Below the pieces are notes generated by a model that was given only the letters and a program-made list of their open reading frames with translations, did not search any database and was not told the origin of the DNA. This document shows positions 1-49,791 of a DNA stretch of 49,791 bases, piece by piece. How positions within the stretch are numbered: position 1 is the first letter of the stretch; each line of letters starts with the position of its first letter. The position numbers and the translations under genes were made by a program. Source of the stretch: a virus. The DNA is taken from positions 1-49,791 of IMG/VR virus record IMGVR_UViG_3300033148_002914, one strand, 5' to 3'.

Positions 1-45
1 GCCGACGCTACTGCTGCGCTGGCCAGGGAGAACGACGATGGCTGA
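1..45 (+). CDS. C-terminal end of an upstream gene (partial)
   Basis: Frame 1 is open from the window edge and ends with TGA at 43-45, overlapping the ATG of the next gene by eight bases. Such overlaps are typical of this genome, so this is probably the last 14 codons of an upstream gene. Too little remains to name it. Confidence 0.4.
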   Translation, partial: ADATAALARENDDG

Positions 46-472
46 CGACGATTATGCTGAAAGGCTGGCCCGAGGTGAGCCCAGAGCCGTGCTCCACGCC
101 TACGGACACCCCGGAGCCTACGAGCGAGTGACCGCCGAGCGCGACGCGGCGAGAGACCAGCTCGCCGGCCTCCTCGCCATCATCCACCGCGACGGTGGCC
201 AGCACCAGGCCCAACATGGCACGCAGCAGGCCGTGCTCGATGCCGTGGAGGTTGTGTTGGCCGAGCGCGGCGAGGCCCGTGACGGTGCCTCCTGGCCACA
301 GGGTGGGCGCTGGACGAGGGAGCCGGCGGAGGTGGGGGGGCTGTATGTCGTACACGGCTGGGCTGGCTTGAGACTGCAAACTCTGCGCAGCGGGGTACAT
401 TCCCTCGATGACGAGGATCATCGCTGGAGCACACCCCTGCCACCCATGCCGCCTGTGCCGGAGGAGTCATGA
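38..472 (+). CDS. Hypothetical protein, 144 aa
   Basis: I do not recognise this protein. An AGGGAG ribosome site at 26-31 supports the ATG at 38, although the frame stays open to the window edge. Residues about 28-50 are rich in Glu, Arg and Ala and could form a short coiled coil. The stop overlaps the next ATG (ATGA). It belongs to the tightly coupled run of small genes that fills the first 12 kb. Confidence 0.7.
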   Translation: MADDDYAERLARGEPRAVLHAYGHPGAYERVTAERDAARDQLAGLLAIIHRDGGQHQAQHGTQQAVLDAVEVVLAERGEARDGASWPQGGRWTREPAEVGGLYVVHGWAGLRLQTLRSGVHSLDDEDHRWSTPLPPMPPVPEES

Positions 473-729
473 CACGGCGTGAGGCCCGCAGGGTGGCGTG
501 CCTGATTGCGGCTACCCAAGTGTCTGGCTACCTCGACGCCGGAAGCATTATGGGCATGGACGCCCACGTCGGAGATCACGCGGTGAGCCTCGTTGAGGAG
601 GAGCTGACTACACTCGCGGATCGGCTCGACGAACGCGGGCGCCGAGAGGATGGGGCTGTCGTGTCGTTGGGGGACGCGCTCCGAGTGGCTGGCGTCTCTG
701 CCAGACCACCCGTGCCAGAGGGGGAGTGA
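469..729 (+). CDS. Hypothetical protein, 86 aa
   Basis: The ATG overlaps the TGA of the preceding gene, which indicates translational coupling. The product looks helical, with an acidic middle (EEELTTLADRLDERGRRED) and no signal peptide or cysteine motif. I do not recognise the family. Confidence 0.65.
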   Translation: MTRREARRVACLIAATQVSGYLDAGSIMGMDAHVGDHAVSLVEEELTTLADRLDERGRREDGAVVSLGDALRVAGVSARPPVPEGE

Positions 730-744
730 TAGAGGGGGAGAGCG

Positions 745-1017
745 ATGAGTGATCGCTACATCACGGTCGAGTGGTTTGGCCAAGGTTACGTGACTCGGAT
801 CATCCATGCTTCAGATGCCATCCCGAAAGCTGAGGTTCGTCGACTAGTTGGGCAGCTTGGAGGGCACGCTCCTGGACGCTACGTGTGGCGTGGCTGCCTT
901 GTGTCATGGGGCGATTCTGGCGTCGACTCACAGGGGGAGACGTGGAGCAGGTGTAGTTCGTGCTGGGAGGGTGCTTGGCGTCCATCGAAGGTGGCCATGC
1001 CCGTCCATCGAAGGTAG
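745..1017 (+). CDS. Hypothetical protein, 90 aa, ending in a duplicated segment
   Basis: A purine-rich site (GAGGGGGAGAG) precedes the ATG at 745. The product is unrecognised and Trp-rich. Its last codons lie in a 23-bp direct duplication (980-1025), and the stop TAG (1015-1017) falls at the single base difference between the two copies. The C-terminus may therefore have been reshaped recently. Confidence 0.6.
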   Translation: MSDRYITVEWFGQGYVTRIIHASDAIPKAEVRRLVGQLGGHAPGRYVWRGCLVSWGDSGVDSQGETWSRCSSCWEGAWRPSKVAMPVHRR

Positions 1018-1025
1018 CCATGCCC
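980..1025 (+). repeat. 23-bp tandem duplication
   Basis: Two adjacent 23-base copies (980-1002 and 1003-1025) differ by one base, G to A at the 14th position. Because 23 is not a multiple of three, the second copy is read in another frame, and the substitution forms the TAG that ends the 745-1017 gene. Confidence 0.9.
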
Positions 1026-1039
1026 GTGTCGGAGGACCC

Positions 1040-1399
1040 ATGACGGTGATGAAGGACATGCTCGACATCGACGATAGCCACGATGGGAGAGCCATCGCCA
1101 TCGGGTGGTTCAACACAGATGAGGGGCTCGAAGGAGACCTTCATCTTGGGGAGAGCTTCAATGGTGATGGTGGAGATGACGACGTAGAGCATGGGACTGT
1201 CAGCGATGCTGTGAGGTCGCTGGCTGATGAGGTCAAGGGTGGTTGGGAGTTCGCTTGGTGGTCGATGAAAACGGCAACGGTGGCCCTTTCTGTGGCGCGG
1301 GCCAGGTTGCGAGAAGTTCGGTCCAGAAAGTCCCCATTGAAGGGCTGGGAAAGACAAGCATTGGAGGCGGGGTGGAAGCCGCCGAAGGGACGCTTATGA
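1040..1399 (+). CDS. Hypothetical protein, 119 aa
   Basis: The frame is open from 848, but GGAGG at 1031-1035 places the start at ATG 1040 and removes overlap with the previous gene. The N-terminal half is acidic (MKDMLDIDD and a Gly/Asp run). The C-terminal third is basic with Trp residues and ends PPKGRL. The stop overlaps the next ATG. Family unknown. Confidence 0.65.
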   Translation: MTVMKDMLDIDDSHDGRAIAIGWFNTDEGLEGDLHLGESFNGDGGDDDVEHGTVSDAVRSLADEVKGGWEFAWWSMKTATVALSVARARLREVRSRKSPLKGWERQALEAGWKPPKGRL

Positions 1400-1692
1400 C
1401 CCCGACAAGGAAGCGAGCCCTGAGGATTTTGCGGGAGTTCCCTGGCCTTACCCCGAGGGCCTTCGGCAAGCTGATGTGGCCCGACAATCCGAATTGGAGC
1501 GCCCACACGAAGTGCGGCCCGAGAGGCACGAGCTACGGGGGCGGCATGAACCTGGCGGCCGGTGGTTTCCTCGGGAGGCTTCGTATGGATGGGCTCGTTG
1601 AGGTTCACCACGACCGCCACGGTATCTCGTCGCATCGTCTGTCCACGAGGGGGTGCCAGGCTCTCGAAGAGGAGTCAGAACATGAAGGATGA
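1396..1692 (+). CDS. Small helix-turn-helix-like protein, 98 aa
   Basis: The start at ATG 1396 overlaps the upstream TGA; the frame is open from 1243, but upstream starts would run deep into the previous gene. The order is a basic helix, LTPRAFGKLMW, a Gly-rich stretch, then FLGRLRMDGLVEVHHDRHG followed by a SSHRLSTRG strand. That layout resembles a winged helix with recognition helix and wing, as in small phage transcription factors. Function is inferred from this pattern only. Confidence 0.6.
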   Translation: MTPTRKRALRILREFPGLTPRAFGKLMWPDNPNWSAHTKCGPRGTSYGGGMNLAAGGFLGRLRMDGLVEVHHDRHGISSHRLSTRGCQALEEESEHEG

Positions 1693-1882
1693 CAGAGACG
1701 GTGAGATCATCCATCGCGACCCTGATGGGAGACGATACGTGCTCGACGAGAACGGCAATCGTCGTCCTCCTATGCAGTCGGAGCCCGTGCCGTGCAAGAG
1801 CGGGTTTCTGACCTTCGACGATAGCGAGGGTCACTGCCCGCTTTGCGGACAGTTGACTTGTCGAGGTGGGTGCTTCCGATGA
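1682..1882 (+). CDS. Small Cys-rich protein, 66 aa
   Basis: The ATG at 1682 lies inside the end of the preceding gene (11-base overlap). The last 20 residues hold CPLCGQLTCRGGC, enough cysteines to bind one metal ion. The N-terminal half is charged and hydrophilic. The stop overlaps the next ATG. No family recognised; it is one of several small putative metal-binding proteins here. Confidence 0.6.
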   Translation: MKDDRDGEIIHRDPDGRRYVLDENGNRRPPMQSEPVPCKSGFLTFDDSEGHCPLCGQLTCRGGCFR

Positions 1883-2124
1883 GTTGGAGCATGGCTGGAA
1901 AGATGTTCAGTGTGTGGCTGGGCAGCTTCTTTCGGTACTGGCGTTGGGGGCGCCGGCTTGCTGGTGGTCGGTGGGAGCGGTGGTATGTGGATTTCCCGGT
2001 GTGCATGGACTCCTGGTACCGCGTCACCGTTCCAGAGGGTCGACCCTCCATGTTGTGTCGAGGGACGCCGACGGTCGAGGATTACACGGACGGACCATCT
2101 CGTGGAGGGGGGCCATACCGATGA
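1879..2124 (+). CDS. Hypothetical basic/aromatic protein, 81 aa
   Basis: ATG 1879 overlaps the upstream TGA. The N-terminus is hydrophobic and aromatic (MFSVWLGSFFRYWRW), then Arg-rich. It could be membrane-associated, but the hydrophobic stretch is short for a transmembrane helix. Family unknown. Confidence 0.5.
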   Translation: MSWSMAGKMFSVWLGSFFRYWRWGRRLAGGRWERWYVDFPVCMDSWYRVTVPEGRPSMLCRGTPTVEDYTDGPSRGGGPYR

Positions 2125-2267
2125 TTCGATGGCTGAAACGGATGTTCTGCCGCATTGGGTGGCACAAGGTCTCGGGCTACACAGGGTTCGACGGCTGCTC
2201 TGCTCGTGCGAGGTGTGATTGGTGCGGGTACGAGGGCCTCATCGACGGTCAGGGGAATCTGTTTTGA
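2121..2267 (+). CDS. Small zinc-ribbon protein resembling DUF1660, 48 aa
   Basis: ATG 2121 overlaps the previous TGA. The order is a basic helix ending MFCRIGWHK, a Gly/Phe stretch, then CDWCGYEG. A Cys and His near the N-terminus plus a distal C-x2-C is the pattern of small phage DUF1660-like proteins. It probably binds one zinc ion. Biological role unknown. Confidence 0.6.
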   Translation: MIRWLKRMFCRIGWHKVSGYTGFDGCSARARCDWCGYEGLIDGQGNLF

Positions 2268-2608
2268 GCACCAACTACTACCTGCGGCGGCACGTCTACA
2301 TGGGCCACAAGGACCCCAGCGACGACAAGTTCGCGCCTCTTGCTCCTGAGCATCCGGCCCGGCGCGCTTTCGAGGAAGACACTCCCTACGTCCACGTCTG
2401 CAAGGCCGCCAACGGGCTCCTGTGGGCCATGGAGCCAAAGCACGTCTGGAGTTTGGCCAAGTCCTTCTACGAAGAGCCCATTGACCCTCTTGGGCGTCCC
2501 TTCGTGGATGGGTACGGCAACACCTACACGGGCCGGGAGTTCCTCGCCAAGGTCGACGAATACTCCGAGGACGACTGGGTGATGAAGCTCGGGGAGAGGT
2601 TCTGCTGA
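2264..2608 (+). CDS. Phage protein with MSTNYYL start, 114 aa, TTG start
   Basis: I place the start at TTG 2264, eight bases after an AGGGGA site and overlapping the upstream TGA. This gives an N-terminus of Ser-Thr-Asn-Tyr-Tyr-Leu, which I recall from a common family of small phage proteins of unknown function. A segment around HVCKAANGLLWAMEP and a later GREFLAKVDEY also fit that family. The usual N-terminal Cys pair is not evident, so it may be a diverged member. Confidence 0.6.
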   Translation: MSTNYYLRRHVYMGHKDPSDDKFAPLAPEHPARRAFEEDTPYVHVCKAANGLLWAMEPKHVWSLAKSFYEEPIDPLGRPFVDGYGNTYTGREFLAKVDEYSEDDWVMKLGERFC

Positions 2609-2658
2609 TGGTATTCGATGGTCGCAAGTTCATCCGGGATTTGATGGGGAAGGAGTAG
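2608..2658 (+). CDS. Possible 16-residue minigene
   Basis: ATG 2608 shares its first base with the preceding TGA and reads 16 codons (MVFDGRKFIRDLMGKE) to TAG. It ends just before the AGGAG ribosome site of the next gene. It may be a real small peptide or a coupling device that carries ribosomes across the junction. Confidence 0.35.
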   Translation: MVFDGRKFIRDLMGKE

Positions 2659-2661
2659 GAG

Positions 2662-3030
2662 ATGCTGAGGATTTACGGAGAAAGTGATGATCTCGTCTAC
2701 GTGGAAGGTATCGGCGAGATGGTTCAGTTCTGCCCGACCTGCAAGCGGGAGCTAGACCGAACATCCGAGGCTGTTGTCGGAGAGGATTCCGAGGAGTTCG
2801 GATCAGACAACCTCAAGGTCATCATTGGTGACGACAAAGGTGGCGTGGTCGTCATCATGCGGTTCGGCAGCCATGCGAAGTACGGCCCGTGGTCGGCAGA
2901 GATCCTCGTTGTCGACGAGGACGTTCCCATCCCGTGGCCCGTGACGGTGAAGGACAGGAAGCATTCGGTTCTCGTCGAGATCGATGCTCCCAACGGGACT
3001 CCTCTGAAGTGGGCGAGAGTCGAGGACTAG
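2662..3030 (+). CDS. Hypothetical phage protein, 122 aa, with CPTC motif
   Basis: A GGAG site precedes ATG 2662. The protein starts MLRIYGESDDLVYVEG, a beta-rich opening I associate with small phage proteins of unknown function. It has one CPTC pair near residue 24 and alternating hydrophobic strands after it. No catalytic residues are apparent. Confidence 0.65.
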   Translation: MLRIYGESDDLVYVEGIGEMVQFCPTCKRELDRTSEAVVGEDSEEFGSDNLKVIIGDDKGGVVVIMRFGSHAKYGPWSAEILVVDEDVPIPWPVTVKDRKHSVLVEIDAPNGTPLKWARVED

Positions 3031-3031
3031 C

Positions 3032-3574
3032 GTGCCGCTGACCTGGGAAGAGGCCAAGAGCTTGCTGGGGGAGTACCGGGCCTATCTCATCGAACGTGGT
3101 CGATACGAGGCCGCGCGCATTGTTTCTCGTGATGGAGAGGTTCATATCCGACAGATCAGGAAGGTGATGAATCGGGAGGGTCTTCTTCACCCTGATGTTG
3201 ACGAGCGATGGATGGGGGTGGTGTTTCCAGGTGGTCTGTTTGAACCAACCGGAGAGTGGGTTTTGGCTGGAGATGCTTCGCCTCGCACGCGGCCCGGCGG
3301 GGGCGGGAGCGGGATGCCACGCCAGGTGAAGGTTTGGAGGCTCAAGTCGGGAGTGATGGAACCACCGATGCCAGAAGACGTATTGAAACCTGGGCTCCTC
3401 GAAGAGGCCATTGGGCCATCGCAGCCCACGAGGGATGAGTTTCGGGAGGCCCTTTCGGACATTCGCAAGATGTACGAGGCGGCCAAAGGTGCCGGGTTCA
3501 AGCACGCGCACAAGGGGGCTGGCCTGAAGCTCGCGAAGTGGATGCGTTACATGGCCGAGGAGGGGGGTTCTTGA
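3032..3574 (+). CDS. Hypothetical protein, 180 aa, GTG start
   Basis: Translation probably starts at GTG 3032, one base after the previous stop. Residues 5-60 form two charged helices with a possible helix-turn-helix (HIRQIRKVMNREGLLHPDV), followed by a Gly/Pro-rich linker near residue 90. The C-terminus is helical and basic. The stop overlaps the next ATG (TGATG). Family unknown. Confidence 0.6.
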   Translation: MPLTWEEAKSLLGEYRAYLIERGRYEAARIVSRDGEVHIRQIRKVMNREGLLHPDVDERWMGVVFPGGLFEPTGEWVLAGDASPRTRPGGGGSGMPRQVKVWRLKSGVMEPPMPEDVLKPGLLEEAIGPSQPTRDEFREALSDIRKMYEAAKGAGFKHAHKGAGLKLAKWMRYMAEEGGS

Positions 3575-3921
3575 TGCGGATCATGACCGTCGGAGGCATC
3601 GTCCAGACCGAAGGGCCGGTACATTCAAGGGTGGCTGACTTCGAGGTGAAGGACGGGGAGATTACCTTCCATGAGGGTCATTTCCACTGTGGTGATGTGG
3701 TCCAGTTGTTCGAGGTCGCGGACATCTGCATGAAGCGCATCGTGTGGGAGGTGCGTCCGAGCGAGGGCTTCAAGAAGGCGTGGGAGGAGGAACACGGTGA
3801 GGTCTTTGATCTCGAAAGGAACGGCTACGGGGTGAAGCTCATGCTCAGGGTGGACCAGGCCACTCTCGTGGAGATAGAGCAGGACATCGACCGTGTGGAT
3901 ACCCATCGCCACGGTCGATAA
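3574..3921 (+). CDS. Hypothetical protein, 115 aa
   Basis: The start at ATG 3574 is chosen because it overlaps the upstream TGA; the frame is open from 3538. The first 60 residues are beta-rich with a His cluster (FHEGHFHCGD). The rest is mixed and charged. Nothing identifies a family. Confidence 0.6.
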   Translation: MRIMTVGGIVQTEGPVHSRVADFEVKDGEITFHEGHFHCGDVVQLFEVADICMKRIVWEVRPSEGFKKAWEEEHGEVFDLERNGYGVKLMLRVDQATLVEIEQDIDRVDTHRHGR

Positions 3922-4087
3922 GGACGGCTGGTACGTGGCTCGCTACGCCACTCCTGACCAGCCGTACAGGGTCATTCGTGTTCGAGCCGGCAAGAAGAGG
4001 TCGAGGCGCTACAGCCATCGGGTGGCGATGGAGGTGTGGTCGGTGCCCGTGGACGACTTTGAGGATGGAGGACGAGATGAGTCATGA
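3893..4087 (+). CDS. Hypothetical basic protein, 64 aa, GTG start
   Basis: The GTG at 3893 starts a frame that overlaps the preceding gene by 29 bases and the next by 11. The product is beta-like at the start (WIPIATVDKDGWYVARY), basic in the middle (AGKKRSRRYSHR) and acidic at the end. Function unknown. Confidence 0.5.
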   Translation: MWIPIATVDKDGWYVARYATPDQPYRVIRVRAGKKRSRRYSHRVAMEVWSVPVDDFEDGGRDES

Positions 4088-4535
4088 CTACGATCCGAGC
4101 TTCGAGCCGCCGGAGCAGTGGTACGGGGAGTGTCGCAGCGAGACCCAGGCGCCTGACGGCAGGTGGGTCGACGGCAGGTGGGTCGGAAGTGACCCGCTTC
4201 CGTTCTGCGATGGGGCAGCCGTTCGCTTTGCGCGCCGCGTCAAAGACAAGGCTTCCTTCCACCTCTTCATGGCCAACACGTTCCTCCGTCACACGTTGCC
4301 GGACAAGATCGCCATGCAGGTGGCGTGGTGGTTGCCCAGGGAGGTGGCGTTGTGGGCCTACATCCGGGTCATGGCGCACGCAACGCAGGGGCCTTATGGG
4401 AACCAGCATGTCGATGACGTGCGCTACAGCGACGCCTACAAGCGGTGGGAGAAGGGTCCCCACGATGAGCACTCGGAGGTTGACATTGCCATGGACCTTT
4501 ACGAGGAGGTGATGAAGTCCTCTGAGCCTGCTTGA
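4077..4535 (+). CDS. Hypothetical protein, 152 aa
   Basis: The start at ATG 4077 follows a GGAGGACGAG ribosome site; the frame is open from 3978. DGRWV is repeated in tandem at residues 27-36. A central hydrophobic helical part (LPDKIAMQVAWWLPREVALW) is followed by an acidic end. The stop region also holds the -35 box of the next promoter. Family unknown. Confidence 0.6.
   Translation: MSHDYDPSFEPPEQWYGECRSETQAPDGRWVDGRWVGSDPLPFCDGAAVRFARRVKDKASFHLFMANTFLRHTLPDKIAMQVAWWLPREVALWAYIRVMAHATQGPYGNQHVDDVRYSDAYKRWEKGPHDEHSEVDIAMDLYEEVMKSSEPA
4155..4184 (+). repeat. 15-bp tandem repeat inside a gene
   Basis: Two perfect 15-base units encode the repeated DGRWV in the 4077-4535 gene. The unit is a multiple of three, so the frame is kept. 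Confidence 0.9.
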
Positions 4536-4559
4536 CTGACGACGCTTGTGCGATATATT
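4532..4559 (+). promoter_or_regulatory. Promoter, TTGACT-16-TATATT
   Basis: The -35 box TTGACT (4532-4537) and -10 box TATATT (4554-4559) are 16 bases apart. The -35 box contains the stop codon of the upstream gene. The likely +1 lies within about three bases of ATG 4569, which predicts a leaderless or nearly leaderless mRNA. Nearly the same sequence recurs at 9550-9577. Confidence 0.75.
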
Positions 4560-4568
4560 GAGGCGACA

Positions 4569-5180
4569 ATGGCTGAGAAGCGCATCCCTATGATGGACCT
4601 CCGGCGTTATCTTTCCGCGGTGGTCGAGCGCGTCTACCGTGGGCGCGACCGTTTTATCATCATCCAGCGGCAGGGCAAGGACGTGGCGGCGCTCGTCAGC
4701 CTCGAAGACCTCCGGCGTCTTCAGGCCCTTGAAGTCGAGGAGGGGTGCCAGTTTTTCGGGATAAGGAAGCCGCCGCCGTCCGAGCAGCGTGTCGAGCTTT
4801 GCTTTCGGTTTCGGGTCAAGCCGCGCGACACCACTGTTCTGGAGCCCGCGCTCGTCGAGTGGTGGAACATCGCCGAGAAATCCATCGATCCGGGGGTGCC
4901 ACCATCTGGCATCTTGCCTGCGGCGAGGCTCACCATCGAGGAGGAGCCGAACGCCGCCGGTAATCCCGGTGGGGACTTCAGGAAGAGGTACGTTGTCGTT
5001 GGCATCGAGGTGCTGAAGTTGGACAGCGGCGATGGCATGGTCATCGTCGAGCAGCATGATGACGAGATGGGTAATAGCGTGACGCTCTGCGGGACCTGTT
5101 TGACGCTTGAAGGGTCCGGAATCGAAGGGGGAGGCGTCTACTTTGATCTCGTGGCCCGGGAGACGAGGGAGATCTGCTGA
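4569..5180 (+). CDS. Phd/YefM antitoxin-like domain fused to an unknown C-terminal domain, 203 aa
   Basis: I start at ATG 4569 because the promoter box ends nine bases before it; an in-frame ATG at 4548 lies inside the promoter spacer. Residues about 5-45 match the Phd/YefM antitoxin fold, with a DLRRYLSAVVERV helix, a FIIIQRQGKDVAALVSLEDL strand-and-helix segment, then RRLQALE. Known Phd proteins bind DNA as dimers and neutralise a Doc or RelE-type toxin. No toxin gene follows; instead about 150 unrecognised residues are fused. It could be an orphan antitoxin blocking a host toxin, or simply a phage repressor. Confidence 0.7.
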   Translation: MAEKRIPMMDLRRYLSAVVERVYRGRDRFIIIQRQGKDVAALVSLEDLRRLQALEVEEGCQFFGIRKPPPSEQRVELCFRFRVKPRDTTVLEPALVEWWNIAEKSIDPGVPPSGILPAARLTIEEEPNAAGNPGGDFRKRYVVVGIEVLKLDSGDGMVIVEQHDDEMGNSVTLCGTCLTLEGSGIEGGGVYFDLVARETREIC

Positions 5181-5458
5181 TGGATGTAACTCGCAGATCG
5201 TTCATGAGTTTCCTGGCGGCAGCGGGTGTGGTTCTTGGGCTGCCTGTGGTGGCTCGTGAGGAGTCCTCTCCGGACGCTCCGGCTGTGCCGCAGGGAGACG
5301 AGCCAGTCGCCATCTTCATCAATGGCTTGATGCAGGAACCTGGGCACGACTACGTGATCTCCGACAGCAGAAGGGCCATTGTCTTCGATATGCCGACGAG
5401 GCCGGGCGACGTTGTGATGATTCAGTTCGAGGACCGGCTTGAAGGATACAAGAGGTAG
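5180..5458 (+). CDS. Tat-signal protein with an NG-DY beta domain, 92 aa
   Basis: ATG 5180 overlaps the upstream TGA. The N-terminus is a clear twin-arginine signal: TRRSFM followed by a hydrophobic core (FLAAAGVVLGLPVVA) and a likely cleavage after VVA near residue 25. The mature part reads AIFINGLMQEPGHDYVIS, then a strand and PTRPGDVVMIQF. This NG-x-DY-x-GD pattern also ends the virion protein at 44223-44906. I infer folding in the host cytoplasm and export by Tat, perhaps to alter the cell surface. Short phage proteins with Tat signals are unusual. Confidence 0.7.
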   Translation: MDVTRRSFMSFLAAAGVVLGLPVVAREESSPDAPAVPQGDEPVAIFINGLMQEPGHDYVISDSRRAIVFDMPTRPGDVVMIQFEDRLEGYKR

Positions 5459-5461
5459 ACC

Positions 5462-5866
5462 ATGGGCAGGATGAGCACCATGAGGGAGTGCGACTGCGGC
5501 GCCTATCGCCTCGCCGAGAAGGTCGACGGCGAGTGGGTGTGGGCTGCCGGCTGCAAGGCCTGCGACAAGATCGAACGTCAGCGGATTCTTCTCGAAGGCG
5601 GCGTCAGAGTCTACCGCGGCGAGAGTCCCGAGAGACTTCGTGAGCGCGTGGAGACGGCCGAGTGCGAGGTCGAGAACCTTCGGCGTCAGGAGAAGGAGCA
5701 CGCCAAGAAGGTTCGGCGTGCCTTCAGATTTTGCCCACATTCGGGTGGGTCCATTCCTGACGATTGCCCATACGAGGACGAGGAGCACGACTTGGAGGTC
5801 AAGTTCTTTGACGATGAAGAGTGCGATTGTCCGGCTTGCACGGCGCGGCGTTTGAGGGTGAACTGA
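5462..5866 (+). CDS. Cys-rich protein with coiled coil, 134 aa
   Basis: An AGAGG site precedes ATG 5462; in-frame ATGs at 5471 and 5480 are alternatives. Cysteines group at the N-terminus (CDCGAY, then CKAC) and the C-terminus (CDCPAC). A charged helix (about residues 58-85) lies between, probably a coiled coil. This suggests two metal sites joined by a helical spacer. Family unknown. Confidence 0.65.
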   Translation: MGRMSTMRECDCGAYRLAEKVDGEWVWAAGCKACDKIERQRILLEGGVRVYRGESPERLRERVETAECEVENLRRQEKEHAKKVRRAFRFCPHSGGSIPDDCPYEDEEHDLEVKFFDDEECDCPACTARRLRVN

Positions 5867-5994
5867 TGACCGACGAAATTCCAATCCTGCTGGTCTGCGA
5901 GCACTGCCACTACACGGTGACCAGGGGTGAGCGTGTTGTCGTGGGAACGAAGGGTGTCATCCATTTGCGGGAATCGCCACAAGACCATGGGTGA
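5866..5994 (+). CDS. Small zinc-finger-like protein, 42 aa
   Basis: ATG 5866 overlaps the previous TGA. The 42-residue product has CEHCHY near residue 11 and a His near residue 33, a minimal metal-binding layout. Start coupling and an eight-base overlap with the next gene support it as real despite its size. Confidence 0.55.
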   Translation: MTDEIPILLVCEHCHYTVTRGERVVVGTKGVIHLRESPQDHG

Positions 5995-6181
5995 TTGGCA
6001 GTGCAAGGCCCTTGATGCGCTGCATGAGGACGGCGACGTGAAGAAGAACACCTGCATTCGGTATTGGCTCGCCCGGACCTCGTGGATCACCGCATTCATC
6101 GGCGAGGGTGCGGCTGACGGATGCCCAGCGTGGACACTAATCTCTCCGGAGAATCTGAGCCCGAGGACCCCTGATGGCTGA
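5987..6181 (+). CDS. Hypothetical protein, 64 aa
   Basis: The start at ATG 5987 gives an eight-base overlap with the preceding gene, matching the overlap at its own end. The helix MGDWQCKALDALHEDGDVKK is followed by a Trp/Tyr-rich stretch. No family recognised. Confidence 0.5.
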   Translation: MGDWQCKALDALHEDGDVKKNTCIRYWLARTSWITAFIGEGAADGCPAWTLISPENLSPRTPDG

Positions 6182-6401
6182 CGGAAGCTACTACCGACAA
6201 TGCACCCTGAAGAATGGAACCGCGAAGACGACCTCGTGGCTCCCGGAGAAGTTCGCGCAGAAGGGTCGAGGCGTCAGCCTCAAGAAGGAAGACGGCACCT
6301 GGGATGATGGGTGGTTTGTCGTCGGGGTTGGCACGAGGCTGCGCGCTGACCAGCTTCACGAGCGGGAGTACCTCAAGCACCGAAGTATGACGGACATCTG
6401 A
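6174..6401 (+). CDS. Hypothetical phage protein, 75 aa
   Basis: ATG 6174 overlaps the previous gene by eight bases. The product is beta-rich (YYRQCTLKNG, then a GVSLKKEDGTWDDGWFVV hairpin), like small SH3-like phage proteins whose function is not known. Confidence 0.6.
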   Translation: MADGSYYRQCTLKNGTAKTTSWLPEKFAQKGRGVSLKKEDGTWDDGWFVVGVGTRLRADQLHEREYLKHRSMTDI

Positions 6402-6426
6402 GCAGCAGCAGCAGGAGGAGGAGACG

Positions 6427-6801
6427 ATGGGTGGTTACAGAGCAGCACCGCACCGTCCGATTGACGAGGTGGAGCGGGAGATGGCCGAGACCTTCGTCAG
6501 GTGCGAGATGCGCCTGGACCCGAAGCACGCCTCGCTTCTCTTGCCGGCTCCTATCGACCAGTCCATCAAGGCTCAGTACGGAATGGTGGAGGTCATCCAG
6601 AGCGCCATGCGTCTGTGGAGGAAGACGCTCCAGACGAAGGCGCTCAAGCGGGCCAGGTCGGACAGGGACGCCTACTTCTCGGACCTCGACGCGGCCGTCG
6701 ACGACATCAAGCCCGAGTTCTTCAAGGACGGTTCGCATGGTCACGGTTCCGAGGTGATTAGGCAGGCTGCCATCGAGGACACGAGGAAGAGGTACGGGTG
6801 A
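6427..6801 (+). CDS. Hypothetical helical protein, 124 aa
   Basis: A repetitive AGC/AGG leader (6402-6424) ends in a strong AGGAGGAGG ribosome site before ATG 6427. The product is almost entirely helical and charged, with a long amphipathic helix around VEVIQSAMRLWRKTLQTKAL and a basic end. Family unknown. Confidence 0.65.
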   Translation: MGGYRAAPHRPIDEVEREMAETFVRCEMRLDPKHASLLLPAPIDQSIKAQYGMVEVIQSAMRLWRKTLQTKALKRARSDRDAYFSDLDAAVDDIKPEFFKDGSHGHGSEVIRQAAIEDTRKRYG

Positions 6802-7031
6802 AGGCGCCTCTACCTTGGCCGCCACCGCCGGCACGACCGAATCCGGTTCGGCGCTTGTTTCACAGAGCCTACATCGCTCCAGGCGTTTGGATGGTAGCTG
6901 ACGATGGTGTGGTTGAGCTTCAACTCCCGATGGTCACCGATGGCGCTGACACCATGGACCAAGAGCGACGCCTGACCCCGCAGTCGCCTTTTGACCTAGA
7001 CTTCGACCCCCCGCCGATACTGCGGGAGTAG
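6798..7031 (+). CDS. Hypothetical Pro-rich protein, 77 aa, GTG start
   Basis: GTG 6798 overlaps the upstream TGA. The start is Pro-rich (PLPWPPPPARPNP), then come a short beta-like part and a Pro-rich acidic end. It looks disordered and may be a short binding peptide. Family unknown. Confidence 0.5.
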   Translation: MKAPLPWPPPPARPNPVRRLFHRAYIAPGVWMVADDGVVELQLPMVTDGADTMDQERRLTPQSPFDLDFDPPPILRE

Positions 7032-7040
7032 GAGAGCAGC

Positions 7041-7415
7041 ATGACGCTGACGGAGCGGAGACTTCTTCTGGGGATGGCCAAGGCCCTCCTCGACACCCGC
7101 AAGGCCATTCTTCGGGAAGGCATGATAATTCCTCTCATCGAGGGCACAGACGAGGGTGAGCTTCGGGACATGATCAGCGCAGTCGAGAGCGACGGGGCCC
7201 TCATCGTCAACCTCGTCTCGGAGGACAAAGGTATCGCCAAGGGGCGCGGCAACTTCTACGTTTGCAAGTGGCCAGAGGGGGTCATCCAGTCCGACGTGCT
7301 TGGGAAGAAGGTGCTCATTGACGGTCGCGAGCAGTTCGTCAGCGCGCTTGACCATCAGAACGAACTGAAGGCCGGCGAGAAGGTCGGAGTGTTCGTTCAA
7401 GCGAAGGGGCTCTGA
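7041..7415 (+). CDS. Hypothetical protein, 124 aa
   Basis: A GGAG site precedes ATG 7041. Residues 1-30 are helical (ERRLLLGMAKALLDTRKAI). The rest is beta-rich with a Gly/Lys loop. The stop overlaps the next ATG by one base. No family recognised. Confidence 0.65.
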   Translation: MTLTERRLLLGMAKALLDTRKAILREGMIIPLIEGTDEGELRDMISAVESDGALIVNLVSEDKGIAKGRGNFYVCKWPEGVIQSDVLGKKVLIDGREQFVSALDHQNELKAGEKVGVFVQAKGL

Positions 7416-8089
7416 TGGTACGCAAGGGCGGACCAGGCGACGAGATCGCCGAGCAGCATAAAGGGGGCGGTCCTGTCGACGAGCGTCCCATCACAGAGCA
7501 GACTCACGACCCGGTGCAGGGGCTTCCTGGCAGGGGTGTGACGTCTGCTCCTGTTGGCCTCTTCAAGAGGTTCTGCCAGTTCAAGGGGTGCAACAAGCCA
7601 GTCATGGGCTCTGCGCCGTGGGAGGGGACAGAGGTCAATGCTTGCGAGGACCACATGGACAAGCCCTATCTCGCCCCCTCGCCGCAGACGCCAGAGGCTC
7701 TCGACGGGATGGTTCCTGAGCTTGAGGATCTTGCGCGTCGGATGGGGAACTCCCCTCCGAGCAAGGCCAAGGACCGGCGTGCCAGGTTGATGGCGATACG
7801 CCTGGCCATCATCGCCAAGGGTTTGTCCGAATCGTGGAAGGCCGAGAGGAGCATCGACTTCTTGCAGGGGACGCGGGGCGCCCCACCGGAAACCAAGCTG
7901 CTTTTTTTCGGTCTTGACGAGAGCGGAACCATGCCCTCAAAGGACATGGAGGTCGAGGGGGTTGTGCCCGAGAGCAAGATGGACGATGTGCTGAATGGCC
8001 TGATGGCTGATGGGTGGCGCGTCGTCTTCAGGCATTTCGACCCGAGTTTCATCACGCGGCAGTGGCGCGTGGTTCTGGAGAGGTCATGA
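7415..8089 (+). CDS. Hypothetical protein, 224 aa, with small Cys cluster
   Basis: ATG 7415 shares a base with the preceding TGA. A loosely folded N-terminus (1-45) precedes a possible metal site with C and C-x-D spacing (residues 54-76, CQFKGC then CEDH). A helical domain follows, then a C-terminal segment, VLNGLMADGWRVVFRHFD, that resembles small DUF4177-like units. Function unknown. Confidence 0.6.
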   Translation: MVRKGGPGDEIAEQHKGGGPVDERPITEQTHDPVQGLPGRGVTSAPVGLFKRFCQFKGCNKPVMGSAPWEGTEVNACEDHMDKPYLAPSPQTPEALDGMVPELEDLARRMGNSPPSKAKDRRARLMAIRLAIIAKGLSESWKAERSIDFLQGTRGAPPETKLLFFGLDESGTMPSKDMEVEGVVPESKMDDVLNGLMADGWRVVFRHFDPSFITRQWRVVLERS

Positions 8090-8580
8090 AGCGATTTTTT
8101 CTTTGCGGAGTTCTGGACACCGACGAGCAGTACGATGTCGCTGAGTGTGTCGAGTTCTCGGACGGCACTGTCGTCTTGAGGTGGCTCGGGGATACTCCGA
8201 GCACGACTGTCCACGGGGACGTGACGTCCTTTTCTGCCATCCACGTCAGGCACCACGCGGGACGCTTCATTCGCCGTGTCGATTTCAACCCACCTGTGCG
8301 GACCGAGGATCATTCGCAGAGGTGGTGGGCGGCGTACAACCGGGGTTGGATGGTCGCCTATCAGGACAGGTGCGAGAACGTGCCGTTTGCGACTATTGGT
8401 GGCAAGGACCGCCGGTCCGATATGCAGGCCCCCGACTACATCAAGGAGGAGGACCGTGAGGCCTACCTCGAAGGCTACAGGGAGAAGTCCCGGGAGATGT
8501 TCGGTGACGATTGGGAGACGTGCAGCTTCGTGTGGAAGCACGTTATGACCATCGGGGATGGTGATCATGGATCCGCATAA
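8086..8580 (+). CDS. Hypothetical protein, 164 aa
   Basis: The start at ATG 8086 overlaps the upstream TGA; the frame is open from 8014. The first 65 residues form a strand-rich unit (VAECVEFSDGTVVLRWLGD) of the kind seen in small actinobacterial and phage proteins. A Trp-rich segment with WWAAYNRGWMVAYQDR and a helical acidic end follow. No catalytic motif is visible. Confidence 0.6.
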   Translation: MKRFFLCGVLDTDEQYDVAECVEFSDGTVVLRWLGDTPSTTVHGDVTSFSAIHVRHHAGRFIRRVDFNPPVRTEDHSQRWWAAYNRGWMVAYQDRCENVPFATIGGKDRRSDMQAPDYIKEEDREAYLEGYREKSREMFGDDWETCSFVWKHVMTIGDGDHGSA

Positions 8581-8785
8581 GGAGTGGAAGGCCAAGATTG
8601 GTGGCATGAAAAAGGAGACTTTCCTTGATGAGGTCTTCAAGGACGTGCGGGATCACGTCGAGCCGCTGCTCAAAGTCGTTGAGGACAAGCTCGATGGGAC
8701 TTCTTCGGAAATTGCCCGTGATGCAGGGATCGCGGCCAAGGAGGCCGTGAGAGGTGCGTGGGACGAACCAGGAGGTGAGTCGTGA
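8567..8785 (+). CDS. Hypothetical helical protein, 72 aa
   Basis: I prefer ATG 8567 over ATG 8558 because the GGGG ribosome site at 8554-8557 is too close to the earlier codon. The product is a charged helical protein with possible coiled coil (VEPLLKVVEDKLDG). Family unknown. Confidence 0.55.
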   Translation: MDPHKEWKAKIGGMKKETFLDEVFKDVRDHVEPLLKVVEDKLDGTSSEIARDAGIAAKEAVRGAWDEPGGES

Positions 8786-8994
8786 TCGACACTCTTCATC
8801 CATCCAAGAACGGCATGGAGGAGTCGATTTACCACCTCCCTGTCATCGAGGTGAGGGCCAAGGTTGACAGTGGGTGGTGGACCGTCGAGGTTCGCGTGAA
8901 GCCACAGGGATCCTTCTACTCTGGAAAGAAGGATCGGAGCTACTTCAGCGCGATGGCTAAGTCGCTCAATGCCGCCATCAAGGTGATGCCATGA
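8782..8994 (+). CDS. Hypothetical protein, 70 aa, GTG start
   Basis: GTG 8782 overlaps the preceding TGA (GTGA), and the next ATG overlaps its own stop. The product has alternating strands (VIEVRAKVDSGWWTVEVRV) and a basic helical end. No family recognised. Confidence 0.55.
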   Translation: MIDTLHPSKNGMEESIYHLPVIEVRAKVDSGWWTVEVRVKPQGSFYSGKKDRSYFSAMAKSLNAAIKVMP

Positions 8995-9557
8995 GTACGC
9001 GCTACGTCTGCAAGGAATGTGGGATGTCGGAGGGTCACGATCCTCATTGCTCGGTGCTGGGCATCATCGAGAATGCCAAGGCCGAGGGGGCCAGCGAGGC
9101 CCTCAAAGTGGTGGCCAGAGCGTACCAGGAGAAGGTCAAGACCACGGACGATCCCCTCGTGGCTTTCTTGTATCTGCTGATGCGGGACTACATGACCTTC
9201 GGCAACGCGATGAAGCTCATCAACGAGGTCGAGCGCGCCTACGACCTCCGGGAGAACGACAACCAGCCGGCAATGCCAAACCTGAAGCATAGCGGTATGG
9301 CGCAACTTGCCGTCGAGATGGCTGGGGCTTTGAGGGATGCGTCAGGGGAGGTCCCTTCCATCGTGACGAAGGTCACGGTCAAGGTGAAGTCGTCGAGGCG
9401 GCGCGGTGAGGGTGGCGAGGTCGTGGTGGACGAGAAGCACCTGCCGGATGGGGTGACCCTGTGTGGGCTCTTGTCGATGCTCAACTGTGTCGCCGGCAAG
9501 GTTGGGGACACCGTGTACGTCCACGCGCTCGAAATCGAGACCAAGCCGCTTGACTGA
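8991..9557 (+). CDS. Hypothetical protein with N-terminal zinc-binding motif, 188 aa
   Basis: ATG 8991 overlaps the upstream TGA. The N-terminus has CKECGMSEGHDPHC, a compact C-x2-C-x6-H-x2-HC site. A helical region (residues 30-110) and a basic patch (SSRRRGEGG) with strands follow. The last codons overlap the -35 box of the next promoter. Function unknown. Confidence 0.65.
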   Translation: MSTRYVCKECGMSEGHDPHCSVLGIIENAKAEGASEALKVVARAYQEKVKTTDDPLVAFLYLLMRDYMTFGNAMKLINEVERAYDLRENDNQPAMPNLKHSGMAQLAVEMAGALRDASGEVPSIVTKVTVKVKSSRRRGEGGEVVVDEKHLPDGVTLCGLLSMLNCVAGKVGDTVYVHALEIETKPLD

Positions 9558-9577
9558 CGCCGATTGTGCGATATATT
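9550..9577 (+). promoter_or_regulatory. Promoter, TTGACT-16-TATATT (second copy)
   Basis: The -35 box TTGACT is at 9550-9555 and the -10 box TATATT at 9572-9577, 16 bases apart. The 28-base element matches 4532-4559 except at two spacer positions. ATG 9585 starts seven bases after the -10 box, where +1 is expected, so the transcript should be leaderless. Confidence 0.8.
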
Positions 9578-9584
9578 GTGCGCC

Positions 9585-9650
9585 ATGAGGCAGCGATTCG
9601 TCTATGCTTCCATGGTTTGGTCGGTGGTGCATCAAGAGCGTGACTTGTGA
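9585..9650 (+). CDS. Possible leaderless 21-residue leader peptide
   Basis: ATG 9585 coincides with the predicted transcript start. It reads 21 codons (starting MRQRFVYASMVW) and its TGA overlaps GTG 9647 of the next gene. A leaderless minigene would bring ribosomes to a gene that lacks its own clear ribosome site. Reality depends on the promoter being active. Confidence 0.45.
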   Translation: MRQRFVYASMVWSVVHQERDL

Positions 9651-9880
9651 CGGCCCACAGGCGAAAGCCTCGGGAGTCGCAAGGCCGGGTGGCTAGGCTC
9701 AGGCAGGCGCTCAAGGTGGCGACGGATGCCTTTGAGGCGCTCCGTGAGGACCATTTCGAGACGTTCGTATGTGACACGCCGAAGAAGTGGAAACTTGACC
9801 CTGACGACATTGGTTGCGTCAACATGAAGGCCCTCGTGGCGAAGCTCCGGGCCGTGTACGAGGAGGAGAAGTGTGGCTGA
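9647..9880 (+). CDS. Hypothetical basic helical protein, 77 aa, GTG start
   Basis: GTG 9647 overlaps the stop of the leader peptide. The product is helical with a basic start (TAHRRKPRESQGRVARLRQ) and a likely coiled coil (residues 12-40). It could bind nucleic acid, but no motif proves this. Confidence 0.55.
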   Translation: MTAHRRKPRESQGRVARLRQALKVATDAFEALREDHFETFVCDTPKKWKLDPDDIGCVNMKALVAKLRAVYEEEKCG

Positions 9881-10133
9881 CTACAGCACGGTGGGGCATA
9901 GCCTCATGAATGTCCTCGGACCGATCAAGCTCATCGAGGCCGAGGTTGTCGATATCATCCAACGACTTCCTGGCATCCTCAAGGAGGAGCGCGACAGGCA
10001 TTCTCCATACGATGGGGTGAGGCCTCGGGAGCTTTGCGTCCATGCCATCCGGTTGCAGGCCAAGAATTGTCGTCTGTTGGCTGACGAGTTCGAGGCCCTG
10101 ACTATCCAGTTAGAGGGTGATGGTGGGGGCTGA
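9873..10133 (+). CDS. Hypothetical helical protein, 86 aa, GTG start
   Basis: GTG 9873 lies eight bases inside the preceding gene. The product is helical (IKLIEAEVVDIIQRLPGIL) with two cysteines and an acidic Gly-rich end. No family recognised. The stop lies inside the next gene. Confidence 0.55.
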   Translation: MADYSTVGHSLMNVLGPIKLIEAEVVDIIQRLPGILKEERDRHSPYDGVRPRELCVHAIRLQAKNCRLLADEFEALTIQLEGDGGG

Positions 10134-10587
10134 CTACCGACAGCCTCGGTCGCCGCTCGAAGGTGTCGATCAAAAGGGGCGCCGGGAGCGCCAGGAGGCC
10201 CCCAGGAGGCACGAAGAGGAGACGGCCGCGTCCCTGGGTGGGCGCCGTCAGCGGGGCTCGGGATGTGCTCCAGCCCACAAGGGTGACGTGACGGGCATTG
10301 GTGCGGGCAAGTTCGATTTCCTCTCTGAGTGCAAGATGACCCAGGGCGTCAGTCTGCGGCTCGAAGCTCGCTGGCTGAACAAAATCACCACGGAGGCCAA
10401 ACTGGGCAACAGGTTGCCCATGTTGAACGTCCGGTTCGTGCCGGAGGTGCTCGCTTCGCTGGCTTCGTTGAAGCAGCAGAGGACTGGGAAGCGGGTCATC
10501 ACAGCCGAGGCCGATTGGGTGGCTGTGCCGCAGAGCGTCATGGAGGCGATGCTCTGGCAGCTTCGACTTGGTGAAGAGGGGAAGTGA
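10117..10587 (+). CDS. PD-(D/E)xK nuclease, Holliday-junction-resolvase-like, 156 aa
   Basis: Starts GTG 10117 and ATG 10120 are both possible. A basic disordered N-terminus precedes GSGCAPAHKGDVTG and then FLSECKMTQG. The Asp of KGD (residue 57) and the Glu and Lys of ECK (71 and 73) give the D-(x)n-E-x-K active site of the PD-(D/E)xK superfamily. I recall phage proteins of this layout annotated as Holliday junction resolvases or endonucleases. The rest has the expected alternating helix and strand order, ending near ADWVAVP. Probable role: cutting branched phage DNA or attacking host DNA. Confidence 0.75.
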   Translation: MMVGADYRQPRSPLEGVDQKGRRERQEAPRRHEEETAASLGGRRQRGSGCAPAHKGDVTGIGAGKFDFLSECKMTQGVSLRLEARWLNKITTEAKLGNRLPMLNVRFVPEVLASLASLKQQRTGKRVITAEADWVAVPQSVMEAMLWQLRLGEEGK

Positions 10588-10646
10588 GGTTAGTCCTCGA
10601 TGTGGTTCAGGCGGCACGTACAGTAAGACCGCTGGGAGGTAATGAG

Positions 10647-10862
10647 ATGAAAGAAATCAAGTATATCGTGACGTTCACGCGGAGGGACGACGAGGCTCTT
10701 GGCGGCAAGTATGTGGTGCTGGCCGGTGAGTTCGCCTCGGAGGAGGAGGTCATCAAGGGCCTCGGGCCGTTCCGCAAGGCCGTGGCGGACTGCGAGGTCC
10801 ACATTCGGGAGGTCTCGGTCCTGTCGCCGGAACGTGTCGCCGAGATCATGAGCAAGGTCTGA
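10647..10862 (+). CDS. Hypothetical protein, 71 aa
   Basis: GGGAGGT at 10634-10640 sets the start at ATG 10647; the frame is open from 10584. The product has strand-helix order (IKYIVTFTRRDDEAL, then a helix, then VHIREVSVLSPERV), like a small ferredoxin-fold protein. The stop overlaps the next ATG by one base. Family unknown. Confidence 0.6.
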   Translation: MKEIKYIVTFTRRDDEALGGKYVVLAGEFASEEEVIKGLGPFRKAVADCEVHIREVSVLSPERVAEIMSKV

Positions 10863-11299
10863 TGGCTGATCGGAAGCTCGATGTGGAGGCGCTCGACGAC
10901 GGTACTTGGCTGCTCTCGGGCGTCGCCTACGAGGCCGACAAGCCGAACGTCAACGGCCGCATCTACCCCGAGGCTGTGCTGAAGAAGGCCGTCGAGGGCT
11001 TCATGGCGAAGTCCTTCCGTCCGGTGAGCTACGATCTGTCGGAGGTCAAGCCGGGGTTGGCGAGCGTGGTCGGCACGGTCGAGGAGATGGAGTTGGCCGG
11101 TGGCGAGGTCAAGGCGACCATCAAGACGCTGAAGACTGAGAAGGCTTTCCACTGGATCAGCGCGCTCCTCGTCAGCGGGGACATCGCTATCGCTGGGGCC
11201 GGCATCGGGAAGGTGAACGACGACAAGGAAATCGAGGAGTTCGAGATCACGTCGGTCGGGGTCGTGCCGCTGGACAGGGTGATGCCGAAGAAGGAGTAG
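10862..11299 (+). CDS. Degenerate prohead-protease-fold protein (predicted inactive), 145 aa
   Basis: By eye this protein aligns along its length with the protease domain at 26176-27771. NVNGRIYPEAVLKKAVEG pairs with the ENKRLYRSHLWRREIGR segment. A V-x-GTVEEMELAGGEV stretch pairs with SHILTGLKVEGNSV, and EEFEITSVGVVPLDR pairs with EDFRLDTFDFVADPA. At the active site the ELDHP motif is replaced by VSYDL, and GVSSRG by AGAGIG, so catalytic His and Ser are both missing. It lies among accessory genes, far from the head genes. It may be a pseudo-enzyme that binds the protease or its substrates. Confidence 0.6.
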   Translation: MADRKLDVEALDDGTWLLSGVAYEADKPNVNGRIYPEAVLKKAVEGFMAKSFRPVSYDLSEVKPGLASVVGTVEEMELAGGEVKATIKTLKTEKAFHWISALLVSGDIAIAGAGIGKVNDDKEIEEFEITSVGVVPLDRVMPKKE

Positions 11300-11308
11300 G
11301 AGGTCGCG

Positions 11309-11923
11309 ATGCCGGAGAAGAAGCCCTACATCAGCCCTGATGACCAGAAGTTCATCGAGGATGGTGAGTACCCCGAGGGGTGTGACTACTGCGGCTGGGA
11401 GGCAAAGAGATTCACCTACGCCGAGGTCTTCGGGGAGGGTGACAAGTGGCTCTGCCCGGTGTGCTACGCGACCTTTCTGTCGTGCATCAAGATGGGTGAG
11501 AACGTTCGTTTGAGTGCCGGCATCGCCGGTGCCATCAACATGGTCCTCGAAAGCATCGAGGAGTTGGCCTCCAAGATGCAGCCGCCAGAGGAGAGGTTCA
11601 AGGAGCGCGTCTATGAGGGCCTCGGGGTGAAGCCCAGCGACGAGCCCAGGGGGTCTGTCGCTGCTACGGCCAATCGGGCATTCGACCGTGAGGAGGAGAT
11701 GAGCGACCTGCTTCGCAGGGCGCTGAAGCGTGAGCAGGGAGTCCTTGCCGTGCTGGCTCAGGAGCAGACGGTTTCACGGGCCAGGGCCGAGGACATCGAG
11801 AAGCTACGTGAGGTGATTCGGTTGGTCATCTCTGATTCATGCAACTACCACCTCAGCGAGTCCACCAAGGCGGCGCTCGATGCGGTGCAAAGCGACAAGA
11901 ACGTCATGCGGAAGCGGTCATGA
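11309..11923 (+). CDS. Zinc-ribbon and coiled-coil protein, 204 aa
   Basis: An AGGAGGT site precedes ATG 11309. CDYCGWEAK (residue 25) and CPVC (residue 49) form a C-x2-C pair of pairs, typical of a zinc ribbon. Helical charged segments follow, including LLRRALKREQGVLAVLAQEQ, likely a coiled coil. Function unknown; a nucleic-acid or protein adaptor is plausible. Confidence 0.65.
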   Translation: MPEKKPYISPDDQKFIEDGEYPEGCDYCGWEAKRFTYAEVFGEGDKWLCPVCYATFLSCIKMGENVRLSAGIAGAINMVLESIEELASKMQPPEERFKERVYEGLGVKPSDEPRGSVAATANRAFDREEEMSDLLRRALKREQGVLAVLAQEQTVSRARAEDIEKLREVIRLVISDSCNYHLSESTKAALDAVQSDKNVMRKRS

Positions 11924-12279
11924 AGAAGGCCGCTTTTGTCGTCGGGCCGCACTGTTTCTTGCCGCACCCATGTGGCGAGCCAGGCTACTGGGCCAGGACC
12001 GACCGATGCGTCGCCTTCGTGGCGTGCCATGTTTGCGGGGCTCGGATGGGCGAGATGTGTGCTGGTCAGGGTGGGGGGCGGACAGTCACAACCCATTCCA
12101 GGCGCCGTGAAGAGTATCAGCAGCGGAAGTGGGAGTTCGGTTCGGTTCAGAAGCAGGCCACCTACACCATCATCGAGGAGCTTCCAGCGAGTGCAGACGG
12201 AACAGCCTTGACAGACGCGGACGATGTGCCTGATTCGACTATGGGTCCAGAGGATGATTCCGGTACTCCAAGTGTTTGA
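11920..12279 (+). CDS. Phage zinc-finger protein, 119 aa
   Basis: ATG 11920 overlaps the previous TGA; the frame is open from 11839. The centre reads CHVCGARMGEMC, a Gly/Arg stretch, then HSRRREEY, which matches a zinc-finger type found in many actinobacteriophage proteins (C-x2-C-x6-C, Arg, then H-x2-R). The C-terminal third is acidic and probably disordered. It likely binds DNA or RNA, by family resemblance. Confidence 0.65.
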   Translation: MKKAAFVVGPHCFLPHPCGEPGYWARTDRCVAFVACHVCGARMGEMCAGQGGGRTVTTHSRRREEYQQRKWEFGSVQKQATYTIIEELPASADGTALTDADDVPDSTMGPEDDSGTPSV

Positions 12280-12298
12280 TATTGTACAACCGGGTAGT

Positions 12299-12319
12299 GG
12301 TGGGCGGATTTCGCCTACC
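12299..12319 (+). other. 8-bp stem-loop between two genes
   Basis: GGTGGGCG (12299-12306) pairs with CGCCTACC (12312-12319), with one G-T pair and a five-base loop. It lies between the accessory block and the DNA-processing genes. No U-tract follows, so it is a weak terminator candidate and may instead influence the start region of the next gene. Confidence 0.5.
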
Positions 12320-12332
12320 CCCTTGGTGAAAG

Positions 12333-12338
12333 TATGGT
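12333..12338 (+). promoter_or_regulatory. -10 box TATGGT, probable leaderless promoter
   Basis: TATGGT ends six bases before ATG 12345, and no Shine-Dalgarno sequence is present in the gap. The spacing equals that at 29369 and 33770. No convincing -35 box is visible. Confidence 0.45.
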
Positions 12339-12344
12339 GATTTG

Positions 12345-12815
12345 ATGCAAGATGAGCCCTACCAGTCGATGATTGACAAGGTGCGTCATATGCGGCCCAT
12401 TCCGCCTTGTGACGACCTCGAAGCCGAGTCCTGGGGGAAGTTCGACAAGCTTCTCAAGAAGAACCTCGACGTGATGAAGGCCCGGGACGTCGAGCGGCCC
12501 ATGCACGTCCTCTCCGAGGCCCTCTTCGATATCGCGGCTCGGGACGGCAAGCTCGACCAGGGCATTCAGACGACCGCGTACAGAGCACTGGACACGAGGC
12601 TCCTGACCGACGAGTATGGAAGACTTCGGCGGGTCATTCAGGAGATCGCTGACGGCAAGCGGGAGGTCATTGACTCCTTCTTCCCGAAGTTCCTCTGGCA
12701 GATTCCACCGTCGGTGGGCGACCAGGCCTACCGCGACAACGCGCCCCTCGCGGTGCTCAAGACCATCGCCGGCCACCTCCGGCGACGCAGCATCCTTGGG
12801 GTCCAAAGGGGTTGA
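12345..12815 (+). CDS. Hypothetical protein, 156 aa
   Basis: I use ATG 12345, preceded by TTG in frame and by a -10-like box but no ribosome site. The product is mainly helical and charged, with a conserved-looking LFDIAARDGKLDQGIQTTAYRAL-type middle and a basic end. It sits one base upstream of the Cas4-like nuclease and is probably co-expressed with it. Family unknown. Confidence 0.6.
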   Translation: MQDEPYQSMIDKVRHMRPIPPCDDLEAESWGKFDKLLKKNLDVMKARDVERPMHVLSEALFDIAARDGKLDQGIQTTAYRALDTRLLTDEYGRLRRVIQEIADGKREVIDSFFPKFLWQIPPSVGDQAYRDNAPLAVLKTIAGHLRRRSILGVQRG

Positions 12816-12816
12816 C

Positions 12817-13752
12817 GTGGGTATCTCAGACGTTCTCAAGGAAGTGCAGGAGGTCAAGGACCAGGGCGACTGGCTCGCTCCGTACCTGATGGAGTCCCTC
12901 TGCAAGCGGGAGGTTCGTTCCGTGCGTCCGGGCATGTGGCTCGGGCCATCCACCATCACTGGAACCGGGTTCTGTCCGCGGGCCTGGACCATCGCCTACC
13001 GGCTCAATCTGCCGCTTGTGGATGACTTGGCTCCGGACAATCGGTGGTGGATGGATTTCGGAACCGCCGGCCACACAATGATGCAGGACAGGTGGCTCGG
13101 GCCGGCGAAGCTCATCAAGGGTGGTTGGAAGTGCGAGCACTGCCTTTACACCGTCGGAATCGACCCGGACGACAAGACCGAGGTCTTCTCTCACGGCGCC
13201 CCTATCATCGACAAGGTGACGCTGGCCTCGGCCATCCACTACCCCGAGGGCCCGTGCCCCGAGTGCGGCATGGAGCCCACCTGGCGTGAGGGGTGGACCT
13301 TCGTCGAGCCCGCCGCCTACGACACCGACAACCTCATCGCGGGGTGGAGCGACGGCATCATCACGATGCCAGGTGCCCCCGACGAGGTGGTCGACTTCAA
13401 GTTCCCCCTGAGTGTCTCGTGGAAGCGTAGGAAGCCGGAGCAGTCGCACGTTGCCCAGGTCTCCCTCTACGGTGACATGCTGGGGGTCGACCGTGGGCGC
13501 ATCTTCTACGTCGAGAAGGGCAAGAAGCACCTCGTTGACGCCATCGTGGAGCACTCTTTCATCATCGACCCCAGGGTGGTGAAGCAGCAGAAGGAGAAGG
13601 TCCGTGTCTTCCGCGAAGCCCTCGAAGCCTCGAAAAGTGAATCCAGCCTCCCAGCCTGTCCAGATGGAGGTAAGGGCACGTACGGTCCTTGCTCTTGCGT
13701 CGACCTCGAAGCTGTCTGGAAGGCTCATGGGCCTCGACCTGGCGCTTCGTGA
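12817..13752 (+). CDS. Cas4/RecB-like PD-(D/E)xK exonuclease with zinc and Fe-S cysteines, 311 aa
   Basis: The start at GTG 12817 follows an AAAGGGG site; the frame is open from 12616, but that would overlap the previous gene. Motifs in order: Cys53 in GFCPRAW; His86 in DFGTAGHTMM; a zinc-ribbon insertion (CEHC 106-109, CPEC 147-150); Asp179 in AGWSDG; D193-x-K195 in EVVDFKF; and a QSHVAQVSLYGDML helix. The C-terminus carries a Cys cluster (CPDGG..GPCSC), as in Cas4/AddB-type Fe-S nucleases. The expected reaction is metal-dependent cleavage of DNA ends. Likely roles are recombination or DNA-end processing during replication. Confidence 0.85.
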   Translation: MGISDVLKEVQEVKDQGDWLAPYLMESLCKREVRSVRPGMWLGPSTITGTGFCPRAWTIAYRLNLPLVDDLAPDNRWWMDFGTAGHTMMQDRWLGPAKLIKGGWKCEHCLYTVGIDPDDKTEVFSHGAPIIDKVTLASAIHYPEGPCPECGMEPTWREGWTFVEPAAYDTDNLIAGWSDGIITMPGAPDEVVDFKFPLSVSWKRRKPEQSHVAQVSLYGDMLGVDRGRIFYVEKGKKHLVDAIVEHSFIIDPRVVKQQKEKVRVFREALEASKSESSLPACPDGGKGTYGPCSCVDLEAVWKAHGPRPGAS

Positions 13753-14266
13753 GACCGGTGTCATCGTCCTGAGCGAGCGTGGAAGCCTCCTGCGGCGGTT
13801 CACGCTTTTCTATCCGTTGACACGGAAGAAGAAGAGCGACCCGCCCATCACCGAGGCGGACCGCATCGAGAGGCTCATCAATCTGACAAACGAAATCGTT
13901 GGGATAACAAAGAAATACGGAATACGGTACGTCGCTGTGGAGGGGTACGCCTACGCCAAGAAGTACCAGGCTCACCAGATCGGGGAGATCGCGGGCAACG
14001 TCAAGGTCCAGTTGTGGCTCGCCCGAAAGATTGTCACCGACACGGTGCCGCCCTCGACTGCTCGAAAGCACTTCTTCGACTACGGCAAGCCTTCCAAGGA
14101 TCAGGTGATGGAGGTGGTCCGAGACCGTCTTGGGCTGCGAGTTGGAAACGACCACGAGGCTGATGCCTACGTGATTGCTCGCTATCTCTTTGACGAGATG
14201 GTGGGCCGAGAGAAGGAGATGGCGCGTTATGGTGATGGAGCCAAGGAAGAGGCGGGGAGTCCCTGA
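13727..14266 (+). CDS. RuvC-like Holliday junction resolvase, 179 aa
   Basis: The RNase H-like active site is visible: Asp4 in MGLDLALRETG, Glu72 in VAVEGYAY, and a C-terminal NDHEADAYVIA with acidic residues 142-146. This is the RuvC layout, and length fits the family (about 150-180). It should cut four-way junctions before packaging. I start at ATG 13727 after a GGAAGG site. The first strand is then short, so a start farther upstream in the overlap is possible. Adjacency to the Cas4-like nuclease suggests a recombination module. Confidence 0.85.
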   Translation: MGLDLALRETGVIVLSERGSLLRRFTLFYPLTRKKKSDPPITEADRIERLINLTNEIVGITKKYGIRYVAVEGYAYAKKYQAHQIGEIAGNVKVQLWLARKIVTDTVPPSTARKHFFDYGKPSKDQVMEVVRDRLGLRVGNDHEADAYVIARYLFDEMVGREKEMARYGDGAKEEAGSP

Positions 14267-15494
14267 GGGCAAGCAGATTCCCGAGGTTGAGTCCACGAAC
14301 CTCGTCCCCATCAAGGGTGGCGATCCGGTCGAGGTGCTGACGGCGGATGAGACGTACGCAAACTCCGTCCACCTCCGCATCATGGCTCTCCTCAAGCAGT
14401 ACGAGGAGACGTATTTCGAGCTTGCCAGGTCGCTGTTCGAGGTGTCGGCCCGCAAGCTCTATCGGAGCATGGACAGCAAGTACCCATCCTTCGAGAAGTA
14501 TGTCGAGGAGGCCGTTGGAATCGACTTTCGCAAGGCCAAGTATCTCGTTTCAATATGGTGGTGGTTTGGTATCGAGCAACGAGCTGATCCGGCGTTGCTT
14601 CGGGGGGCCCAGGAGATCGGTTGGTCCAGGGCCAAAGAGCTTGTTGGGGTCGTTGACAAGAAGAATGCTGAGGTGTGGTTCGAGATCGCCAGGACGAAGA
14701 AGCGAGATTTCCTCGTCCAGGCGGCCAAGGCGGCGCTGAAGAAGGCCGGGAGGAAGCGGCGGCGCACTGCGCCGGAGAGTGTCTTCCAGGGCGAGTTCGA
14801 GTTCGCCGAGGAGTCACAGAACCTCCAGCCACCTACCGTCGTTGACGAGGAGGGAGCCCAGGATCAGGAGACCACCATGCTGCCGGACGAGACCCCGGCC
14901 GGAATGAAGACCTTGAGTCCCGAGCCTCCCAAGGGAATGAGGATGGACGGTCCGAGTCCCCCAAGCGGCATCGACACGAGCGATGGCAGCGGTACGAAGG
15001 CGTCGACTGAAACACTGCCGCTGGAGGGGGTTGCGCCGCCCGAGGATGTTGTTGGTGCCGTGGCCGACGAGAAGTCCGAGAGTGACAAGTGGACCCGGGT
15101 CTATTTTGACCTACACGAGGACTTCAAGAAGACCGTCGAGGTGGCCCTGTCCAACGCCAAGAGGATCGGGGAGACGGAGCACGCAGGCTACGCCCTGTCC
15201 CTCGTCTGTCTTCACTATCTGAGCTTCTACAGCGAGAAGTGGTCGGTGGAAATCGGGGAGTGGCTGCATCGTATTGAGGCGGTGACAGGTTTCACGATTT
15301 TCGCGATGAACGAGCGGACGGACGAAATCATTTACGGCCAAGACCTCTTGGACAGGATTGTGGCCAGTGAGGAGAAAGACGATGCAGGTGAGTCGGGAAT
15401 TGGCGATGCGGGAGATGGAGTCGGTGAGGAAGGAGTTGGGGGCGTGGATCCGGGAGATGAAGGATCCGAAGGTGCTGAACCGGGAGGGGAATGA
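14229..15494 (+). CDS. Large protein with KorB/ParB-like helical domain and low-complexity linker, 421 aa
   Basis: AAGGAGAT supports ATG 14229. Residues about 50-170 are helical, with YPSFEKYVEEAVGIDFRKAK, SIWWWFG and GWSRAKELVGVV segments. I associate this pattern with plasmid and phage proteins that carry helix-turn-helix units of a ParB-like kind. A Pro/Glu/Gly-rich linker follows (about 185-285), then a second helical domain (WTRVYFDLHEDFKKTVEVAL to LLDRIV). The acidic Gly-rich tail is encoded in the region shared with the next gene. DNA binding is inferred, not proven. Confidence 0.55.
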   Translation: MVMEPRKRRGVPEGKQIPEVESTNLVPIKGGDPVEVLTADETYANSVHLRIMALLKQYEETYFELARSLFEVSARKLYRSMDSKYPSFEKYVEEAVGIDFRKAKYLVSIWWWFGIEQRADPALLRGAQEIGWSRAKELVGVVDKKNAEVWFEIARTKKRDFLVQAAKAALKKAGRKRRRTAPESVFQGEFEFAEESQNLQPPTVVDEEGAQDQETTMLPDETPAGMKTLSPEPPKGMRMDGPSPPSGIDTSDGSGTKASTETLPLEGVAPPEDVVGAVADEKSESDKWTRVYFDLHEDFKKTVEVALSNAKRIGETEHAGYALSLVCLHYLSFYSEKWSVEIGEWLHRIEAVTGFTIFAMNERTDEIIYGQDLLDRIVASEEKDDAGESGIGDAGDGVGEEGVGGVDPGDEGSEGAEPGGE

Positions 15495-15624
15495 GGTCGA
15501 CCCATACCCGGACGGTGTGCCGGCTGGCCTGTCCGTGGCACAGGTAGAGGGCATTCCGGTGTCACAACTTCGTGCCGAGCTTGCTGTCCTTGCTGCTAAA
15601 CTAGAAGCTCTAGCCTCGACGTGA
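15382..15624 (+). CDS. Hypothetical helical protein, 80 aa, overlapping the previous gene by 113 bases
   Basis: GAGGAGA precedes ATG 15382. The first 37 codons lie inside the 3' end of the 14229-15494 gene in another frame. The product is a plausible coiled-coil protein (SRELAMREMESVRKELGAWI at the start, LRAELAVLAAKLEAL at the end). The overlapped partner is low-complexity there, which suggests this frame is the constrained one. Confidence 0.6.
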   Translation: MQVSRELAMREMESVRKELGAWIREMKDPKVLNREGNEVDPYPDGVPAGLSVAQVEGIPVSQLRAELAVLAAKLEALAST

Positions 15625-15636
15625 TAGGGTCGAGGC
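15613..15636 (+). other. 7-bp inverted repeat before the 993-residue gene
   Basis: GCCTCGA (15613-15619) pairs with TCGAGGC (15630-15636) around a ten-base loop, just before the GGAGG ribosome site. It could act as an RNA stem in the leader or as a protein-binding site. Confidence 0.5.
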
Positions 15637-15649
15637 CGGAGGTTCACGG

Positions 15650-18631
15650 ATGGTCGTGACGGGGTTGGCGGCGGACCTCTCTTCAATGCAAGAGCGTACC
15701 GCTAAGGACTACAGCATCAAACTGTCTGTTCATCCGAGGGATGTCGCGCTCGTCTACAAAGGCGCCGCGAAGCCAATCCCTGGACGTTCTGGCAAGATCA
15801 GTGTCGACAACGCCGGGCCTGGCAAGCTCGTCGTGAAGGGAGACATCGAGTCCGTGCGTCGTTTCGTCAACGACATGCGGAGGGCAGGTGTGCGTTACAA
15901 GGTCGTCACAGAAGACCTGGCGACCGAGCTGGCGCCGTTGTTGGAGACGATGGTCTCGGCACCTGATCAACTGATGCTGGCCATTGGGCCGCTCCGGAGC
16001 TTCACGCGGGCGCTTGACCGGATGATGGCTGCCGGCAACGATCTCGTGGAAACAGCCGAGCGTGCCGGCTATGACCGCATCGAGATCGCCAACTCGATCC
16101 GTGGGTGGAATCGGCAGCTTGGTGGCATCTACGGCGACTTTGCCAAAGCCAGGGGCCTCATCTACAACGCCGCCAAGGCGGCCAGCATCCCCACCAAGCG
16201 GTTCAGTCGGCGCAAGCCGAAGAAAAACCTCAAGGGGATGCAGCTTCCGGGGCTGGCCAACGATGCTGACCGTATCGCAAGGGGTCTCGCGAAGGGCATC
16301 GGCAAGACCGGGAATCAGGCCGCGTTCCTCCTTCGCAATCTCGACAAGCTCGACAAGAAGTGGACGAAGAAGATGCCGCCGGCTGACAGCGATGCCTTCA
16401 GGGGCGACGCTGCTGCCGTCATCTCTGAGTTCCTCGTCCTGAGGGACATGGTGGGTGGCTCCATCTTCGCGGCCATGAACGGCATCGTGCGACGTCTGGA
16501 CGCCATGTCGCTGCTCCAGAGTGGTGACCGTTTCGGCAGCCCGCCACGGCCGCTCAAGGTGCCCTCGCCGGCAGACGTGGATAGGCTCCAGCCGAGGGGG
16601 CGGGAGATCTCCAAGAAGGTTCCGACGGAGAGGACGCCAAAGCTGAAGGAGATGCCGAGGCCGCGGAATGAGAAGCCGGTTGTGAGTCCGAAGGGCGTCG
16701 AGGGGTTGGAGCACATCAAGGGCAACGTGTACGAGCATCCGATGATGGGCAAGGTGATCGTCAAGAACGGTCGCATCTTCACCCCGGGCAGTAACATCGA
16801 GTTGGAGATGCAGATCGACGGCAGTCTTGCTCTCAAGCAATCGAAGAAGCACAAGTACAGGAATCAAGCCGGAGGACCATCTGCGGCTTGGGGCGAGTCA
16901 AGATCGTCGCTGGTCGACTTGGCATTGCTTCTGGGTGAGGAAGGGTCGGTGGAGGGCGTGATGGACAATCGTATTCCTGGGGCGGATTCCATGTTTGAGG
17001 AGATCGTGTCGTTGGAGCATCGGCGTGCTGCTGGTGAGTACGCGCTGGACAACGGTCAGACGGCACGCCCGACTCCGAGCAACGTTCGTTTCCTGAAGGA
17101 GATGGGGGCGCTCGAAGAGGCCTACAGCGGCACCGTCTACAGGGATGGCAAGAACACGTACGTCGATACCGCCTTCATCAACAACGTCACCGGGATGATC
17201 CCTGGCTTCGTGGTGAAGCACATGGGGTTCGGTGAGTTCTCGCTTGAAGGTCCGGATTCCTCCATCGAGTTCGACCGGATGCGCGGCAAGGACTTCCCGG
17301 GCCAGAGTGGTCGGAGCCACCTGATCTACATGCGTCGTGGAGGTGACAAGAAGATCATCTCGAAGCTCGTCGCCAAGATGGTGAAGAAGGGGAAGGCGAA
17401 GATCGTCAAGGCGACGAAGGTTCCGACGCCGAAGGACGTGGCCAAGAAAACCGGGATGCGGGTTGCCGGTAAGCCGAAGGGTCAGATCCAGAAAGACATC
17501 TACGCCTTCTTCCAGAAGGGTGTTCTGTCTTCGGGTGGACGAAATCCGTGGCTCGACGCAAATGACGCCATGCGTCTGAAGTCCAATAGGCCTGTAGAGT
17601 TTGGTCAGGTGATAAGGTCTCTCGAAGCGATGACCAAGAGCGGCATCCTCGATAAGAAGCCGGGCACTGCGCCTGGCCCCATGGGCAAGAATCCGAGGTA
17701 CCGCCTGGCCGAGGAGACCCAGATCACGGAGGCCAAGCTCAAGGGTTCGATGAAGGAGTTGCTCAAAGACCTTGGCACCCGGGTTTTCGAGTTCGATCAT
17801 GCGAAGCTCCTGAAGAGTGGCATCATCGCCGTCAGGCGTGACTCACGGACTCCGGAGTGGGCTTATTTCAAGCTGGACCTCAGCAAGGGGACGGTGAGCA
17901 GAGTCACCAAGCAGGGTGGTATCCAGAAGACTGTCAAGGTTCGGTCGATGGACTTCATGGGTATTGTCCCGGCGATGGCAGGGCTTACGAAGTGGGCCAT
18001 CGAGGGCGATTGGGAGATGAGCGGAAAGCCGGGTCCTCCGTTCAAGTCGAAGTACGAGTCTCTCGACGAGGGCATGACCAAGGGCTTGTCGATGAAGGAG
18101 TTGTTTCATTTCTTGGGCACGCGAGTATACGAGGTCGATCATGCCAAGCTCCTCAAGGGTGGCATCATCGCTTTGAGGCGTAATCATCCCAGGAAAGAAT
18201 GGGCTTACTTCAAGCTGAATCCTGATGCCAGGAAGGTCGCCAAGGTCACCAAGCAAGGCAAGGTGGAGACCACCTACAACGTCAAGGGTGCTTTCAACAC
18301 CATGTCCATCATTGCGGCGATGATGAATGCGGTGAAATGGGAAAATGATTCCTCCTGGGAGATCAGTGGAAGGCCGTCGCCTCCGTTCAAGTCGCAGTAC
18401 GAGTCTCTCGACGAGGCCAAGGGTTATCCAGGCTGGAAGCGCAAGGAGACGAAGTGGGGCATCGAGTACACGAAGGGCCCATTCGTCATCTCGGCTTCTT
18501 CGGGCGGCGTCGGTGGTGGTCGTTGGGACGTCTACAAGGGCAGCAAGAAGCTCGGGACTGCCCCCTCGGTTGAGGCTGCCATCAACGCTCTCCAGCGGCG
18601 TGTGGAGTCCCTTGACGAGGCCAGGGTCTAG
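15650..18631 (+). CDS. 993-residue modular protein with tandem repeats and Leu/Ile-x-Glu junctions
   Basis: GGAGG at 15638-15642 supports ATG 15650. Residues 15-90 are beta-rich; 90-290 are helical; 290-350 form a Pro/Arg linker. Later come a beta segment, a basic region (KLVAKMVKKGKAKIVKATKV) and two tandem 114-residue repeats starting at residues 701 and 815 (both MKELL/F..LGTRV.E.DHAKLLK.GIIA.RR). The repeats are bordered by ITE-A (692-695), SLDE-G (805-808), SLDE-A (920-923) and SLDE-A (988-991). These fit the Leu/Ile-x-Glu cleavage rule of T4-type prohead proteases. I infer a head-packaged polyprotein. No enzyme motif is recognised. Confidence 0.75.
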   Translation: MVVTGLAADLSSMQERTAKDYSIKLSVHPRDVALVYKGAAKPIPGRSGKISVDNAGPGKLVVKGDIESVRRFVNDMRRAGVRYKVVTEDLATELAPLLETMVSAPDQLMLAIGPLRSFTRALDRMMAAGNDLVETAERAGYDRIEIANSIRGWNRQLGGIYGDFAKARGLIYNAAKAASIPTKRFSRRKPKKNLKGMQLPGLANDADRIARGLAKGIGKTGNQAAFLLRNLDKLDKKWTKKMPPADSDAFRGDAAAVISEFLVLRDMVGGSIFAAMNGIVRRLDAMSLLQSGDRFGSPPRPLKVPSPADVDRLQPRGREISKKVPTERTPKLKEMPRPRNEKPVVSPKGVEGLEHIKGNVYEHPMMGKVIVKNGRIFTPGSNIELEMQIDGSLALKQSKKHKYRNQAGGPSAAWGESRSSLVDLALLLGEEGSVEGVMDNRIPGADSMFEEIVSLEHRRAAGEYALDNGQTARPTPSNVRFLKEMGALEEAYSGTVYRDGKNTYVDTAFINNVTGMIPGFVVKHMGFGEFSLEGPDSSIEFDRMRGKDFPGQSGRSHLIYMRRGGDKKIISKLVAKMVKKGKAKIVKATKVPTPKDVAKKTGMRVAGKPKGQIQKDIYAFFQKGVLSSGGRNPWLDANDAMRLKSNRPVEFGQVIRSLEAMTKSGILDKKPGTAPGPMGKNPRYRLAEETQITEAKLKGSMKELLKDLGTRVFEFDHAKLLKSGIIAVRRDSRTPEWAYFKLDLSKGTVSRVTKQGGIQKTVKVRSMDFMGIVPAMAGLTKWAIEGDWEMSGKPGPPFKSKYESLDEGMTKGLSMKELFHFLGTRVYEVDHAKLLKGGIIALRRNHPRKEWAYFKLNPDARKVAKVTKQGKVETTYNVKGAFNTMSIIAAMMNAVKWENDSSWEISGRPSPPFKSQYESLDEAKGYPGWKRKETKWGIEYTKGPFVISASSGGVGGGRWDVYKGSKKLGTAPSVEAAINALQRRVESLDEARV
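17750..18415 (+). repeat. Two tandem 342-bp coding repeats
   Basis: The units start at 17750 and 18092 and encode homologous 114-residue modules of the 993-residue protein. They have diverged in DNA sequence but share the pattern KLLK-GGII-RR, EWAYFKL, VTKQG and a PPFKS-YESLDE end. Confidence 0.85.
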
Positions 18632-18642
18632 AGGAGGCGAAC

Positions 18643-19179
18643 GTGACCTACAAGGCGAAGACACCCCTGGAGAAGGCCATCGGTCAGATGGTTCGGTCGC
18701 AGGGTGGACCTTGGCTCTCCGAGAAGCAGATGGCGAGTGCCGTTGCGGTAATGAAGAAGAAGGGCATCACGGAGCCCGGCAAGGACTCGTACGACGACAT
18801 CGCCAGGGTGGTCGGCAAGTTCCTTTCGAAGTATCGCAAGAAGGTCGCTGAATCCGTCGGAGCCATCGAGGAAGAGAAGCTCACGCCGGGGTCCTTGTTG
18901 GCCTACATGAAGAAGACTGGTCACGAGGTTTCCGTCGGTGTCCTGGCCTCCAGCTTCAGCCTGAGGCCTGAGAAGGTCACGGCCATGCTCTCGAAGATGG
19001 TGAAGGAGGGGAAGCTCGCCAGAGCCAGGCGGCGGCGCATTTACGTCTACATGCTGCCGCCGCAGGCCAAGGCCCAGGCCGAGGAGGCCGAATCCATCGA
19101 GGAGGCCATCAAGCACAACCTCTCCAAGATGCTTCCGTGGGCCGACGACCCCGAATTCGGCGGCACCAACGCCATCTGA
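18643..19179 (+). CDS. Winged-helix protein, 178 aa, GTG start
   Basis: GAGGAGGCG precedes GTG 18643. Residues about 1-75 are helical and basic. Residues 85-145 look like a winged helix: LTPGSLLAYMKKTG, then VGVLASSFSLRPEKVTAMLS, and a wing KLARARRRRIYVYML. The wing is flanked by ESVGAIEE-E and AESIEE-A, which match the junction motif of the preceding protein. It may bind DNA and may be trimmed by the prohead protease. A palindrome and promoter follow the gene. Confidence 0.65.
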   Translation: MTYKAKTPLEKAIGQMVRSQGGPWLSEKQMASAVAVMKKKGITEPGKDSYDDIARVVGKFLSKYRKKVAESVGAIEEEKLTPGSLLAYMKKTGHEVSVGVLASSFSLRPEKVTAMLSKMVKEGKLARARRRRIYVYMLPPQAKAQAEEAESIEEAIKHNLSKMLPWADDPEFGGTNAI

Positions 19180-19196
19180 CACTAGCCTACACCTCG

Positions 19197-19216
19197 ATGG
19201 GCAACGTGTTGCCCAT
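19197..19216 (+). other. 20-bp palindrome upstream of the packaging operon promoter
   Basis: ATGGGCAAC and GTTGCCCAT are perfect inverted copies around two central bases. The palindrome ends four bases before the -35 box at 19221. It could be an operator or activator site, or the stem of a terminator for the preceding gene. No U-tract follows, which favours the operator view. Confidence 0.6.
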
Positions 19217-19220
19217 TCGC

Positions 19221-19249
19221 TTGACGTACAATGTCGCACTGTCAATAAT
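19221..19249 (+). promoter_or_regulatory. Promoter TTGACG-17-AATAAT for the packaging genes
   Basis: The -35 box TTGACG (19221-19226) and -10 box AATAAT (19244-19249) are 17 bases apart. The +1 should fall near 19256, leaving a leader of only a few bases before ATG 19261. It would drive terminase and head genes. Confidence 0.6.
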
Positions 19250-19260
19250 GGCAGGTGACC

Positions 19261-19962
19261 ATGACAACCAACAAGCCACGTTTTACGAGCAAACCAACGG
19301 TCGCCGAGCGCATCGGGGAACTGCGCTCCATCGAGGACATCGACGATATGTTGATGGAGGGTTCGTCCTGCGTCGATGTGGCGAAGTTCATCCAACAGGC
19401 CCTTGAGGAACTGGAAGACGTCAAGACGCAGACCCTCGTGCGGCGGCTCAAGGAGCGGCGTGTTTCTCTCCAGGAGAGTATCGAAGAGGCCGAGGAGGAT
19501 GAGGAGGCCAAGGAGGATGATGGCGGTGCGCGGGAGGCCGCTATCGTCCACGTCGGGTGTCGCCGCGTGGGCAAGCTTGCCACGTCTCAGTATGACCGGG
19601 TTCGCAAGGGCATCGAACGGCTACTGGAGCTGGAGTGTGCCTACTTGGCTGCTCGTGACCGGGTGGACCTCATCCTCGACAAGGAGCAGGACACTGGCTT
19701 CCCCTTCGAGATGACCGGTCGGGAGTTCCTCGTTCTCGGCAAGCTCCTAGAGCTTCACGGCAAGGAGGACGAACGGATCAGGGCCATCATGGGTTCCGGT
19801 CTGTCCCACGAGAAGCTCGACATCAAGGGCTACTCCAAGGAGACGGCGAGGGTGCTGGCGAAGCCGGCGTCGAGGCGTCGAGTCGTTTCCATCATCGAGC
19901 GAATGAAGCTCATCAAGGGTGGTCGAGACATCCCTGATCTAGATGCTGCGTCTGGCGAGTAG
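19261..19962 (+). CDS. Putative terminase small subunit, 233 aa
   Basis: It lies directly before TerL, the usual place of TerS. Residues about 12-60 look like a DNA-binding helical unit (TVAERIGELRSIEDIDDML, then SCVDVAKFIQQALEELED). An acidic helical stretch (residues 75-95) and a further helical domain follow. TerS proteins recognise phage DNA and stimulate TerL in the packaging motor. Start: ATG 19261; GTG 19255 is an in-frame alternative next to the -10 box. Assignment rests on position and layout, not a signature motif. Confidence 0.6.
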   Translation: MTTNKPRFTSKPTVAERIGELRSIEDIDDMLMEGSSCVDVAKFIQQALEELEDVKTQTLVRRLKERRVSLQESIEEAEEDEEAKEDDGGAREAAIVHVGCRRVGKLATSQYDRVRKGIERLLELECAYLAARDRVDLILDKEQDTGFPFEMTGREFLVLGKLLELHGKEDERIRAIMGSGLSHEKLDIKGYSKETARVLAKPASRRRVVSIIERMKLIKGGRDIPDLDAASGE

Positions 19963-19968
19963 CCCTCT

Positions 19969-22068
19969 GTGACCATCCTTGACGTCAATGGTCGACCCAA
20001 GTCCGTCCGGACGGACGAGGAGGAGCTTCGCATCCTTGAGGAGGACATTGCGCGGCTACCATCCGAGGAGCAGTTTGCGCTCAAGGAGGTCTATGCCTCT
20101 CTCGTTTCCAAGGAGAGTGAGCCATACGAGTCCTTGTCTGAGGCCGAGTATCGGGTGGCTCCTGTCGATATCCGGACCTTCCTGACTGAGCCGTATTTCC
20201 TTGGCGAGACCGGCGCTTCGTTGTGGCCTGCTCTCGCTGATGACCTCGTGTATCTCTTCAACGGGAACTATGAGGAAGCGACCCTCGGGGGAAGTCTTGG
20301 GTGGGGAAAGAGCTTCTTCTCGACGACGGCAATGACCTATGTGCTCTATCAGATGTCGTGTCTCAAGAACCCGCAGAGGGCCTATGGCATCGACATTGGA
20401 AGCCACATCTACGTCGCGATGATCTCGGTCACGGAGCGCGTGGCCAAGCGGGTCGTCATCAACGAGTTGATCGGCAAGATTCGGCACTCCAGCTACTTCA
20501 AGGAGCATTTTCCGTCGAAGGAGGCGCCGAGCCAGCTAGAGGTTCGTTTTCCAAATAATATACAGGTGGTTGCGGGTTCGACTACCTCGTCGGCAATGAT
20601 TGGCCTCAATGTTTTCTCGGGGCTCATCGACGAGTCGAGCTTCCTTGGTGAATCGAAGCAACTCGACCGACTTGGACGGGAGGTGCTGGTCGACCAGGGC
20701 GAGGCCATCTACAAGAGCATTATCCGTCGCATGAAGAGCAGGTTCCAGCGGGTTGGTCGGCTGCCTGGGGTTCTCATCCTGGCGTCCTCGAAGGAGAGAC
20801 CGGCGGCCTTTATTGAAAAGCGGGTCAAGCAGGCCAAAGAGACCGATGACCCCATGGTGTTCGTTCGGGAGTACGCGACCTGGGATGTGCATCCAGCCGA
20901 GAAGTTCAGCGGCAAGTTTTTCAAGGTCGTCGTCGGCAATGAGCGCGTTGCCAGTCGTGTCATTTCTGGTGAGGATTCTGAGGAGGAGCAGAGGTATCGG
21001 GATCTCGACCTCCAGATCGTTTCTGTGCCAGAGGACTATCGCAACGATTTTTTGGCTGACATCGACGGAGCCCTGCGGGACATCGCTGGCGTTGCTACTG
21101 ACGTCATCAGCCAGTACATGAACCGCACCGAGAAGGTCTACGATTCGCAGGACGATACGTTGCTCAACCCCATTGGGTACGAGGATGGTGGAGAGGCTCT
21201 CGAAAGTTGGGTCGCCAACACCCCGTTGCCCATCCAGTGGCACATCGTCGCCAAGCAGTACCAGCGGCGGTTGCCGGGTGGTTACGAGGAGCCTGCCTGG
21301 AGGCCGAAGAGGCACCCCGGGGCCGTCAGGTACGTCCATATCGACCCGTCGTTGACGGCCGATAGCTCGGGCATCTGCATCGCTCACATCGCTGGTTGGA
21401 CCGAGGTGGTTCGGAGGGACGCCGCAGGTGATGAGTACAACGAGCTTGCACCGCGTATCGAGACGGACCTCGTGCTACAGGTCGTCCCGCCGCCTGGCGA
21501 CGAGATCATGCTCTCTGATCTCAGGGGGATCATCTACCAGTTCATCGAGCACGGGTTCCAGATCGGCTACGTCTCCCTCGACAGCTTCCAGTCGGTCGAC
21601 ACCATCCAGCAGTTGAAGAAGCACGGCATCGAGGCCGAGGTGGTCAGCGTCGATAGGACATCGGAGCCATACGACGTGCTGAAGGCGGCGATGTACGAGG
21701 ACCGCTTCAGAATGAGTCGGCATGAGATAGCCCTTCGGGAGTTCCGGACGCTTCAGCGGGTGCCTAGCGGTCGAGGAAGGGTCAAGATCGACCATCCCAA
21801 GAGGAATCCGGATGGGTCGCCTGGTTCGAAGGATGTCGCTGACGCAGTAGCCGGAGTGGTGTACTCTCTCACGCAGCGAGTTCCAGGACGACCGATGCCT
21901 CCAATGATGAGTACACGCGAGGGATTTGATGAGAAGCAGGACGATTCATGGGTCACCGAGGGTCGTGTGCTCGTGAAGGCAGAAGGAAAACCGAAGAAGC
22001 CACCGAGCATCACAGGAACGGGAGGCATCGGGTCGCAGGGCCATCCGATGCCGTTCGTCAAGGGGTAG
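19969..22068 (+). CDS. terL: Terminase large subunit (ATPase and nuclease), 699 aa
   Basis: The motor protein pumps DNA into the prohead and cuts concatemers. Walker A is GGSLGWGKS (107-115). Walker B is GLIDESSF with Asp221-Glu222. The RNase H-like nuclease has Asp459 (YVHIDPSLTADSSG), Asp538 (IGYVSLDSFQS) and Asp622/625 (SKDVADAVAG). All catalytic parts are present and length is normal for a large phage. It starts at GTG 19969, six bases after the TerS candidate, and the portal gene follows ten bases later. Confidence 0.97.
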   Translation: MTILDVNGRPKSVRTDEEELRILEEDIARLPSEEQFALKEVYASLVSKESEPYESLSEAEYRVAPVDIRTFLTEPYFLGETGASLWPALADDLVYLFNGNYEEATLGGSLGWGKSFFSTTAMTYVLYQMSCLKNPQRAYGIDIGSHIYVAMISVTERVAKRVVINELIGKIRHSSYFKEHFPSKEAPSQLEVRFPNNIQVVAGSTTSSAMIGLNVFSGLIDESSFLGESKQLDRLGREVLVDQGEAIYKSIIRRMKSRFQRVGRLPGVLILASSKERPAAFIEKRVKQAKETDDPMVFVREYATWDVHPAEKFSGKFFKVVVGNERVASRVISGEDSEEEQRYRDLDLQIVSVPEDYRNDFLADIDGALRDIAGVATDVISQYMNRTEKVYDSQDDTLLNPIGYEDGGEALESWVANTPLPIQWHIVAKQYQRRLPGGYEEPAWRPKRHPGAVRYVHIDPSLTADSSGICIAHIAGWTEVVRRDAAGDEYNELAPRIETDLVLQVVPPPGDEIMLSDLRGIIYQFIEHGFQIGYVSLDSFQSVDTIQQLKKHGIEAEVVSVDRTSEPYDVLKAAMYEDRFRMSRHEIALREFRTLQRVPSGRGRVKIDHPKRNPDGSPGSKDVADAVAGVVYSLTQRVPGRPMPPMMSTREGFDEKQDDSWVTEGRVLVKAEGKPKKPPSITGTGGIGSQGHPMPFVKG

Positions 22069-22077
22069 GTCTGTAGA

Positions 22078-23898
22078 GTGGCAGACAAGAGAACAGGGCT
22101 CTTTGAGGGGTTCGCAAAGGGAGCGGGGCAGGCCGTTCGTTCCTTTTTCGCTCGGTCGTCGCAGCAAGCAGCTTTCGACCTCAGGAGAGGCGGCACGCCA
22201 TCGGTTGAGCGTGCTGGGATGCCGTACACCCTCGTCAGCCAGTTTGGCTATGACACCCTCGCCGAGCACCTCCGAATCGATCAAGATCTTCAGGCGCGCT
22301 ACACCGACGCCGAGGAGATGGATGAGTACCCCGAGATTTCGGTGGCGCTCGACATCTACGCTGACGATTCTTGCACCCCGGACCTCGACAAGGAGCAGGC
22401 CATCTGGGCTGTCTCCAAGGACAAGGCCGTTGCCGACGAACTCAATGATGTGTTGCACAAGAAGCTTCTCATCGAGGACGACATTTGGGGTAACACCCGG
22501 ACCCTTTGCAAGTACGGAAATAGCTTCGGTGAGTGCCTGGTCGACGATACCGGTCTGATCGGCATCAACTACTTGCCACCTCCGACGGTCCGGCGCGTAG
22601 AGAGCCCCAGGGGCCAGCTACTTGGCTTCATCCAAGACGTCCGAGGAGAGTTCAACATTTCACTGGAGGACTTCTACACGCTCGCCCAGCAGCGTGGTGA
22701 GGCTTCTGAGGTCATCCGTGGTCGAGCCCCGGGCGAGCTGTCAGTTTTCGAGGATTGGGAGATCATTCACTGGCGTCTCAGGGGTAAGCACCTTCGCAGC
22801 ATTTATGGGCATGCCGTCATCGATCCGGCCCGTTGGATCTGGAAGCGCCTCTCCCTTCTCGAAGACGCTCTCCTCATCTACAAGCTAGAGCGTGCTCCGA
22901 GTCGGTATGCCTTCTATATCGACGTCGGCGAGCTTGATGCAGAGCGCGGTCTTGCCCACGTCAATCGGGTCAAGAACGCCTTCACGAGGAAGAAGTTCGT
23001 CAATCCGAGCACCGGCAAGCTCGACATGCGCTACAACCCGCTGGCGCACGACGAGGACTTTTTCGTGCCCGTGCGCGGGGGCAAGCGCACGACCGAAATC
23101 GAGGTCATCCAGGGTCCGGACTACACCGAGACGGACAGCCTTGAATACCACCGAGACAAGCTCGTTGCGGCTCTGAAGATTCCGAAGGCCTACATGGGCT
23201 ACGGCGGCGAGCCGATGCGGGGCGCGCTGTCGTCCGAGGACATTCGTTTCGCTCGCACAGTGATGCGGATTCAGAGGGTTGAGCGCGGTGGCTACCGCAA
23301 GGCCATGAGGATTCACCTCATCGCGAAGGGTTCCGATCCGGACAAGATCGACTACGACATCCGAATGAGCGTGCCGAGCCAGATTCTTGAACTGGCTCGC
23401 ATGGAGGTCATGAACACCACTGCTCAGTTGTCTACGCAGATGAGTGAGCAGGTGAGCACCCGTTGGCTTCTTGTCCACCTCTTCAAGTTCAGTGAAGATG
23501 AGGCCGCCAAGGTCATGGAAGAGAGGAACGAGGAGCTGCTCAAGCGTGGCCAGGTGGATGCTCAGATCCAGATGCTTCAGAATGCAGCAATGGGTGGCGG
23601 TGGTGGCGGTGTGGAGGCTGCGACTGGTGACGAGGTAGCATCAGGTGGTGCTCCTGCTTTGTCCGAGGTGCGGCAGATGGAGATGCGGCTGTCGCGTCTC
23701 ATCAAGGCAGTGCCTCGGTACAACTGGAAGCATGAATTCGAAAAAGGAAACGGGGCGAGTGAGCGACGAGCAGCAGAGAAGCTCGACCGCCTTTTGAGTG
23801 AAAATGTGGGCCTCAGCAAGCGGATCAGGGAGACACAAGGTTTGCTCATGGAGGTCCGTCGGGCGATGCGTGATTCTCAGGCGTCAAGCTCTTACTAG
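22078..23898 (+). CDS. Portal protein (T4 gp20-like), 606 aa
   Basis: Twelve copies would form the ring at the head vertex through which DNA passes. The pattern is that of gp20-type portals: a hinge region with SRYAFYIDVGELDAERG, then VNRVKNAFTRKKF and VRGGKRTTEIEVIQG, followed by LVAALKIPKAYMGY. The C-terminal part is helical (residues 450-500 and 550-606), with a Gly-rich loop at residues 503-508. Start GTG 22078. It sits between TerL and the head core genes, as expected. Confidence 0.95.
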   Translation: MADKRTGLFEGFAKGAGQAVRSFFARSSQQAAFDLRRGGTPSVERAGMPYTLVSQFGYDTLAEHLRIDQDLQARYTDAEEMDEYPEISVALDIYADDSCTPDLDKEQAIWAVSKDKAVADELNDVLHKKLLIEDDIWGNTRTLCKYGNSFGECLVDDTGLIGINYLPPPTVRRVESPRGQLLGFIQDVRGEFNISLEDFYTLAQQRGEASEVIRGRAPGELSVFEDWEIIHWRLRGKHLRSIYGHAVIDPARWIWKRLSLLEDALLIYKLERAPSRYAFYIDVGELDAERGLAHVNRVKNAFTRKKFVNPSTGKLDMRYNPLAHDEDFFVPVRGGKRTTEIEVIQGPDYTETDSLEYHRDKLVAALKIPKAYMGYGGEPMRGALSSEDIRFARTVMRIQRVERGGYRKAMRIHLIAKGSDPDKIDYDIRMSVPSQILELARMEVMNTTAQLSTQMSEQVSTRWLLVHLFKFSEDEAAKVMEERNEELLKRGQVDAQIQMLQNAAMGGGGGGVEAATGDEVASGGAPALSEVRQMEMRLSRLIKAVPRYNWKHEFEKGNGASERRAAEKLDRLLSENVGLSKRIRETQGLLMEVRRAMRDSQASSSY

Positions 23899-23910
23899 GG
23901 CAACGACTGC

Positions 23911-23940
23911 TTGACAGACGCGCTATCATAGCCGTAGGTT
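23911..23940 (+). promoter_or_regulatory. Promoter TTGACA-18-TAGGTT for head assembly genes
   Basis: A consensus -35 box TTGACA (23911-23916) is followed after 18 bases by TAGGTT (23935-23940). The expected leader is about 30 bases, with a weak ribosome site before ATG 23979. It lies in the 80-base gap after the portal gene. Confidence 0.55.
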
Positions 23941-23978
23941 AGCCAACATACTGAGGCTGACTTACTTACTTGGGTGTC

Positions 23979-24911
23979 ATGGCGAAAAAGCTCGTAGATG
24001 CCGACTTCCTTGCCAAGCTTCTTGAAGGGAGCTTCGAGGCGTCGATGGAGCGCGTTGACGAGGCTGTCGCGGCCCACCCCGAGTTGTTTGGCGGGGGGGA
24101 CGTCGAGATCCGCACCATCGGGACCTTTGCTGGACACGCCATCGTGATGAACGAGAATGGCGAGTTCTTCCGCATCGAGTATGGTCGTGGCGATGACGGC
24201 GACTTTGCCATCGGAGAGGTCAAAAAGATCGCCGTGCCGGTCAAGGAGGCCTCACAGCTTGGAGAGGACACCCGGACCGAGGCCCATCGCGCCGTCGAAG
24301 CCATGTTGGCTGGTGACCATGACGAGGCCACGAAGCGTGTCTCCTCCCTCTTCAATCTCGTTTCCTCAGGCGTGAGGCTCACCGCCGAGGGGGTTGAGGA
24401 TGATCTCGTGGAGTTCCTCAGCACTGACTGCGGATGGGTTGACGCCATTCGTGACAACGAGGAGTCCATCTCGGGTTTCGTCGGGGCCGAGGCCAACCGG
24501 GAGCTTCCCAAGCCGAGGTTCGAAGACGTCATTGAGATTTCGGAGAACGAGGACCAGATGAGATCGGCGGTCCGTTCGCGTCTTCGGAAGCTCCATGACA
24601 GCTTGGCTATCATGCAGGGCGAGATCTCTTCAGCCAGGCAGGTGGACGGTGGCTACACGTTGCGAACTGAGGGGGAGGCCGATGCCGAAATGGCGTCGAG
24701 TGACTTCGTCGAGTTCGTGGACTTGTATGCCGATGATCTGGACGCGACGACCGGGCTTGTCGAGGATGCCCTCTCGGTGTCTGAGGACGGGTCGGTGGGC
24801 AGCCTTGCGCGGATCCACGACGGTGTGGCGGCGAGGGCGAGGGAAATGGGTCTGGCGGCGGCTTTCGCATCGAAGTTCGCCCGTCGATTCGAGGCGCCTC
24901 ACGAGGCGTAG
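23979..24911 (+). CDS. Head/prohead core-associated protein candidate, 310 aa
   Basis: I do not recognise the sequence. ATG 23979 is preferred over TTG 23970. The N-terminus (KKLVDADFLAKLLEGSFEA) contains Leu-Leu-Glu before Gly, a possible prohead-protease site. The middle is beta-rich (IRTIGTFAGHAIVMNENGEF), then helical and acidic. Position between portal and scaffold-type genes, the place of T4 genes 67/68, suggests an internal head or core protein. Confidence 0.6.
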   Translation: MAKKLVDADFLAKLLEGSFEASMERVDEAVAAHPELFGGGDVEIRTIGTFAGHAIVMNENGEFFRIEYGRGDDGDFAIGEVKKIAVPVKEASQLGEDTRTEAHRAVEAMLAGDHDEATKRVSSLFNLVSSGVRLTAEGVEDDLVEFLSTDCGWVDAIRDNEESISGFVGAEANRELPKPRFEDVIEISENEDQMRSAVRSRLRKLHDSLAIMQGEISSARQVDGGYTLRTEGEADAEMASSDFVEFVDLYADDLDATTGLVEDALSVSEDGSVGSLARIHDGVAARAREMGLAAAFASKFARRFEAPHEA

Positions 24912-24929
24912 GTAGGGAGGTCGAGGGGA

Positions 24930-25916
24930 ATGTTCAATCGAAGGGACGTGCATGTCCGTCCGCTGTCGGAAGAGCTTGAGGAGCTTGGGCTCGACCCTGA
25001 CAAGGTGATGGGCGACATCGAGCGAGTGTCCGGCAAACTCATTGACGGCGGCAGCCCGCTGACCAGCGGTGCCCATCTCGTGGAGGAAGCCGAGGCCGTG
25101 GCCGAGGCCGATCCCGAGGTGAACGACGACGACCTCTTCTTCGAGGACGACGACGAGTCGGAGGGTGAGTACACCGACGAGCAGCTCGAATCCATGGAGT
25201 TCGACGATGACGTCGACGATGAGCTTTTGGAGAAGAAGCTCGTCTTCCGCAAGCGCGGATACCGGATCAAGAAGGTCAAGGGCAAGAAGAAGCTCGTCAA
25301 GGTGACGCAGAAGGAGAAGCGCGTCGAGAAGGCCACGCGAATGCACAAGCGTGGCACTCTCCGGGCCGCCTCTCGCATGTACCGCAAGCGGTTCGCGTCG
25401 AAGATCAAGAAGCGCGCGAAGGTCCGCAAGCGCAAGCCGGCCAAGAAGGGCAGGCAGGCCATCTGGCAGAGCGACGTCTCTTCGGCGCTCGCCAACCTCC
25501 GCGAGGATCTGGAGGCGAGCGGCGTCACGACAGGAGAGCCCAGCCCCTACGAGGAGGCCGCTCTCAACGCTGGTTATCTCGCTCTGCTTCTCGGCGAGAT
25601 CTTCGAGTCCGTCGGCGACGCTGAGGCTGGTGAGATGCTCCGCTCCATGAGCGACTCGGCCGCGACCCTCTCCGAGGCCATCGAGGCGAACGGAGGCGAC
25701 GTCACCGAGGAGATCGAGGCCAAGCTCTCCTCTCTGCTGGAGGGTGTCTCCAAGGCCATGTCGGCCCACGAGAACCTCGGCGAGCCAAGCCTTTTCGAGG
25801 CCATCGAGATGGGCATCGAGAACGGACTCGTTGAGGACATCGACGAGGACGAGGACGACGACATCGACGAGGACGACGAGGACTTCTTCTTCGACGACGA
25901 CGACGACGAGGAGTAG
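24930..25916 (+). CDS. Prohead core/scaffold-like protein, 328 aa
   Basis: GAGGGG precedes ATG 24930. The N-terminus has RPLSEELEELGLD, close to the tag described in the findings. An acidic region (60-105) is followed by a very basic stretch (about 110-170; KRGYRIKKVKGKKKLVKV, later KIKKRAKVRKRKPAKKG). A helical region and a long Asp/Glu tail (DIDEDEDDDIDEDDEDF) end the protein. Alternating acidic and basic blocks between portal and protease genes resemble internal core proteins of T4-type heads. Several Leu-x-Glu sites would permit cleavage. Confidence 0.65.
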   Translation: MFNRRDVHVRPLSEELEELGLDPDKVMGDIERVSGKLIDGGSPLTSGAHLVEEAEAVAEADPEVNDDDLFFEDDDESEGEYTDEQLESMEFDDDVDDELLEKKLVFRKRGYRIKKVKGKKKLVKVTQKEKRVEKATRMHKRGTLRAASRMYRKRFASKIKKRAKVRKRKPAKKGRQAIWQSDVSSALANLREDLEASGVTTGEPSPYEEAALNAGYLALLLGEIFESVGDAEAGEMLRSMSDSAATLSEAIEANGGDVTEEIEAKLSSLLEGVSKAMSAHENLGEPSLFEAIEMGIENGLVEDIDEDEDDDIDEDDEDFFFDDDDDEE

Positions 25917-25946
25917 GCGTTCTTCGTCGCCTGACGTGTGGTGGAG

Positions 25947-26168
25947 ATGAACCTGATTCCCGTAGATCTCCTGTTGGAAGTCGCCAAACTGCGGCGACGT
26001 AGTGTTCGGCGGGAGATCTTGGGATTCGGGGGAACGCTGAGGGATCGGATAGGGTTCGAGCGGAAGGGCGAGCGGAAGATGTTCCCCAAACGGAAGCGCC
26101 CGAAGCAGAGGCACGGGGACCTACTCGCCAGGTCCAAGTTCCGCTCTAGCGAAATTCGGTCGAGGTAG
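25947..26168 (+). CDS. Small very basic core protein, 73 aa
   Basis: GGTGGAG precedes ATG 25947. The start is hydrophobic (MNLIPVDLLLEVAKLRRR) with Leu-Leu-Glu, and the rest is rich in Arg and Lys. Position just before the protease matches T4 gene 68, a small basic prohead core protein; identity is inferred from position and composition. Confidence 0.6.
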   Translation: MNLIPVDLLLEVAKLRRRSVRREILGFGGTLRDRIGFERKGERKMFPKRKRPKQRHGDLLARSKFRSSEIRSR

Positions 26169-26175
26169 GTCGACG

Positions 26176-27771
26176 ATGGCAGAGATCCTCATTGACACCA
26201 TTCCTCTGATGTCCTTCACCCTGGAAGAGTCCACGGACCCGACCAAGAAGGGGAAGATCATCGCGAGGGGTGAGTTTGCTCGTTCCGACAAGGCGACTGA
26301 GAACAAGCGCCTCTACAGGAGTCACCTGTGGCGTCGTGAGATCGGTCGGATTTCCGAGGCGATGAGTGACCGCCGGACCTTCGGTGAGCTTGATCATCCT
26401 GCCGATGGTCGCACCAGACTTCAGCGGGTCAGCCACATTTTGACCGGCCTCAAGGTTGAGGGCAATTCCGTTATCGGAGAGGCTGAGATTCTCGACACTC
26501 CAAACGGACGAATTCTCAAGACCATCATGGAGGCTGGCGCCAAGGTTGGTGTCTCCTCTCGTGGTTTCGGGTCCACCAAGACTAACGCTGAGGGTAATGA
26601 GGAGGTCCAAGAGGATTTCCGGCTCGACACGTTCGATTTCGTCGCGGACCCTGCAACGAAGACCGCCTACCCGCAGGTGTTCCATGAGGAGCGTCAGCGG
26701 ATTCCGGAGGATGACATGGGGCTGACCCTGGTGCAGTTGAAGGAGAACTATCCTGGTCTGGTCAAGGAGTTGACCCAGGAGACGTTGGTCGACATCGAGT
26801 CAAGGGTCGAGGGACGCCTCAAGGATCGGTTTGCCGGGGAGCTTCGCCGTCAGGTGGAGCAACTCACCGAGGCGGCCGAGGAGCGTGTTCGCAGTGAGAT
26901 GTTGTCCGACCCCGAGGTGGCCAGCGCGGTCCAGATCGTCGAGCGCATTGCGTCGATGGTCCACTCCTTTGGGAGCCCCGTAGCTCACCAGCAGGAGGTC
27001 GAGGAGAAGGACACCGAGATCAAGCGGCTGAAGGACGAGCTTGCCGAGCGTGAGCTTGATATCCAGGCTGCGAAGGCCGAGGGTACCGAGCTGGGCAAGC
27101 TCGCCAAGGAGGCCGCCTACCGGCTTCACATCGAGCGGAAGTTGGCTGGCGAGAGTTCCCGCGAGGCCATCATCAAGATCATTGGCGACGTCATGCAGTA
27201 CGAGACCACAGAGGCTCTCGACGCTCGCATCGACGCCGTGAGCAAGGAGCTTTCGTCCGCGAAGGACGACAACATCGGCGAGGAGAATGAGGCCAAGGAG
27301 GTTCTTGCGACGAAGATGCAGGAGCTTGAGGCCCGTCTGGACAAGGCCGAGGAGAGTGCCAAGGACTCCGCGAAGCAGGTGAAGGAGGCCAACGAGCGCA
27401 CCCACAAGGCCATCGACATCGCCGAGCATGCCCAAGTGGAGGGCTTCGTCGAGGGGCTCGCAGCAAGTCACCCGGATGGTGACAAGTTGCGGAGTCTGTG
27501 TGAGGGCGCTGGCTCCGTGGAGGAGGCCCAGCGTATCATCGACGGATTCGAGGCGGCACCGCCTGTCAGGATCCGTGATGATGACGAAGCCCAGCGTATC
27601 CGCGCCAGGGTTGCGAAGGGCAAGGAGAGGTCGTTGGAGGAAGACACCTTCGGCGGCGGCAAGAACCGAGGAGACAACGGTCAGGCAACGGACCCGTTGA
27701 AGGCCATCGGACTCGACCTCAACGAAGAGGAGTTCGAAGAGCTTGCCGGGACCAGGGGCCTGGAGTCCTAG
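26176..27771 (+). CDS. Prohead protease fused to a scaffold-like coiled coil, 531 aa
   Basis: Residues 1-170 are a gp21-type serine protease: GKIIARGEFAR, then ENKRLY, His74 in ELDHP, a SHILTGLKVEGNSV strand pair, Ser127-Ser128 in GVSSRG, and a FDFVADPA strand. This enzyme trims scaffold, capsid and internal proteins after Leu/Ile-x-Glu in T4. Residues 180-480 are long charged coiled coils (EEKDTEIKRLKDELAEREL and others), as in scaffold gp22. T4 has these as separate genes; no separate scaffold follows here and MCP comes next. The fusion would couple scaffold and protease stoichiometry unless cleaved. Confidence 0.92.
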   Translation: MAEILIDTIPLMSFTLEESTDPTKKGKIIARGEFARSDKATENKRLYRSHLWRREIGRISEAMSDRRTFGELDHPADGRTRLQRVSHILTGLKVEGNSVIGEAEILDTPNGRILKTIMEAGAKVGVSSRGFGSTKTNAEGNEEVQEDFRLDTFDFVADPATKTAYPQVFHEERQRIPEDDMGLTLVQLKENYPGLVKELTQETLVDIESRVEGRLKDRFAGELRRQVEQLTEAAEERVRSEMLSDPEVASAVQIVERIASMVHSFGSPVAHQQEVEEKDTEIKRLKDELAERELDIQAAKAEGTELGKLAKEAAYRLHIERKLAGESSREAIIKIIGDVMQYETTEALDARIDAVSKELSSAKDDNIGEENEAKEVLATKMQELEARLDKAEESAKDSAKQVKEANERTHKAIDIAEHAQVEGFVEGLAASHPDGDKLRSLCEGAGSVEEAQRIIDGFEAAPPVRIRDDDEAQRIRARVAKGKERSLEEDTFGGGKNRGDNGQATDPLKAIGLDLNEEEFEELAGTRGLES

Positions 27772-27802
27772 CGACAGGGCGACGGAGAAAGGGAAAGGGG
27801 TC

Positions 27803-29296
27803 ATGGAACAACGAAACATGCTCACAGAGGCGGGAGCCCAGAGCATTCAAGACGAGAGCTACACCGGTCAGTTGGTCGAGAAGTGGGGCCGGTTCCTCAA
27901 GGGCGTCAACGAGCCATACACCCGCAAGGTGATGGCGATGCTCTTCGAGAACCAGTTCATGGACATGCGGCGTCAGCTCAACGAGGACACGCTTTCCACG
28001 AACGCCGGCATCTACACGAAGTACATCTTCCCCGTGCTGAGGCGGGTGTTCCCCAACCTCATCGCGAACGAGATCGTGAGCGTCCAGCCGATGACCGCCC
28101 CCGTGGGCGCGGTCTTCTTCTTCGAGTACGTCCACGGCAAGTCCAAGGGGACCACGGCTGCTGGCTCCAACCTCATCCAGAACTTCGATGAGCACTACTC
28201 TTCGGAGTTCATCGAGGAGGAGCAGCTTGCTGTCGTGGCCGCAGGCCCGACGTGGAGCGGCGCCAATCCGGGAAGCGCAATCCTTCAGTACAACCCGGTC
28301 CGGCCCCTCGATACGGCTTCGAGCGTCTCGGTCGTCATGGAGGAGTTCGATCCGGCGACCGGCACCGTGGCGCAGAGCCACACCGATGACGGCGCTGGCG
28401 GATTCACCGGCGCGGCCTCGGGAGCTATCAACTACCAGACCGGCCAGATCACGAACTTCACGTTCGCTGCGGCCACAACCTTGGGCTTCCTCGTCAGGTG
28501 CTCGTATTACTACGACTCTGAGGCGAACAAGCTCATCCCCGACGTCTACATCGACATCAGCTTCGAGACCATCCGGGCCACTACCAGGAAGCTCAAGGCC
28601 AGATGGTCGAGCGAGGCGGCGGACGACCTTCGCGCTTTCCACGGTGTCGACGCCGAGACCGAGCTTGTCTCGGGTATCTCTCAGGAGATTGCGCTGGAGC
28701 TTGACCGAGACATTCTCGGCCAGCTCTTCACCGCGAGTGCCGGCATCACCAGCACCTTCGACTTCACCGTCCCGGCAGGCCTTTCCGAGGTCGACCACAT
28801 CCGGTCCGTCATGACCAGGATGAGCGCGGTCAGCTACCAGATCCACAAGCAGACCCTCAGGGCACCGGCCAACTGGGCCGTGACGAGTCCCGAGGTCTCC
28901 GCGAAGCTGGTCCAGATCCAGACGCACGGCGACTATCGCCCCGCGTGGGTCTCGAACCCGGCTGGCGTGCAGGGTCCCTACGATGGCACCGTCGTGCCGC
29001 CTTCGTACGGGCCGCTCACCGCCCATCAGGGCATTCTCCGCATGGGCCCCCTGTCCAACAAGTGGATGCTCTACCAGGATCCCTTCTTCGCCTGGAACCA
29101 GATCATGCTGGGGCTTCGGGGACAGAGCTACCTCGATGCGGGCTTCGTGTTCAGCCCGTACGTGCCGCTCCAGATGACCCCGACCTTCCTCGATCCGGAC
29201 GACCAGACCTATCGCAAGGGTCTGCGAACCCGGTACGCGACGAAGCTCCTCCGGGCCGAGTGGTTCGGAAGGGTAACGATCACTGGCGGCCTCTAG
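27803..29296 (+). CDS. Major capsid protein (T4 gp23-like), 497 aa
   Basis: AAAGGGG supports ATG 27803. The N-terminus MEQRNMLTEAGAQ has Leu-Thr-Glu before Ala, a prohead-protease site only nine residues in. Residues about 65-105 carry the gp23-type FPNLIANEIVSVQPMTAPVG followed by AVFFFEYVHG. An inserted domain (about 194-238; TDDGAGG then INYQTGQITNF) is shared with the sheath. The C-terminal half has the HK97-fold order, ending KLLRAEWFGRVTITGG. It is the last gene of the head block. Confidence 0.95.
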   Translation: MEQRNMLTEAGAQSIQDESYTGQLVEKWGRFLKGVNEPYTRKVMAMLFENQFMDMRRQLNEDTLSTNAGIYTKYIFPVLRRVFPNLIANEIVSVQPMTAPVGAVFFFEYVHGKSKGTTAAGSNLIQNFDEHYSSEFIEEEQLAVVAAGPTWSGANPGSAILQYNPVRPLDTASSVSVVMEEFDPATGTVAQSHTDDGAGGFTGAASGAINYQTGQITNFTFAAATTLGFLVRCSYYYDSEANKLIPDVYIDISFETIRATTRKLKARWSSEAADDLRAFHGVDAETELVSGISQEIALELDRDILGQLFTASAGITSTFDFTVPAGLSEVDHIRSVMTRMSAVSYQIHKQTLRAPANWAVTSPEVSAKLVQIQTHGDYRPAWVSNPAGVQGPYDGTVVPPSYGPLTAHQGILRMGPLSNKWMLYQDPFFAWNQIMLGLRGQSYLDAGFVFSPYVPLQMTPTFLDPDDQTYRKGLRTRYATKLLRAEWFGRVTITGGL

Positions 29297-29345
29297 GCCG
29301 ACACCGCGTTTTCTGCACCACCTTCCTAAACGACAGCCTCTTTGA

Positions 29346-29374
29346 TTGTTAGCCTTCCAAGGCTGCGATAGGCT
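29346..29374 (+). promoter_or_regulatory. Promoter TTGTTA-17-TAGGCT with inverted repeat in the spacer
   Basis: TTGTTA (29346-29351) and TAGGCT (29369-29374) are 17 bases apart. The -10 box ends six bases before ATG 29381, predicting a leaderless mRNA. The spacer holds AGCCT-TCCA-AGGCT (29351-29364), a perfect inverted repeat that could be an operator. Confidence 0.6.
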
Positions 29375-29380
29375 CGTCAC

Positions 29381-29632
29381 ATGCGACCATCAGAGGAGCT
29401 TGTGCAGGCCATTTTTGAGATGAGTGCCCGTGAGGTCCGCAAGAAGCTCCGGAAGGCTGGTTGTCGTGAGCTACGTCAGAAGGGGAGCCACATACAGGTC
29501 TTTTGTCCTCCGGACCGCCAGGGCACCGTGCCGGCCCATGGGAGCAAGGATATCAAGAAGGGCACCCTGAAGAGCATCGAGAAGTCCCTGTGGATCGACC
29601 TTGATGGGGACGGCAATCCTCCTCCGCGCTGA
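29381..29632 (+). CDS. hicA-like: HicA-like RNase with N-terminal tag, 83 aa
   Basis: HicA proteins are small double-stranded-RNA-binding-fold mRNA interferases. The core is clear: VRKKLRKAGCRELRQKGSH with catalytic-type His37, then VPAHGSKDIKKGTLKSI (50-66). No HicB antitoxin is next to it. Typical HicA proteins start at the first helix; this one has about 15 extra residues (MRPSEELVQAIFEM) like the tag on nearby proteins, including Ile-Phe-Glu. It has its own promoter and no ribosome site. Either an orphan toxin or packaged cargo. Confidence 0.8.
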   Translation: MRPSEELVQAIFEMSAREVRKKLRKAGCRELRQKGSHIQVFCPPDRQGTVPAHGSKDIKKGTLKSIEKSLWIDLDGDGNPPPR

Positions 29633-29673
29633 TCAGTCTTGGCCCACCCTTTTGGTGTTGCAGTGGTGTAGTG

Positions 29674-29679
29674 TAGACT
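29674..29679 (+). promoter_or_regulatory. -10 box TAGACT, late-type promoter
   Basis: TAGACT followed by G lies in the gap before the 29737 gene; TTGGTG 16 bases upstream is a possible weak -35 box. Similar boxes occur at 30228, 33770, 41421 and 43517. Confidence 0.45.
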
Positions 29680-29692
29680 GCGGTGGTGTTGG

Positions 29693-29714
29693 CGGGAGCC
29701 AGTGCTCCCGTTTT
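29693..29714 (+). terminator. Intrinsic terminator-like hairpin
   Basis: CGGGAGC (29693-29699) pairs perfectly with GCTCCCG (29704-29710) around CAGT and is followed by TTTT. It may terminate transcripts from the HicA promoter. Because it starts about seven bases after the expected +1 of the TAGACT promoter, it could also act as an attenuator or a stabilising 5' stem for the next mRNA. Confidence 0.6.
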
Positions 29715-29736
29715 CATTCGGAATGGAGGAGGCCCG

Positions 29737-30216
29737 ATGGCCAAGAAGTACACGAAAGCTCCGGCGTACGTTGGCAAGTACCTCAGCGTCAAGGGCAAGA
29801 GCGTGAGGGACGGCGAGATCTTGATTGGCAACCTTCAGCAGTACGTCGTCCTGGGGATGTTGGTTGAGGTCGAGGCCGACGAGGTCAAGGCAGCGCCGCC
29901 GCCGAAGGTGTCACGTCGAGAACCTGAGCCTGCTCCTGAGCCTGCTCCCAAGCCTGCTCCTGAGCCTGCTCCCAAGCCTGCTCCTGAGCCTGCTCCCAAG
30001 CCTGCTCCTGAGCCTGCTCCCGCGCGAGAGGAAGCACCATCTGGTGGCATGACGAAATCCCCTGCGGCGAAGTTTGCCAGCCAGCAGGAGGCTGCCTTGT
30101 CAGGCGCCGTCACGTCGAGGGTGGAGAAGCGTGAGGACGAGCCAGAGAAGTCGTCCAGCAAGAGGGACGAAAAGAGGTCTTCCTCGAAGAAGGCATCTCG
30201 AAGGGGTAAGAAGTAG
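29737..30216 (+). CDS. Virion-associated protein with Pro/Glu/Lys repeats, 159 aa
   Basis: GGAGGAGG precedes ATG 29737. Residues 1-45 are a small beta unit (YVGKYLSVKGKSVRDGEILI). Then comes a PEPAPKPA repeat (about 62-95), and a basic Ser/Lys tail (SSSKRDEKRSSSKKASRRG). It resembles a linker protein or a DNA-contacting internal protein. It lies between the capsid and neck genes. Family unknown. Confidence 0.6.
   Translation: MAKKYTKAPAYVGKYLSVKGKSVRDGEILIGNLQQYVVLGMLVEVEADEVKAAPPPKVSRREPEPAPEPAPKPAPEPAPKPAPEPAPKPAPEPAPAREEAPSGGMTKSPAAKFASQQEAALSGAVTSRVEKREDEPEKSSSKRDEKRSSSKKASRRGKK
29923..30020 (+). repeat. Tandem repeat encoding PEPAPKPA
   Basis: About four units of 24 bases encode alternating Pro-Glu-Pro-Ala and Pro-Lys-Pro-Ala. 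All units are in frame. Such Pro/Ala repeats make extended, rigid linkers. Confidence 0.9.
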
Positions 30217-30227
30217 CCATCTCGTAG

Positions 30228-30233
30228 TACACT
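30228..30233 (+). promoter_or_regulatory. -10 box TACACT, late-type promoter
   Basis: TACACTGACCCT lies 20 bases before ATG 30254 and is almost the same as the box at 33770 (TAGACTGACCCT). No TTGAC-type -35 box is present. Confidence 0.5.
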
Positions 30234-30234
30234 G

Positions 30235-30248
30235 ACCCTTTGGAGGGT
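30235..30248 (+). promoter_or_regulatory. Hairpin covering the ribosome site of the neck gene
   Basis: ACCCT (30235-30239) pairs with AGGGT (30244-30248). The GGAGGG ribosome site of the 30254 gene is in the loop and 3' arm, so folding could restrain translation. Confidence 0.4.
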
Positions 30249-30253
30249 TCTGG

Positions 30254-31015
30254 ATGGCTACTCCTTGCACGAAGGCCACGGCTATGGCCTGGGCCAAGAG
30301 GCGTCTTGGTTGTGGCGTTACGGTGCTTGAATTCACCGACGAACACGTCGAGGATGCTTTCGACGACGCAACCCGGTGGTGGATTTCGAAGAAGGGCGTC
30401 AAGCGCACTGCGGTAACCATCGTTGCGACCGGCATTCAGGAGTATGCGATGCCGGACGACACGGACGAGGTGCTTCAGGTTTGGTTCCCTGGCGTGCAGG
30501 TCGACATCATTGCGGCCGTCAATCCGTTTGCCTTCATTGACATCGACATGCTCCCGGTGGCCTACCAGAGCATCACAGGTGTCCCTGGCGGCTCATTCTT
30601 CGGAACCTTCCATCAGATCCTTGCTCACGCCGAGACGGCGCGGAGGGTCATCGGGGCCGAGCCGGCGTTCGAGTATGAGAAGGTCACGAACATCCTCAGC
30701 ATCTTTCCTCGGAATCATGCCTCTGGAACAGTCCTGGCGCGCTACGCCAGCAACGTGTTGACCTCAGAGACGGAGGACGACGACTTCTGCAAGAAGATCA
30801 GCGTCAGGGACCGGGACATTATCCTTCGATATACCTTGGCCATGCTCAAGGAGACTCTTGGCCGCATCCGGTCGAAGTATTCTGAGTGGCCGAGTGCTGG
30901 AGGCTCGAAGACGATGGACGGTGACACGTTGCTCATGGAGTCGCAGACTGAGCGTGGCGAACTCAACGAGGAACTCATCGGGCTTTCTGATCCGGTGCCG
31001 TTCGTAGTGGGTTGA
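30254..31015 (+). CDS. Neck/head-completion protein (T4 gp13-like), 253 aa
   Basis: GGAGGG precedes ATG 30254. The N-terminal half has FTDEHVEDAFDDATRWW and a beta section. Then come YEKVTNILSIFPRN, a RDRDIILRYTLAMLKETLG helix and IRSKYSEWPSAGG, a set I associate with gp13-type neck proteins. T4 neck proteins close the portal and accept the tail. Position after the capsid gene supports this. Confidence 0.75.
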   Translation: MATPCTKATAMAWAKRRLGCGVTVLEFTDEHVEDAFDDATRWWISKKGVKRTAVTIVATGIQEYAMPDDTDEVLQVWFPGVQVDIIAAVNPFAFIDIDMLPVAYQSITGVPGGSFFGTFHQILAHAETARRVIGAEPAFEYEKVTNILSIFPRNHASGTVLARYASNVLTSETEDDDFCKKISVRDRDIILRYTLAMLKETLGRIRSKYSEWPSAGGSKTMDGDTLLMESQTERGELNEELIGLSDPVPFVVG

Positions 31016-31019
31016 GGGT

Positions 31020-31628
31020 ATGAGGCTTTCGGAACAGTTGGCTGGAGCGATAGCCGAGGCAAAGGACTTCAATCCGGACGAAATCGTTGTTTTTCAGAAG
31101 ACAGCCGACAACATCAGAGTGATCCTGTGGAGTGACGGCTCGATCACGAGTGGGATGGGATTCAAACTGAAGGGTATCCCACTGGTCCGGCCCAAGACGA
31201 AGGCGAAGCTCGACCTCGCCATCCGGGTCGGGTCCATGCTTCTCGGTGATTTGAGCCTCTACGATGCCTCGGAGCTTGGGGCGGCCTACAAGGCCTACAA
31301 GTGGGCAACGGAGAAGCACAAGACACCCGGCGAGGCGAGGACGAGGTTCCATAAGGCTGCCGGGGGTGGCGCGAAGAAGACGACGTTCAAGCCGAAGTGG
31401 GAGGTGCTGCGAGCTGATCGGAAAGGTAAGCCGACTGAGCGCGTTTGGCGGCTTCCTCGGATGCGTTGGCCTGGCCTCGTCGTGTGGGACCACATGGGGA
31501 AGTGGCGTGGTGGCAGAGAGCGTTATGAGCTTGTGAATCTTGACCGTGGCGGTATTGCCAAAGGCACCGGGTTCACTTTCAAGAACATGGTGGATTTGGA
31601 GCAGCATTTGCTCGGGCTGAAGTGGTGA
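31020..31628 (+). CDS. N-terminally tagged protein, 202 aa, function unknown
   Basis: ATG 31020 follows five bases after the neck gene. The start MRLSEQLAGAIAEA carries the shared tag and Ile-Ala-Glu before Ala, the same junction as T4 internal protein I. Residues 18-60 form strands, then a helix (SELGAAYKAYKWATEKHK), then a basic and Trp-rich end. No enzyme motif is seen. Inferred role: packaged internal protein. Confidence 0.65.
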   Translation: MRLSEQLAGAIAEAKDFNPDEIVVFQKTADNIRVILWSDGSITSGMGFKLKGIPLVRPKTKAKLDLAIRVGSMLLGDLSLYDASELGAAYKAYKWATEKHKTPGEARTRFHKAAGGGAKKTTFKPKWEVLRADRKGKPTERVWRLPRMRWPGLVVWDHMGKWRGGRERYELVNLDRGGIAKGTGFTFKNMVDLEQHLLGLKW

Positions 31629-31639
31629 TGGAGGGTGTG

Positions 31640-31849
31640 ATGAGCAGTTTGTCCGAGGGGCTGCGAAGTTACGTCGTGCCGGTCACCGAGGGCGCGGGTG
31701 GCGAGGATGTCCTCTCGATGGTCGAGGAGATCGTGGTCAGCATCGAGGAGGTCATCGACGTTGGCAAGAAGTACCGCGGCGTGACCAAGCACCTCAATAT
31801 GGCCCTCCGTCATGCGAAGCAGGCCGAGTCCGCAGCCGAGGGGTTGTAG
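31640..31849 (+). CDS. Short tagged protein, 69 aa
   Basis: GGAGGG supports ATG 31640. The start MSSLSEGLRSYV has Leu-Ser-Glu before Gly. The rest is a helical acidic protein (DVLSMVEEIVVSIEEVIDV). One of the set of small proteins of unknown function in this block. Confidence 0.6.
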   Translation: MSSLSEGLRSYVVPVTEGAGGEDVLSMVEEIVVSIEEVIDVGKKYRGVTKHLNMALRHAKQAESAAEGL

Positions 31850-32259
31850 TGGAGCACTTCGTTCCTGTTGAGTACGTGTTGGACGAGGCCAAGAAGAGGT
31901 CCAGCGGTGGTCTGCGGAAGAAGCCTCCACAGCAGAAGCCGAGGCCTGGCGGTCTCAAGGGCAAGGCCAAGGTCGACAAGGTTCCGGCCCAGCTCCAGCA
32001 CTGCGTCCTGGCCGTCAGGAAAGGCCGGAAGGGCGGCAAGGGGAGGAAGAGCACTCGGGCAGCCTGGAACATCTGTCGGTGGTCGTTGACTAGACATGGT
32101 TACCTGAAGGGTCCGTACAAGAAGAACGCGAAGCTCTCGTCGCTGCGGCAGACGCAGAAGGGGTCACGTCGCACGATGAAGCACGCGATGGAGAAGGAGG
32201 GGCCGGCGAAGTACAAGCGGTTCCGGGACCTGTTCAGGGAGCTTGAGCCAACGGTATAG
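31849..32259 (+). CDS. Very basic protein, 136 aa, GTG start
   Basis: GTG 31849 overlaps the preceding TAG. The N-terminus (EHFVPVEYVLDEAKKR) has Leu-Asp-Glu before Ala. The rest is rich in Lys and Arg with Gly/Pro stretches and a helical end. It probably binds DNA and could be packaged with it. The C-terminal KHAMEKEGPAKYKRFRDLF resembles short basic domains of phage origin that I cannot name. Confidence 0.6.
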   Translation: MEHFVPVEYVLDEAKKRSSGGLRKKPPQQKPRPGGLKGKAKVDKVPAQLQHCVLAVRKGRKGGKGRKSTRAAWNICRWSLTRHGYLKGPYKKNAKLSSLRQTQKGSRRTMKHAMEKEGPAKYKRFRDLFRELEPTV

Positions 32260-32268
32260 GGGTTCAAG

Positions 32269-32796
32269 ATGAGACTTTCAGCCCAGCTTTCAGAGGCGGT
32301 AAGACAGGGCTTTGGTCCTGGCGGCGCGTGCAGGTGCCCAAGGTGTGGCCACTCTGAGCCCCACAAGACAGGGAAGCCGTGCATGGACATCGTTTGCTCG
32401 AAGTGTGGAGCGAGGATGGATCGCAGCGATGCGAGTGTTGAGCATGTTGGGCTGAATGAGGTGCAAGAAGGCGCCGAAGGCGAACTGAATCTCACTGGTG
32501 AATGGGCCAACATCAAGCCAGGCACCGTGCTCACTCTGCGTCGCATGACCATTTACGCCAACCCTGGGCACGTACCGTCCGAGCGCAAATCGAAGAAGGT
32601 CGTCAAGTCGGCGAGGGTGGTGAAGGAGTTCGGAGGCGGTGGCAGTGCCCTCCTCAGCATCAGGTTCAAGAAGGCCGGCAAGAAGGACCGCGTGTTCAAG
32701 ATGAACGAGACGCGGCGTGGTGGTTACATCCTCAACAGCTACGAGAAGCCTCCGGTCAAGTATGAGGTCGAAGCCATCGACGGCACGGCGGTCTGA
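32269..32796 (+). CDS. Tagged zinc-ribbon protein, 175 aa
   Basis: ATG 32269 follows AGGGG. The tag is MRLSAQLSEAVRQG with Leu-Ser-Glu before Ala. A zinc ribbon follows: CRCPRCGHSEPHK, then C and CSKCGARMDR. The C-terminal half is beta-rich and basic (VLTLRRMTIYANPGH). Tag plus nucleic-acid-binding ribbon fits an internal protein. Family unknown. Confidence 0.65.
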   Translation: MRLSAQLSEAVRQGFGPGGACRCPRCGHSEPHKTGKPCMDIVCSKCGARMDRSDASVEHVGLNEVQEGAEGELNLTGEWANIKPGTVLTLRRMTIYANPGHVPSERKSKKVVKSARVVKEFGGGGSALLSIRFKKAGKKDRVFKMNETRRGGYILNSYEKPPVKYEVEAIDGTAV

Positions 32797-32797
32797 G

Positions 32798-33400
32798 ATG
32801 GCCAGTGAGGCGAAAATCCGGAAGCTCGTTGAGCCCTATGTTGACCTCCCGCCGAAGAAAAAGGGCGTAAAGTACGACGGTAAGGTCGTCCACATGCGGC
32901 CTGTGACCGATCAAGTGTTTGCGATCCTGACGGGTGGAATGCTGCCCGAGGAGGCAGGGATGGGCATCGAGGAAGGACGCTCCACATTCCACGGCAAGGA
33001 CGGTCGCTTCACGCGCTCGCGGGCGGCCCACACGGTGACCAGGGAGGGGGAGCGGTTCAAGATGGTGCGGCAGCTTCGTCGTATCGGCCCAAGGCTGGCG
33101 CCAGAAGCTCCTCCAGAGGACGTGGAGCCAGAGGCCCCAACCGAGGAGGCGTCCGAGGCTGCGCGCTCCTTGGTGGGCCTTCTGGCGGCATCACCGGGGT
33201 GGACCTCGATGCACAACGTCACCGAGGCCGTTTTCGGTGAGATGGTGCCATCGAAGAAAAAGCGTCATCGAAATTGGAAGGAGATCTCCGACGCAGAGCG
33301 AAGGGGTGAGCGCCGGGACCCATCGAGCACTACCCACAAGCCTGATGAGTGGTACGACTCGGATGTCTATGATGACTTCGAGACCGTTGGTGAGGTGTGA
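32798..33400 (+). CDS. Hypothetical protein, 200 aa
   Basis: The start ATG 32798 lies one base after the upstream stop; the frame is open from 32717. The protein has a basic N-terminal part (LPPKKKGVKYDGKVVHM), a Pro/Glu linker (APEAPPEDVEPEAPTEE), a helical part (AARSLVGLLAASPGW) and a basic end. It has no tag. Family unknown. Confidence 0.6.
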   Translation: MASEAKIRKLVEPYVDLPPKKKGVKYDGKVVHMRPVTDQVFAILTGGMLPEEAGMGIEEGRSTFHGKDGRFTRSRAAHTVTREGERFKMVRQLRRIGPRLAPEAPPEDVEPEAPTEEASEAARSLVGLLAASPGWTSMHNVTEAVFGEMVPSKKKRHRNWKEISDAERRGERRDPSSTTHKPDEWYDSDVYDDFETVGEV

Positions 33401-33413
33401 GGAGGAAGTTGGG

Positions 33414-33752
33414 ATGACGTTGAGTGGGAAGCTGGAGGAGGCCATCCACGGTGGTGAGGAGCAGGAGACGCTCGACGAGCTTTTCGAGGTCGATGCGAGC
33501 GAGTTCGAACCCATCGAGGAGAGGTCCGGAGAGGACGCCATCACCGTCGCCAGGCGCATCGTCAAGAACCACCAGTGGGAGAAGATCCAAGGTGCGGCGG
33601 TTGACGCATGGACTGCCAGCGCCATTATTGGGGTCTACGACGCGCTCAATGAAAAGAACAAGGCGTCGTTCAGGAAGATGCCCATCCGGAAGATGGCTGA
33701 GGTGGCCATACGACTTGCCAAGATGAGCGGGGTCAAGTCGAGAGGTCTGTGA
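33414..33752 (+). CDS. Tagged protein with a VDAWTASAI-type domain, 112 aa
   Basis: GGAGGAAG precedes ATG 33414. The tag is MTLSGKLEEAIHGG, with Leu-Glu-Glu before Ala. After an acidic linker comes IVKNHQWEKIQGAAVDAW, TASAIIGVYDALNEKNK and MPIRKMAEVAI. I recall this (V-D-x-x-T-A-S-A-I, Y-D-A-L) pattern from other large myovirus genomes, also without known function. A tag joined to a recurrent domain supports modular cargo. Confidence 0.65.
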   Translation: MTLSGKLEEAIHGGEEQETLDELFEVDASEFEPIEERSGEDAITVARRIVKNHQWEKIQGAAVDAWTASAIIGVYDALNEKNKASFRKMPIRKMAEVAIRLAKMSGVKSRGL

Positions 33753-33769
33753 CGGTGCCCCGTGGGTGA

Positions 33770-33775
33770 TAGACT
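33770..33775 (+). promoter_or_regulatory. -10 box TGATAGACT, leaderless promoter
   Basis: The box TAGACT with an upstream TG ends six bases before ATG 33782. No ribosome site lies between, so the mRNA should start at the ATG. Confidence 0.55.
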
Positions 33776-33781
33776 GACCCT

Positions 33782-34342
33782 ATGGGGAGCTTCCAAGACA
33801 ACTGTGGCAATGGACGACGCATCTTCCCTGGCGGTGATTGCGAGGGGTGTGGTGATGAGCGTCGTTTGTGGGATTCTATAGCTGCCGAGCCTGCACGCTT
33901 GGCGGGTACTCCCGTCAAGCTTTACTCCATCCGTCGTGCGAAGAACCGGGACCCTCTCTACGGGGAGCCCTCGATGAATGGTAAGGAGTGGAGCTTTGAG
34001 GGTCCATTTGAGATGCCGGGCACCATCGAGTTCCTTCAGTACGACAACGTGACGACCGAGGCCACGGAGGTCGGTATACGGAGGGAGTCCGAGGCCGAGT
34101 TGACTGTCGCCAGGGTCGAATTCGAGAAAATTGGTTCGCCCTATCCGAAGGTTGGCGATGTCGTGGAGTTTTGGACTGCTCCACCATTCAAGAAGGCCGA
34201 TCAGCAGAGCCAGTGGGATGTCGTCAAGGCTGAGGAGGACGGGAACATCTTTTCCTCGGAGACCTTCGTGCAGTACAAGATCGGTCTGCGGCGGCGTTCG
34301 AAGTTCTATGCCTTCCGCAAGACGGAGCACACGAGGGCTTGA
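33782..34342 (+). CDS. Virion neck/connector-type protein, 186 aa
   Basis: The start is ATG 33782, at the expected +1. The N-terminus has Cys-rich CGNGRRIFPGGDCEGC, possibly a metal site. Then come a helix, VKLYSIRRAKNRDPLYGEP, FEGPFEMPG and beta strands to the end (VGDVVEFW). This order is common in unnamed structural proteins of large myoviruses. I infer a neck or tail-connector role from position between gp13-like and sheath genes. Confidence 0.55.
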   Translation: MGSFQDNCGNGRRIFPGGDCEGCGDERRLWDSIAAEPARLAGTPVKLYSIRRAKNRDPLYGEPSMNGKEWSFEGPFEMPGTIEFLQYDNVTTEATEVGIRRESEAELTVARVEFEKIGSPYPKVGDVVEFWTAPPFKKADQQSQWDVVKAEEDGNIFSSETFVQYKIGLRRRSKFYAFRKTEHTRA

Positions 34343-34794
34343 TGGGCAACCGAGCACGACTCCTCAAGGCTTCTGAGACGAAGCGTCAGAACCCGCAGAC
34401 GCCGCGTGATGCCCAGGGCCGCATTGAGCGTTTGGGGCGCAAGAGAGCCAGGGAGGGGCGTCGACTCGAAGGGCTGGAGGAGGGGACCCACCTTCACACC
34501 TCGACGGCGGTGAAGGTCGTCGCTATGAACGAGCGTATCGGGGCCTACACTGACATCCTCGGACGCTTGACCGAGACCAGCGACTCGGATGAGATCCTTG
34601 ACGGCTTTCCTATCGGCAAGGAGCACAAGAAGCTGGCCACGCAGGTGGTCGAGGAGGTCGGGGTGTCGGACTTGAGCAGGACGAACCGGCTCTTGACGGC
34701 GCTGAAGAAGGCTGGTCGGCTCGACAATGAGGTCACGAGCCTCATGGTGGACGGCCGGCGCTCCAGGCAGCGGTGGTGGTGGAGGGTGAAATGA
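34342..34794 (+). CDS. Basic protein with winged-helix-like end, 150 aa
   Basis: ATG 34342 shares a base with the upstream TGA. A basic helical start (NRARLLKASETKRQ) precedes a helical part. Residues 95-150 look like a winged helix: KKLATQVVEEVGVSD, SRTNRLLTALKKAGRLD, and a wing ending RQRWWWRVK. DNA binding is plausible. Confidence 0.6.
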   Translation: MGNRARLLKASETKRQNPQTPRDAQGRIERLGRKRAREGRRLEGLEEGTHLHTSTAVKVVAMNERIGAYTDILGRLTETSDSDEILDGFPIGKEHKKLATQVVEEVGVSDLSRTNRLLTALKKAGRLDNEVTSLMVDGRRSRQRWWWRVK

Positions 34795-35021
34795 GGCTGT
34801 CTGAAGAGTTACAGGGCGCGTTGACGGAGTGGAAGAAGACGTCCGACGGATACGAGATGGTGACCTCCAAGGGCCTCGCGAAGATTTTCAGCAAGAAGGG
34901 CAAGCGTGGCGGCAAGAAGTGGTTCATGTCCATCGCCGGCAAGGAGTACGAGTTCGGGCGTCGTGCTAGCTTCGATCACGCTGAGGACATCCTCTTCAAG
35001 GTTGGAGCGAGATTCCAATGA
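34791..35021 (+). CDS. Short tagged basic protein, 76 aa
   Basis: ATG 34791 overlaps the preceding TGA. The tag is MRLSEELQGALTEW, with Leu-Ser-Glu and Leu-Thr-Glu. The remainder is a beta-rich basic unit (AKIFSKKGKRGGKKWFMSI). Trimming after LTE would leave a compact domain of about 63 residues. Function unknown. Confidence 0.65.
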   Translation: MRLSEELQGALTEWKKTSDGYEMVTSKGLAKIFSKKGKRGGKKWFMSIAGKEYEFGRRASFDHAEDILFKVGARFQ

Positions 35022-35770
35022 GCCTTGCCAGGCAGCTTTATGAGGCTACTTACGAGGCCGACGCGAAAGCCAGGGCCGAGGCCAACAAGATCTGGGACAG
35101 CATCGTCGCCTACACGGAGAAGCTGGGCTCGAAGGGCGTCAGGGACCTTCCGAGGCATCCTCAGATGAAGGGTTTCGTCGTCACCTCGGACCACACGAAG
35201 CTGCCGAGGAAGGTGCATGTCATCCTGGCGCCGAAGGGCGCACCGACAGGCATCGGCAAGACGGTCAGATTCGGGCGCACAGCCATCATCATAGGCGGCA
35301 TCCTGCTTCGGCCGTTCTCCACAGAATACATCGACACGAGGGTCGAGAGCGGCCGGGGCTCATTCGTCCACGAGTACACGCACTACCTCGACCAGCAGCG
35401 ATACGGCGCTGGTGTGGATCCGTCGGTTTCAAGGCGGGCGGCGCAAACCCAGGACTGGGAGAGGTACTTCAGGACCCCCGAGGAGTTCAATGCTTGGTAC
35501 CAAGAGGCAGCCCATCTGGTCCAGGCCGACGTCGAGAGCGCCCTGCGGGTCATCAAGCAAAAAGGTAACCCGCGCGTCACGGAGATCTTCTTCGGCAAGC
35601 TGAACAAGAACTTTTCTACTTTCAGTGCTTTCCTCGGATACGCTCAGACGAAGGGCCGCACCGCTGAGGCCGTGAACGCTTTCAAGGGCTCGAAGTGGGA
35701 GCGGAAGTGGTTGAAGAGGATGCATGGCTTGTACAGGGGCCTCAAGGTCATCGTGAAGGGGGTGCAATGA
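35018..35770 (+). CDS. Tagged zinc metallopeptidase (HExxH), 250 aa
   Basis: ATG 35018 overlaps the previous TGA. The tag is MSLARQLYEATYEA with Leu-Tyr-Glu before Ala. The peptidase motif is SFVHEYTHYLDQQRY, with zinc ligands His118 and His122 and general base Glu119. A third ligand could be Glu163 in NAWYQEAAHLV. Upstream strands (KVHVILAPKG, TAIIIGGILL) match the edge strands of zincins. Substrate unknown. Packaged in the head, it could act on host proteins after injection, or it may help virion maturation. Confidence 0.8.
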   Translation: MSLARQLYEATYEADAKARAEANKIWDSIVAYTEKLGSKGVRDLPRHPQMKGFVVTSDHTKLPRKVHVILAPKGAPTGIGKTVRFGRTAIIIGGILLRPFSTEYIDTRVESGRGSFVHEYTHYLDQQRYGAGVDPSVSRRAAQTQDWERYFRTPEEFNAWYQEAAHLVQADVESALRVIKQKGNPRVTEIFFGKLNKNFSTFSAFLGYAQTKGRTAEAVNAFKGSKWERKWLKRMHGLYRGLKVIVKGVQ

Positions 35771-36084
35771 GCCTTGCCAAGCAGCTTCACGAAGCCACTG
35801 CCGAGAAGATCGCGCTCACGCCGGGTCAACTCGTGACGGTCAGGACGCGCCATGGCAAGAAGCTTGCCCAGGGGCGCATTGTTGAGGTCGACGAGTTCCT
35901 CGGTATTGTCAGGGTCACGGACGATTCCAGCGGCGCTGACCTACAGATCGATGTCAACCCGGAGTTGTACGAGATTTGGGTCAAGCCGCCGCCGGACACT
36001 GACGTGGTGCGTCTTGGTCGCATCAAGACCTTGTATGTTCGACCTTCTTTTCCTGGCATCTACATGGGTGGGCGCTGGCGGTGA
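35767..36084 (+). CDS. Tagged SH3-like protein, 105 aa
   Basis: ATG 35767 overlaps the peptidase stop. The start MSLAKQLHEATAEK is nearly identical to that of the peptidase upstream (MSLARQLYEATYEA), with Leu-His-Glu before Ala. The rest is a small beta barrel (LTPGQLVTVRTRHGKKLAQG to GIVRVTDD) of SH3/KOW type. The two genes share only the tag, which shows tag reuse on different domains. Confidence 0.65.
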   Translation: MSLAKQLHEATAEKIALTPGQLVTVRTRHGKKLAQGRIVEVDEFLGIVRVTDDSSGADLQIDVNPELYEIWVKPPPDTDVVRLGRIKTLYVRPSFPGIYMGGRWR

Positions 36085-36428
36085 ATCCGTCGAAGCTCAT
36101 GAAGGCAGGGTACGCATTTCCGTGTGCCTGCTGCTTCAAGCTCCATCGAGCTATCGACAGGGGTTTGGAGTTTTGTGAGCACGCCAAGGACCAGTCTTGC
36201 GGCGGCCCACTTCTCGGCAAGGCCTTCCCACTGTACGAGGGCCCACTGACGCAGACGATGATTGCCTCGAAGTGCTTCCGTTGTGGCGAGAAGTCCGCCT
36301 ACCTCGCAGAGCTTCCGCGTGAGGCCGGATACCTTGGCGTCTGCGAGGAGCACAAGCACATGCTCAGGCCAGAGTCCTCGAAGGCTATGGTTCCGGCTGA
36401 CAAGCCGCCAGAGGACTACCCGACATGA
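36081..36428 (+). CDS. Cys/His-rich protein, 115 aa, GTG start
   Basis: GTG 36081 overlaps the upstream TGA. Cysteines come in CACC, C-x2-H and CFRCGEK groups, with a later CEEHKH. Two metal sites are likely. No tag is present. Family unknown. Confidence 0.6.
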   Translation: MNPSKLMKAGYAFPCACCFKLHRAIDRGLEFCEHAKDQSCGGPLLGKAFPLYEGPLTQTMIASKCFRCGEKSAYLAELPREAGYLGVCEEHKHMLRPESSKAMVPADKPPEDYPT

Positions 36429-37243
36429 GCATGGAGGTGACGGTCAAGCTCTCGAACAAGGCCAAGCCTGTCCTGAAGCTCGTCAATCAGTGGCCAGAGC
36501 GCATCGCGGCCATCGTCAAGGTTTTCCCCCAGATGGTTGCCATGGACACCTTGGAGCAGATCAAGTCGGGCGCCCCGAGGGGCATCGAGGGCTACCCCGA
36601 CATGCTGCGCGTCCGGGACATTCCTTCGCAGGGGGGGTGGGAGTTGTCGGCCATCTTGCCTCCTGGTTGGGCGTTTTCGCAGAGACTACGGCAAGTTGAC
36701 GTGAAAAGGACGGTGTTGTACGTTCGTCCGAAGGTGGTTGGTGGTGAGGTTGTGGACGAGGGAGCGGTCGTTCTTGAACGGCTGAACCCGTGGACGATGG
36801 ACACGCTTCCGTACGAGCCAGACAGGCGAGGGGCCTCCATCATGTCCAGGCGCGTGACGGAGCGAGAGGCTCGACCAATCGAGTTCGAGAAGCGTCGTGA
36901 GCTTCCTCAGGTTCGCAGAGAGCTTCGATCCCTCGGCATCACGCTCAGACCCAAGGGCAAGGTGGCACTTTCCAGGCGGGTCACGCGCGATCTGGCCTTC
37001 GAGGTGCTTCGATACGAGTTCGGTATCCCGCCAATTCCAGGTCGAGCCCATTGGAAGCCGGCCATTCGGATGGTCCCTGCCACTATCACCAACCGCCAGA
37101 TGAAGGCGTTGTACAAATGGTTCGCCTTTCCGTCTGACAGCACGTACACGTCGGCGCGTGACCTTCCTTACGAGAAGAAGTCGGCCATCAACCGCATCCA
37201 GAGATTCCAAGACCTCGTGGGCATCGGAGGTGGAAGCTCCTGA
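36425..37243 (+). CDS. Putative structural protein, 272 aa
   Basis: ATG 36425 overlaps the preceding TGA. The first 60 residues are strand then helix (VTVKLSNKAKPVLKLV). A beta section with VLYVRPKVVGGEV follows, then a basic Arg-rich helical region (residues 150-200). It lies between neck and sheath genes, where tail-completion or tail-terminator proteins are found. No motif confirms this. Confidence 0.5.
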   Translation: MSMEVTVKLSNKAKPVLKLVNQWPERIAAIVKVFPQMVAMDTLEQIKSGAPRGIEGYPDMLRVRDIPSQGGWELSAILPPGWAFSQRLRQVDVKRTVLYVRPKVVGGEVVDEGAVVLERLNPWTMDTLPYEPDRRGASIMSRRVTEREARPIEFEKRRELPQVRRELRSLGITLRPKGKVALSRRVTRDLAFEVLRYEFGIPPIPGRAHWKPAIRMVPATITNRQMKALYKWFAFPSDSTYTSARDLPYEKKSAINRIQRFQDLVGIGGGSS

Positions 37244-37947
37244 TGTCTGGTGGACGCACAGGAATGGTCTTTTTGCGTGACTTTGACGAGGGTGTCGTCA
37301 GGACCATGGGTTCGGAGCTGATCGACGTCGAGCGTGATGGCGAGACGGTGCAGGATTATGCTCTGCGTGTCGATGGGGTCAACGGTCCGGATGAGTACGG
37401 CGGTTACATCCCCATCATCTGGCAGAATCCAGAGGACGTGTTTCAGAATGGGTTCCTTCCGCATGTAGCGGTGTCGAGGACGTCTATCACGCAGGCCATG
37501 GGGCGTTGGCAGCCAGGCGGCAGGGAGTACATGGTTCGGGCTGCGACTGCTCAAGACCGCACCATTGCTGCTACTGGAGGGACGATCCCGAGTCACGTCG
37601 AGATCAAGCGGTGGGCCTACCCGTACGACATCACCTACGAGATCCATCTGAGGGCAAGGCTTCGCTGGCAGGCGGACAAGATGCTTCGCCATGTCGGAAG
37701 GAAGTTTTGGGCCTATGGGCAGATCTACATGAGGGATTCCGAGGGGGACGAGCGTGGCTACTATGCCTTCCAGGACTCTCTCGATTCGCTCGACGAGATT
37801 GCTGATATCGCCGACCGTCTTGTAGGGTGGACGATCTCGCTTCGGTGTGAAGGGGAACTTGATTTCAACGACCCGTATATCGCTCCGACTTCCCAGGACG
37901 TCGCTGTCACTGTATCATCCGTGGCGTCGAGGACGGAGGTTGGGTGA
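37243..37947 (+). CDS. Putative tail-completion/structural protein, 234 aa
   Basis: It starts with ATG 37243, one base overlap with the previous stop. A beta-rich N-terminal part (DYALRVDGVNGPDEYGG) is followed by an aromatic strand-helix region (WAYPYDITYEIHLRAR) and a FQDSLDSLDEIADIADRL helix. I recall similar unnamed virion proteins near sheath genes of large phages. Role inferred from position. Confidence 0.5.
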   Translation: MSGGRTGMVFLRDFDEGVVRTMGSELIDVERDGETVQDYALRVDGVNGPDEYGGYIPIIWQNPEDVFQNGFLPHVAVSRTSITQAMGRWQPGGREYMVRAATAQDRTIAATGGTIPSHVEIKRWAYPYDITYEIHLRARLRWQADKMLRHVGRKFWAYGQIYMRDSEGDERGYYAFQDSLDSLDEIADIADRLVGWTISLRCEGELDFNDPYIAPTSQDVAVTVSSVASRTEVG

Positions 37948-37948
37948 G

Positions 37949-38398
37949 ATGAATTGGTGGCTCTACAAAGGCAGCGTGACGACGCCGGTCGACATTCCGG
38001 GCCAGGGGCCTACCATCATTCAGCCCAGGATGAAGTTCCAGGCGCCTCCGGCTGCCGTGTCTCGCCTCAAGCGCATCGGCATGGTGGTCCCATGTAAGGA
38101 CCCGAATCCCTCCAAGAAGGAGGTTCCGGTTCCGGTGCCGGCACTTGTGGTGCCCAAGAAGGCAGTACCAGAGAAGAAGGAAGAGCTGAATCATCCAAAA
38201 GATGGTTCGGATGAAGTTGTGCCTGTGGTAGCATCAACCCCGTCCAACCCGGAACCAGAGTCAGCGCCAACTGAAGAGTCGCTAACCGAGGACACCGGGA
38301 GTACCGAAGAAGCAGCAGAAGGAGAGGACGCGGGCAAGGAGACGAAGACGAAGGAGGAAAAGGGCAAAAGAAAAGGGTCAAAGAGACGTCGCGGCTAG
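37949..38398 (+). CDS. Low-complexity protein before the sheath, 149 aa
   Basis: The start ATG 37949 follows GGAGG; the frame is open from 37847. The first 50 residues form a small beta unit (WWLYKGSVTTPVDIPGQG). The rest is disordered: Pro/Val/Lys, then Glu/Thr, then a Lys/Arg tail (KGKRKGSKRRRG). The layout matches the 29737 protein, with a small beta head and a long charged tail. Confidence 0.6.
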   Translation: MNWWLYKGSVTTPVDIPGQGPTIIQPRMKFQAPPAAVSRLKRIGMVVPCKDPNPSKKEVPVPVPALVVPKKAVPEKKEELNHPKDGSDEVVPVVASTPSNPEPESAPTEESLTEDTGSTEEAAEGEDAGKETKTKEEKGKRKGSKRRRG

Positions 38399-38430
38399 AG
38401 TCCGGGGCGAGGGTGGGAGGAAGATAGGTC

Positions 38431-40974
38431 ATGGCTGAAAGGCTGCATCCCGGCGTATACGTCGAGGAGAGGGCAGGCGGACTCGCCCCGATTCAGGGCG
38501 TCTCGACCAGCAACTTTGGCATCGTTGGCTTCACTCCCAAGGGGCCGACCGACGTTGCCACCCTGGAGACAAGCTACACGGCGTTTGACCGCGAATTCGG
38601 CACGTTCACGGCCGCATCGCAGGTCCCGACCCACGTCTTCGCGTTCTTCGCGAACGGCGGGAGACGTGCGTACATCGTCAGGGTTGTCGGGTCTGGGGCG
38701 CACATCGCCGATGGTGACATCACTTCCTCGTGGGCTGAGGAGGCCATCGGAACCGGCGACGGGCTTATAGTAGCCATGTCTTCGGTGGTGCCAACCGCTG
38801 TTGGCGAGGTGGACATCGCGCACACACCGATCACTCCCGGAACTGCCGTGGTCACGTACTACAACGACGGCGTTCCGGTCGTGGCCCAGGCCTGCACCGA
38901 GTTCCCCCTGATCACGGGTGGTGGTGGCGCGCTCGATTCTTTCACTAGCCGCATCGTGGTTCCAGGTGGGCTCCGAATCGTGCCTGGCACGGTCACCGTC
39001 AACACGCTCGCTGGGGCGGTTCCGGTGCTTTACACGGACCCGGCGAATGACGGCTTGCTGAAGGACGCTGGCGCGGCGGTTCGTGGTTACATCGACTACG
39101 AGACGGGGCACTTCACCCTGTCGGTCGAGGCCGGTCAGGAGCCAGACGATCCTTCGGTTATCACCGCTGATTACACGCCGGTCCTCCCGGCCATCACGGT
39201 CACCGATGACGGCGTGGGTGGCTGGAATGCTCCGGCGACGCTGGGAACCATCGACTACGCCACGGGTGAGTGGACCATGACGGTCCCGGTCGCACCGTCG
39301 GCTTCGATTCCCATCGACGTGGCCTACGACCAGATCATCTGGACCGCCGCGGCCTCTTCGGCGGGCACCTGGGGCAACGATGTCAGGCTCGATGCCCGTG
39401 GCGACGAAGACTACCTCGACGACTCCACGGCGACCTACAGCCGGTACGACATCCTCGTCTACATGGATGACGGTTCCGGCACCTACGTGTTGGAGGAGAC
39501 CTTTGAAGGTCTCTCCTTCACCGACCCGACCGATGCCAAGTACGTTGGGGACATCATCAACAACGATGGCACCGGGAGCAAGCTCATCGATCTGACCGAG
39601 CCCTCCAACGAGGACGTGGGTCCGAGGAGTCTGTCGGGTTTTTTGCGGTCCAGGTCGGTCGGTGGTGGCAACGGTGGCCTCGGCGTGACTCCGACCACCG
39701 AGTACGGTTCCACGGACGGAACTGGCGGATCGGTCACCATCCCGTTGGGGCTCCGGTCTCCGGCTCTGGAGACTCCGGTCCAGCCCAACTCCATCTCCTT
39801 CACCTACATCGACATCACGGGTACCGTGAGGACCATCGTTGACGATGGCGACGGCAATCTCACTGGTGATGTCGATGGTGCGGCGGCGGCGAACTTCAAC
39901 GTCGTGAATTACACGACCGGCGCGTTCGCATTCAAGGTGCCGAGTGGCCAGGAAGTGCAGGAGGCTGAGACGAGCCACTTGCTCGTCCCGACCGGTCCAG
40001 TGCCGCAGTCCCTCATCACGGGTGCTTTCTACGTCATTCCGGCCGAGATGGTCGAGCAGGACATCCTCGTCAACGGCACCGATGGTGCGGCGCTCACCCG
40101 GAACGAGATCACGGACCCGACGCTTCTCGCCGACCGTGATGGCATGTACGCCCTTCTCGTCCCGGACGAGATCATGAACGTGGCCATCCCGGATGCGGCA
40201 GGCGACGTGACCATGAGCACGGATCAGGTCACCGAGGCCGAGCGCAACGGGCAGTGGTTCATCATCCTGGCGTCTCCTCCGGGCCTGAGCCCGCAGCAGG
40301 TGAGGAACTACAGGGTCAACACGCTGGGCGTATCGTCGAGCTACGCGGCCCTCTACTACCCCTACATCACCATCTCCGACCCGGTGACGGATCTTCCGAC
40401 CAACATCCCGCCGGGTGGCCACATCGCGGGTGTGTACGCGCGCACAGACTCCAGCAAGTCCGTGGGCAAGGCCCCGGCTGGGGTCGAGGACGGCAAGCTG
40501 TCGTTCTCCATCGGCCTGGAGCGCGACCTCGACTTCGGCGAGATCGATATCCTTCACCCGCGTCAGATCAACTCCCTCATCGACAAGGCCCAGACGGGTC
40601 GCGTCGTTTGGGGGGCGCGGACCCTGGAGAATCCGCCGGCCGATTTCCGCTTCGTCCATGTCCGCCGGCTCTTCAACTTCCTGAAGAAGAGCATCTTCAA
40701 CTCGACCCACGGTTTCGTCTTCGAGAACGTCGGAGCAGCCCTTCGCAGCCGTATCAGGCTGTCGGTCGAGAACTTCATGCTGACCCTCTACGGCCAGGGC
40801 ATGTTCAAGGGCAACAGCCCGAGTGAGGCCTTCGCCGTCATCTGCGACGAGACGAACAACCCCAAGGAGGTCGAGAATTCCGGCACGGTGATCTGCGACA
40901 TCTATGTGGCGGCCAACGTCCCGGGCGAGTTCATCGTCTTCCGCATCCAGCAGAAGTTCGAGCAAGCTTCGTAG
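38431..40974 (+). CDS. Tail sheath protein (T4 gp18-like), 847 aa
   Basis: GGGAGGAAG precedes ATG 38431. The N-terminus is typical (HPGVYVEERAGGLAPIQGV, then FGIVGFTPKGPTDV and NGGRRAYIVRVVG). The C-terminal subtilisin-like contraction domain ends with FSIGLERDLDFGEIDI, then GRVVWGARTLE, FVHVRRLFNFLKKSI and CDIYVAANVPGEFIVFRIQQ. Between them are three copies of a small beta domain (about residues 206-250, 258-300 and 470-519) with the pattern Y-x-T-G. These explain the extra length compared with T4. Upon contraction the sheath drives the tube through the cell envelope. Confidence 0.97.
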   Translation: MAERLHPGVYVEERAGGLAPIQGVSTSNFGIVGFTPKGPTDVATLETSYTAFDREFGTFTAASQVPTHVFAFFANGGRRAYIVRVVGSGAHIADGDITSSWAEEAIGTGDGLIVAMSSVVPTAVGEVDIAHTPITPGTAVVTYYNDGVPVVAQACTEFPLITGGGGALDSFTSRIVVPGGLRIVPGTVTVNTLAGAVPVLYTDPANDGLLKDAGAAVRGYIDYETGHFTLSVEAGQEPDDPSVITADYTPVLPAITVTDDGVGGWNAPATLGTIDYATGEWTMTVPVAPSASIPIDVAYDQIIWTAAASSAGTWGNDVRLDARGDEDYLDDSTATYSRYDILVYMDDGSGTYVLEETFEGLSFTDPTDAKYVGDIINNDGTGSKLIDLTEPSNEDVGPRSLSGFLRSRSVGGGNGGLGVTPTTEYGSTDGTGGSVTIPLGLRSPALETPVQPNSISFTYIDITGTVRTIVDDGDGNLTGDVDGAAAANFNVVNYTTGAFAFKVPSGQEVQEAETSHLLVPTGPVPQSLITGAFYVIPAEMVEQDILVNGTDGAALTRNEITDPTLLADRDGMYALLVPDEIMNVAIPDAAGDVTMSTDQVTEAERNGQWFIILASPPGLSPQQVRNYRVNTLGVSSSYAALYYPYITISDPVTDLPTNIPPGGHIAGVYARTDSSKSVGKAPAGVEDGKLSFSIGLERDLDFGEIDILHPRQINSLIDKAQTGRVVWGARTLENPPADFRFVHVRRLFNFLKKSIFNSTHGFVFENVGAALRSRIRLSVENFMLTLYGQGMFKGNSPSEAFAVICDETNNPKEVENSGTVICDIYVAANVPGEFIVFRIQQKFEQAS

Positions 40975-40985
40975 GGGTGTAGGTC

Positions 40986-41417
40986 ATGGGGCGTTTGTCG
41001 GAAGAGATTCAGGACATCCTCAGAGCGGCTAGGGATGAACCGCTCGATGAGGAGTTTGTGCCTGTCGAGGACTTCTTCGAGGATGAGGAGCCGGAAGGTG
41101 AAGCTCCTTGCCTCGGAGAGTCCACCGACGAAGCCCCATGTTGGCACATCCAGGAGGCGGCTCAGTTCGTCGCTGAGGATGTCGCCGAGGTCACTGGACT
41201 CGACCCGGAAGTGCTGTCAGTGGCGTTGTTCGAGGCCATGTCGTGTGATAGCGATTGCCGGAGGAAGTACGTCACGGAGAAGGGTGATTTCAAAGGCGGC
41301 AAGGGCAAGGCGTTCAAGACGTGCGTCGAGTATGCCAAGGCGTGTTGTAGTGGAGTGAAGGACCCCGATGCTTTTTGCGCCTACATCGGTCGCAGGGCGG
41401 GGGCGGGCAAAATCTGA
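40986..41417 (+). CDS. Tagged Cys-rich protein, 143 aa
   Basis: ATG 40986 lies 11 bases after the sheath stop. The tag is MGRLSEEIQDILRA with Leu-Ser-Glu. An acidic linker follows (DEPLDEEFVPVEDFFEDEE). The C-terminal half has eight or so cysteines, including CDSDCRRKYV, TCVEYAKACC and CAYIGRRAGAGK. They could form disulfides or a metal site. Function unknown. Confidence 0.65.
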   Translation: MGRLSEEIQDILRAARDEPLDEEFVPVEDFFEDEEPEGEAPCLGESTDEAPCWHIQEAAQFVAEDVAEVTGLDPEVLSVALFEAMSCDSDCRRKYVTEKGDFKGGKGKAFKTCVEYAKACCSGVKDPDAFCAYIGRRAGAGKI

Positions 41418-41420
41418 GGT

Positions 41421-41426
41421 TACACT
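41421..41426 (+). promoter_or_regulatory. -10 box TACACT, late-type promoter
   Basis: TACACTGA lies in the 50-base gap before ATG 41468, which has its own GGAGG-type ribosome site. No -35 box recognised. Confidence 0.45.
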
Positions 41427-41467
41427 GAACGGGATTGGCATCTGGCTTGTCCCGAGGTGGAGGAAAG

Positions 41468-41872
41468 ATGGACGCAACGATCACGAACGTCAGCGCAGCG
41501 GCACTTTTCATCCCTGGTCCGAACCTGGACATTCCGGCGGGTGAGACGAAGTCGTGGAGCGACATCACGGTCGCAGACCTCGACGGCAATGCTGTCATCA
41601 AGAACTATGTTGTGGCCGGTGATATCACCGTGTCGGTCACTCCGGATGCCGGTGATGCCGCAGAGGCAACCTCGGGCGCGATGAACAACGCCGCTCTGCC
41701 GATCTACGCCTTCGCGGCTCTGCCCACTGGGTACGACGGGCGGATCGCGTGGTGCTCGAATGGTCGGAAGACTGCCGAGGGCGCTGGTGTTGGAACGGGC
41801 GTTCCGACGTACTACGACGTCGCGTCCGCTTCGTGGCTCGTCTTCTATGACGACTCGGCGCTGGCCATCTAG
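41468..41872 (+). CDS. Virion beta protein, 134 aa
   Basis: The start ATG 41468 follows GGTGGAGGAAAG; the frame is open from 41435. The first 65 residues are a beta sandwich-like unit (LFIPGPNLDIPAGETKSW). The second half has LPTGYDGRIAWCSNGRK and GTGVPTYYDVASASWLVFY, a signature I associate with head or tail surface proteins of phages. It probably decorates the virion or belongs to the tail tip. Confidence 0.6.
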   Translation: MDATITNVSAAALFIPGPNLDIPAGETKSWSDITVADLDGNAVIKNYVVAGDITVSVTPDAGDAAEATSGAMNNAALPIYAFAALPTGYDGRIAWCSNGRKTAEGAGVGTGVPTYYDVASASWLVFYDDSALAI

Positions 41873-41890
41873 CTGGCGTAGGAGGTTGAC

Positions 41891-42301
41891 GTGGCGACGG
41901 CACCGGGCATCATCGAGCAGAGGATCTTGGCGGCAAGCCAGTTCAACGGGTCTGTTGGCGCTGGTGTGCCAGTGGACTCCGATGGTATTCGTCGGTTTGC
42001 GCCGGCTGTCGCTGGAGGCCTCATCGAGTTGGATTTCTCGTCTGCGGCCGGGTCGTTCGAGACGTACATCGTCGAGCAGATCTTGGCTGACTTTGGTGAT
42101 GCTGGAACGGCTGTCGTGAACATCCTCACCGCAGGGTTTCCGGCCATGCAGCTTGCGGCACCTGGGGCAGGGTTGTACTTGTTTCAGGGTCCGCTGGAGT
42201 TGGGGTGGGACCAGTACATCCAGGCGGTGACGACGTTGGCCACGTTGGCGATGTCGATTCGTGTTTTCGCCAAGCCTGGAAGGGTACGGCCGGCGTCGTA
42301 G
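41891..42301 (+). CDS. Hypothetical virion protein, 136 aa, GTG start
   Basis: GGAGG at 41881-41885 supports GTG 41891. The product is Ala/Gly-rich and moderately hydrophobic, with VNILTAGFPAMQLAAPGAG and VTTLATLAMSIRVFAKPG. It may be a tail or membrane-interacting structural protein. Family unknown. Confidence 0.55.
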   Translation: MATAPGIIEQRILAASQFNGSVGAGVPVDSDGIRRFAPAVAGGLIELDFSSAAGSFETYIVEQILADFGDAGTAVVNILTAGFPAMQLAAPGAGLYLFQGPLELGWDQYIQAVTTLATLAMSIRVFAKPGRVRPAS

Positions 42302-42310
42302 GAGGTGATG

Positions 42311-42868
42311 GTGGCGAGGCTCTCAGAACAGCTTGGTATGGCTATGCGGCCGGGTCCCCCGTCATGCGAGGGGCTTGTCGTGAAGCTCGCCGACCTCCGA
42401 AACGACAATTACCCCGGCAGGGACGCCCACGGGGTGCTTCCTGTGCTTGTTGTTGGCCACGAGATGATGTCGGAGTCCGAGTGGTCCCAGTGGGTCAAGG
42501 AGAAGGCCTCGTCGCCTTATGGCATGGCCTACGCGGCCAAACTGGCCAAACAAGGTGTCGACCTCAAGGACATGCTCCCGACGGCGCCTATCGGCCGCGA
42601 GATGCGAGTTCGGCAAGAGGAGAGGTCGGTATCCGAGTCGGCTCGCTATCGGTATCTGAACATGGCTGGTGCCATCATCGCCATGGTCGAGAAGTGGCCG
42701 AGTCTCTACAACCTGATGGCAGAGGAACTCTCGGAGCAGAAGATGACGCTCTCTGAGTTCGTGGAACGGATCCGGGCCATGCCTTCCCCTTGGGAAATAG
42801 GCGAGGGTCGGGACATCACGCTGGGCGACCTCATCGGGCGCCTCGTCGTGGTCACCCCGTCGTGGTGA
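42311..42868 (+). CDS. Tagged protein, 185 aa, GTG start
   Basis: GTG 42305, ATG 42308 and GTG 42311 are in frame. GGAGG at 42301-42305 fits only 42311, and that start gives M-A-R-L-S-E-Q-L, matching the tag of the 40986 gene. Leu-Ser-Glu is present. The rest is mixed, with a long helical end (MAGAIIAMVEKWPSLYNLM, MTLSEFVERIRAM). Function unknown. Confidence 0.6.
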   Translation: MARLSEQLGMAMRPGPPSCEGLVVKLADLRNDNYPGRDAHGVLPVLVVGHEMMSESEWSQWVKEKASSPYGMAYAAKLAKQGVDLKDMLPTAPIGREMRVRQEERSVSESARYRYLNMAGAIIAMVEKWPSLYNLMAEELSEQKMTLSEFVERIRAMPSPWEIGEGRDITLGDLIGRLVVVTPSW

Positions 42869-42887
42869 TGAGGAGGAGGAGAGGGAG

Positions 42888-43484
42888 ATGACAAGGGCGG
42901 CAGCAAGTGATCCGCTTCACAGTTTCAGGTTCCACGCCAAGGCGGACCCGATCCCTGGCGGGATTCCTGGAACGTCTGGTCTCGACGTTCTCCAGCCTGA
43001 CCCCGCCGGCATCGGCGACGTTCCGGGTGGCGACGGTGAGGGGACCGAGGCTGGGTTCTCGGCTTGCACGACTCCCGAGATCACGGTCGAACCGGCAGAG
43101 TACCGGGAGGGCATCCGGGTCTACACCCAGAAGTACCCCGGCATTCCGACCATCGCCGACATCACTCTGTCGAGGGGTGTGGCGCGTGGCGACACTGCGT
43201 TCTTCAACTGGGTCTTGTCGGCAATCGAGGGCTCCGAGTATCGGACAGCCATCACCATCTACCACATCCAGAGGCCGGCGCGTACGCTTGATCGCGACAC
43301 CTCGGATGGGTCGCCGATCTTCCCGTTGCAGGACGAGAATTTCGCCAAGCTCTACAAGCTCAGGGAGTGTCTGCCCGGTCGCGTCAAGATTGCGGCCGAC
43401 ATGGATGCGACCACCGGCGATATTTCCATTGCCGAGTTGGACGTGGCCTTCGAGCACTTCGATGTTGAGCGACCGGCGGCATAG
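42888..43484 (+). CDS. Tail tube protein (T4 gp19 family), 198 aa
   Basis: A strong AGGAGGAGGAGAGGGAG site precedes ATG 42888. The core matches gp19-type tubes: FSACTTPEITVEPAEYREG, YTQKYPGIPTIADITLSRG, FFNWVLSAIEG and a late beta part (GDISIAELDVAFEHF). Hexamer rings stack into the inner tube within the sheath. The N-terminal 45 residues are Gly/Pro-rich. Position after the sheath supports the call. Confidence 0.85.
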   Translation: MTRAAASDPLHSFRFHAKADPIPGGIPGTSGLDVLQPDPAGIGDVPGGDGEGTEAGFSACTTPEITVEPAEYREGIRVYTQKYPGIPTIADITLSRGVARGDTAFFNWVLSAIEGSEYRTAITIYHIQRPARTLDRDTSDGSPIFPLQDENFAKLYKLRECLPGRVKIAADMDATTGDISIAELDVAFEHFDVERPAA

Positions 43485-43516
43485 CCGAGTCTGAACGGGA
43501 GCGGCCCATCTCGTCA

Positions 43517-43522
43517 TAGTCT
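43517..43522 (+). promoter_or_regulatory. -10 box TAGTCT, late-type promoter
   Basis: CATCTCGTCATAGTCTGG resembles CATCTCGTAGTACACTGA at 30221. It lies in the 83-base gap before ATG 43568, which has a GGAGGGG ribosome site. Confidence 0.45.
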
Positions 43523-43567
43523 GGTCAGTATGGCCGGAGTTGGGCATCATGGGCCGGAGGGGTCCAG

Positions 43568-44209
43568 ATGTCACGGCTACGGTTTCTTGATATGTTGCAG
43601 GTGTACCCCTTCTGGATCTTTGATGCGTCGGGGTTCGCAGGCAATCCGCTCGTCAGTATTTTTGATCCCGTGCTCGGGTTCTCAGCCTGCACGACGCCCG
43701 AGATCACCATCGAACATCGCGAGGTTCAGCCCGGGAATTGGGAGTACAAGCGTCGCGCCGTGAAGACGGCCGATGTGAGTTCCATCACCATGAGTCGTGG
43801 GGCTCGCTTCTATGATTCGGACTTCTATGTTTGGCTCAACAACGCCATCAAGGGTAGGCAGCCGCTTCGCCGGAACCTTGTCCTCATCCAATTCTTTGGA
43901 TACCGCCCGCTGAGGCAGTTGATCCCGCAGTACGCCACGGGCCAGAATTCGGACCCGTTTCCGGACGAGTTGGCTTTCATGTCCCTGGTCACGCGCCTTC
44001 CAGCTCGTGCGTGGCACCTCGTCGGATGCCTGCCGTCGAGGTATAAGGCTGGGGGTGACTTCGATGCTGCGGCAGGCGACGTGTCCATACAGGAGCTTGA
44101 GGTTCAGCCTGAGAATGTTGACGAATTGACGGTGGCCACGCTGTCTCCGGTTCTCGCCAGGTCTTTTTCACTTGGCATCGGGATCGCCGAAGCAGCGGGG
44201 GCTATCTAG
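43568..44209 (+). CDS. Second tail-tube-like protein, 213 aa
   Basis: It shares with the tube protein FSACTTPEITIEHREVQPG, a T-x-MSRGARFYDSDFYVWL segment and the final GDVSIQELEVQPENV strand, so the two are paralogs. The N-terminal segment differs (RLRFLDMLQVYPFW). In T4, gp19 relatives gp54 and gp48 start the tube on the baseplate. This copy could be a tube initiator or a second tube subunit. Confidence 0.75.
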   Translation: MSRLRFLDMLQVYPFWIFDASGFAGNPLVSIFDPVLGFSACTTPEITIEHREVQPGNWEYKRRAVKTADVSSITMSRGARFYDSDFYVWLNNAIKGRQPLRRNLVLIQFFGYRPLRQLIPQYATGQNSDPFPDELAFMSLVTRLPARAWHLVGCLPSRYKAGGDFDAAAGDVSIQELEVQPENVDELTVATLSPVLARSFSLGIGIAEAAGAI

Positions 44210-44222
44210 GGGGTAGAGTGGC

Positions 44223-44906
44223 GTGGTCGCCAAGGTCAACGCCGCATCGGTTCCCCGAAGCGAAAGAATCCTCGGGCGAGCCACTTGCCTCGCCACCGAC
44301 ATCGTTGGCGATTGCGTTCGGATTCGCGCTACGAAGGTCGGCAACGTCTTCCAGGTCGAAAAAGTTGATGTCTCGACGTCTGGGAGCCCTCCTGCGGTCG
44401 CCATCGTCAGGAAGAAGTATTCCCCCACCAACTGCATAGTCCACTTCCACGGGCCCCTCAGGAACGTCTATGCGGGTCTTTCTCCTGGGTTTGTCTACCT
44501 CGTCGGGACAGATGGTCAGCCAGCGAAGTCTGGGGACGCCAATTATCCGGTTTCGGGGAATGACTACTTCCAGCAGATCGGAGTGGCCACGAGTGTTGGC
44601 GAGCTTTTGGTCATCCCGCTTGACGTGGCCTTCGGTGGGCCACCTTTCGGTGGCATCAGGTTCTACAGCCGGGTGCCTATCCCGACAGGCAATCCATCGA
44701 TTTTCACGACGGCCATCAATTTCAGGCATGGCGGGGTGGACACGGAGGTGTTTCAGTACAACGGGCAGCGGCTTCTCGAAGGGGTCGGAAACGACTACAT
44801 CGCATCGGAATCTGGAGGCGTGGGCACCGGGTACGACACGATCACACTTCTTTTTGTGCCAAGAGCAGGGTCAAACTACTTGATGGACTACACCCCGTCG
44901 CCTTGA
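44223..44906 (+). CDS. Virion protein with NG-DY domain, 227 aa, GTG start
   Basis: GTG 44223 lies 13 bases after the previous stop, with GGGG upstream. The N-terminal half is a beta domain with an oxidised-ring-like GFVYLVGTDGQPAKSGD, of a type found in phage fibres. The C-terminal 80 residues hold FQYNGQRLLEGVGNDYIASE, then YDTITLLFVPRAGSNYL. This NG-DY-domain is the same pattern as in the Tat protein at 5180. Likely a baseplate or fibre component. Confidence 0.65.
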   Translation: MVAKVNAASVPRSERILGRATCLATDIVGDCVRIRATKVGNVFQVEKVDVSTSGSPPAVAIVRKKYSPTNCIVHFHGPLRNVYAGLSPGFVYLVGTDGQPAKSGDANYPVSGNDYFQQIGVATSVGELLVIPLDVAFGGPPFGGIRFYSRVPIPTGNPSIFTTAINFRHGGVDTEVFQYNGQRLLEGVGNDYIASESGGVGTGYDTITLLFVPRAGSNYLMDYTPSP

Positions 44907-44912
44907 TGGTGG

Positions 44913-44918
44913 TATGCT
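44913..44918 (+). promoter_or_regulatory. Extended -10 promoter TGGTATGCT
   Basis: TATGCT with TG one base upstream is an extended -10 box. It lies 40 bases before ATG 44959, which has GGGAGGAAAG as ribosome site. No -35 box is apparent, as is common with extended -10 promoters. Confidence 0.45.
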
Positions 44919-44958
44919 TCGATTCACACGGGGGACGGGGTAAGGGAGGAAAGTCGGG

Positions 44959-46914
44959 ATGAGCCGAAGTCTTTATGATCAGGACACTCAGATCCACAAG
45001 AGTGGAACCTACGACGATACTGTGGCGCCATCCCTGGCGAATTGGGAGACGAACCCCACGAGCTTGGAGAATGACCTCAACAGTCTTCGGAGCGCCATCA
45101 GTTTGCACCTCGATGACCAGGCTGGGGACTGGTATGGCGATCTCAACACGCCCGCCACGCTCGACCCTGGTTCCCAGCGTGGAATCAACAACCTCAACAC
45201 CGACCTCCATGGCATCGAGCGCAAGCGGTTCCTGGACTACGTGTCCATGGTCGGCGTGGACGTTCCTGTCGCGGCTGGAGTCGCGGCGACGGGCAACCTC
45301 CTGTTCAATTCCGCCCCGGCGAACGGTGAGACCGTCACCATCGACGCCAAGGTCTACACGTTCACGGCCCCACTTGGGGCGGCTGACGGTGATGTGGCCA
45401 TCGGTGGAACCGCCGCAGCTTGCAGGGACAACCTCGTCAAGGCCATCACGCTGACGGGTGTTGGGGGCGTGGATTACGCCGCCGCCACGACGCTTCACCC
45501 GACCGCAACGGCGGCGAATGGTGCTGGCGACTCCCTGGACGCCACGGCGAAGAAGGAGGGCACGGCTGGCAACACCATCGTCACCACGGAGACCCTCGTG
45601 GACGTGCTCTCCGTCTGGGGCGCGGGAACCCTGACGGGTGGTGCTGGTGACGTGGTGATCCTGGGTGCTGGAGATCTCCCGAGCACAGTCATCGCTGCTG
45701 TCGGCGCGGTCACGACTGAGGGTACCGTGGTCGCCTTCGAGGCGAGCTTCGGGACGGCGACGGACACCGAGGTCGCTGGGCCGACGACGCTCGATCCAAA
45801 GAACCTCGTCAAGATCGTGGACGACTCGACTCGTGACCCAATCCTCGATGGTGATGGGCGCGAGATCATGGCCCTTTTCCAGTCCGAGTTCGCTGCGGAC
45901 GGCACGACCATCACTGCGGTCACGCCGAACAGGGTCCAGCTCTCCTTCGTCGTCGTCAACAGCGCGGGAGATGATCTGGAGTTGGTGGACGGCCAGTACA
46001 TCGGCGGCGAGACCATCGACTACGCCTACACCGAGCGGTTCGCCTTCGACGACATGACGGAGACGCAGTGGCGCGGTCACGGGTACGTGGACGGTGGCGC
46101 AGCAAACACCGACCGTCAGGCTGCCTACGACAACCAGGGTGTGGTTCCGGCCAACGTCACGACCAACTCGACCCTGGATCTCGAAGGCGCTGGCTTGGAG
46201 TGGATCGTCAGGGATGACCTTGAAGCCATCCTCTTCCGCATCATCGAGGGATCCGCTGGCGGCACCTCCGAGGTCGAGCTTGGTTCCGACGTGGATGTCT
46301 TCGACGTCAACGCCGTCACCACCGACTTCGCCAACGAGATCAAGGTCGACACTGGCGGAACCGAGATCGACATCGGCGTCACGGCTGGCACCATCGAGAC
46401 AACCGGTGTGGCGGACATCCGGCTTGTCGGCGCGGGCGAGATCATCTTCGCGGACGGCAACGAGGACGTCACCTGGGCGCGCGACGGCATCTTGCTGTCG
46501 GACACGGCGGCTGAGTGGATTGCCTTCGAGGCGGCATTCGGCGAGGTCAGCCTGATGAACGCCATCGTCCAGGCTGTCGGCGCTGTGACGCGGTGCAAGA
46601 ACGTGGCGGTTGTCGGTGGGGCCGCAGCGGCGGACATCGCTGCCAACACCCTCATCGAGGGGCCTGGCGGACCTGGCGTGGACAACATTTCGGCGGACCT
46701 CTGCGACTACGACGCGCTGACTTTCGTGACGGACGTGGACATCTTCATCAATGGCCAGTTGCAGTGGAACGGTGCGAACGCCGCTGCCAACAACGACGTC
46801 TATCCGAGTGCGGTTGCTGGTGTGCGCGCTGTCGGTGGGTTCTACGCCGAGTACCCCCTGAAGTATCGTGGCGGCACGAACCCGGATGTCATCACGATGA
46901 TCGCCTGGGGTTGA
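44959..46914 (+). CDS. Large fibre/baseplate structural protein, 651 aa
   Basis: Residues 1-100 look like a virion-attachment part (MSRSLYDQDTQIHKSGTYDD, LENDLNSLRSAISLHLDDQ). Then follows a beta domain with GETVTIDAKVYTFTAPLG that I know from phage structural proteins. Long Ala/Thr/Val/Asp-rich beta stretches follow, in two parts with TAAEWIAFEAAFG-like and VVAFEASFG-like copies. The end has DIFINGQLQWNG and AEYPLKYRGG. No enzyme site. Probable tail fibre or baseplate spike. Confidence 0.7.
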   Translation: MSRSLYDQDTQIHKSGTYDDTVAPSLANWETNPTSLENDLNSLRSAISLHLDDQAGDWYGDLNTPATLDPGSQRGINNLNTDLHGIERKRFLDYVSMVGVDVPVAAGVAATGNLLFNSAPANGETVTIDAKVYTFTAPLGAADGDVAIGGTAAACRDNLVKAITLTGVGGVDYAAATTLHPTATAANGAGDSLDATAKKEGTAGNTIVTTETLVDVLSVWGAGTLTGGAGDVVILGAGDLPSTVIAAVGAVTTEGTVVAFEASFGTATDTEVAGPTTLDPKNLVKIVDDSTRDPILDGDGREIMALFQSEFAADGTTITAVTPNRVQLSFVVVNSAGDDLELVDGQYIGGETIDYAYTERFAFDDMTETQWRGHGYVDGGAANTDRQAAYDNQGVVPANVTTNSTLDLEGAGLEWIVRDDLEAILFRIIEGSAGGTSEVELGSDVDVFDVNAVTTDFANEIKVDTGGTEIDIGVTAGTIETTGVADIRLVGAGEIIFADGNEDVTWARDGILLSDTAAEWIAFEAAFGEVSLMNAIVQAVGAVTRCKNVAVVGGAAAADIAANTLIEGPGGPGVDNISADLCDYDALTFVTDVDIFINGQLQWNGANAAANNDVYPSAVAGVRAVGGFYAEYPLKYRGGTNPDVITMIAWG

Positions 46915-46952
46915 TAGTTCAGTTCGACCCCTCCCTGCCCCCGCCTGGACCG

Positions 46953-46974
46953 TAGGAGAAGGAGAAGGAGAAGG
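46953..46974 (+). repeat. GGAGAA repeat in a leader
   Basis: Three to four GGAGAA units precede ATG 46977. Each is a potential ribosome-binding site, so the repeat may raise ribosome capture. Confidence 0.8.
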
Positions 46975-46976
46975 CG

Positions 46977-47621
46977 ATGAATCCAGCGAAAGCTCACGTC
47001 AAAGCCATCGTGGCCGAGGAATTTGGTCGGCACATCGAAGAGATGAGCGAGAAGGCTGTCGAGCGGGTTCACGTCCACAATGGGGCTGTGGAAGCCTTCA
47101 GGCTGGGTGCCAAGCGGGCTGGAGAGCTTGGAGAGCACATCGACAAGGACGTGAAGGAAGGCATCATCGACGAGTTTGTCGGCGAGCCTCTGAAGGTCGC
47201 TGCTTATGCGAAGAAGTACCTCAAGCGTGCGGTGGGTGCTCTCGACAACCTCGCGACCGCCGCTCAAATTGCCATCCATGTGGCTGAGGGTCGTGCCATC
47301 GGGCTGAAGGACGCCAACAAATATGTCAATGGTATCTGGAAGGAGGAGCGAGAGAAGCTCGAAGCCTTCAATAGAGCCCTTGCCAATGACGAGACCATCG
47401 ACCTTAGAGGTGATTCGGTTCCACCTGCGTTTGATGGACATCCTGGACTATCGCTGAAGGCTCAGAGGCAGGCCGAGGAGAGGCTATCGGAAGAGCCCAG
47501 GGCGCAGCCACCAAAACCGGAGTCGAAGAAGACCCCTGCGAAGAAGGCCCCTGCGAAGAAGTCCTCGAAGCCGCAGACGAAGGTGGCGGAAAAGGCGCGG
47601 GCCAAAGCCAAGGGCAAGTAG
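46977..47621 (+). CDS. Helical protein with Lys/Pro/Ala tail, 214 aa
   Basis: It starts at ATG 46977 after the GGAGAA repeat. Residues 1-140 are helical (VKAIVAEEFGRHIEEMSEKAV). The last 45 residues resemble histone H1 tails (KKTPAKKAPAKKSSKPQTK). Such tails bind DNA or anionic surfaces. It lies amid fibre genes, so a chaperone or virion protein is possible. Family unknown. Confidence 0.6.
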   Translation: MNPAKAHVKAIVAEEFGRHIEEMSEKAVERVHVHNGAVEAFRLGAKRAGELGEHIDKDVKEGIIDEFVGEPLKVAAYAKKYLKRAVGALDNLATAAQIAIHVAEGRAIGLKDANKYVNGIWKEEREKLEAFNRALANDETIDLRGDSVPPAFDGHPGLSLKAQRQAEERLSEEPRAQPPKPESKKTPAKKAPAKKSSKPQTKVAEKARAKAKGK

Positions 47622-47622
47622 C

Positions 47623-48435
47623 GTGGCTGGTCGTACCCCAGACGCATTTGACGGACCATCGTTTGAGGAAGCCGTCATCTGGGATGAGAGCACTTCTGAC
47701 CCGGTAGCAGAACGTCGTACTCAATTCGTCCAGGACAAGGGTCTGATGACCTTCGTCGATGGGGTGGCTCGCCCTATTGGTGAGACGCGAGAGTCCATCT
47801 GGCAGACCGAGGTGGACGACGTGTTCGTGAATACGCCTCCCGTCGGCCCAGCAACGGGCTATCGTCTCATTATCGGGCAGGCTCCGACCGGGGCCTTCGG
47901 TGGACACATAGGGGAGATCGCTGAGTGGAGCGGCACAGCTTGGGTCTTCACAGTTCCGAGGATGGGGACTGCATCTACGGTCAAGGCGGTCGGAATCGAG
48001 ACTCCGTACATCCAGTCGGCTCTGGCGGCTCCCTGGGTGTGGGACAAGCTCAACCCTGGGGGGAGCTTTGGGGCGGAGCTTCATTACGAAGAAGACCTCA
48101 CAACGTCATCGACGTCGAGTGGTGACTGGCAGACTAAGCTGACGCTGGTGACGGACCCCTTGCCGCTGGGTAACTACATCATCTTCGTCGCGGCTGTCCT
48201 GAGCGGGACGCAGAACGGTACGCAGATTGGCGGCAAGATGACCTACGATGGCGGCGAGCGTGGAGGCATCTCGCTAAAGCCAAATGTCGCTGATGGTGAG
48301 GCACTGCTGACTCTCTTTGACCTCCAGTTCAACCAAACGGGTATCCACACAGTAACCATGGAGTGGCGCAGGGACGGCGGTGGCGGCAACGCTACGATCC
48401 GAGGTGTCCGTATCGCCCTGTGGAGAATGAGCTAG
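47623..48435 (+). CDS. Tail fibre protein with DUF2793-like domain, 270 aa, GTG start
   Basis: GTG 47623 follows the previous TAG by one base. Residues about 66-110 match the DUF2793 pattern: PPVGPATGYRLIIGQAPTG, then GGHIGEIAEWSGTAW and VFTVPRMGTAS. The C-terminal part is a beta sandwich (WQTKLTLVTDPLPLGNYIIF to TVTMEWRRDGG). Both are features of host-contacting fibre proteins. Confidence 0.75.
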   Translation: MAGRTPDAFDGPSFEEAVIWDESTSDPVAERRTQFVQDKGLMTFVDGVARPIGETRESIWQTEVDDVFVNTPPVGPATGYRLIIGQAPTGAFGGHIGEIAEWSGTAWVFTVPRMGTASTVKAVGIETPYIQSALAAPWVWDKLNPGGSFGAELHYEEDLTTSSTSSGDWQTKLTLVTDPLPLGNYIIFVAAVLSGTQNGTQIGGKMTYDGGERGGISLKPNVADGEALLTLFDLQFNQTGIHTVTMEWRRDGGGGNATIRGVRIALWRMS

Positions 48436-48926
48436 TGGCTGACACCCCCTATGAGTACGACGTCATCGACGACTTCCCGGATGAGAAGGTGGATGGTGAC
48501 GCTCTCGTCCAGGAGGCACAGACTTTCGGGCTCGCCACGGTCATGTACGTCAATACGGTGTGGAGGGGAGACCCGGCCCGCGAGAAGGCCGACGTGGTGT
48601 GCTCCGACCCGCTCGACCCGGCTGACAAGACGACGCTCGATGGCGTGGTCGCGGCGCACACCGGAGCCCCCATCATCGCTCCAAATGACCTTGGAGGGCC
48701 TGTCGTAGCGGAGAGCATGGCCCTTCGCAATGATGGCGACACGGACAGCGATGTGGTTGTGGGGCGCGATAGCGTCGGGAACATGACGCTAGCTGACCAG
48801 AACACGACGCCGAAGACGCTCACGGAGCTTGCCACGGCGGGGCAGCCCGACTTGTCGAAGGTGCTTCTGGAGGAGTCGGGGTCGCTCGTCTACACTGGTG
48901 ATGGCGACGTCACGATGGTGGAGTAG
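48435..48926 (+). CDS. Tail fibre-associated protein, 163 aa, GTG start
   Basis: GTG 48435 shares its first base with the previous stop TAG. The product is acidic. It has a repetitive middle, MALRNDGDTDSDVVVGRDS then GNMTLADQNTT, of the type seen in fibre shafts, and ends SLVYTGDGDVTMVE. It likely assembles with the fibre proteins before and after it. Confidence 0.6.
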   Translation: MADTPYEYDVIDDFPDEKVDGDALVQEAQTFGLATVMYVNTVWRGDPAREKADVVCSDPLDPADKTTLDGVVAAHTGAPIIAPNDLGGPVVAESMALRNDGDTDSDVVVGRDSVGNMTLADQNTTPKTLTELATAGQPDLSKVLLEESGSLVYTGDGDVTMVE

Positions 48927-48929
48927 CGC

Positions 48930-49791
48930 ATGGGCTTGCACAAGAACATCACGGGCACCGATCAGCACGTCATGCACGCCTGGACCTATGCGGACCAGAC
49001 GGTGCGACTGGCAGCTACCGGCTTTGTCGCGGCTGACGTCGGGAAGTCGGCGTACCAAGAGTCCGACAGGACGTGGTGGTTGCTGACGAATCATTCTCCA
49101 ATCGCTTGGGTGGACATTACGGCGGGGGGGTCGTCCGGGAACGACGAGAAGGTCAAGGTCAGCGGCGACGACACTGTGGCTGGCTTCCTCACCGAGAAGC
49201 TCACGGCAGCGGCACCCATCACGCTCACCGAGGTCAACCCTGGCGGCGACGAAGACCTCCAGATCGGCCTCGGAGCCATCGACCACGACAGCCTTGGTGA
49301 CGTCACATCGGACCAGCATCATGCCCAGGCGCACGACCTCGGTGGTGCAGACCACGGCGCGGCAACGCTGGCGGAACTCAACGCGAAGGTCAGCGATGCC
49401 ACGCTGGACGACTCCTCGGACACCAGGACACCGACTGCTCATGGTGCAGCGGAGCACGCTGGGGCCATTGGCACGCACGCGCAGATCACATCGGTCGAGG
49501 CCGACGACCACCACGCGCACGGGAACAAGGCCGAGATTGACCTCGTGACGGACGGCGATCACGACGTTCGCACCGACAACCCGCACAGTGTGACGGCAGG
49601 GCAGGCTGGGGCGGCGTCCTCACCGCACGCCATCGACGGTGCGGAGCACACGGGCACGCTGGACCATGGGGGCCTCACAGGGCTCGCTGACGACGACCAC
49701 CCAGGGTATCTGCCACTGACCGGCGTCAGGGCCATGACGGGGGACCTGGCCCTCGGGGACCACACTCTGTCTGGGGTAAAGCAAGCTCGTT
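48930..49791 (+). CDS. Tail fibre/adhesin, N-terminal part (runs off the window)
   Basis: The frame opens at ATG 48930, four bases after the previous stop, and stays open for 287 codons to the window end. Residues 1-60 start MGLHKNITGTDQHVMHAWTY. After about residue 110, His/Asp/Ala-rich repeats appear: DQHHAQAHDLGGADHGAA, EADDHHAHG, SPHAIDGAEHTGTLDHGG and LTGLADDDHPGYL. Such short HxD/DHGGL repeats are typical of phage fibre shafts and adhesins, where His may bind metal. The C-terminal receptor-binding part lies outside. Confidence 0.8.
   Translation, partial: MGLHKNITGTDQHVMHAWTYADQTVRLAATGFVAADVGKSAYQESDRTWWLLTNHSPIAWVDITAGGSSGNDEKVKVSGDDTVAGFLTEKLTAAAPITLTEVNPGGDEDLQIGLGAIDHDSLGDVTSDQHHAQAHDLGGADHGAATLAELNAKVSDATLDDSSDTRTPTAHGAAEHAGAIGTHAQITSVEADDHHAHGNKAEIDLVTDGDHDVRTDNPHSVTAGQAGAASSPHAIDGAEHTGTLDHGGLTGLADDDHPGYLPLTGVRAMTGDLALGDHTLSGVKQAR

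Follow-up and report, generated by a model that had tools for sequence, protein, structure and literature searches.

In this study, we describe gene P0001, located at 15650..18631 of a 49.8-kb virus fragment (IMG/VR record IMGVR_UViG_3300033148_002914, positions 1 to 49,791; the whole of this stretch is referred to below as the window), and propose that it probably encodes a T4-type phage polyprotein of internal head proteins, which is cut by the S77 prohead protease and whose modules are exchangeable. The proposal is built on features observed directly in the window and its relatives, namely the modules, the junctions between them and the conservation of these junctions, the exchange of modules at these junctions, the presence of the protease in the same phages, and a system of related leaders. 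Polyproteins freed by viral proteases are typical of RNA viruses; in tailed phages, to our knowledge, this has not been established as a way of making cargo proteins. The genes, modules and junctions of the window given below all lie on the plus strand, and an arrow in a motif marks the proposed cut.

Modules and junctions of P0001

The open reading frame runs through 993 codons without interruption, its full-length product being 107 kDa, and a Shine-Dalgarno-like GGAGG lies just 5' of its ATG. No match to the protein was found in Pfam, PHROG or PDB, and the polyproteins of two relatives, G001 (IMGVR_UViG_3300002052_000001) and G007 (IMGVR_UViG_3300002461_000812), likewise contain no Pfam or PHROG domain. 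An N-terminal domain, recognised by phmmer matches in relatives, covers residues 103-336 (15956..16657). The junction ALEE↓A (17111..17122, cut after residue 490) directly precedes the HMG domain (residues 491-586, 17120..17407), a module with a KHMGFGEF motif that is common to relatives. This is followed by a linker and a possibly winged-helix-like module (residues 587-694, 17408..17731), which ends in QITE↓A, then by two repeat modules of 113 aa (residues 695-807, 17732..18070; 12.6 kDa, pI 9.7) and 115 aa (residues 808-922, 18071..18415; 13.1 kDa, pI 9.7), and by a final module of 68 aa (18416..18619; 7.3 kDa, pI 9.8). The junctions bordering these modules are ITE↓A (17723..17734, after residue 694), LDE↓G within ESLDE↓G (18062..18073, after residue 807), LDE↓A within ESLDE↓A (18407..18418, after residue 922), and a second LDE↓A within ESLDE↓ARV-stop (18611..18622, after residue 990), which lies three residues before the stop. 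The winged-helix-like assignment of residues 587-694 rests on sequence only and remains a guess, as a BLAST comparison of residues ~600-695 with a leader protein of G001 that has a winged-helix-like part gave no match.

An earlier sequence-only reading of the window had described a modular protein of 993 residues, and the reading frame, repeats and junctions bear this description out. It had also given two 114-residue repeats with a junction spacing equal to the repeat length: the two copies exist, at lengths of 113 and 115 rather than exactly 114 residues, and the spacing fits the first two modules but not the final one. The four junctions it had placed at module ends, ITE↓A, SLDE↓G, SLDE↓A and SLDE↓A, are all real; the fifth, ALEE↓A, had been overlooked.

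The repeat modules are two direct copies with a spacing of 342-345 nt and 56% identity, and their dN/dS of 0.40 indicates that they are under purifying selection. The third ESLDEA of P0001 is written in other codons (GAG TCC CTT vs GAG TCT CTC) and was therefore retained at the protein level, not merely as a DNA copy. Apart from a copy of the same phage, no relatives of the 113/115-aa repeat were found, and a scan for the winged-helix module likewise yielded this copy alone. AlphaFold2 gave repeat module 2 a pLDDT of 69 overall and below 50 at residues 97-104 and 106-115; the tail that carries YESLDEA, its cut site, is thus predicted to be disordered. The five fragments predicted for P0001, of about 53, 22, 12.6, 13.1 and 7.3 kDa, are all basic (pI 9.7-10.1), and those predicted for the G007 polyprotein are of mixed charge (pI 4.6-9.4).

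Frequency of the junction motif

The motif [LI]xE↓[AG] was observed five times in P0001 against 1.3 expected (P 0.007-0.012), and these five sites, the only ones in the protein, all fall on module borders; there is none within residues 1-490 before ALEE↓A. The longer pattern ES[LIV]xE[AGSN] occurs three times against 0.009 expected. Among 35 window genes tested for [LI]xE[AG] enrichment, P0001 ranked first, the prohead protease second and a scaffold-like ORF fourth. Across the polyprotein family, [LI]xE[AGS] was found 54 times against 16.8 expected, the maximum in 2000 shuffles being 32. Two findings count against the polyprotein reading: total [LI]xE is merely mildly enriched in P0001 (12 vs 7), and the N-terminal region holds other [LIVM]xE triplets in its interior. 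Counter-examples were also met in proteins not expected to be cut, with ESIEEA in a TerS-like ORF and YESLSEA in the terminase. The latter is probably due to chance, because the terminases of relatives read YEQLAEIEY at that place; it nevertheless shows that the junction motif alone is not proof.

Head genes of the window

The window encodes a T4-type portal protein (22078..23898; PF07230, 1.5e-57), an acidic ORF with three [LI]xE↓[AG] sites (24930..25916), inferred to be a scaffold protein on the basis of its position and composition, an S77 prohead protease of the T4 gp21 type (26176..27771; PF03420, 5e-18; phrog_207, 2.5e-43), which is the proposed cutter, and a gp23-type major capsid protein (27803..29296; PF07068, 6.6e-64, with gp23 matches in PDB). 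A candidate maturation site of the capsid protein, QLNE↓D (27977..27988), keeps its L and E in relatives, where the counterparts QLQE↓D in G001 and QLSE↓D in G007 lie in the expected maturation region and the middle residue is free. All searched records of relatives longer than 100 kb contained both the S77 protease and gp23.

A further Peptidase_S77 match, weak and below the cut-off (10910-11248 of the window; E 7.7e-5, 17.1 bits), may represent a prohead-protease paralog that has diverged. In the contigs L009 and L010 (IMGVR_UViG_3300023256_000014 and 3300023297_000020), the protease and capsid matches cross in-frame TGA and the ORFs are fragmented; this phage possibly reads TGA as an amino acid.

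Exchange of modules among relatives

G001 and G007 are syntenic with the window across the head genes, with identities to the window of 60-62% for the terminase, 60-63% for the portal, 47-48% for the protease and 71-72% for the capsid protein. By BLAST, the G007 polyprotein (991 aa, 30004-32979) has only the HMG domain in common with P0001. Between its remaining modules lie AESLDE↓A, ADSLDE↓A and NESLDE↓A, with differing codons, and its C-terminus, DLEE↓AIRSSRDSSFG, is comparable to the terminal ESLDE↓ARV of P0001. The sequence-only reading had held that homologs in which the junction residues vary freely while the modules are kept would refute it. The opposite was seen, since [ED]SLDE↓A is kept in G007 between differing modules and, where a module is kept, the P3 (L/I) and P1 (E) residues preceding it are kept and P2 is variable. 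A survey of module number in homologs, which had also been proposed, found that number and order both differ.

A terminase-based scan and phmmer showed that the N-terminal domain of P0001, either alone or extended, is encoded by a conserved gene that lies directly 5' of the terminase genes. The phmmer matches (E 1e-24 to 1e-4) were in L100, L096, L122, L141, L116, L098, L099 and L106, and a counterpart also lies near the C-terminal end of the G001 polyprotein. The lengths at this locus are 303 aa in L100, 532 in L122, 575 in L116, 678 in L099 and 773 in L141. The proteins of L099, L116 and L141 have their first ~395 and last ~105 residues in common with differing pieces between, and L122 shares the first part. 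The piece that precedes ALEE↓A in P0001 can still be recognised in L101, where it ends in ELEE↓A and leads into another module; later in the chain comes SLNE↓AKG and then a module that is 57% identical over 61 aa to the N-terminus of the ORF next to P0001 in the window. There this ORF (18643..19179) is separate and starts 12 nt after the P0001 stop, which itself stands three residues past ESLDE↓A. Behind the module shared with L101, it has a winged-helix-like module that is also found in the G001 polyprotein, a junction SIEE↓A (19096..19107) and a PWADDPEF tail. Similar tails, PWADDPEF, PWASDPDF and PWENDPEI, were seen behind the last modules at 19070-19176 of the window, at the C-terminus of the G001 polyprotein and in L106_1391-2140, in two cases behind an IxE junction.

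Homologs of the HMG domain were found in the polyproteins of G001 (a chain of 1,180 aa), G004 (IMGVR_UViG_3300023296_001057; 608 aa, with ES[IV]NE junctions) and G007, and in stand-alone ORFs of L005, L008 and L009, small single genes in which the domain stands behind leaders such as MKLTETKLREIIKEEIQKLNE↓G. A [LI]xE triplet lies 13 to 16 residues before an anchor residue of the domain in 6/6 contexts, and in G007 as a seventh; the triplets are LEE, LTE, LNE, INE, LKE and INE, plus LHE in G007, with the middle residue free, as it is in the T4 gp21 rule. The sequence upstream of the domain otherwise differs between the window, G001, G004 and the leader-type genes. In a shuffle test on four independent contexts, for which one of the three leader types was taken, 7/2000 shuffles of the upstream sequence did as well for [LIVMF]xE and 2/2000 for [LI]xE. 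The domain, which begins right after the junction, is predicted to be compact (AlphaFold2 pLDDT 89). A fold search against PDB and BFVD gave no match with E < 0.001, and no HMG domain was found in bacterial genomes.

For a further module, KINGV, [LIVMF]xE precedes the domain in 8/9 contexts with upstream sequence, which was equalled in 0/2000 shuffles. Against this, the stand-alone KINGV genes L020, L029 and L031 have no junction ahead of the domain, and G001b is without LxE before it. In L005, L008, L009 and G001d, the same modules are encoded by genes of their own, each behind a leader that ends in LxE. A search of annotated phage records gave no direct homologs of P0001, the HMG domain or the L005 KINGV protein, and the KINGV module was found among them in phage Melnitz only.

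A leader system shared by small genes

Five proteins of the window begin with a leader that has LxE↓A or AIAE↓A at its end. The leaders are MRLSEQLAGAIAE↓A (31020..31628), a longer variant outside the strict pattern, MRLSAQLSE↓A (32269..32796), MTLSGKLEE↓A (33414..33752), in an ORF with a KINGV module behind PIEE↓R, MSLARQLYE↓A (35018..35770), in an ORF with a zincin-like HEYTH motif, and MSLAKQLHE↓A (35767..36084). The strict pattern M-x-L-[SA]-..-L-x-E↓A was found 4 times in the window phage, against 0.06 expected, and 7 times each in G001 (0.20 expected) and G007 (0.25 expected). The proteins behind these leaders are unrelated to each other, and one of those in G007 has a RelA/SpoT domain. 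The G007 polyprotein itself, counted among the seven cases of that phage, opens with a clean leader, MSLADLLSE↓S. That of P0001, MVVTGLAADLSSMQE↓R, is degenerate at best, and this is the main gap in the polyprotein argument.

Proteins with a RelA/SpoT domain (PF04607, above cut-off) were seen at L059:6888-7883 in G007 and L003:5512-7545 in G001; the former has the leader MRLSEQLAE↓A and LLAE↓A ahead of the domain, which suggests a packaged alarmone-type enzyme. In L005 (IMGVR_UViG_3300022912_000005, ~374-18206 in the locus), more than 12 small ORFs located between head and tail genes have nearly the same leader, MKLTESKLRKIIKEEIQKLNE, with unrelated proteins behind it; it probably represents the capsid-targeting leader, in a longer form, of a different T4-like group. 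A gene block of Methylophilales phage Melnitz (L036, 4204-15206) has leaders such as MKKFSEIIE↓A, MQGFKTFLSE↓A and YITE↓D, which precede a cytidylyltransferase-like domain, DUF6267 and shuffled modules. Melnitz (MZ577097) is a cultured Kyanoviridae phage and follows the same head-cargo logic; in its gp20 and gp30, modules stand behind L-x-E-like sites.

Proposed mechanism and alternative explanations

We propose that P0001 would be built into the prohead core as a single chain and that the S77 prohead protease (26176-27771) would cut it after the Glu of L/I-x-E during head maturation, at the flexible module ends at residues 490, 694, 807, 922 and 990. Five basic proteins would be released, would stay with the packaged DNA and would probably be ejected into the host, like the T4 internal proteins. 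The modules would be exchangeable cassettes, which recombination would swap, add or split at the cut sites, leaving each phage with a different module set. The inference of a polyprotein, already made by the sequence-only reading, is strongly supported by the comparison with relatives; cleavage itself is inferred in the absence of virion protein data for these phages in the sources covered, as are head location, ejection and any module function, for which there are no protein-level data.

P0001 could instead be an uncleaved multidomain protein, present in the virion or injected in the manner of polyvalent proteins, with the E-rich L-x-E stretches serving as no more than flexible linkers that travelled with the modules when these were copied. 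There are good descriptions of injected phage proteins that shuffle their domains without being cut by a prohead protease (PMC5512222), the tails around ESLDEA are predicted to be disordered, as expected of linkers, and the P1-P3 rule is short. Against this, L/I at P3 and E at P1 are kept at matching junctions where P2 and the spacing vary, unrelated modules of G007 are capped by the same motif, and modules alternate between the polyprotein and a single-gene form behind leaders with this L-x-E end; moreover, the site at the extreme C-terminus joins nothing. We regard this explanation as unlikely.

A polyprotein cut by some other peptidase, such as a host protease or the HEYTH zincin-like protein at 35018-35770, appears very unlikely. 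That protein has a head-type leader besides its HEYTH motif, and zincin metallopeptidases have been put forward as the enzymes that process polyvalent proteins (PMC5512222), but Pfam gives no peptidase in it, nor did PHROG give any match. The junctions, for their part, obey the L/I-X-E rule of S77 proteases of the gp21 type and agree with the sites seen in the leaders and the capsid protein of this phage. Hardly any weight was given to a non-virion protein, for instance a DNA-binding or regulatory one, with modules duplicated by chance and unrelated to head maturation. The basic charge of every predicted fragment (pI 9.7-10.1) and the winged-helix-like module in the neighbouring ORF would suit such a role, but in many phages the N-terminal domain of P0001 is conserved next to the terminase genes, and the polyprotein of a relative bears the leader common to many small genes.

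Beyond the single gene, we lean towards the view that tailed phages use a true polyprotein strategy, in which folded proteins, packaged in the head and probably injected, are strung together in a single gene and freed by the prohead protease as the capsid matures, and the cut sites double as recombination joints for the exchange of cargo. If this is true, an L/I-x-E before a new domain, or a nine-residue leader, would reveal packaged or injected proteins from sequence in many unstudied T4-like phages, and it is among such proteins that inhibitors of bacterial defence, T4 IPI for example, are found. The swapping of cargo without harm to packaging would be explained as well.

Comparison with known systems

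The cut motif of T4 gp21 is L/I-X-E, and internal proteins are sent into the head by a capsid-targeting sequence of 10 residues (PMC9026906); the leaders described here resemble that sequence in length, place and L-x-E end (PMC9026906). The T4 internal proteins IPI, IPII, IPIII and Alt, which are matured by gp21, resemble the P0001 system in the head genes, the S77 protease, the proposed L/I-x-E cut and, except that it is degenerate at best in P0001 itself, the short leader, and both are basic and rapidly diversifying (PMC9026906, PMC3012670). In T4, however, each internal protein has its own gene and loses terminal propeptides, whereas P0001 has several modules per chain and proposed internal cut sites. 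The T4 core proteins gp22, gp67 and gp68 also receive several L/I-x-E cuts per chain (PMC9026906), but most of what these cuts yield is debris lost from the head, whereas the proposed cuts in P0001 fall between modules, some of which are separate genes elsewhere.

The inner-body and ejection proteins of SPN3US and phiKZ are a further parallel, with a gp21-like protease, many internal proteins and several propeptide sites (PMC5694885, PMC10052503). It counts against the present proposal that in SPN3US the identified cleavages all concern N-terminal propeptides, except for self-cleavage of the protease (PMC10052503). The release of several modules is unreported there.

Polyvalent proteins are likewise multidomain, undergo fast domain shuffling and are thought to be injected (Iyer et al. 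2017, PMC5512222), and the P0001 family similarly has several different domains per chain that are shuffled between phages. RelA/SpoT domains occur in polyvalent proteins and in P0001-type phages alike (PMC5512222), and the authors of that work draw an analogy to RNA-virus polyproteins (PMC5512222). Polyvalent proteins differ in having effector or enzymatic domains, often with an embedded metallopeptidase, whereas no known one was found in P0001; their processing is assigned to the embedded zincin peptidases, whereas the junctions of P0001 carry the prohead-protease motif. No description of a chain of separate cargo modules opened by a prohead protease was found in the open-access literature, subscription papers being mostly not covered. 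L/I-x-E maturation, leaders and core proteins cut at several sites (PMC9026906, PMC5694885) are known, as are injected polyvalent proteins with shuffled domains (PMC5512222), and what appears to be new is the proposed placing of separate cargo modules in one chain that would be opened by the prohead protease.
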